Assembly (NCBI GenBank): GCA_903813345.2
Contig: CAIIXF020000003.1
Span: forward strand, 15,204,931 to 15,268,930
DNA length: 64,000 nt
Source: Owenia fusiformis
Taxonomy: Eukaryota > Annelida > Polychaeta > Sabellida > Oweniidae
Direction of reading: 5' to 3'
The notes beneath the pieces were generated by a model. It was not told the origin of the DNA. It was given only the letters and a program-made list of their open reading frames with translations, and did not search any database. Positions 1-64,000 of the stretch are shown here, one piece after another. How positions within the stretch are numbered: the stretch's first letter is position 1; the number at the start of each line of letters is the position of its first letter. The translations under genes were made by a program, and so were the position numbers.

Positions 1-176
1 TATTTAATAATGCATGCCTGAGATATTGCCTTAAGATATTATAAGTGTGTTATAAGTAAAATATGGTATATGTTGTTTTTTTCTGTTCCTAAGTTTCTAG
101 TTTTTCTAATTCAAAATATATTATTTTATGAATACTTTTACACAATCAACTTATACATTTCTCTTTTTACTTTCAG
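1..176. other. CMIP intron, 3' part
   Basis: AT-rich sequence that ends in a pyrimidine-rich tract and AG at 175-176, the acceptor of the first CMIP exon in view. I see no other feature. Confidence 0.7.
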
Positions 177-22673
<22,497 letters not shown>

Positions 22674-24179
22674 TGTCATGTGACATCACCATTTTGTTAT
22701 GTCACGTGGCATCACATTCAGTTTAAACACATTGCCTGACATGTGATATCAAAGTGCATCTTCGGCAATTTTAATCTGCCAGTGGACTTCACAACAGAAC
22801 AAATGTGTCAGATGACATCATCAGAAAAATGTGTCAGATGACATCACAGTCCTAAGAGACCTGCCATAGGAACCAATAGGGAGCTACCATGGAAACAAAA
22901 AATGTTTTCCCTTTGAGGATAAGAGCAAGAACAGTGATATTGCTTATCCATCATCCTAGCCCCTTCAAGGATATATCTCATATCCATAGGATAAATCCAA
23001 TATCCAATGTTATCTCTATAGATAATCTCTACTGTAAGCTATGGTATTGAGTGATATTGAGGAATGTTGTGCCTGAAATTTTTAAGTGTACTGCATGAGA
23101 CTACCCACCTAAAAATAATGAAGTCGTGCGATAAATACTACAACCGTTTCAAGAGTTGTAGTTCAAGAAACTGTTCGCGAAACAAGTCAATCAAATACAA
23201 TTGAACTACACTACACTACACAGGTGGATTTGGGTTATACATCTTGGAATGTATTTCTCTTGTTTTTTTTATTTATTCTGTTTTTTTCGCTCACAAGATG
23301 AGAAATTGGACACTCTTTGAAATAAACAAACAGATACACTTATTACAAAGAGTGGATTTTTGGATATTACAAAATGGATTCATGGATAGGATGGATATCA
23401 ATGGATACATAATGTTAAGTGAGTGATACTAAATGTTGATTATGTGAATTTATGTGGATTTGACAGATATTAATCTACGGATATGATTATTTGAGAAATT
23501 ACAAGGAGAATCTGATGGTTTAAGTAAAACTACATAATGTGTGCTGGCACACAGATTATTTGTAGGACATTCAAAGTTTCCACCGCAAAGGTGTTATTAT
23601 ATTATATGTATGCTCGTTGGATCAGAGTTGGGATATATATCCGGATGAAATCACAATGGATATGTATCAAAGAAAATGTATATATGATATATATCTGAAT
23701 AAAATATGGATCCCTATACAGATTAAATGAGGATCCAGTATCAGGAAAAACATGGATATTTGTTTGGAAAAATAAGCAGATATCGGAAGAAATATTTGAA
23801 ATATGGATTCGTTGGGAGTGATTAATGTGGATACTTGTTTGGATGGATATCAACATCAGATTGGAATGTGATTTATATTGACAAATATCCGGATGATGTC
23901 TTATGAAATATGTGTATATATCTGGATAAAATATGTACATTTCTTCGACAAATGCTGAGTCAGTGTTGTTATAAACTATAAACTATTCTTAGATGTAAGA
24001 AGGTACGAAAATGTGAGATTGTCAAAAAATGGTGCTGTAGGTTCAAATCACAGATGTATGAATTGAAATTAATTGGGATTAATTTCAGGATTGAGAGAAA
24101 AATTGGCACCATGAATACTTTAAATAAGCTGGCCTTATTCAGTATTTATTTTAAAAGTGGGACAGTGATTTGATTATGG
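22674..24179. other. CMIP 3' flank / probable 3' UTR
   Basis: Directly after the stop is a cluster of TGACATCA-like motifs (about 22680, 22815 and 22843), two of them in a 28-base direct repeat with 'GTGTCAGATGACATCA'. From about 23590 to 23945 the sequence is a degenerate run of GGATAT/TATCCGGAT words. The polyadenylation site cannot be fixed; several AATAAA-like words occur. Confidence 0.45.
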
Positions 24180-24401
24180 AGCTGTCACATGTAGGCCTTG
24201 TGGGCTCACCATTCGCTGCCTTGTGAATACAGACAGACAGCAGGGCTTGGATACACAGTGAGCAAAACAAATTTTACATCAAGTTTTACAGCAGATATCC
24301 TCCATCACACCTAATACAAAAATTAATTAATTAAAAAAGTGAATGCCCAAAATTGGCTACACAGTGGCCAACGGTGAGCCCACACAGCTCATGTGACAGC
24401 T
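24180..24401. mobile_element. MITE, AGCTGTCACATG family, copy 1
   Basis: Begins AGCTGTCACATG and ends CATGTGACAGCT (12-bp exact inverted repeat). A second inverted block GTGGGCTCACC follows a few bases further in. No coding capacity. A diverged copy with the same ends lies at 32040-32234. Confidence 0.75.
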
Positions 24402-27400
24402 GCTTTTGACACAATTCTGTACTAGATGTGTTCGGTAATGCTGATTTAACAGAAAAAGTATCACCACTTCAAGGCTGCCATATTATCGCTGAGGTGTAAA
24501 TCTGTAAATAGCCCAATCGTAAAATGGTCATGTGACCAATGATATTCCTTATGTTAAATGTGTAATTTTGTGAATCTTTTTTTTAAAAATTGCAAACTTA
24601 TATATGGTTCTTACATGGCATTCATAAATTTTCTTGGGAAAATTAATGTCTAGAATGCTCATTTATGTCTAATGATCATTCGTGTCAATGATCACGTATT
24701 TGAATGTATCTTCTCCATGAAATTATCAAACTGTTATCGAGGGTTATGTTTTGACACAATTGTACCAAATGTGGCGTTACTGTATAATTGGTATTTAATC
24801 TGAGTGGTTAATTTACTGAATGGTAAAATTTTAGATTTTCCCATGACAAGAAACTTCCCATTTGATAACATTAGGAAGATAATATTTCTGACAAAAATTA
24901 GACAATAGGCAAATTAGATGATAAGCCATTATAATCACTTATACAGTATTTATGAAAGAAATATTTAAGTTGGGGTATTCCTGGGAGGCATATCGAGAAA
25001 GCAGTTCTTATGCATTTATCTCAATTGTGCAATGTGAGTCATTCTCATATTCAGTATTTGAGTTCTAATTTGAAGATCGTGGCAGCTTTAAAGAGAACAT
25101 TGTCCCCCCAAAAAATTATTGTCCCACATTTATGCCTACCAGGCGCTATTTCTGTAAGACACGCACTGATTGGAATCAGAACAATTGATATGAAATGCAA
25201 TATTTATTTTATTTTACAACTTATTTGAAATAAGGTAATACAATTTATTTTTCCCAAGAAATTGTGTGAAATACCATGATGTGCAATCTAATAGTTAACT
25301 AAAAGAAAAAGTGCAATGATCTGTGATAAAATGGCAAAATGGTCATGTTTTGAAATCAAATATGGTAAAAATGAGTGGAATTTGCAAGAAATAATGTTAA
25401 GAACATGTGAATACTCTGAATTGTGTAAAATTGACAGAAAATTTGTTCATTTATTGAGATTTTAGTGAGAAATGGCAAGAAAAAAGCATGACCAAATTGA
25501 CATTTTATACACCAGAGCCACCTATTGTAACAAACATGTAAATGATGTGCCTTATTGGTGTTCTCTAAATGTAGGAATCGGAGAAAAGAAAATATGGCAT
25601 ATGAGTTGGTCTAAAATGCCAACTCTCAGGATGGTCAATAGTCTTAGGTGAAATTCTGTTTGATTTAAATCTATGTTTGCTGTTTTGTTTGATCTACATA
25701 AAAAAAGTGTGATGTACATTTATTGTGATGTTTAATAAATGTTATTTATTGATGATTTACAAATCATTTCACGTGGTTCTGTACGGAACAAATTAAGCAT
25801 AGTTCATATTGCTGCCTTTTTGTTTAATAGTTGTTTGATTTTCAGATTTTAAGTGTGAATTTCAAATACAACAGTACAGTTCAGTACATGCACAATAAAA
25901 CCTTCATTGAAATTGCCAAAAATGTTTTTGATGTATGAATGTTCAATTAACACAAAATCTTAATGTCAATGTCTTTGATGAAAACACCTCTGTGTGTGGC
26001 CTTTTCAAGTGGAAATACTAAAGAAATAATCACTTAGACTTTCTTTATTGCACAAAGTTCCAGAATATTTGCAAGTGTATTTATGTATTTGATAGAAAAG
26101 GCATAAGGTGGAAGCTCATTTTCTGTTGTGGCGTAACAGAACAGTGTTTCTCATATAGAGATATATAAAGAATATCTGCAAGTGACCATATATTGTCATG
26201 TTCTATATAGGTCATGATCTTTATATGGCCATGGCCATGTTCTATGGTCATGTTCTATATATGGCCATGTGCTATATATGGTCATGTTCTAAATATGGCC
26301 ATATTCTATATAGGGCATGTTCTATATATGGCCATGTTCCATATATGGTCATGTTATGGAGTGGGAAATTGAAATTAGAAGTTAAAAGATAATTTAAGTT
26401 AAAAAGCTGAACATGTACATCACTGCATCAATCATATTATAGAAATGATTCAAAAACTTTCGATTTTTTTTTTAATATTCGTAAAATTTTGTTGAATCAT
26501 ATGGTCAGATTCTTCATGTCCTTAGTTGTATCAGATTATACATTAGCCATAATCTGTTGGAGAAACTTTTTTTTTGATTTTACGAAATATTTCTGGTCTT
26601 ATTCCATCATTCTTTTCTATTAAGCTCTTGGACCAATGGAATCGCCACGCATTACCCCTTTATTATTCCTCTACCATTGTGCTATTTTCATTGATCTTGT
26701 CATTTAACAATACAAAAACAAATTTTGGATATTTCAAATAAATAAACCGAGAAAACGATTGATTGGACACATTAAAATACATGAAGATGCATTTATTGAA
26801 TAATCTAATTTTTTTATAATTAATTAAGATGAGCATTTAGTATTGATTTGCAAATGCATTTATTGCTCTAGAGATTGAGTCAGCATCATTACTTATATTT
26901 TAACATTTGCATATGTTTATTGCCAGCATGCCAGTCTTTATACATGCAGAATTTTTAACATTTCCTGGAGACTTCAACAAGTTCTTCACCTTGCACAAGT
27001 TTATTTTACTCAAAAAATGTTACTGTTGGTATGTATTTGATACAGCTAATTATGTACCTTTATTGTAACTTGGTACAGTAAATCCTGTATCTTGGCACAG
27101 ATAATCATGCATGTTTATTGTAACTTGGTACAATGAACCATTTATGTTTATTGTAACTTGGTACAGTAAACCATGAATATTTAAAGTAACTTGAAAATAA
27201 ACCATGTACATTTATTGTAACTTGTTACAGTAAACCAGGTATGTTTATTGTAACTTGGAACAGTAAATTATTTCTGTTTATTGTAACTTGGTACAGTAAA
27301 TTGTGTATGTTCATTATTATAATTATTGTCGTATAATTCTGAATAAAAATGAAAATATGTATTGTATAAAAATGAAATGATATTTTGTCACCTTATCTTT

Positions 27401-28029
27401 ATTCCACTAAGTTTGAAATTATATATCTTATCCCTAAGGGGATGAGTCAAAACATAATTGTGCCTCCACCCCCCCCCCCAGAGATGGGATTAAATTGTTT
27501 TTGGAAGATAGCAGGTGGATCAGAAACATTTTCCCAAAAAATGAAATGCTAGAAATTGTGTATAATGGTTCACCCTGTTTATGCTACATGTTATTCTCTT
27601 GAGAACATGTATAAACACAACATAGAAATTGAACCATTATATAAACATATGTCCCATCTTAATTCCCCATACAAGAATGAAGGTTTCTCCCAATCTACAG
27701 ACTAACACATAATTATGATGTGGTAAAAATATAAATCTTTTATTTACATAATAGCTGTTATATGGTAATGTTACGTGTAACATACAGTTATATAAAAATA
27801 TGAAGTGTATTGTACAGTGCACAAACAAACTTTTTCACGAGTTTAAGAGGCCTCAGCGGCTAAGCCAGTCAGCAGGTAACCATTTCAACACAGCAAGGTT
27901 TACACTTTCTGGTCTGAACACAACATATCAAAACACTACTATGTGGTAATAACACTGGTTGTTTGATAAAAAATACATATCTTATTTACATAATAGCTGT
28001 CTAATATGGTAGAACTTAATAACTATAAA
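24402..28029. other. Gene-free stretch downstream of CMIP
   Basis: AT-rich. It contains a short minisatellite of 'GGCCATGTTCTATATAT' units at about 26195-26350 and a ~40-bp-unit tandem array ('TTTATTGTAACTTGGTACAG') at about 27040-27310. A 9-C run lies near 27470. There is no supported gene. Confidence 0.55.
27040..27310. repeat. Degenerate ~40-bp tandem repeat
   Basis: Around seven copies of 'GTTTATTGTAACTTGGTACA' followed by a variable AAACCATG-type spacer. Confidence 0.75.
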
Positions 28030-28041
28030 GTAGGGCTGGCA

Positions 28042-28125
28042 CGGAACGGAATCGGAACGGAACGGATTTCGGAACTTGGCTTCGGAATTCGGAACTTTCG
28101 GAATTTCGGACCTTATTTAAAATAG
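28042..28125. repeat. CGGAAC-rich simple repeat
   Basis: Repeated CGGAAC, CGGAAT and TTCGGAA words after 'AGGGCTGGCACGG'. It lies about 100 bases left of the palindrome that starts at 28230. Confidence 0.6.
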
Positions 28126-28229
28126 TTCCTACTTCTCCCCTTAAGTTCTCATTTTTGTTACTATTGGAACAGCAGTGTACACCTATATATATATTATATA
28201 TATAATATATAAGCTGTATTATGTTTATT

Positions 28230-28527
28230 AAATCTTAAAATTTAAAGTAATTTTAGTTTTTATTAGTAAACCATACTTACCTAATATTGCCACTATGTGC
28301 TAACATCCACCATTGAATCTATCTATGGCCAACTTCCCGGGAATTTCTTGAGCATATTACACTGTGCACCCCCGCACACATGCCCGGATATTCCTCAATT
28401 ATTCCGCTATAACATTTATGAAAATTCTGCTGTAAGCGGAGGAGGAGGGAGGGACATATTTGTAGTGGCAATATTAGGTAAGTATGGTTTACTAATAAAA
28501 ACTAAAATTACTTTAAATTTTAAGATT
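28230..28527. mobile_element. 298-bp palindromic element with 66-bp perfect inverted repeats
   Basis: 28230-28295 and 28462-28527 are exact reverse complements over 66 bases. The core contains one arm (28281-28407) of the 127-bp inverted repeat whose partner is at 31741-31867. The element abuts, and by two or three bases overlaps, the larger hairpin-rich element. Most likely a MITE or a solo end of the larger element. Confidence 0.75.
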
Positions 28528-31500
28528 TTACTACGCAAACCTTTACTACTTACACTAATATTGCCACTATGTGCTGAATCCCAGCCAAGTAGGCGGTGGG
28601 TTAAACAGCAGAAAGACCACGGGAATAGAATAAATTTGCAACAAACTACAAATTGATCAACCCTACAACTTTAGGTAACCCAACTTTACATCCTAAAGCC
28701 TTCGGGACTAAGGAACTTAATAACCTAGTACAAGTTCTGGGGTGAAATGTTCAAACTGTGTTAAACACTTAACAAAACTAATAATTCAGATTCACTATGC
28801 TAAAAAACTACTGAGTATTATTTCATATATGACTCAAATGGCCACTATGATAAAAAACGGACGTCTATCTATGGCGGGGTAATTCAACCACCAAAGGTCA
28901 ACAACGAACTTATACCACAGTACAAATTCTGACATTCTGATTGGCCATAAAGTTAAGAAAAATGTCAGAATATTTTCTAGCATAGTCTTACATGTCTTAG
29001 ACTTACATACATGACTTGGAAGTAATTTAAGCTGCCCATTGTGCCTGCTTTAAACATATCTTCCACTCGACTTCTAGAAACAAAGATTGAAAAAGTAGCT
29101 ACTGGTCTTGACATAACGTTTTCGACCCTTCTTTACTTTTCGACCCTTCTATACTTCTGTATACCTTGTACGTGTATAGATAACAGCTAATAATTGCTTG
29201 ATTAAAAGATCTAAAGGAATTATATTGAAGTTCCTTAAATGTATCTGGTTCTTCAAATCAATGCAAACTTTTCGTTCTCTCTTTTGAGTAAAGGTGAGAC
29301 GAAGTACTACATCGGTTACCATATGTTGGACTCTTTATGATCTTCGAACTATGAACACCAGTTGTTTAAATATTCTTGGGATTGTGATAACTCCGAAATC
29401 CCAATTACATCTTTAAATATTAAACATCTGGTATAAGTGCTTCTGCAAAGCATTGTAACCCTTAAAGGCTAAGCTATGTCTGAATGATAAACTACGTAGA
29501 GATTCATCATTTACTCATTGCCATTAGGATCACATGTTCAATCATTGAAGAACCCATGTACACCCTCCTTATTGATTAGATAACTACTTCCCCTCGTCAC
29601 AAAATAAAACCTTTGGAATAACACCCAAGGTTGTAGTGAAAAACACAGAATTTGATTTACAGTCTCTTGAACTGACTTACCAAGAGATCTGAAAAGTCAT
29701 CTTAGACTTCAATAATCAACTTTTGACTTCAAAAGCTGTCAAGGCTAAGAAAAATAAAGGAAACAAAACCTTTACTGAGGTGATGTTTTAGACATAACCT
29801 TACTTTAACTGGCAAACTGAAAGCCGCCAAATGTTTAAGTTTTCAAAAAACCTCGACTGTAATCTTAATTCCTCAAACAATTAACACTGAGTTGAATGCT
29901 TTATGAGAAGCATCTGGCGAAAGTAACCTATGTCAAAGATACTTCCGCCAACTCAACTCTGAACGTTAATATTCCAGGAATAGAGTCTAAATAGGAGTAT
30001 TCAGAAATGATTCTTGAGAATATAAAGATTTCAGTCTGAAACTCAGAAATGACAAGTTCATGACATTGTCATTTGTCAACGCATACAACACTTCTTATAT
30101 GAATAATTACTTGTGTTGTTCAGTTGTTGGCTAATATAGCTAGAAGGATAGTCTAGTGACTCAAAACTAAAACAATCTAAGTCACCTTCTACTTCTCTGT
30201 TGAAGAGACGGAATCAACCAATAACAGGATGATTGTGATCATCCATGAATCGTTTTCTTCAGCATATAGTAATAGCAACATCTACAATTACTTGGAGAAA
30301 ACAGGAACGCTCAATCAGAGACAATAACTTATAGGTCTCTGATTCGAAAAGATCTACTTGGAAGATGAGTAGGCTAAAAAGCTATATTGGTCTTTTCTGT
30401 GAAGAAGATGACGACTTCACAGTAGGCCTACTGTAAACCTTACAGTTACTTTTGTTAATCTTTAGCCTATCCTTTTTCTGAACAGTAGACAAACAACTCA
30501 GTCCAGAAATAACTGTACCAAATGCATAAGTGACAAACTTATCCTGCTGCGCATAACTAGTATAAAAACTAAATGGACTAAATAAACTAATTATTCTGTG
30601 GTCAGCATACGTGTTCTATGTATGCATACTACACCAGGTTTTACAACATACAATGTTATTTTCTAAATACATTTAAATGTATGTGAACCAAGTGTCTTCA
30701 TCTGAACATCATCGTGATCACGCTACTGTAAGATGAAGAAATATCTTCTTCATCTTAGGATCATACAGTCTATGCTCGACACATGTCAAATCCCGAAAGA
30801 CAAATTTACTGGTGTATTTATTTCTTCATGTTTACATAATTCATATCGGGACTGGAGTCCTTTTATAAACTATGCATAAAGAAAAGAGATGATAACTGCG
30901 TTCTAATGAACACGTATGTGTTTTCATTGTGGACTAACAACCAAAAAACACATGAGCAGTAAAGAAGCCATTTCGTCTGCGTTCTCCTGAACACATATGT
31001 GTTTTTATTGTGGACTAACAACCAAAAACACCTCAGCAGTAAAGAAGCCATCTTCAGATGTAGATGTAGATATTTTTCAAATTTCTCATATTCATCTGGA
31101 ACTGAACACGTTTATGTGATAAATACAGAGACGAAGAATTGAGAGCTATGTAAACTTGAACAGTTAATGTTTTCTTTATGGACTGACAACCAAAAGAAAG
31201 ACCTCAATGTAAGGCAGGGTACTGTAGGCATAAACACAGTATCTACCTTCTTCGGGCTTCCTTACTTTCTTATCTGGATTGAAAACCTCTCATGTAACAT
31301 AACACAGAGAAGAACATGTAATATTACGTTCTCTGTACATGATGTCTTCTGATGGTCTAATGACCCCTGTGAAATTGTCATTTATATATGACAAATTGTC
31401 TGGAAAAAGGTCAATTGACACTAGAGACCTTTTCCATATGCTTACTATAATCTCATGTCGGGACTGAAGACCGTATATGGAGCAAGCAAAGAAAAAACGA

Positions 31501-31898
31501 ACGAGGTAAGATCTTCGACATTTTTATATCAGATGTTTTCTTTGTGGACTAACAACCCAAAGAAAAAACCTTGAAAACTTGTCTTATAGTTCCATATGAT
31601 CTATTTTCCTCGTCCTCTTACTTTCATTTGTAACTGATGAACCTGTAGAACAACTAACTTCCTAGTTCCGTGTCCATAGTCACAAGTTATTTGTAAATTT
31701 ATTGCGATTCTAAAATTTCCGACTTTACAGAAGGAAAATGGCGGAATAATTGAGGAATATCCGGGCATGTGTGCGGGGGTGCACAGTGTAATATGCTCAA
31801 GAAATTCCCGGGAAGTTGGCCATAGATAGATTCAATGGTGGATGTTAGCACATAGTGGCAATATTAGTGTAAGTAGTAAAGGTTTGCGTAGTAAAATA
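28525..31898. mobile_element. 3.4-kb hairpin-packed non-coding element with inverted termini
   Basis: The left terminus at 28525-28573 (from TTACTACGCAAACC to CTATGTGCT) is matched in reverse at 31851-31898. The right end also carries 31741-31867, an exact 127-base reverse complement of 28281-28407. No frame longer than about 60 codons is credible. The interior holds many perfect stems of 8-12 bp with short loops. Examples are 28926-28936/28961-28971 (11 bp), 30313-30322/30335-30344 (10 bp), 30729-30757 (12-bp stem, 5-base loop), 31402-31412/31426-31435 (10 bp with a bulge) and multibranch folds at 29889-29959 and 30370-30469. A structured-RNA gene in a transposon-like frame and a foldback transposon are both possible; I cannot assign a superfamily. 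Confidence 0.7.
30916..31566 (+). other. Four stem-loops with a shared loop GGACTAACAACC
   Basis: Stem pairs are 30916-30924/30945-30953, 30999-31006/31024-31031, 31171-31177/31193-31199 and 31536-31544/31558-31566. The loop motif is GGACTAACAACC (one copy has GGACTGACAACC). The first two stems are built on GTGTTTT, the last two on TTTTCTTT, and each keeps perfect complementarity. Copies 1 and 2 lie in an ~85-bp direct duplication; copies 3 and 4 are further apart. The function is unknown. Confidence 0.65.
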
Positions 31899-32039
31899 CA
31901 AACACTAACAGTAATACCGTAATACACATAAACTTATAGTATAAAGCTATGAAATACAAATTACATGAACAAAATGATGCCGACACAGATAGTGCCAGAC
32001 GTACCAAGTTGAAACATAGGATCAATTCTTTGCTAAAGT

Positions 32040-32234
32040 AACTGTCATTTTAGGCCATGCAGGCTCACCATTCACCACCATGTGAATAATTTTTGGGCAC
32101 TAATTTTTGTATTTGTTGTAAAGGATTTGAAACTACTTGTTTTTCCTGCCATGTGTCCATGCCATGTGCTGCCATCTGCCCCAAATATTTAAACAGTTGT
32201 GAATGGTGAGCCAACACAACTTGATGTGACAGCT
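32040..32234. mobile_element. MITE, AGCTGTCACATG family, copy 2
   Basis: Ends GATGTGACAGCT and begins with the degenerate match AACTGTCATTTT. The internal blocks GGCTCACCATTC and GAATGGTGAGCC are inverted as in 24180-24401. Confidence 0.65.
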
Positions 32235-32582
32235 CCACTAGGTTAGCTGATGTGATGTGAAAAAGTCACTTCAGCTTGGTGAAAATCGAACCTACAATCT
32301 CTCAAATCGCTCTTAGTGCTTTACTACATGAGGAGATGTATATATTTCGAACACTCATTCTTTAATTCAAATACATGTTCTTGATTTATTAACTGCCTCT
32401 TAGAAATAGATATGAATGTTGGTAGTAAATTGAAAATGAATATCAGACAAAGAATCGGGCAAAGAATGCAGTTCTACCTAAAAGGGTTGAGCTTTTTCCA
32501 AGTGATATTTGATAATTTGAACTAATCTGTGTTGACATTGTCTATTTATGAATATATTTGTAGTTAATATGGCAATAGGTAC

Positions 32583-33015
32583 ATATACACGCCTCACCAT
32601 CAACAATGTACAGTGACAAAATATACTGTTGTACATTTTAGCGGTACATTGTCATGTCTGAAGCGAAAATCGTGATGTAGGTTTTAAAACATTTATCTTA
32701 GGGAAATAAAGTAGTATTTCATGTTTAATTTCATGTGCATGCTCTTGGTAAGACTTTTAACTTTATAATTACGTAAACAGATTCTTGAACAGTGCTCGGA
32801 TTTTTTCTTGGCAATTTCACCCACATAATTGACCAGTTGGAAAATGTTCACATGGACATGGGTGGAATTACCACATAAAAATCATGCTGTTTTGAGAATT
32901 TGTAAATGTAATTAAAAAGTTAAAAGTCTTGCAAAGAGCATGCACATGAAATTAAACATGAAATACACCCATATATTTTGTCACTGTACATTGTCGATGG
33001 TTAGGCGTGATATAA
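32583..33015. mobile_element. 433-bp foldback (palindromic) element
   Basis: The left arm (from ACACGCCTCACCATC and 'AATGTACAGTGACAAAATAT') reappears reversed at about 32975-33015. An inner block with 'TTTCATGTTTAATTTCATG' and 'GCATGCTCTT' near 32720-32752 is reversed at about 32935-32962. The two arms meet near 32835. The palindrome is imperfect, so it is not recent. No coding capacity. Confidence 0.7.
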
Positions 33016-34552
33016 CAATATATAACATACAGTATATGACATATAATACAACCAGTGCTACTCACTGGCAAAAAGACATTCCCCTCCACCACCCATAACA
33101 CTTGTGAACATGACATGTGTGTATATATTTTAGCACCAGTAAAAAGGCAATGTAATAAATTGTGTCCAATCATTATACTTTATGTAGTTATTGTAATGTA
33201 AATTATTATGCATATATATTATTATTAAATGTATTACTTTCACTATTACTACACCATAGTCTAGTCATCACATCTCTGGTTACATGCAGAAATATATACC
33301 CGCAGCCCGAAGGGCAAGGGAAATATACCTGAGGGAAAGATGAACATGTATTCACCGAAAATAGAATGGAATATTTGATTTATTATATCATTTGAATCTT
33401 CTTCAAATTAGGCGTCTTCAAACCATTTAATACATTATTAGATACGATACATGTGTCACATGAATAACCAAGATACAGCCACTCTTAGTCCGATGCAAGA
33501 TATTACCATCTCTCATCCTCAAAATTCACAGGTGCACGATGACTTGTGACATTACTGGTTTATAAACATCAACAAAATAGCAACAGATACACCGTTACTA
33601 TGGGCACCCATGCTCATTCTAAAAATATAAGCTTTGACGTCATAACAATGATGCTTGGTTGCCATGCGTATCCAAGTATTTTCTATAATATTGATGTGAA
33701 AACATAACATCCGGGACTTTCTACCGTGGTATATACTCCGTGGTATATGCACCGTGGTATATACAGTTGAAAACGAGGCTGCAGCTCACACTGCAGGAAA
33801 CAATGAAATTCACCCTATAATTTTTAATCATGTGATCAGTTCTTATCCAATGAGAAAGCGAGACACATTTCAATGATATAATAAATGTAAATGTACTACT
33901 TTAATACAGTCGATCTCCCAAGCATTAAACGAATGGAGTATTTAGTTGAGGAACATCGCATAACAGAACACTGTATTTGGTGGAGGTTATAATATACCAG
34001 TAGAGTTACTAATTAGTACAATGAACATTTGTGAATGCCACAGTCTAGTCATGACATCTCTGATTACATGCAGAAATATATGTACTACATGTTAGTATAA
34101 TACAGTAGATCTCCAAAGTGAATTTAGAGCGGGGCAGTAATCCCCTATGGCACCATACAAAATCCTGTTAACAGTCTTGTATGGTACTGTGTGAACATGG
34201 TACCATACTGTACCGTTTTCAGATACATATTATATGTTGTAAGGGTGGATCAATGTCAAACATAGGAATGCGCCGTGGTTACAAATTGTATATAATAAAT
34301 CCAAAACCATTTGCATATAGTAAGCCAACATAACCTATACTTATAGTACATGTGTAAATAGTATTGTACAAACTCATACACTTTGTCCAATACTTTAAAC
34401 TGGCACATTGAAGGCACCTTGTAATGAGTGGACTTTTTTGTTGTAGTTTGAGTGTTTTTACACCAGAACACCATTCCTATGGTTCCTGGTGGTCTCTACA
34501 ATAGAGATATCGTTCTGATTTCTTTTCTAAGAAGACTGTTGTTATAATATAG

Positions 34553-34970
34553 ACATGCAAACATAATCCATGTGGCACAGATAATCTATAGTATCTCGCA
34601 TCTACATTTCTTTCTAAGTAGACCGTTGTTATAATATAGACTTGTATTTACATGCAAACATAATCCACGTGGCACAGATGATCTATAGTCTCTCGCATCT
34701 ACATTTCTTTTTAAGTAGAATGTTATTATAGTATAGACTTGTATTTACATGCAAACATAATCCACGTGGCACAGATAATCTATAGTATCTCGCATCTACA
34801 TTTCTTTCTAAGTAGACCGTTGTTATAATATAGACTTGTATTTACATGCAAACATAATCCACGTGGCACAGATGATCTATAGTCTCTCGCATCTACATTT
34901 CTTTTTAAGTAGAATGTTATTATAGTATAGACTTGTATTTACATGCAAACATAATCCAAGTGGCACAAGC
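34553..34970. repeat. 97-bp tandem array derived from the end of the last CEP76 exon
   Basis: Copies of 'ACATGCAAACATAATCCA' start at 34553, 34650, 34747, about 34844 and 34941. The last lies inside the real CEP76 exon. On the minus strand each unit encodes a version of the terminal 'CATWIMFAC' peptide, a stop region, and the first ~70 bases of 3' UTR. Two variants alternate, giving a 194-bp higher-order unit. Confidence 0.85.
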
Positions 34971-37900
34971 TGATTCTGGGTATGTGAAGACTCTCACACG
35001 CACTGCTAAACGTATCAAGTCTCCTCTACAGTCTATTATCTCTTCACATACTGGTGACCTGTAAATATATGATATAGACTACACATAACTATTTTACTAT
35101 GCAAGTTGGTTAGGCTTGAATTGGCAATTTTGAAACCAAGAAAGTATTTTATCAAAAGTACTTTCATGGTACATGTACATGTATATTCATAATGAGAAAA
35201 CACAATATTTTGTCAAAATGTTTAGAAAAGGTTGGTTTTTCAGATAAAATAGAGATACCTGCATCAATTTGATATTAAATCCAAGCAATATTTTGGCGAA
35301 AAAGTATATCAACAGATTTTTAAATGTACCACATATCGTTGACAGGCAGTCAGGCAGGAACGTGGGTGATGTTAAGATATCATCAACAATATACAAAGCC
35401 CTATTAACCATTGAAATATAACAAAACCTGATATTTTAGTTCCATCAAATTCTTCAACTTTATTTCCATTATCATGGAATCATTTTCAAAAAATGCATAA
35501 TAGTTTCGGAAAAACAACTGTAATTCTACACATGAAAACTGCATGAAGTCATTTTCAAATCTTGAACATGATTTTACTAATATGAAACCATGTTAAGGTG
35601 ATATCAGAACCTATGGGTGATATGATGGTGATTACAACTTCTTTCTATGTTTCCAAATTTATCAAGGATGCGGATTTATCCTTCATTCTAGAGAAGCATG
35701 CTCTAGCTGTTTCTGGCCAGTGATAATCAGATTCAAACCATTCTAGTTCTTGCATCTTCCTTACCAATTTTTCAATTTTTTGCTTTGGAAATACATATAC
35801 ATTATAACTATGAAATAAACCTTCTACTGACATAATATCTTTCATCTGACCCAGAAGCCAACCGGCATCGTTCAAAATGAAATTATACAAATAGTTTAGA
35901 TTGTTAGAATCTGATTTTATCAAATGAATTATTAAATACATACAAATTGGGAAAAAATATATCTCCTCTGTCACATGTTTTTCACTATTCCGATCAAAAA
36001 AGAGCTTGACAAATTTTGAAATTACATTTTTCTTCGGAAAATCTTTATCTGGAAATGGTTTGTTCATGATGGGAAGAATGACAACTTCTTCAGCATTTTC
36101 TCTCACTCCTAATCTATTAAACATATTTTGAGCCATATTAATAAAACACCTTGCTGCTTTTATATCGTCCTTGCAGTTTTTCTCATGGTCTAATACCAGC
36201 ATTTTCAGATCATGAGAGTTGGTGTTCGTTTTGCAATACATTTTAAAACCATGAAAATCATTTTATGATTTAATGACATTGTATCTATAGAATTCAATGA
36301 CAGGCGGGTCAGTGTCCAGTCCTCATAGGGTGTTGGTAAGACTAAATATGAAGCATCAACAGTTTGAGAGTGTGGCTGTTTAAAACAGAAGCCTAAATCA
36401 ATTAAGGTATCACAGAGTGGAGCTTTGATGGCTAATGACACGCAAGGTCCATGTATGACTGCTTTTCTTGCAACATAAATTAGGTCACAAGAAAGTTCCT
36501 TAGATCTACGTATGCAAACATTAACAGCATCGAGGACTGCGCAGAGAACATCTATAGTTTCCATATGGTTGAAGAATTTCTTAATAAACACTCTCCAAAT
36601 ACATACACAAATGAATGTCAATACAAAAACTTCAACAGGTATTGCAACTATAAAAAGAGGAAAATCTATCAAAATATGCTGCAGGAATGTAAGGAAGGAA
36701 TGTAATGTGTCCATCCTACTCTTCTTGAATAGTGGATGCTTAGAATCGTTGATAGTTCTTAGAAATTGTTCATCATTCATGAATAGTTTTTTCATGTTGG
36801 ATGAAAAGACAGTGCGATGAGTTTTGAATCCTTGAACATTGGTAAATACTAATTTATAGTCAAATTCATCTGGTTCTATGACTTTCGTTCTGTCATAATA
36901 GCTTCCACTCGGCACAATCTTAACTTTGAATGCAGGATATAGTTTTCCTAGCTTATCACAAAGCCTTTTCACAAAACCCATTACAAAAGCTTCGTGCTCT
37001 TCTAACTCATTTTCAGAGTACCTTTCCTTAAAGTTTGATTTATTGAAAAAATCCTTTATCCATTCAGAAAGTCTATAATCCTCGTCTAAAGACAATGAGA
37101 ATGACACAGGCTTGTAACCATTTTTGAAATCCAGCCATAGCTTCGCAATATGAGGAATCACCGGTAGAACTTTTAAGATTAGCGCGCATAAAATCCAAGC
37201 AACAAAAATATACAAGAGGTATTTAGTGCAATAATAGTAGAACAAAATCAAACAAAATAATCGTAGAACAAAAGCCACAGGTACAACTGGCCGTATGCCA
37301 TTGGAGCTTTGATGAAGATGGTGAAGAATACGAGGACGGTGATGATGACGACGATGACAGCAGATTTTTTTCCAAATAAATTGAAGTAGGAATATTAGTA
37401 CTAGTAATAGTAGCATATTGTTATCACTGTATTGTATTTTATTGTATTGTATTGTATTTTATCCTGTGTATTGTATTTCACCTATGAAGGTGGATATACA
37501 TCAAGGGTTAATATTCTGTATTTAACTGTTGTATTGACTCATATGTATCCACGACTACAATCAAGTGTAGAGTAGTTGTTCCCTTTTCCCAAATCACAGA
37601 CTGGTCTCTTTTACCTGGCAAGGATCATAAACACTCCAAGACAGAGCCAGCTTTTTAATGAATAAGCAACACTCTAGTTATTGTCTAAAACTGAGCATTA
37701 GCACAAGTACAATCATTTGCAAGAAGTGCTGAAACTAAACCAGATTGCTCCAGATACTGAAAGTATTGGATTCCAAACGTAAAATTGTATGTCCTTTCCA
37801 ATATTTGCTATATTAAAATTACAATGTCTTTTTCCAGTATGTAGTCGTATTTCAATATGCAACTGTTCTCATAAATAAATGAAGTTTGATCTGAGGGTTA

Positions 37901-40900
37901 AGTACATGAGTAAAAAGAACTTTATCAATAGTAGGTGAAAGTCTATCATTTAGCATGTGATATCAGTATACTATATATTCAAAGTTCTGAAAATAACTGG
38001 CCTTGCCTTTAATGAATTAAAATTAATCTAAAGATAATTGTCAATTTTAATCATTAAAATAATCCTCAGAGGTCAATGACATTATGAAGTGCACTTAGTA
38101 ATTGGAATTTTTTTTTATACTTTAGTCATGCAGGCAGTTGGTTTCAATTGCACTTTGAAAAAGAACTACATTGCCATTTTGGCTTACCCACTTCAGAAAT
38201 AAAAAACAAACATGGAAATTGAAATTATTTTCAGTGATGTGCTCTTTACGAAGTGTATCTTCAAATGGCATGCTTCAAATGACTTATTTATCCAGCATTT
38301 CTGTTTTACATCCCATAGAGGACCAAAGAGACTCCAAGATTAAATGTGCAACTACCAGATTCCGCCTTTTATGAAGAATCACTTTAAAAAGCATGCAATT
38401 TGGAAAATAATACACAATATCCTTACTTTAAACATGCTGCAAATGCCTTCCTTGCATTTCTGTGAACGAACTGTACAGGGTATCCCTTAAATGTATGACC
38501 TTCTGGAACTGCTATTCGGATGGCTTGCTGGAACTCTTCATTTCCAGCAGATATACCTGGAAAGGCAGAAATGACATCACAGGGTGACCCCAAAAATATG
38601 TTAGTTCAATTATTAAAAATATTTGGTGTTTTTCATTATGTTACATCATAAATTGCATATGACGCCATCTATGAATGGTTCTCATTTTAAGTCTGAATAT
38701 TAGAAATATCCACTCTTCAAGCAAAGTTCTAGTGCCTGCCAGCAGAGAGGGGATACATGGTATCACACCATATTTGTCATTTATGATTTAACCAATCACA
38801 GAATGAGTAACTTGACAGTTGGATGATAAATGTAATGTATTCCTTGAATTCATCATATGATATATCAATACTAGCAATATGAAGCAAACAAAGTAAAGGA
38901 TAGTGTTTAGGTTTAAAAGTTTTTATTATCACATAATTATACATACATACAGAGCAAGAGCAATGATAGTGTAAGAACTCCATTCTAATTAATTCTTAAA
39001 AACAGTTGGCATATTTTTACTTTTAAGAATTTCTGGATTGAATCAATAAAATAATATATTGCAGCAGACCCATATTAAAAACAATCATGTATTGATTCGT
39101 TACTATTACACCACAACCTCAGTGTTTAGTTGATAATTATTCATAATGTGTTTGTAGAAATTATGAAATGAAATGAATTGAATAAATTATAACAAAGATA
39201 CAGAAGTGCATGATAAAAATCGATACCATGGCAATCTTCTCATTATTGGTTCTGTATTGATTCAATTTGAAATTCAATTTCTTTAAATACAAACGTGGGG
39301 CCTATTTTTCAAAATAGTGGCTTCTATACTTCATTCCCTTTTAAATATTGATACATTGGCAATTTGGCATACCTGTTATTCTCTCAGTCTCATATGAGGC
39401 TAGGGCTGGTGTAAGAAGGTAGCTGAGTTGATCGTCCCATGTAGTGTTCAATCCCTGATCCTATAAAGCAATAAACAGAATGTCATTATGCTCAGCTCTT
39501 AAATTACATGCAGTGATGTCTACATGTTCCTCTCAGCAGGGTACAATACCTTATTGTTGACATTTCCTTCTTCATATGTCAATAAATTTTCACCATTTTG
39601 ACAGGGTGCAAACAGATTTTTGACAGGGTGCAGTGCCTGATTGCTTTGGGAAGGTCACTGAATTGTGAATTGAAATTGGCATTTTCATGAAATGATGCTA
39701 CCAAGTACATGTGTTAATAAATTTTCATCATTTTGACAGGGCGCAAACATATTTTTGACAGGGTGCAGTGCCTGATTGCTTTGGGAAGGTCACTGAATTG
39801 TGAATTGAAATTGGCATTTTCATGAAATGATGCTACCAAGTACATGTGTTAATAAATTTTCATCATTTTGACAGGGCGCAAACATATTTTTGACAGGGTG
39901 CAGTGCCTGATTGCTTTGGGAAGGTCACTGAATTGTGAATTGAAATTGGCATTTTCATGAAATGATGCTACCAAGTACATGTGTTAATAAATTTTCATCA
40001 TTCTGACAGGGCGCAAACATATTTTTGACAGGGTGCAGTGCCTGATTGCTTTGGGAAGGTCACTGAATTGTGAATTGGAATTGGCATTTTCATGAAATGA
40101 TGCTACCAAGTACATGTGTTAATAAATTTTCATCATTCTGACAGGGCGCAAACATATTTTTGACAGGGTGCAGTGCCTGATTGCTTTGGGAAGGTCACTG
40201 AATTGTGAATTGATAATGGCATTTTCATGAAATGATGCTACCAAGTACATGTGTTAACATCAGTTGAAATCTGGTTGACATGAAATGCAAAACTAGAAAT
40301 TCAACTTAACCTTGAGCACAAATTCTCATACCTTTAAAAATTATGAAATAGGAAGGAAAGGTGTTGAACTTTCATAAAATGAAGGAAACAAGTACAGTTG
40401 CTATGAATCTAATATGTCAAAGTAAGGAGTAAATATGACTTATACTAAAATAATTTCCAAAAAGTTCAATTTCTCACTGCTCTATGTTGATCCACTAAGG
40501 CACGTAGCTCCACTTCCAAGTCATTGCTTAGTAGTGCTGAATCAAGGTTACTGGCACATAAGGGGGGCAATGTCGGCCATGTTGGAATATTCCCCATTCC
40601 GCAAACACTCCGTATTGCATCAGCTGACATAGCCTTCCAATGTGATTGGTTGTGGAGATCTAGCTGACAAGCACCTATAGTATCTGTCCCCTGGAAGAAA
40701 TAAATTTCATGTTAGATAAAATAAGTAAGAGAGAGAGAGTGGAATAAGCAAGGGGAAAAACAAACAGGCATGTAATTAACACTGGTGGTGCAAGGTGCAG
40801 GAAAAGCTAGAGTTTATGGAGAAATGGACTGGAATTCAACTAAAAAACAAGATTTTTTGATGTCTTTGAAATGAAAGATCAATCCAGAATTTAAACTGGG

Positions 40901-43900
40901 TCCCAAACGAATATTACTTTCATAAATTATGGATTCCGAATGTTACAAAAATGTTATCTCAAATGTAAACAACAAATAAAACATTTTGGATTCCATCTAC
41001 TTACCATAATACATTTTCCCACCAAATATGAATAAAATCAGACTGCTGGTATTTGAGTTATTGCCCCAATAGTCTACTTCCTGTGATCTGAATAAGCTAT
41101 CATTATGTTTCTTACTTGAATGACAGGAATATACAATATACAATTGGCTGAATCATGTATTCAATCTCTTTCAAACTTCTTTTTTTATAATAATGTACAA
41201 GGTGTCAAATAAATATGTTCTCCCCCTTAGCTTTTACATCAACATAATGGTGTACACTTTTTTGTCTGCATGATATCTATCTATTCTTTAGCACATTAAA
41301 ACTAGGTCTCATGGAGCAACTCCACAAGAAGTTTCAGAGGACTAGCTCAAATAGATGCACTTTTATGCACAAAAGTTCATACTTTTTAAATTAAGGGGGA
41401 GAATATATTTATTTGACACCATGTATATGAATATTTATTTTTACCTGTGTGTTAGCATAGAATGATGTATGGTTAAATACACATCCCAGAGTCTGGTATG
41501 GGTAGCGGGGTCTGTGTTGCTTATCTAGGGGAGGATCATCAGGATTTACTGCCTTGTGGATGTACCTAGAAATAAAGCTCATAAATAATATGGTAAATAA
41601 CATATAAAAAAGATTCAATATGATCAATATTGAGCCATAGGTCATATATTTAACTTCTCGACTACCTATGGTGACAGGACTTCTCGTCACAATAGAAGTG
41701 ACACTGAGACCTACATTATAATGACAATCTGCCGCAGCTCTTTTCACCAAAATTGCTCCAACTTTGACCAAAGCTGTACACAAATCATGATTTACATTGT
41801 GTAGAAAGGATCAAAGCTCACAACTTTTAGTGAGCATCACATTTAATATATGTATCTAGCTATTATGTTATAAATGGACAAAAAAATTTTTTTAAAACGC
41901 TGGTGTTGTTTAACATAATACACATATGAAATCAAAGTTAAGTCAACATCTGAAGAACAAAACATTTAAAATCTTCAAAACCAGATGTTTAATTTGGTAG
42001 AGGAAGTATTACCTGTTTCCAGTGAGTGTTTCCCAGAAGGTGACCAGGCCATCTGCTCCTATTGTTGTGACCCAAGCATGAGGAGCGGCCTTAGACTTGG
42101 TGCCAACGCACACATAGGCATCTAAACCAAATCCCAGCAGTAGACTACACAGCAGAATAGCATGGTCTTCACAGTCCTAAACAATACAATACAAAAGTAG
42201 AAAGCTATTATAATCCATACTTGCTCCTCTGTTTTTGTGGAGGGGGGGGGGGTTAAAAGAGAATAAGGAATGAGAGGAAGGATGGTAAACTTAAAAAAAT
42301 TGAAATGTGAATGTGTTATAGTATAACAGAAATTATTAGTTAATGAAAACACAGAATGAAATCCTGTGCTAAGGGCTGATGTAAAAAGTCAGTCCACCCC
42401 AGTGGGGATCGAACCCACGACCCCTCGCTTTCCGGGCAAGTGCTCTACCACTGAGCTACAGGACCGACTGGCTTTTCCACATCAACATTGCATATACAGC
42501 ATTGCAGCCATGTCTTACATGCCCAGTTTCCTGGACCCCATATAAGTTACCTGTCTTTCCAGGTTGTCAATCACTCTATTCATGATGTCACGTGGACTTT
42601 CCCACGGGCCATTCCCCCTAAGGAGAAGTTGTATTAGTTAATGAAAACACAGAATGAAATCCTGTGCTAAGGGCTGATGTGAAAAAGTCAGTCCACCCCA
42701 GTGGGGATCGAACCCACGACCCCTCGCTTTCCGGGCAAAGTGTGTTATAGTATAACAGAAATTATTAGAGTAAGGTTGACCAAAGAGAGTGTCCAATCCT
42801 ATTTTTAAAAAAATATTTTTTCATTTAAACTGACAGACATTAAATCCAAACATTCTTAGATAGATTTGAAATATAAAGCCTTGAGAAGACATGGTAAACA
42901 CTGGAGTCACTGAGGTAATACATTTTTTCAAATAACTTTTAGAAAAATCTTTTTACACACCCCCTTGTTCCTGCAAAAAAATGCATGCGTAGTGGACCAC
43001 TGTTCGGCTCTATCACCACCTCCCAACATGGGTACCCTTTCATATCCTATAAGACTGACAAATCTAGCTGCTTCTCTAGGCGTATCGAGCAGTCTTCCAG
43101 CCCTTAAAGGCTTTATGTATGAACACACAGGGCGATTTATTCCATTTTCATCCTGCAATGTTCATAAACAGCAAAAACATTTCAAAATAATTCAATCAAA
43201 TGTAAATCATAAAGTTATTGTTACAATCAATACAGATAATAGTGCATTGTTCAAAAAGACTAATTTCAATTTGGAATACACCGCCTTGGAATAAATTCAA
43301 TTTCAAAATCGTATTGAATTTAAATAAGTTTTGTCTTCAGCAAAAATCAAGTTGACCTGACAAAAACCAGAAAATCTAGAAGAAATTGTGAAACTGGTTG
43401 TTTACCTGAGCAAATATTTTAACGAGACGTTCACTGTGAGTTGGTCGAATCTGTAGAAACTCTCTCCACCATTGCTTGGCATAAACAAGAAACAGACGCT
43501 CACGTTCTGACTGCTTGTTCTTCTCCATACTAAACTGGGCTGTTAGCACCTGGTCAAAAGAGTAAAATACATTATATTGAAGCATTTACAGTAGTTTAAA
43601 TATATAGTTTTATATTAGTTACTGGATGACTTTAGGATGATCAGGTAATGTGCTATATAGGGTAGGGAGTCACTCAAGTGGTCAGACCACTCAGAGAATT
43701 AGACATGAGAACATGTATCATAAAGGAATAGATTATGATAACACTTATTCACCATCGTGTGTGTTATTATCTCAATAACCAGTCAACGTTCAATATGTCT
43801 TGATACATGTACAAAGAATAAAGACACTTACCAATTCAAAATATGATAACTTGGACCAACTGACAAATATTCACTTTTTTCAAACAGTAACAGTGTTGGG

Positions 43901-46209
43901 AATAATTTTAATAAGGAGGGGGTAGGACATGATTTTTCACTCTCCTCAACACTATATACTGCATGCTCAATATCATTTAAAGATATGCGCACATTAAATC
44001 AGGGGTTTCACTAGAATTTCTCACAACAGGCTAAATAAATGAAAATAATAGGCAAAATAAATGGAAATCATAAATCTAACTTGGAAAAGTTAAAAAGTCC
44101 CAAAAAACAACAGGCGATTTTGTGAAAACAAAAGGTGAAAATCGCCTGTACTTTGCCTGCTGCTAATTAAACCCCTGTTAAATATTGCCTACCTGGCCTG
44201 AGATGGCCTCTATGGTCTTGGGAAGTAGCTCTAGTTTAATATCTAGTAGTCCAACAGGAACTTTACATTCTGTACCTGTAGATAAAACAATACAACATTG
44301 TGTTTCAATATGCAGAATGAGATCAATGGATCCAAAAAGATCTAATGATTAGTATGATATTTGAGATCACATTCTACTCCATTTTGAAATACCTAGGACA
44401 TTTTAAATAAAGGACAATTGACATACCAATAGTTAAAAAGAAAACAAACCTATACAATATTAATACTCATTTGAGTTTTTTGAGTTTCATATCAATCCAA
44501 TATGAAACCTAAACTTCTGAAAATTTATTAATTTCACTTGATTTGGAGTTAAAAACAACAAATTTTATACAGTATTATACTTACCCACTCCAAGTAATTC
44601 AATAGATGTCCCTAGTCTGCCTTGAGGTTGAGATAGTACTACTCGCCATTCTAAGAAATGTGATGATACAAGGTGAGTATCGCCATTAAAGTCTGTCTTA
44701 ATGAGCACGATATGTACAGGATCACATACAGACAGCATACCTGTGCTATCTAGCATTCTCCCAGCATCCCCTGGAAATGTGAGACATCATTAGAATGCAA
44801 TTGTCTTAATGCAGGAAATGGGTAAATTCTTCAAAATGAAAAATGTGGCTATTGAGACTTTCTTAGTTGATATTGTTCTTTTATGGTCCTATGATTTTTC
44901 TGGTTACTGCAATGGGATCCAACACTGGAATTTCTTTGTGAAGAAAAATTTTGGAAATAAAATCCCTAGTGGTCATTACCAGATGCTTTTTGTAAATTCC
45001 TAAATCTATTGCATTATGACATCTTGATAAATTCAACAGTTGCTACAAATCATTCAGAAATTCCAAGTTAACAAAAGCTTCTGGCTATGCAATGACCCCT
45101 TACTAATTCATTGGAGTTTTGTCATGTACTTTGCAAACTACAGCCGTGTAAAATACCATTAAGGAGCAGTAAATATTACCTGAAGAATCTTTATGAATCT
45201 CTAACAAGAAACCTTCTTGAATGTTTGGGTCACAGGCACATGGTGTTGGTTTTGACTTAAATCGCTGGCTTCTGAAGTTTATATGTACAGTAAATGTTGA
45301 TGACACCTGACCGGGTAGAGGCTGAGGTTCTTGGAGATGCTCTAAGAATGCTTTACCCCCAAGAACTTGTAGGTAGAGGTAGCGCCTTGATGGGTCTATA
45401 TTGGCTGGAATGAAAACCAACATGTTTAAAATGCATTATTTATCTGTACACAGGTTAATAGTAATACATGTATAACGAGTAGATCTTGACTTTATTGAGC
45501 CTGAATATATGTGTTGAACAATGTCAAACCTCTTAACTGCATTTTTGTATAATTGTTTGACATGTGTCAAAATCACATTCCAAGGGTAATGAACATTAGG
45601 TCAAAGAACTTACTCTTTTTAAGTGGAGTACTTGTAGTGAGATGGTCATCCTTATCTATAAATCTAGCTGCTTGTTTTCCTCCTGGTATATGTTGTCCTT
45701 GTTCAATATGTAATTTTTGCATAACATTGTCAATAACACCTTGTTGTCTCAACATTTCTAAGACATCTTGTTCGTTGAACTGTGATTGTTGGTTAAAAGC
45801 TGCTTCTCCTTGCAGACTATCTGACAAAACTTGCTGGATGCTTTTCTGGATATCCATCTTAAAATAAAATACACATTGTGTCAGAAAAGTGTTTGTTTAC
45901 ATTGAGGAATTTTGGGCAAGCCTGAACTTTAAAATTTTTCAAAGGTCATTCAAAAATAGGGTCTTTATAGTTGGTAATGTCACATAACAAGGCTCAAATT
46001 AATTCAAAAATATTTAATAATGCATATATTTTTTTAGAAATAACACACTATCTTAACAAATAGTAAGTACCAATCTAAAATTCAATATGCATTTTCAACC
46101 AAATTTTTGGGGCACAAATGGGCGATAATATGTGAAAATTTTGTACCTGAGAAAGATGGTTGTGAATGATCTGCTTCAGCTCAGAAATCTTCTCTGCTGG
46201 CAATGCCAT
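34920..46209 (-). CDS. CEP76: CEP76, centrosomal protein of 76 kDa, complete
   Basis: Coding exons in transcript order: 46209-46147, 45857-45614, 45404-45180, 44770-44585, 44275-44193, 43549-43406, 43152-42961, 42176-42013, 41565-41445, 40690-40478, 39460-39373, 38556-38427 and 35058-34920 (stop TAA). Phases agree throughout, giving 663 residues against about 659 in human. Landmarks: 'MALPAEKISELKQIIHNHL' start, 'RRYLYLQVLGGKAFLEHL' opening the C2-like region (about 103-280), 'KERLFLVYAKQWW'-type segment in exon 6, the transglutaminase-like core with Cys381 (GDCEDHA) and His412 (PHAWV), and the C-terminus 'RVFTYPESACATWIMFACKY'. CEP76 sits at centrioles and centriolar satellites, binds CP110 and restrains centriole reduplication. 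I chose Met at 46209 over the in-frame Met at 46278 because it matches the human N-terminus. The last intron (35059-38426) contains another gene. Confidence 0.96.
35059..35644. other. CEP76 last intron, between the nested gene and the last exon
   Basis: AT-rich. It would hold the 3' UTR of the nested Mab-21/cGAS-like gene. No repeat or further gene is seen. The acceptor of CEP76 exon 13 is at 35059-35060. Confidence 0.55.
35645..37416 (-). CDS. Membrane-anchored Mab-21/cGAS-like nucleotidyltransferase, intronless, one frame change
   Basis: The first frame is 37416-36205 (403 aa) and the second is 36241-35645 (198 aa); the frames overlap at 36205-36241. N-terminal hydrophobic segments lie at about 2-14 and 45-90, with a His-rich patch between (19-36). 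The Mab-21 nucleotidyltransferase core follows: 'VPSGSYYDRTKV' (GS at 171-172), the metal-binding pair in 'PDEFDYKLVF' (Glu184, Asp186) and a third acidic candidate Asp340 in 'DTLIDLGFCF'. A further hydrophobic segment (about 248-280) sits between second and third acidic residues, where cGAS has none. The second frame continues the helical C-terminal lobe ('SHDLKMLVLDHEKN'). The shift corresponds to one base missing, so this is a recent pseudogene, an allele or a sequence error. The family includes cGAS, cGAS-like receptors, MAB21 and the membrane ITPRIP proteins; the anchoring recalls ITPRIP while the active-site residues recall cGAS. The ligand and product are unknown. It lies in the last CEP76 intron on the same strand. 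Confidence 0.8.
37417..38426. other. CEP76 last intron, upstream of the nested gene
   Basis: Would contain the promoter of the nested gene. A short ATTGT/ATTTT simple repeat lies at about 37430-37485. I see no conserved coding sequence and no clear TATA box. Confidence 0.5.
39565..40250. repeat. Tandem array, 135-bp period, 5 copies, in a CEP76 intron
   Basis: 'GCTACCAAGTACATGTGTT' recurs with its C at 39698, 39833, 39968, 40103 and 40238, exactly 135 bases apart. The unit also contains 'GACAGGGTGCAGTGCCTGA'. Copies are almost identical, so the array is young. Confidence 0.9.
42358..42480 (-). mobile_element. tRNA-headed SINE, complete head
   Basis: On the minus strand the head reads 'CCTGTAGCTCAGTGGTAGAG' (A box), an anticodon-like stem-loop (CTTGC/GCGAG) and the B box 'GGTTCGATCCCC'. 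The acceptor ends do not pair, so this is not a tRNA gene. The tail 'GACTGACTTTTTACATCAGC' is shared with 42640-42737 and 10976-11030. Confidence 0.75.
42640..42737 (-). mobile_element. SINE, second copy, head truncated
   Basis: Repeats the tail and B-box half of 42358-42480 almost without change, then breaks off at 'CTTTCCGGGCAA' and joins a duplicate of the flank seen at 42310-42345 ('GTGTTATAGTATAACAG'). This looks like a local duplication plus deletion, not an independent insertion. Confidence 0.7.
44000..44177. mobile_element. hAT-like MITE, copy 1
   Basis: Ends are CAGGGGTTTCACTAG and its partner AAACCCCTG. Both flanks show TTAAAT, consistent with a target duplication. The CAGGGG terminus is typical of hAT elements. 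Two internal inverted segments ('CAGGCGATTTT' and 'AAAATCGCCTG') also pair. Confidence 0.75.
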
Positions 46210-46388
46210 AATGGAAATGTATATACCACCTATTGGTGGAACATCGATAGGTCCACCTTGAGTGGCTTTAGGTGTCAATAATCCGAAAGTAATCGGCGTC
46301 TTTTTACAATGTTTTGAAAAACGGCGCTCCGGAAGTGGGATCTGCGCATGAGCAGTGACCTACATATACAAAAACAAAATATCTGAAA
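46210..46388. promoter_or_regulatory. Bidirectional promoter between CEP76 and the TLDc gene
   Basis: Only 179 bases separate the two start codons, which point away from each other. The stretch contains CCGGAAGTG (46329-46337), an ETS-family consensus, and CTGCGCATGAGC (46342-46353), one or two mismatches from the NRF1 palindrome. Both are common in TATA-less bidirectional housekeeping promoters. The transcription starts are not visible. Confidence 0.7.
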
Positions 46389-49300
46389 ATGGGAACCTCA
46401 CAAAGTAAAGACCCCGAGGTAGAGAATGCACTGGCCGTATTCAGTAAATCAGAGCAGGTTGAAATGGAAAGGTTATTCAAGAAGCTATCGGGACCAAATT
46501 CAAAGGCATTTAGCTTAGAACAGCTCCAGGTTTGGCATTTGCGTTCTTGTTTTTATTTTCACCATTTTCAAATTGAATCTGAAAATGATGAATCACCTAC
46601 CTGCACCTGATTTCAAAGGCCCTTCTGCACACCTATTCCCATCTGAACTGCCTGTGATTCATGAATGTAAACCTCCCTGCACTCTTATTCCTAGACTATA
46701 TCCTCTAGTCTGAAATTTTTTTGAAATTTGGAATGAAAATATTCTCAGGAAATTCAGTCTATTGGATATAAACTACTCTTATTCCCCACTAGAGGGCCTG
46801 TGCTTTATTTAGGTAGACCCCTTGTACTCTTATTACCTACTGAAAGGCACGTGCCAAATGTACAACTACAGTACAGACAGAGACATATAAAAACATGTCA
46901 CAAGTTGTCATTGAAGACGAAATCTCACCAAGGCAGCAGAGTCATGAGTCACTCATCTCTGTTTTAGAGGACATAGGTGTAATCTCGGACACGGGGCATT
47001 GTCGGACGATCTTCAATAATTCTTTGTTTTATATCGTTTCTTTATTGAAACTTTGTATTAGACACATCATATTATAGATGTGGTGCTATATATTGTAAAA
47101 ATTCTAGCTTTGTCCCAGATTTTCACCTGATACCAAGGGTTTGTCCGGGAATGCCCCATGGCCGAGAATGCACCTATCTCCTCTATATGTACAATATAAA
47201 AACATCTGTTGTGTTTTTCTTTTTAGATACATTTAAATGGCATCTTATGTGAAACCATCATTACCCGTCTACATTACACCATGGCTAACATACAGACACA
47301 ACCAGAGCTTGAAGCAGACATACATGACATGCCAGACAATAGCGAGGATGTGACCACCCTTACCACAGTAACATACGACACATTTGTCATCTCCCTTGCT
47401 CATCTTATAAAAGGAGACATGCATGAGAAGAGCCACTTCATTAACTGTCTTGCCACAGAAACTGATTATGCTTCGCCATCTGATATGATATGGGTAAGAA
47501 CTGTTAAATTTCGGATGCCTTACAGTGGTTTCACTAGAATTTCTCACAACAGGCTAAATAAATGAACAGACAAAATTAATGGAAATCATGAATTTAACAT
47601 GGAAAAGTTGAAAAGCCCCTAAAAACAACAGGCAATTTTGTGAAAACAAACGATGAAAATTGCCTGTTGCCTGCTGCTAGTGAAATCCCTGCTTTAGAAG
47701 AATTGCTCCTACAAATTTGTGTAAATGAGTGCTTATATTAATGGCTGGCTCATAGAACTTGATTGTCTCATCCATTGAGCTCTTCTAAAAGCTAAAATTG
47801 CCTTAATAATTCTGAATGTAAGTATAGTGAGCATTAGCATAAATCTATGAGCTTATCAAGTATGTATCTTCGACCAATAACTGAAGTCGTGGTACATGTA
47901 AGAATGGCTTAAACCTAAATTGATTACTCACTTGGCTGTAGATTTACTTCAGTGTAGATGTCCAATTATTTTATAATTTAATCCTGATATGCTGATTGTT
48001 AATGACTAACATTTAAAGAGCTTACCCTCTGGGGTCTGCCGAAGCTTCCTATATAATGTAATTTGTATTGTATGTAGTGATCTCCCCAGCATTAACGCAA
48101 GTGGGCGCAACACCCATCTGAGATTTTGAAAATAGGCTTGCACCCATCTGAAAATCTATTTGCACCCACTTGAAAATGAGAAAAATCATGAAGAATTGGC
48201 ATATTTTGACCAATTTTGGTCTGAATTGTGGAAATGAGAATTTTGCACCCACCCAAGAAAAAATCCTGGGGCTATCACTGGTATGGAAGTTATAGTACCA
48301 TGATAGACTCAAGGGTGTTTATTTACAGTTTGTGACAAACATTGTTCAAGCTTACTTGGAGGTCAAGGCAGAAGATGCTCATACTGTGAGTTGGCAAACA
48401 GAAACAGAAGAGGAAGATTTACGCAGATTTGCAATATTTATACTTGAAGACTTGTTCAATAAAGGTAATGCCACCCTTTAACAGATCATTATTGGTTTAA
48501 AACTTTTAAAAAAATTACAATTGATTAGAAATAAAGTTTTTTTATATATTCATGAAGAAATATTGTTTTTTATTTTGATTTAGATCTCAAATACAACAGC
48601 AGCCCTATGCATACGTCTGATGTGCCATTTGGTGTGACATACAGAGACGACGAACTGGAAACGTGGCTCTCACAATCTGCACTGTTTCTACACATCATTG
48701 ACACAATATTTCATTCCTGCTTTCCTGTCAAAATGGTAAGGCTACTAGAGCTAAAAAAGATTGGGGAATAGTTTAAGATCAATTTTTGATCCTTCAATCT
48801 GATCTCTTTGATCTTAGGTGTCGAAATCTGTCCTAACATAAACAGAATGCTCAGAGTTAAAAGTTAGTTACAGATGTTAGAAAATCTCTGGGTACAGGTT
48901 GACCCAAAAAGCAATTTATTGTCATGAAATTATCCGCAAAATAAATGATTGTATTTTTGGGTCACCCTGTAAAATGAATGGTCCATCAGAACCATCAATA
49001 TTTTAATAAAGGCTTCAAACCAATACAATGTTCAATGTGTGGTCCTTGTTATAGGTTGATGCCATGTTCTCCCAAAACAATCTTCTCCCTCTATGCAAGG
49101 ATATCAATTGGGAGAAAACTACAACCATTTTAGATATTCCATCAGTCTTAGGCATAAACAATAGCCTTCCTCATCAGCTGCAGAATCAATGGAGTCTCCT
49201 GTATACTAGTGAGTCAAAAATTACCCTTTTCAAGATGTGTAATTTCAGTACACTCTTTCTATAAGAGAGAATCTAAGGCTTTTGATTAGAGCTGGCATGA

Positions 49301-49794
49301 AACCTCAAAATTCAGGCGGGATAGTTAAATCTTCTTACAAATGATCATTTTTCATTAAATAATTGAAAACAGGACTTTGAAAAATGCTCCACTTATGAAG
49401 GTGTTCCACTTACATAGGTGTTCTACTTGTAATGTTACCACCACAAGTGGTGACATATTGTTAAGTAGGCTATAGTCTCTCTTTTGTGAATGGTGTTTGG
49501 CAGTTTGTGTTCTGTGGTTAGCATTCTGCAATCAGCATCAGTAACAAATGGCAGGTGATAACATTTTGCATTTGAATGCCTAATGTCTACTTGTGGAGGA
49601 GTTTCACTTAATAGGTTTTTCTATATATCTAAAAGTCATTCATGTTTCAGGTCAGTTACATGGAGAGAGTTTCAGTACAATGATTAAGCGTGTAAAGGAT
49701 CAGGGCCCAACAATCTTAGTTATAAGGGACACTGATGGCCACATATTTGGGGGCTTTGCCTCGGAGAGCTGGACCATGAAACCTCAATACTCAG
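46389..49794 (+). CDS. MEAK7: MEAK7/TLDC1-like TLDc-domain protein, first six coding exons
   Basis: Exons: 46389-46529, 47227-47493, 48329-48464, 48584-48735, 49055-49208 and 49651-49794, all GT/AG and phase-consistent, encoding about 331 residues of an expected ~450. The start 'MGTSQSKDPE' has Gly2 and Ser, a likely N-myristoylation signal, as in human MEAK7 ('MGNSRSR'). 'FKKLSG..AFSLEQLQ' matches the human N-terminal region. The TLDc domain opens with 'NQWSLLYTSQLHGESFS' and contains Gly317-Gly318 in 'HIFGGFASESW'. Human MEAK7 is a lysosome-associated activator of an alternative mTOR pathway. The rest of the TLDc domain should follow in the next exon, but after exon 6 the sequence runs into tandem duplication units to the window end. 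The gene is head-to-head with CEP76. Confidence 0.9.
46530..47226. other. TLDc gene intron 1
   Basis: AT-rich with no recognisable element. Open frames here (for example 46895-47077) lack any family signal. Confidence 0.5.
47523..47691. mobile_element. hAT-like MITE, copy 2
   Basis: Ends CAGTGGTTTCACTAG and CTAGTGAAATCCCTG pair over 15 bases with two mismatches. The internal sequence is collinear with 44000-44177. It lies 29 bases downstream of TLDc exon 2. Confidence 0.75.
48076..48279. mobile_element. ~204-bp MITE with AGTGAT.CCCCAG termini
   Basis: The left end AGTGATCTCCCCAGCATT and the right end, reversed AGTGATAGCCCCAGGATT, match at 15 of 18 bases. The interior repeats 'TTGCACCCA' and 'ATCTGAAAAT' words. 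A related left end may be present near 3850. Confidence 0.6.
49432..49585 (+). repeat. Dispersed ~150-bp repeat, copy 3
   Basis: Begins TTACCACCACAAGTGGTGA (hairpin), continues 'CATATTGTTA' and ends 'AACAAATGGCAGGTGATAAC' then 'TTTTGCAT', as in 2622-2755 and 6842-6975. It sits just before TLDc exon 6. Confidence 0.6.
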
Positions 49795-50439
49795 GTGATT
49801 ATATAATCTAGAATATCCATCTTGTTTTCTCTTCACTGATTGTTTGATTTTTCTCATTTAAAAGAGAGCTTCGAATACACTCTTTGAAGTACTGTAGAAC
49901 TAGTTTTTGATCTAGCCTTACCAGAATCCATCTACTTAACCCTTAAACAGTTAGGCTATAGATCTGCCCCTCCCCCTTTTGATCCACAGGAGAGTGTATA
50001 AGGTGTCATTGGAAAGGATAATCAAAAGACAAATTATGGAAAAAGTTTTAGAAATACCTTGGGGGGACTGACCCCCCCCCCCCCCCTTAACCATTTAAGG
50101 GTTATTCAGAATTGCAGTCACAGAATGTAACTGTTATACCTTAATAAGTAGCATATCTTTGTTTCATGTTTAAACTCCCATGTATTGACATGGCAGCTAC
50201 TTTTGGGATTGTTTAGATCTTATAAGCATCAAAATTGTGTATTTATTTTTCCTTCACAGAGGCTAGATTTACCCTTTGCATTCGTTCGACTTCTTAAAAG
50301 AGAGCTTCGTCTTCACTCTTACAGTTTACATGAAAATTACCGAGCCATTCGGAGTTCATTTTTTTTTGAAATACTGACCGCTTTCTAGATATGGTCATTT
50401 CCTCAGATAGCATCCCATAGTTAATGAGCATGAATTTAG

Positions 50440-50600
50440 CATGGGTTCCTTCCAGCTCGCTGATTGGTTGAGAAAAGATCAGTGTTGTATGACCTGGGCT
50501 ATCACGGGCATAGGTCATGAGGGCGGGGCCACTAAACTGTAATATAGTCTATACTAGGCAGAGGGTAGTTTATAACTAGACTCTGCACGCAGGGTACTAG
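50440..50600. promoter_or_regulatory. Promoter-like segment, present in all three units
   Basis: Contains ATTGGTT (50463, CCAAT box on the other strand), GGGCGGGGCC (50521-50530, GC box) and the pair TGACCT/AGGTCA (50490-50495 and 50512-50517), nuclear-receptor half-sites in everted orientation with a 16-base spacer. Unit 2 has lost the GC box (GGGTGGGCC). No gene starts obviously next to it: it lies about 400 bases beyond the 3' end of the ANKH-like gene. The role is therefore uncertain. Confidence 0.3.
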
Positions 50601-51011
50601 CTTTTACTGTTAGGTTCTTGATCTTACATTATACCATACATTTTACCCAGTCACAAAATAACATTTGCAATGGTGTTGAGATTTTCTTTTGCACTGTACA
50701 AGGTGGAATATTTGATGAATAAAACAATTCAACCTTTTATCAGCTTTATTTTCTTATACATGTATATGTAGTATTATTTACAAGATTTTACATGACACCT
50801 TTGTGGGTGTATAGTATACAATCTAAAGACATATGTTGTTTGAATAGAAGGTATATGATAATCAGCTGATCTATGATAAGCACTTACTAAGACTAACTAG
50901 TCTGAAAAAGCTTCTTCAAAGAATCTCTAAAATAACTTTTAAAGTCATTAAAAGTAGTAAACAAATGATAAAAGCATATTTAAAAACGTTGCCAATTTCT
51001 AGTTGTTATGG

Positions 51012-52397
51012 TTACAAATAGCAATCCTTTTGATGCGATTGAGACTTTCTTAAATACTTCAAGTAAAGGTATGAGAAAAGTATGCTAGCAGTAGATGATT
51101 GAGCAGTAAACAAAGCCATCACTGAAGACAGTAAAACATTAAATCCAAGATGATCTAAAGCAAATGGTAGGCAACCCATTATAATGACTTGACAAGCAGA
51201 ACTCACTATTGACATCTTCGTGTCTTTCTTATGCAGTAAAATTCCAAGGGAAAACAAAGCAAATGTTTGAACAATCGGCCAGAATGTAAACAACTTAAAG
51301 GGATAGTATACTCCAATGAAATTTTCTTCAGAAATATGAAATAAATATAAGAATATAACCCTTGTAATGGGAGTTATCCAACATATTGAAATTGAAATCA
51401 AAAATGAAACAATTGCAATAATGGAGGTGCAGATAACTAGTTCATGGTCAAAATGTAATGATGAGTTACTCCCAGATGCAAGATATGCAGATACCATTGT
51501 TGCGATACTGACCAATGTCCTTCGCAATGAATAAAATGCTGCGTGGAGGACATGAATGTTCGCCAGTGCCATACTTCGCATAGATATAGATGGAGTTAGT
51601 TGTGCAACTGTAAAGCTGAGAATTATAGTTTCACATCTTTCGATCAATTCTTGTAGTCCTAGGGGTAGTGTTACTTTAATCATGTTGTGGTATGTCAGTT
51701 TCTTTGTGCTTTCATCTGGTAGCTCATTGATCAAGAATCTTTTATATCCTATATAGCTAAAGAGAAGGTAAACCAATGCTGACACATATGCTGATATTAC
51801 AGGTATCAAGATTGGTCTTCTCGTTATTAAGGGTGTAGCCATGAGAGAGAAAATACACCCTAATTTTGCAATGAACCTCAACAACTCAGCGAGGAGACAG
51901 AAAGTGGTGTGTTTTTTCATTAATAATAATCCATGGATTGCAGATCCAGTATTTAGGATCACGGACAGCAAACAGAGGGATGCTATGCCAATCTGAATTT
52001 CTTCAAGTTCTTGATTAGTAATAAGAAATAGCACTTGGATGATGTATCCCACTCGTGTAAGACCAATCACAAGAAAGATCCCTGCTGTTATGGTGCTACT
52101 GCAAATCATAAAGATCAGTCCTTTCTTTAAGTCCACCTTTGAGTTAACCAGTATAATAAATCCTTGGCTTGCCTGGCTTGGTGATACGTATGCCCGAAGA
52201 ATGCTTGCAATGCTGAGTGTCAATGATACAACAACCAATGCTTCATTTATATCTCGGGTGAATGTTTGGCTCAAACTATCAACGATTTTAGCGATGGCTG
52301 GTTCCATATTTGCAATGGCAGTAGGTAAAAAAATTTGAAAGATAAACAGACATTTTCTCCAGTCAGTATCAGCCACATCATAAGCGTTATTAGTCAT
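51012..52397 (-). CDS. ANKH-like multipass transporter, single exon, copy 1
   Basis: The first ATG is at 52397, giving 461 residues ('MTNNAYDVADTDWRKCLF'). The frame stays open 5' of it for about 39 codons but without an ATG, and TTTTAATTTTAG just upstream could be a splice acceptor, so a 5' exon is possible. Ten or more hydrophobic segments run through the protein. It resembles the progressive ankylosis (ANKH) family: 'GFIILVNSKVDLKKG' against human 'LVFVNSKRDRTKA', and 'RRPILIPVISAYVSALV' against 'REPLLIPILSLYMGALV'. ANKH is a MATE-fold relative that moves ATP, pyrophosphate or citrate out of cells. The similarity is to the family, not one-to-one, so the substrate is open. The gene lies antisense inside the TLDc gene. 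Confidence 0.75.
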   Translation of the reverse strand: MTNNAYDVADTDWRKCLFIFQIFLPTAIANMEPAIAKIVDSLSQTFTRDINEALVVVSLTLSIASILRAYVSPSQASQGFIILVNSKVDLKKGLIFMICSSTITAGIFLVIGLTRVGYIIQVLFLITNQELEEIQIGIASLCLLSVILNTGSAIHGLLLMKKHTTFCLLAELLRFIAKLGCIFSLMATPLITRRPILIPVISAYVSALVYLLFSYIGYKRFLINELPDESTKKLTYHNMIKVTLPLGLQELIERCETIILSFTVAQLTPSISMRSMALANIHVLHAAFYSLRRTLVSIATMVSAYLASGSNSSLHFDHELVICTSIIAIVSFLISISICWITPITRVIFLYLFHISEENFIGVYYPFKLFTFWPIVQTFALFSLGILLHKKDTKMSIVSSACQVIIMGCLPFALDHLGFNVLLSSVMALFTAQSSTASILFSYLYLKYLRKSQSHQKDCYL

Positions 52398-53701
52398 CTC
52401 TGTGAAGTTTTTCTTACTAAAATTAAAATGTAGATTAAATTTTGTAGCGTCAGTCAACTGCCCAACTTTTTTTGTCGAATGAGAAGCAATAAATGAGTTC
52501 TGTTTGAGTTATAAATATTCATTTGAATTATTGACCATAGATTGTTGATCTTATGCATCTTATCAATAAGTCACCAAAAAATTCTAAAGACCTTCTGTTC
52601 AGTTTTTTTATGTCTTTATAAATTGTGTCAATTTTGTATTTAAGCAAAATCAACATAGATTTTACTATTGAAAGGTTCTATGTCCACTTGTACCATATAT
52701 GAGAAAACGGAGAACAAACATTGGGGTTCTTTGCAACTTTGTAAAATAACAAAAATAAAAAGTTGATAAAAATCGTTATAGCCAAGAGGAATTATTCTTG
52801 ATCAGAATATTACTCAATTAGATGAAGCTATATTTAAAGAAGCAAGCCACAATATTCCGAAGGGGAACCTTTTATCTATCCAGATCACTTGATGTATCAT
52901 TTTAACATTTTTACAAAATTATGAAACCAAAGGTTGGTGGCATAATTTGTGTAGAATCCAGGACAAGTGTGCCTGCAAAGGATGACACATCTTGTAATGC
53001 TCATAAAGGTGCATCTAATTCAGCTTGTAATCTGAAACTTCCTTTGGAGCTGCTCCATGGAGTATAGTGTTACTATGCAAAAGGACAAAATGGTGACCTT
53101 ACCCTGCCCAAATGGAGCGCCCGAGTCTCTAGGGAATTGATTTTACTTTCTACAGGTAGCAATACTATACCTGGGAATAAAGTTGTTCTTAAGCCTTAGC
53201 AAAGTAACCTCCTTTGTTTACATTTGCCAAAACATAAAAAATTTGAAAATTTGTCATAACTTTTTAAAACCTCGATAGTCGGAACCGATTTTACTTATTG
53301 GGTATTTTAGTTGTACACAAACTGAGCTTGTCAGTGGTGTTTGTAATGTTTTCAAATTAGAGATTTCCCACATTGAAGACATTCAATCCAAGACCATGTA
53401 TTACCACAGAATGGATCATATTGTGAGATAAATACTCAATGAATGAAATAACACACTTTTGTATTTTTTATGTTATGTAAATAAAATATTAATTAGTGTG
53501 AGGCACACATTCAGCCAAAACTGAGGAATGTGATATATGTCACAAGATGTTTCGTTTGAAAAGCCAAGTGAAACAACACAAAGCCACTATATATAAGGTA
53601 TACACATGTAACATCTGTCAGTAATCATTTTTGCAATATGAAAACACAAAGACATATAAATGTAATAAATATATATACAGTGTATGTATATAATATATTA
53701 A
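52398..53701. other. Upstream region of ANKH-like copy 1
   Basis: Conserved with the region upstream of copy 2 (58328-59700) at roughly the same identity as the gene. On the minus strand a TATTTATAA box lies about 120 bases before the ATG. The unit 2 version carries about 90 extra bases around 59016-59107. Confidence 0.5.
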
Positions 53702-54256
53702 TATTAAACAAATACTGGATGATCAGGAGCTGGATATGGCAGAATACCTATTCGAGAAAAAATATTGGGCGAGGCGGCAGCCGAGCCCAATATTTTTTCG
53801 AGGAGTACAGGCTTAAACTGTCGTTTAGTTGACATTATTTTGACATTTATTTATTTTTTCTTTCAAAACTCAGACGACTTCCGGCCAGTTTATTCGCTAC
53901 ACTGGACGAAAATATTTGCCCCGGGAATTTAATTTCTATTTATTCGAGACGTTCTTGCAGAATTATATGTAACTTTTGAATGATAAGGGTAATTGTGATT
54001 GATTAAGTGCATTTTTTTCTTATATTTTCCGCCAGTTTCAGATGTAAGCTTTAAGTAGTACTCCAGTTATTAAGAAATAAAACTCTGAAGTGGGAATGTT
54101 GCAAAAACATTGAAAAAAATATCCGACCCTTTTTCTCGAAAGGGTCAGATATTAAAAAAATATCCGGCAGTTTTCAGAAAAGAGCAGAGTATTGCCAAAT
54201 TACAAGCAACTAAGAACCAATCAGATTTGAGTATTTTAATGAGGTGCATAATAAAA
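53702..54256. mobile_element. Unit-1-specific insertion with a 15-bp hairpin
   Basis: This ~555-base segment is absent at the matching place in unit 2. Near its left end is a perfect 15-bp stem (53756-53770/53785-53799) with the loop GAGGCGGCAGCCGA. A second local inverted pair, GACCCTTTTTCTCG/CGAAAGGGTC, occurs around 54124-54150. The boundaries are approximate. Confidence 0.55.
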
Positions 54257-54650
54257 ATATATATGTCTCTGGATAACATGATTTTTAAGTGTCTGTATGG
54301 AAGCAGTGATATAATCCCCGACCCCGAATCCAAAACTTTAAAGCATAACACACTCCACTTTGCTTAGATGCGTCCCTGGATCTATTTTATGAGTTATCAT
54401 CTACTGTTTTTTCTGAGTCGAAGACTTCATTTATGATACTGATCATACATATTCACTCGCAGCCCACCAAATGTATGCAACTTGTGATTTGCTCTTGTTT
54501 GTAACTTTGAACATACTGTTTTAAAAAAAATCATCTTGACCGAGCACTTACTTCTTTCACTCGTGCACTCCTAAATGATATACATTGATATTTATAAATG
54601 AGCATATGCACTAGCTAGTGAATGCTCCCCCCCCCCCCGTCCCTCGCCCA

Positions 54651-55503
54651 GAAAAAAAATTTGGGCCCAAATATTTTGTAGGGCCTCAATCAGTGAGCCT
54701 TTTTGGATATTACCAAATTATAATAAATGGGCCTTAAAGGAGCACGTGGGTTATCGCAAACAATTTCAGAAGGTTATATCTTGGATTATGACTATTTTCT
54801 GACAATGAAGACAAGTTTATCTTTTAGATCAATTCATTATCTCAAAGAAAATTATGCACAGTAATAATAAATTCAAACAAACTCGGAGATATTTAACTAT
54901 CAATTAACCCATCAACACACTTTCTTTCAAAGATGTTGACCCCATTTTCACCAAAAATGCAATCATTTTTTACAATGTTTAATGCATTACTATTCTTTAT
55001 TTTGATGTATCAAATAGTTCTTGAAAGAAAAACTTAATTGCATTAAGATAAGTGTTCGCCATGTTATTTCTCCATTGAAAAATCTCATGCTAGCCATTGG
55101 TTTCAGTTCATTTTGGTCATCCAAATTGAATATCTTTAAAGTCCCCGGAGCAATCAAATTTCCCTTTTAGGAAATCGAACATGTCTCAAATCACATTCTA
55201 ATTATGCATTCAACAATATAATAATAGGTTGCATTTTTGGTGAACATTATGTCAACATTTTTGAAAAAGCATGTTGATTGGTCCATTGCCCCTTCAATAT
55301 CACTTAGGTCTGATTAACTAAATTATCATTACATATACTTTTCTTGAAGATAATGAATGGATCTAAAAGATACACCCATGTTCATGATCAGAAAATATTC
55401 ATAATTCAAGTTACAATCGTTTGAAATTGTTTGCGATAACTTACATGCTCCTTTTCAAAAAATGGGCCAAACATTTTGATTCAAGGGCCCAATTATTTTC
55501 TCC
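54651..55503. mobile_element. ~850-bp imperfect palindrome, unit 1
   Basis: The left arm runs from GAAAAAAAATTTGGGCCC through 'GTTATCGCAAACAATTTCA' and 'TCTTTTAGATC' to 'TTCACCAAAAATGCAA'. The right arm repeats these in reverse, ending GGGCCCAATTATTTTC near 55500. The arms meet around 55090 and are clearly diverged from each other, so the palindrome is older than the tandem duplication that copied it. Confidence 0.8.
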
Positions 55504-55607
55504 AAAATTTGAACATATTTCACGTATTTCCTTTGGGATGAACCCTGTGCTCTTATATAAATACTCATGTGTGTCATGCTCCTCAGATGCACTGTCTGAA
55601 TCAGAAT

Positions 55608-55741
55608 TGGAGAGAGTTTCAGTACAATGATTAAGCGTGTAAAGGATCAGGGCCCAACAATCTTAGTTATAAGGGACACGGATGGCCACATATTTGGGGG
55701 CTTTGCCTCGGAGAGCTGGACCATGAAACCTCAATACTCAG
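55608..55741 (+). pseudogene. Partial copy of TLDc exon 6 (unit 2)
   Basis: Matches 49661-49794 almost exactly, including the donor GTGATT, but lacks the first 10 bases of the exon and the acceptor. Upstream sequence is the end of duplication unit 1. A candidate acceptor CTCCTCAG lies 22 bases upstream, but joining exon 5 to it would break the reading frame. Confidence 0.85.
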
Positions 55742-56941
55742 GTGATTATATAATCTAGAATATCTGTCTTGTTTTCTGTTCACCGATTTTTTTATTGTTT
55801 TCCTTTAAAAGAGAGCTTCAAATACACTCTTTGAAGTAGAACTAGTTCTTGATCTAGCCTTACCCAATCAGAACCATCTACTTAACCCTTATACAGTTAG
55901 GGTATAGATCTGCCCCCTCCACCTTTTGATCCACAGGAGAGTGTATTAGGTATCATTGGAAAGGATAATCAAAAGACAAATTATGGAAAAAGTTTTAGAA
56001 ATACCTTGGGGGACTGACCCCCCCCCCCCCCCCCTAACCATTTAAGGGTTATTCAGAATTGCAGTCACAGAATTTAACTGTTATACCTTAATAACTAGCA
56101 TATCTTTGTTTCATGTTTAAACTCCCATGTATTGACATGGCAGCTACTTTTGGGATTGTTTAGATCTTATAAGCATCACAATTCAGGCTAGATTTACCCT
56201 TTGCATTCGTTGGACTTCTTAAAAGAGAGCTTCGTCTTCACTCTTACAGTTTACATGAAAATTACCGAGCCATTCGGAGTTAATTTTTTTGAAATACTGA
56301 CCGCTTTCTAGATATGGTCATTTCCTCAAATAGCATCCCATAGTTAATGAGCATGCATTTAGCATGGGTTCCTTCCAGCTCGCTGATTGGTTGAGAAAAG
56401 ATCAGTGTTGTATGACCTGGGCTATCACGGGCATAGGTCATGAGGGTGGGCCACTAAACTGTAATATAGTCTATACTAGGCAGAGGGTAGTTTATAACTA
56501 GACCCTGCACGCAGGGCAGGGTACTAGCTTTTACTGTTAGGTTATTATATTACATTACATTATACCATACATTTTACCCAGTCACAAAATAACATTTGCA
56601 ATGGTGTTGAGATTTTCTTTTGCACTGTACAAGGTGGAATATTTGATGAATAAAACAATTCAACCTTTTATCAGCTTTATTTTGTTATACATGTATATGT
56701 AGTATTATTTACAAGATTTTACATGACACCTTTGTGGGTGTATAGTATACAATCTAAAGACATATGTTGTTTGAATAGAAGGTATATGATAATCAGCTGA
56801 TCTATGATAAGCACTTACTAAGACTAACTAGTCTAAAAAAGCTTATCAAAGAATCTCTAAAATAACTTTTAAAGTCATTAAAAGTCGTAAACAAATGATA
56901 AAAGCATATTTAAAAACGTTGCCAATTTCTAGTTGTTATGG

Positions 56942-58327
56942 TTACAAATAGCAATCCTTTTGATGCGATTGAGACTTTCTTAAATACTTCAAGTAAAGGT
57001 ATGAGAAAAGTATGCTAGCAGTAGATGATTGAGCAGTAAACAAAGCCATCACTGAAGACAGTAAAACATTAAATCCAAGATGATCTAAAGCAAATGGTAG
57101 GCAACCCATTATAATGACTTGGCAAGCGGAACTCACTATTGACATCTTAGTGTCTTTCTTATGCAGTAAAATTCCAAGGGAAAACAAAGCAAATGTTTGT
57201 ATAATTGGCCAGAATGTATACAACTTAAAGGGATAGTATACTGCAATGAAATTTTCTTCGGAAATGTGAAATAAATATAAGAATATAACCCTTGTAATGG
57301 GAGTTATCCAACATATTGAAATTGAAATCAAAAATGAAACAATTGCAATAATAGAGGTGCAGATAACTAGTTCATGGTCAAAATGTAATGATGAGTTACT
57401 CCCAGATGCAAGGTATGCGGATACCATTGTTGCGATACTGACTAATGTCCTTCGCAATGAATAAAATGCTGCGTGGAGGACATGAATGTTCGCCAGTGCC
57501 ATACTTCGCATAGATATAGATGGAGTTAGTTGTGCAACTGTAAAGCTGAGAATAATAGTTTCACATCTTTCGATCAATTCTTGTAGTCCTAGGGGTAGTG
57601 TTACTTTAATCATGTTGTGGTATGTCAGTTTCTTTGTGCTTTCATCTGGTAGCTCATTGATCAAGAATATTTTATATCCTATATAGCTAAAGAGAAGGTA
57701 AACCAATGCTGACACATATGCTGATATTACAGGTATCAAGATTGGTCTTCTAGTTATTAAGGGTGTAGCCATGAGAGAGAAAATACACCCTAATTTTGCA
57801 ATGAACCTCAACAACTCAGCGAGGAGACAGAAAGTGGTGTGTTTTTTCATTAATAATAATCCATGGATTGCAGATCCAGTATTTAGGATCACGGACAGCA
57901 AACAGAGGGATGCTATGCCAATCTGAATTTCTTCAAGTTCTTGATTAGTAATAAGAAATAGCACTTGGATGATGTATCCCACTCGTGTAAGACCAATCAC
58001 AAGAAAGATCCCTGCTGTGATGGTGCTACTGCAAATCATAAAGATCAGTCCTTTCTTTAAGTCCACCTTTGAGTTAACCAGTATAATAAATCCTTGGCTT
58101 GCCTGGCTTGGTGATACGTATGCCCGAAGAATGCTTGCAATGCTGAGTGTCAATGATACAACAACCAATGCTTCATTTATATCTCGGGTGAATGTTTGGC
58201 TCAAACTATCAACGATTTTAGCGATGGCTGGTTCCATATTTGCAATGGCAGTAGGTAAAAAAATTTGAAAGATAAACAGACATTTTCTCCAGTCAGTATC
58301 AGCCACATCATAAGCGCTATTAGTCAT
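56942..58327 (-). CDS. ANKH-like multipass transporter, single exon, copy 2
   Basis: 461 residues from the ATG at 58327. It is intact and differs from copy 1 at six positions over the longer open frame: a K/E and an N/S change near the N-terminus, then R/I, G/A, F/Y and V/I. By eye I count about 20 base differences in 1.45 kb, most of them silent, and most in the 3' third of the gene (57121-57420). Family, orientation and context are as for copy 1. The predominance of silent changes suggests both copies remain under constraint. A third copy is expected just beyond 64000. Confidence 0.75.
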   Translation of the reverse strand: MTNSAYDVADTDWRKCLFIFQIFLPTAIANMEPAIAKIVDSLSQTFTRDINEALVVVSLTLSIASILRAYVSPSQASQGFIILVNSKVDLKKGLIFMICSSTITAGIFLVIGLTRVGYIIQVLFLITNQELEEIQIGIASLCLLSVILNTGSAIHGLLLMKKHTTFCLLAELLRFIAKLGCIFSLMATPLITRRPILIPVISAYVSALVYLLFSYIGYKIFLINELPDESTKKLTYHNMIKVTLPLGLQELIERCETIILSFTVAQLTPSISMRSMALANIHVLHAAFYSLRRTLVSIATMVSAYLASGSNSSLHFDHELVICTSIIAIVSFLISISICWITPITRVIFLYLFHISEENFIAVYYPFKLYTFWPIIQTFALFSLGILLHKKDTKMSIVSSACQVIIMGCLPFALDHLGFNVLLSSVMALFTAQSSTASILFSYLYLKYLRKSQSHQKDCYL

Positions 58328-59700
58328 CTCTGTGAAGTTTTCCTTACTAAAATTAAAATGTAGATTAAATTTTGTAGCGTCAGTCAACTGCCCAACTTTT
58401 TTTGTCGAATGAGAAGCAATAAATGAGTTCTGTTTGAGTTATAAATATTCATTTGAATTATTGACCATAGATTGTTGATCTTATGCATCTTATCAATAAG
58501 TTACCCAAAAATTCTAAAGACCTTCTGTTCAGTTTTTTTATGTCTTTATAAATTGTGTCAATTTTGTATTTAAGCAAAATCAACATAGATTTTACTATTG
58601 AAAGGTTCTATGTCCACTTGTACCATATTTGAGAAAACAGAGAACAAACATTGGGGTTCTTTGCAACTTTGTAAAATAACAAAAATAAAAAGTTGATAAA
58701 AATCTTTATAGCCAAGAGGAATTATTCTTGATCAAAATATTACTCAATTAGATGAAGCTATATTTAAAGAAGCAAGCCACAATATTCCGAAGGGGAACCT
58801 TTTATCTATCCAGATCACATGATGTATCATTTTAACATTTTTACAAAATTATGAAACAAAAGGTGGGTGGCATAATTTGTGTAGAATCCAGGACAAGTGT
58901 GCCTGCAAAGGATGACACATCTTGTAATGCTCATAAAGGTGCATCTAATTCAGCTTGTAATCTGAAACTTCCTTTGGAGCTGCTCCATGGAGTATAGTTT
59001 TACTATGCAAAAGGACAATTCGGGAGACACACCGTCCATTTATGACCTAATCCGCGGTAATGAGCTTGTTGACATTACCAGGGAATATAACTGATCATTT
59101 CAGTAAAAATGGTGACCTTACCCTGCCCAAATGGAGCGCCCGAGTCTCTAGGGAATTGATTTTACTTTCTACAGGTAGCAATACTATACCTGGGAATAAA
59201 GTTGTTCTTAAGCCTTAGCAAAGTAACCTCCTTTGTTTACATTTGCCAAAACATAAAAAATTAGAAAATTTGTCATAACTTTTTAAAACCTCAATAATCG
59301 GAACCGATTTTACTTGTCATTTTAGGTATTGGGTATTTTAGTTGTACACAAACTGAGCTTGTCAGTGGTGTTTGTAATGTCTTCAAATTAGAGATTTCCC
59401 ACATTGAAGACATTCAATCCAAGAACATGTATTACCACGGAATGGATCGTATTGTGAGATAAATACTCAATGAATGAAATAACACACTTTTGTATTTTTT
59501 ATGTTATGTAAATAAAATATTAATTAGTGTGAGGCACATTCAGCCAAAACTGAGGAATGTGATATATGTCACAAGATGTTTCGTTTGAAAAGCCAAGTGA
59601 AACAACACAAAGCCACTATAGATAAGGTATACACATGTAACATCTGTCAGTAATCATTTTTGCAATATGAAAACACAAAGACATATAAATGTAATAAATA
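58328..59700. other. Upstream region of ANKH-like copy 2
   Basis: Collinear with 52398-53700. It includes a ~90-base stretch (about 59016-59107) without counterpart in unit 1; whether this is an insertion here or a deletion there is open. Confidence 0.5.
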
Positions 59701-60260
59701 CAGAATATCACATCATTTTGAGTGATATCATTTTTATCGCCGAGTTGATAGCAAATATCAACACGAGTGAGCGAAGCGAATGAGTGTTGATATTTGATAT
59801 CTACGAGGCGATAAATTGATATCACGAGAAATTATGTGATATTGGGTTTATCCCATGATTACAATCACCTTGTGATGTTCTGATCGAATTTCCAGGACAT
59901 TGGCAGACAATATAAACTAGAAATTAGAATATCAATTAAACACTTTATTTTAACGATTAAAAGTAAATACCATGATATAGTTCGTCATAAATACCATTTT
60001 TAATCGTTAGTTAGCAGCCTCCTAATCAAATTATATACACAATCGTAATTCAATACACCAATGAAACTTAAAGAGAATAAGTTAATGGACCTATTTTCTC
60101 AAAAATGAATAAATTATCTGACGTAATTTCCAACAATATTGTGGCGCGAAATGCAAATGTGATATCACACGGATATGCGTGAGATAAACGCTCGCTCGTG
60201 CAGATATCATATCCATTCGTGGATAAAAATCATATCACTCATAAATCATAGGATATCCTC
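59701..60260. mobile_element. 560-bp MITE inserted in unit 2
   Basis: Absent at the matching site in unit 1, where AATAAATA joins TATATACAG directly. The ends pair imperfectly over about 40 bases ('GAGTGATATCATTTTTATC' against reversed 'GAGTGATATGATTTTTATC'). A perfect 13-bp stem (59752-59764/59784-59796) has the loop GAGTGAGCGAAGCGAATGA. No coding capacity. Confidence 0.8.
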
Positions 60261-60325
60261 TATATACAGTGTATGTATATAATATATAAATATAAATATA
60301 TATGTCTCTGGATAACATGATTTTT

Positions 60326-61303
60326 GGCTCACACAGTGAGCCTATGGGATTGACCAGTGGTCCGTCCGTCCGTCTGTCCGCCCGTCCGTTGGTCCGTCCG
60401 TCAACATTGGCCGCACAAATGAAAACTGCTATTCGGATTGAGTCCTATCCACATTCATTTTATGCATATCCATAATGCCTATTTGACCTATCATCGCCAT
60501 TTCCCAAGTTCGCCCGGTTTCCGAGAAATTGCGGATTTTGACGTCAAAAAGTCAAATTTTCTGTAAATACTAGACACTTTGTTGAAGTAGAACTTTCAAA
60601 TACCTTTTAGTAGTTTGTGTATATGCAACTTATGTCCTCTGAAGATTTCAAAGCTCTTGGAATTACGGTTTTTGGTGTTTACTCTATAAAATTTGAAAAA
60701 AGTAGGACTTAGTTATTTTCAGGAAACTTTCTCATATGTAAAGTCAATGGCAGCTTTTGTGATTGACAAGATTCTTAAAGTTTGCCTTATACTTGATCAT
60801 TTCCTGCAATAAATTACATCATTAATAGATTTAAGCATTCCCTACATATTTCTCAATATATGTCAGCATCAAATTTTTACCGTTTTTGAGATATTTGACG
60901 CCAAAAAGCAGTAAAAATAAGTTATTTTTCAACTTGCTTCAATTTGACCAAATTTTTTTTTGAAAATCATCTACAAGTTACCAGGAGTTCAAATCTGACA
61001 TTAGTTTTAGGATTTGACCTTTACTTGACCTTCAGTGACCTTCGAAAGGTCAAAAAACTTGATTTTTCAAATTGATTTTTGGATGTATATTTTGGTCAGC
61101 TTAATCACAAAAGACCTTACTGAGCTCTGAATAAGTAAAATTTTCAAGGTCAAATGTCATCAAATAGGTCACACAACTATGCTATCTAAGTTTGTCAAAG
61201 TTCGAGACTACATATCCAAATCAATATTTTTGTTTGAAAGTCAGGATATAAATTCCTCTGAAGGTTCCAAACTGTGTGAGCATAGGACCGTGGGTCCTTC
61301 ATT
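60326..61303. mobile_element. 978-bp non-autonomous element inserted in unit 2
   Basis: Absent in unit 1, where the flanks join near 54291. Begins with a 7-bp hairpin (GGCTCAC/GTGAGCC), then a CCGTCCGT-rich tract at 60361-60400. GCTCACACAGT near the left end is inverted as ACTGTGTGAGC near the right end (61271-61281). The layout of hairpin plus CCGT tract is the same as in 13292-14719, although the bodies differ. No open frame. Confidence 0.75.
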
Positions 61304-61668
61304 AGTGTCTGTATGGAAGCAGTGATATAATCCCCGACCCCGAATCCAAAACTTTAAAGCATAACACACTCCACTTTGCTTAGATGCGTCCCTGGATCTA
61401 TTTTATGAGTTATCATCTACTGTTTTTTCTGAGTCGAAGCCTTCATTTATAACACTGATCATACCTATATTCACTCGCAGCCCACCAAATGTATGCAACT
61501 TGTGATTTGCTCTTGTTTGTAACTTTGAACATACTGAATTAAAAAAAATCATCTTGACCAGCACTTACTTCTTTCACTCGTGCACTCCTAAATGATATAC
61601 ATTGATATTTATAAATGAGCATATGCACTAGCTAGTGAATGCTCCCCCCCCCCCCCGTCCCTCGCCCA

Positions 61669-62511
61669 GAAAAAAAATTTGGGCCCAAATATTTTGTAGG
61701 GCCTCAATCAGTGAGCCTTTTTGGATATTACCAAATTATAATAAATGGGAGCACGTGGGTTATCGCAAACAATTTCAGAAGGTTATATCTTGGATTATGA
61801 CTATTTTCTGACAATGAAGACAAGTTTATCTTTTAGATCAATTCATTATCTCAAAGAAAATTATGCACAGTAATAATAAATTCAAACAAACTCGGAGATA
61901 TTTAACTATCAATTAAACCATCAACACACTTTTTTTCAAAGATGTTGACCCCATTTTCACCAAAAATGCAATCATTTTTTACAATGTTTAATGCATTACT
62001 ATTTTTTATTTTGATGTATCAAATAGTTCTTGAAAGAAAAACTTAATTGCATTAAGATAAGTGTTCGCCATGTTATTTCTCCATTGAAAAATCTCTGCTA
62101 GCCATTGGTTTCAGTTCATTTTGGTCATCCAAATTGAATATCTTTAAAGTCCCTGGAGCAATCAAATTTCCCTCTTAGGAAATCGAACATGTCTCAAATC
62201 ACATTCTAATTATGCATTCAACAATATAATAATAGGTTGCATTTTTGGTGAACATTATGTCAACATTTTTGAAAAAGCATGTTGATTGGTCCATTGCCCC
62301 TTCAATATCACTTAGGTCTGATTAACTAAATTATCATTATATATACTTTTCTTGAAGATAATGAATGGATCTAAAAGATACACCCATGTTCATGATCAGA
62401 AAATATTCATAATTCAAGTTACAATCGTTTGAAATTGTTTGCGATAACCTACATGCTCCTTTTCAAAAAATGGGCCAAAAATTTTGATTCAAGGGCCCAA
62501 TTATTTTCTCC
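61669..62511. mobile_element. ~850-bp imperfect palindrome, unit 2
   Basis: Near-identical copy of 54651-55503 brought by the tandem duplication. It has a small deletion next to 'GAGCACGTGGG' and a few substitutions. Confidence 0.8.
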
Positions 62512-62615
62512 AAAATTTGAACATATTTCACATATTTCCTTTGGGATGAACCCTGTGCTCTTATACAAATACTCATGTGTGTCATGCTCCTCAGATGCAC
62601 TGTCTGAATCAGAAT

Positions 62616-62746
62616 TGGAGAGAGTTTCAGTACAATGATTAAGCGTGTAAAGGATCAGGGCCCAATCTTAGTCATAAGGGACACTGATGGCAACATATTT
62701 GGGGGCTTTGCCTCGGAGAGCTGGACCATGAAACCTCAATACTCAG
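62616..62746 (+). pseudogene. Partial copy of TLDc exon 6 (unit 3)
   Basis: Same 5'-truncated exon as at 55608, with an in-frame 3-base deletion (loss of one Thr after GGCCCA) and a His-to-Asn change. The donor is intact, the acceptor missing. Confidence 0.8.
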
Positions 62747-62895
62747 GTGATTATATAATCTAGAATATCTGTCTTGTTTTCTGTTCACCGATTTTTTGAT
62801 TGTTTTCCTTTAAAAGAGAGCTTCAAATACACTCTTTGAAGTAGAACTAGTTCTTGATCTAGCCTTACCCAATCAGAACCATCTACTTAACCCTT

Positions 62896-63229
62896 TTTTT
62901 TCACTCATTTATTTCATATATACATACTACAGCATTCTATAAAAAAAATTGTGTTTACAATTGACTGGTTAAAGGTTGTCGCCAACATTAGTTATATATT
63001 TCTTTTTCTCAAGAAGTGATACAAAAAGCTTATTCTTATGATGCTTTATCTACAAAACAAGTTCTTATGATCTTTTTTATCTACCAAGTTTACTTCTTTT
63101 TTTTTGATCAAGTATTATTTATGGATGTTGTGGTTGTATTTCATATGTAGTTGTATGCATCTATGGAATAACCTCATTCATACATCCCTCATTCATACAC
63201 TCATTCACTCATTCATTCACTCATTCAAT
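62896..63229 (-). mobile_element. Retroposon insertion in unit 3 with 16-bp target duplication
   Basis: CATCTACTTAACCCTT is duplicated at 62880-62895 and 63230-63245, and occurs once, uninterrupted, in units 1 and 2. The insert starts with a T-run (poly-A on the minus strand) and ends in a (TCATTCAC)n-type tract. There is no long frame. The target-site length and the tail fit a SINE or a short 5'-truncated LINE. Confidence 0.8.
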
Positions 63230-64000
63230 CATCTACTTAACCCTTATACAGTTAGGGTATAGATCTGCCCCCTCCACCTTTTGATCCACAGGAGAGTGTA
63301 TTAGGTATCATTGGAAAGGATAATCAAAAGATAAATTATGGAAAAAGTTTTAGAAATACCTTGGGGGACTGACCCCCCCCCCCCCCCCTAACCATTTAAG
63401 GGTTATTCAGAATTGCAGTCACAGAATGTAACTGTTATACCTTAATAAGTAGCATATCTTTGTTTCATGTTTAAACTCCCATGTATTGACATGGCAGCTA
63501 CTTTTGGGATTGTTTAGATCTTATAAGCATAAAAATTCAGGCTAGATTTACCCTTTGCATTCGTTCAACTTCTTAAAAGAGAGCTTCGTCTTCACTCTTA
63601 CAGTTTATACATGAAAATTACTGAGCCATTCGGAGTTCATTTTTTTGAAATACTGACCGCTTTCTAGATATGGTCATTTCCTCAAATAGCATCCCATAGT
63701 TAATGAGCATGCATTTAGCATTGGTTCCTTCCAGCTCGCTGATTGGTTGAGAAAAGATCAGTGTTGTATGACCTGGGCTATCACGGGCATAGGTCATGAG
63801 GGCGGGGCCACTAAACTGTAATATAGTCTATACTAGGCAGAGGGTAGTTTATAACTAGACCCTGCACGCAGGGCAGGGTACTAGCTTTTACTGTTAGGTT
63901 CTTGATCTTACATTATTCCATACATTTTACCCAGTCACAAAATAACATTTGCAATGGTGTTGAGATTTTCTTTTGCACTGTACAAGGTGGAATATTTGAT

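Follow-up and report, generated by a model that had tools for sequence, protein, structure and literature searches.

Within the window, a 64,000-nucleotide stretch of the Owenia fusiformis genome, lies a young, non-autonomous, multi-copy DIRS1-like (tyrosine-recombinase) retrotransposon without genes (Table 1). It is assigned to the DIRS type because of the anatomy of its internal complementary regions (ICRs) and because of a coding relative, locus L036, whose reading frames run such that the sense strand of the element is probably the minus strand. The terminal arms, rightly described in an earlier note on this DNA as exact 127-base reverse complements, lengthen to 147 nt at 94% identity in a repeat search, and the right and left ICRs overlap by 4 bases at a circle junction (28525–28528). 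The 66-bp and 51-bp perfect inverted repeats, which that note missed, are both diagnostic of the element type.

Table 1. Features of the element, in window coordinates (ICR, internal complementary region; "displayed" refers to the seven copies of the per-hairpin conservation display).
Feature	Position	Strand	Basis or remark
Whole element, internally deleted copy of a ~5.8-kb family	28233–31896	−	Boundaries common to 19 copies; mapped onto full-length copies
Left (5′) inverted terminal repeat	31741–31896	−	127-bp perfect arm, 31741–31867
Right (3′) inverted terminal repeat	28281–28407	−	127-bp perfect arm
Right tip and right extension	28230–28295	−	66-bp perfect complement of right ICR
Right ICR	28463–28528	−	Perfect inverted repeat of 28230–28295
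Left ICR	28525–28575	−	51-bp perfect complement of left tip, 31847–31897
Decayed tyrosine recombinase gene tail	28920–29108	−	Aligned to end of L036 recombinase frame; coordinates converted by hand from L014
11-bp hairpin at decayed recombinase end	28926–28971	−	Arm core of 8 bases (ATTCTGAC/GTCAGAAT) recurs at matching place in a hairpin of L036
8-bp hairpin	29376–29404		Found in 7/7 copies displayed
Breakpoint of ~2.1-kb internal deletion, window copy	29573–29580		Comparison with full-length copies
9-bp hairpin	30047–30074		Identical across 7/7 copies displayed
10-bp hairpin	30313–30344		Perfect in 6/7 copies displayed
Hairpin common to window element and L036	30397–30422	−	Island amid poorly alignable sequence
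12-bp hairpin, loop 5	30729–30757		Perfect-stem search
Repeated hairpin, copy 1, loop GTGGACTAACAACC	30918–30950		Repeat and perfect-stem search
Repeated hairpin, copy 2	30999–31031		Repeat and perfect-stem search
Repeated hairpin, copy 3, loop ATGGACTGACAACC, different stem sequence	31167–31199		Repeat search
8-bp hairpin	31304–31336		Stem intact in 7/7 copies displayed; loop variable
8-bp hairpin, perfect core of 31402/31426 stem	31405–31433		Stem intact in 7/7 copies displayed; loop variable
Repeated hairpin, copy 4	31533–31565		Perfect 9-bp stem, 31536–31566

DIRS1-like elements (DIRS-1 of Dictyostelium and relatives) are characterized, in the relevant sections of two accounts, by inverted terminal repeats, two ICRs near the 3′ end that overlap at a ~3-bp circle junction, a right extension, and no target-site duplication (PMC3266345, PMC5633606). 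The window element has the same parts, and no target-site duplication was seen at 19 copies (flanks judged by eye), where the flanking triplets were AAA (5), AAT (4), GAT (4), AAC (3), AAG (2) and GAA (1). The coding relative likewise carries the gag-like, RT/RNase H and recombinase frames of this group, with a long overlap, whereas the window element encodes nothing and its interior is hairpin-dense and non-coding. Long perfect inverted repeats without genes would also suit a foldback or MITE-like DNA transposon, but this reading, to which we give next to no credence, is refuted by the ICRs with their circle junction and by the coding relative, as the ends are common to an element bearing reverse transcriptase and recombinase; the missing target-site duplication argues against it as well. 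The "transposon-like unit" of the earlier note is thus indeed mobile, but as a DIRS-type retrotransposon and not as a DNA transposon. A Helitron-like identity (TC... end, no target-site duplication) was dropped on the ICRs and L036.

That the interior holds no credible protein frame, as already remarked from the letters, was borne out: the longest frame opening with ATG, GTG or TTG in the window element is 119 aa, and stop-to-stop frames inside two full-length copies reach at most 123 aa. Gag, reverse transcriptase and recombinase genes of its own are absent, the sole relic being the decayed recombinase tail (tblastn against three full copies: E-value 0.001 twice and 0.05 once). In L036, RVT_1 is matched at 2.5e-21, above the cut-off, and RNase H and Dam-like matches fall below it. 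Its recombinase tail taken alone matched no recombinase family or solved structure; a profile of the tails from seven families matches Cre (1.3e-6), four of the seven match Phage_integrase, and residues R183, H313, R316, W339 and Y349 are invariant among them. The matching ends and the retained recombinase tail show that the gene-less element descends from a coding DIRS element similar to L036.

The family (~5.8 kb) occupies about 28 loci, some truncated, and has spread recently in several subfamilies; between subfamilies whole copies are 96–98% alike. A 491-base interior probe matches this family alone (26 loci, all ≥88%), and neither this probe nor inspection of the long copies revealed an autonomous partner with the same interior. 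The extra DNA of the long copies (L017–L019, L029–L032) showed no match to the L036 proteins; its only stop-to-stop frame of at least 120 aa (555 aa, L030:1–1665) is integrase-bearing and therefore a nested LTR-type insertion. Copy identity, covariation, stem-change and arm-retention counts are based on an alignment of 19 of the 28 loci, which omits L019 (left end cut), L029/L030, L031/L032, L033, L034 and L035 (split, truncated or rearranged), as well as the loci at C7:11.24 Mb, C11:34.38 Mb and C2:6.94 Mb.

Hairpins are far more frequent in the interior than expected. Between 28540 and 31740, we counted 10 perfect stems of at least 8 bp with loops of at most 20 bases, against a mean of 1.35 and a maximum of 4 in 40 shuffles, an excess over chance that had been roughly estimated in the earlier note. 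The stems it listed at 28926/28961 (11 bp), 29376 (8 bp), 30313 (10 bp), 30729–30757 (12 bp, loop 5) and 31304 (8 bp) are all present, as are the multibranch arrangement at 30370–30469, where a 9-bp stem (30370–30378/30461–30469) surrounds two hairpins, and the stem at 31402/31426, put there at about 10 bp, of which only 8 bp are perfect. By the same stem criteria, the left and right flanks held 5 (2.2 shuffled) and 4 (1.7 shuffled), and two 10-kb window pieces 8 (5.5 shuffled) and 7 (3.7 shuffled); the second of these pieces has three stems of at least 10 bp (0.2 shuffled), so that isolated long stems also occur outside the element. The sliding-window comparison with controls and flanks suggested earlier gave mean folding z-scores (120-nt windows, two strands) of −1.14/−1.08 for the interior, lower than both the left (−0.56/−0.35) and the right flank (−0.08/−0.06), with folding about equally strong on both strands of the element.

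When inverted 7-mers at spacings of 3–60 were compared with dinucleotide-preserving shuffles, two gene-less copies from different subfamilies reached 3.2–3.4 times expectation (L014, 95 vs. 30.1; L028, 90 vs. 26.7; z 8–9), an excess confined to spacings below 60. Chance in AT-rich DNA, or inherited composition, could account for some such signal, given that 11 other window pieces range from 0.97 to 1.99 times expectation, some of them reaching 1.5–2 times, and that one 10-kb piece has the three long stems mentioned above. However, the size of the excess against shuffles that keep dinucleotides, in two subfamilies, and the value of just 1.4–1.5 times for direct repeats at the same spacings make this explanation very improbable.

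Hairpin density is a trait of the subclade, common to the gene-less element and to its coding relatives L036 (74 vs. 28.8), L037 (59 vs. 26.0), L041 (78 vs. 28.3) and L042 (80 vs. 31.3). The comparison loci L038, L039 and L040 gave 22 vs. 22.5, 31 vs. 19.7 and 40 vs. 29.0, and the excess was absent or weak in more distant DIRS, two integrase-encoding elements and a host ORF. Within the coding relatives, all 12 frames lay above the mean of codon-preserving shuffles, for 10 of them no more than 5 of 200 shuffles attained the count of the real sequence, and the excess also holds where two frames overlap. On the opposing side, L044, which is broken but closely related to L036, reached just 1.61 times expectation.

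Among the 19 aligned copies, changes shared by replicating lineages avoided long stems (3 inside vs. 210 outside; 3/213), and private changes did not (21 vs. 276; 21/297; shared vs. private p = 0.0025, uncorrected for the several versions of the stem thresholds that were tried). None of 1000 shifted-stem sets was as low in shared changes, and 11 of 1000 were when the deepest branch was removed (p = 0.021). In 23 of 24 comparisons, which are not independent of one another, retention of both arms exceeded that of control arms (six with p < 0.05). In one local case, the TTTCCGTT hairpin, L014 carries a duplication of its own, and other copies retain the original stem; this duplication may itself have arisen as a slip in copying.

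A specific functional non-coding RNA of the host or the element, with a defined fold (e.g., a small-RNA precursor), would agree with the hairpin repeated four times, whose loop is conserved and whose stem comes in two versions, and with the one hairpin common to L036, which differs from it by an A-T/C-G double change, i.e., a compensatory one, and a G-C/G-T change. We nevertheless consider such an RNA improbable: perfect stems are just 8–12 bp, the interior probe matches only this family, two Rfam matches were both far below the gathering score, and in predicted global folds of 12 of the 19 copies compensated pairs numbered 0, 0, 4 and 3 (about 1.3, 0.9, 2.4 and 2.0 among as many control pairs). 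The covariation test among copies proposed in the earlier note thus came out near the control level. At the corresponding places in a second coding family, the hairpins of a first pair hardly better than controls, if at all, no loop motif common across families was seen, and a G-T/A-C strand test pointed in one direction in the gene-less element and weakly in the opposite one in the coding relatives. Since individual hairpins show little or no conservation from one coding family to another and the strand preference is inconsistent, it appears that structuredness is kept rather than one fold. Selection for a folded RNA or single-stranded DNA, as first suggested from the letters, therefore stands in a weaker form (density far above shuffles and common to coding relatives, long stems spared), but not as a single conserved fold, covariation being near control and positions hardly kept between coding families.

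The hairpins might instead be a by-product of copying, if the reverse transcriptase of the subclade switched template within single-stranded cDNA (snap-back) and so made and re-matched inverted arms each cycle, with no use needed. Several observations agree with this: the confinement of the gene-less element's excess to short spacings, the equal folding of both strands, a density shared across the subclade as expected of an enzyme property, and the turnover of individual hairpins between families; re-matching during cDNA synthesis would also keep stems clean where lineages replicate and let them decay once a copy is dead. We take this explanation seriously but think it unlikely, as snap-back inside genes must leave frames open, yet the codon-shuffle excess persists where two frames overlap; stems hold few shared changes, not paired ones; and the TTTCCGTT case is a private duplication, the original stem being retained in other copies.

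Overall, the best explanation in our view, with a probability of roughly 75%, is a young non-autonomous DIRS1-like retrotransposon whose hairpin-dense interior persists because structuredness helps it. Its RNA would be made from the terminal repeats, copied, circularised via the ICRs, and inserted, with coding DIRS elements providing the reverse transcriptase and the tyrosine recombinase in trans. The interior, freed from coding, may have kept or gained its dense series of hairpins, with structuredness itself helping the RNA or single-stranded cDNA intermediate, most likely in compaction or packaging with the gag-like protein of the subclade, or else in cDNA synthesis; overall structure would be kept while individual hairpins turn over between families. 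More tentatively, and less likely than not in our view, the subclade may hold its whole genome, genes included, hairpin-dense, and may have spawned a full-length gene-less satellite that passes on nothing but its ends and its capacity to fold, the hairpins being dispersed recognition or compaction signals for the gag-like protein or the single-stranded cDNA stage, and the satellite a better-folded passenger.

LTR, LINE and DNA transposons are well known to have derivatives without genes. For DIRS or other YR elements, we found no paper on non-autonomous forms in the openly licensed literature, although earlier naming, e.g., in Repbase, is possible; the terms "non-autonomous", "nonautonomous" and "secondary structure" do not occur in the main text of PMC3266345. 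Large retrotransposon derivatives (LARDs, e.g., Sukkula) are, in the pertinent part of one account, LTR elements described from grasses (PMC7215508). Here the ends are DIRS-type inverted repeats rather than LTR direct repeats, and the coding relatives are hairpin-dense too; against the LARD hallmark of a long, conserved interior that is non-coding and keeps its RNA structure, this family offers 96–98% identity between subfamilies and dense structure with spared stems, without clear global covariation.

If hairpin density is selected, the family separates structure from coding, and its gene-less and coding members could be compared for the role of nucleic-acid structure in a retrotransposon with a circular, recombinase-inserted intermediate. 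The idea of pervasive genome structure, drawn from RNA viruses, would then extend to mobile DNA. In RNA viruses, genome-scale ordered RNA structure denotes pervasive local structure across the whole genome. Both systems have pervasive local structure without fixed positions, but here it belongs to a retrotransposon subclade and its gene-less derivative, in which the acting strand may be RNA or single-stranded DNA.

The element at 28233-31896 of the window carries the complete end anatomy of a DIRS1-like element on the window minus strand, with inverted terminal repeats (ITRs) and two internal complementary regions (ICRs) that overlap by 4 bases. The earlier note placed the exact 127-base reverse complements correctly, at 28281-28407 and 31741-31867. 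Inspection of 19 copies by eye revealed no target-site duplication, the triplet adjoining the right tip being AAA (5 copies), AAT (4), GAT (4), AAC (3), AAG (2) or GAA (1). ITRs, overlapping ICRs and an absent target-site duplication are features of DIRS1-like elements (PMC3266345).

Terminal and internal repeats of the window element
Feature	Position in window	Strand	Description
Left ITR	31896-31741	minus	
Right ITR	28407-28281	minus	
Left ICR	28575-28525	minus	complement of left tip, 51 bp
Right ICR	28528-28463	minus	complement of right tip plus extension, 66 bp

The assembly that contains the window comprises 498 Mb in 525 contigs. In it the left-end probe picked up one coding locus, L036 (~5.9 kb), whose ends resemble the family in window orientation (76% over the first 660 bases, 69% over the last 280) and whose left ICR matches the 51-base left tip of the family at 92%. 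L036 has frames of 576, 757 and 990 aa; the second encodes a reverse transcriptase (RT; RVT_1, 2.5e-21), with RNase H and Dam-like methyltransferase matches that are both sub-threshold, and the C-terminal part of the third is taken to be a putative tyrosine recombinase. Queried alone, this tail gave no convincing match; a profile built from seven such tails of the same genome matches Cre (1.3e-6), four of the seven match Phage_integrase, and all share R183, H313, R316, W339 and Y349, which we take to be the catalytic positions of a tyrosine recombinase. The layout of L036 is DIRS1-like, a class that is itself already known. In L036 (3139-8148), its close coding relatives L037, L041 and L042 and the more distant DIRS L038 and L039, the RT and recombinase frames are both open across a ~2-kb overlap, which is absent from the distant L040.

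The earlier note had called for other genomic copies, and at least 28 loci proved to share the ends of the element: 26 from the left-end probe (27 minus L036) and two added by the right-end probe, a count that takes in truncated copies, L033 and L034 among them. A full copy measures ~5.8 kb, of which the window copy lacks ~2.1 kb between 29573 and 29580, and the full copies L010 and L013 hold no stop-to-stop frame longer than 123 aa within the element. End-to-end alignment of 19 copies gave groups ~99% alike inside, separated by a deepest split at 96% identity and others at ~97.5-98.5%, so this non-coding family has spread recently. We found no earlier description of a full-length gene-less DIRS in the openly licensed papers searched.

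A 491-base interior probe returned 30 match rows at 26 loci, all within the non-coding family. Relative to L036, non-coding copies keep ~500 bases at the 3' end and ~280 at the 5' end, and they retain the decayed end of a recombinase, which tblastn detects at E 0.001 in two copies and at 0.05 in a third. The most likely origin, given these remains, is a coding DIRS that shed its genes in place and kept close to its full length. The extra DNA of the long non-coding copies does not match L036 proteins. Within it, a 555-aa frame (L030, 1-1665), which matches integrase zinc-binding, rve and RNase H, belongs to an LTR-type integrase-bearing element nested in the DIRS copy. Under the DIRS model, transcription would start from the terminal repeat, the cDNA would be completed and circularised via the ICRs, and the recombinase would insert the circle without duplication (PMC5633606, PMC3266345); the model is described as not fully proven (PMC5633606). 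Every protein would have to be supplied to a gene-less element from elsewhere, and the genome holds many DIRS with open RT frames.

The excess of interior stems over random expectation, also claimed earlier, is borne out: 10 perfect stems of ≥8 bp (loops ≤20) were counted in the interior, whereas 40 dinucleotide shuffles averaged 1.35 and never exceeded 4. Equal-length flanks have 5 and 4 (shuffled 2.2 and 1.7), and two 10-kb window pieces 8 vs. 5.5 and 7 vs. 3.7, the second also with 3 stems of ≥10 bp. The proposed sliding-window folding (120 nt) agrees, with mean z of -1.14 and -1.08 on the two strands of the element and less extreme values in the flanks.

Measured as inverted 7-mers 3-60 bases apart relative to dinucleotide shuffles, the excess is 3.2- and 3.4-fold in two non-coding subfamilies, 2.6-2.8 in L036, 2.2-2.3 in L037, 2.8 in L041 and 2.6 in L042. 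Broken relatives of L036 give 3.07 (L043) and 1.61 (L044), the more distant DIRS 0.98 (L038), 1.57 (L039) and 1.38 (L040), the integrase-encoding elements L045 and L046 1.65 and 1.46, and 11 other window pieces 0.97 to 1.99. In shuffles that exchanged codons only between synonymous positions, each of the 12 frames in L036, L037, L041 and L042 lay above the shuffled mean, 10 of them with ≤5/200 shuffles as high (the weaker two being the L041 gag-like frame, 8/200, and the L041 RT, 15/200). By this control L039 and L040 were mixed (L039 gag-like frame, 2/200), and no excess was found in the L038 frames or in L045, L046 and an ANKH-like host frame (equalled or exceeded by 26, 70 and 71 of 100 shuffles for these last three). 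An RT tree covering seven families puts the four hairpin-dense ones on one side of a branch whose support (85/94) is not strong. Hairpin density thus appears to be a trait of a DIRS subclade; the passages of DIRS literature consulted do not describe it.

Were the stems important, changes carried by replicating lineages would be expected to avoid them, unlike private post-insertion changes. With a stem length of ≥8 bp, 3 shared changes lay inside stems and 210 outside, compared with 21 and 276 of the private ones (Fisher p = 0.0025), and none of 1000 trials with the stem set slid along had as few shared changes. With the deepest branch removed, since the reference can bias its count, shared changes were 1 and 103 (p = 0.021; 11/1000 slid sets). 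Stems of 6, 7 and 9 bp pointed the same way (p 0.035, 0.029 and 0.006; 0.052, 0.106 and 0.070 without that branch), all these p-values being uncorrected for the several length thresholds. In 23 of 24 non-independent comparisons (6 at p < 0.05), both hairpin arms were retained more frequently than control arms; as an example, the stem ACGGAAA/TTTCCGT persists in 17 of the 18 copies holding its region, its loop varying between subfamilies.

Covariation, which the earlier note had also proposed to examine, did not rise clearly above control in whole-interior folds of 12 copies: four fold versions gave 0, 0, 4 and 3 compensated pairs (control ~1.3, 0.9, 2.4 and 2.0), and changes at paired sites were only marginally rarer (0.027-0.029 vs. 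0.031-0.035). Between coding families at 61-62% identity, changed stem pairs still paired at 0.23-0.30 (controls 0.25-0.27), the exception being L036 stems of ≥8 bp in L037 (0.41 vs. 0.25, 8 hairpins). Retention of L036 stems was somewhat above control in L041 and L042 (at ≥6 bp, unchanged pairs 0.46-0.47 vs. 0.39), and L037 stems in L041 fared no better than controls. Two hairpins common to the family and L036 were chosen by eye. One, an island at 30397-30422 (L036 element positions 580-607) within an otherwise poorly alignable part, has an identical loop and a stem in which a double change turns A-T into C-G and a further change turns G-C into G-T; in the other, located at the recombinase end, an 8-base core of the arm is the same.

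Since replicating changes avoid stems, yet global covariation and between-family stem conservation stay near controls, the evidence is for structuredness being kept while individual hairpins turn over, rather than for one fold. The avoidance of stems in replicating lineages fits the proposed selection for a folded RNA or single-stranded DNA, a single conserved fold is not supported, and mismatch types indicate no single strand as the folded one. A copying mechanism that creates and re-matches inverted repeats in cDNA could yield much of the same picture; we consider it rather unlikely as the source of the hairpins. The hairpins may serve compaction or packaging.

Four hairpins at 30918-31565 have a loop close to GTGGACTAACAACC but stems of two types (GTGTTTT/AAAACAC and TTTCTTT/AAAGAAA), a pattern that would be expected if the conserved signal is the loop. 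In L014, which stands for one subfamily, a private change at element position ~2790-2820 (window orientation) puts a second stem-arm copy in place of loop bases and creates an alternative perfect stem, possibly by a copying slip.

Elsewhere in the window, 49661-64000 is a tandem or segmental array, in which 49661-53088 recurs at 55608-59018 (96.7%) and 54288-55890 at 61304-62895 (97.8%); two of its units have an uninterrupted 481-aa frame, one of which was scanned and gave a match to Pfam ANKH (1.2e-10). A 135-bp unit is repeated in tandem at 39573-40257 (5.1 copies, 98% matches), and further tandem arrays lie at 4394-4823 (87-bp unit), 12309-12894 (100-bp), 14822-15426 (~113-bp) and 34553-34967 (97-bp).
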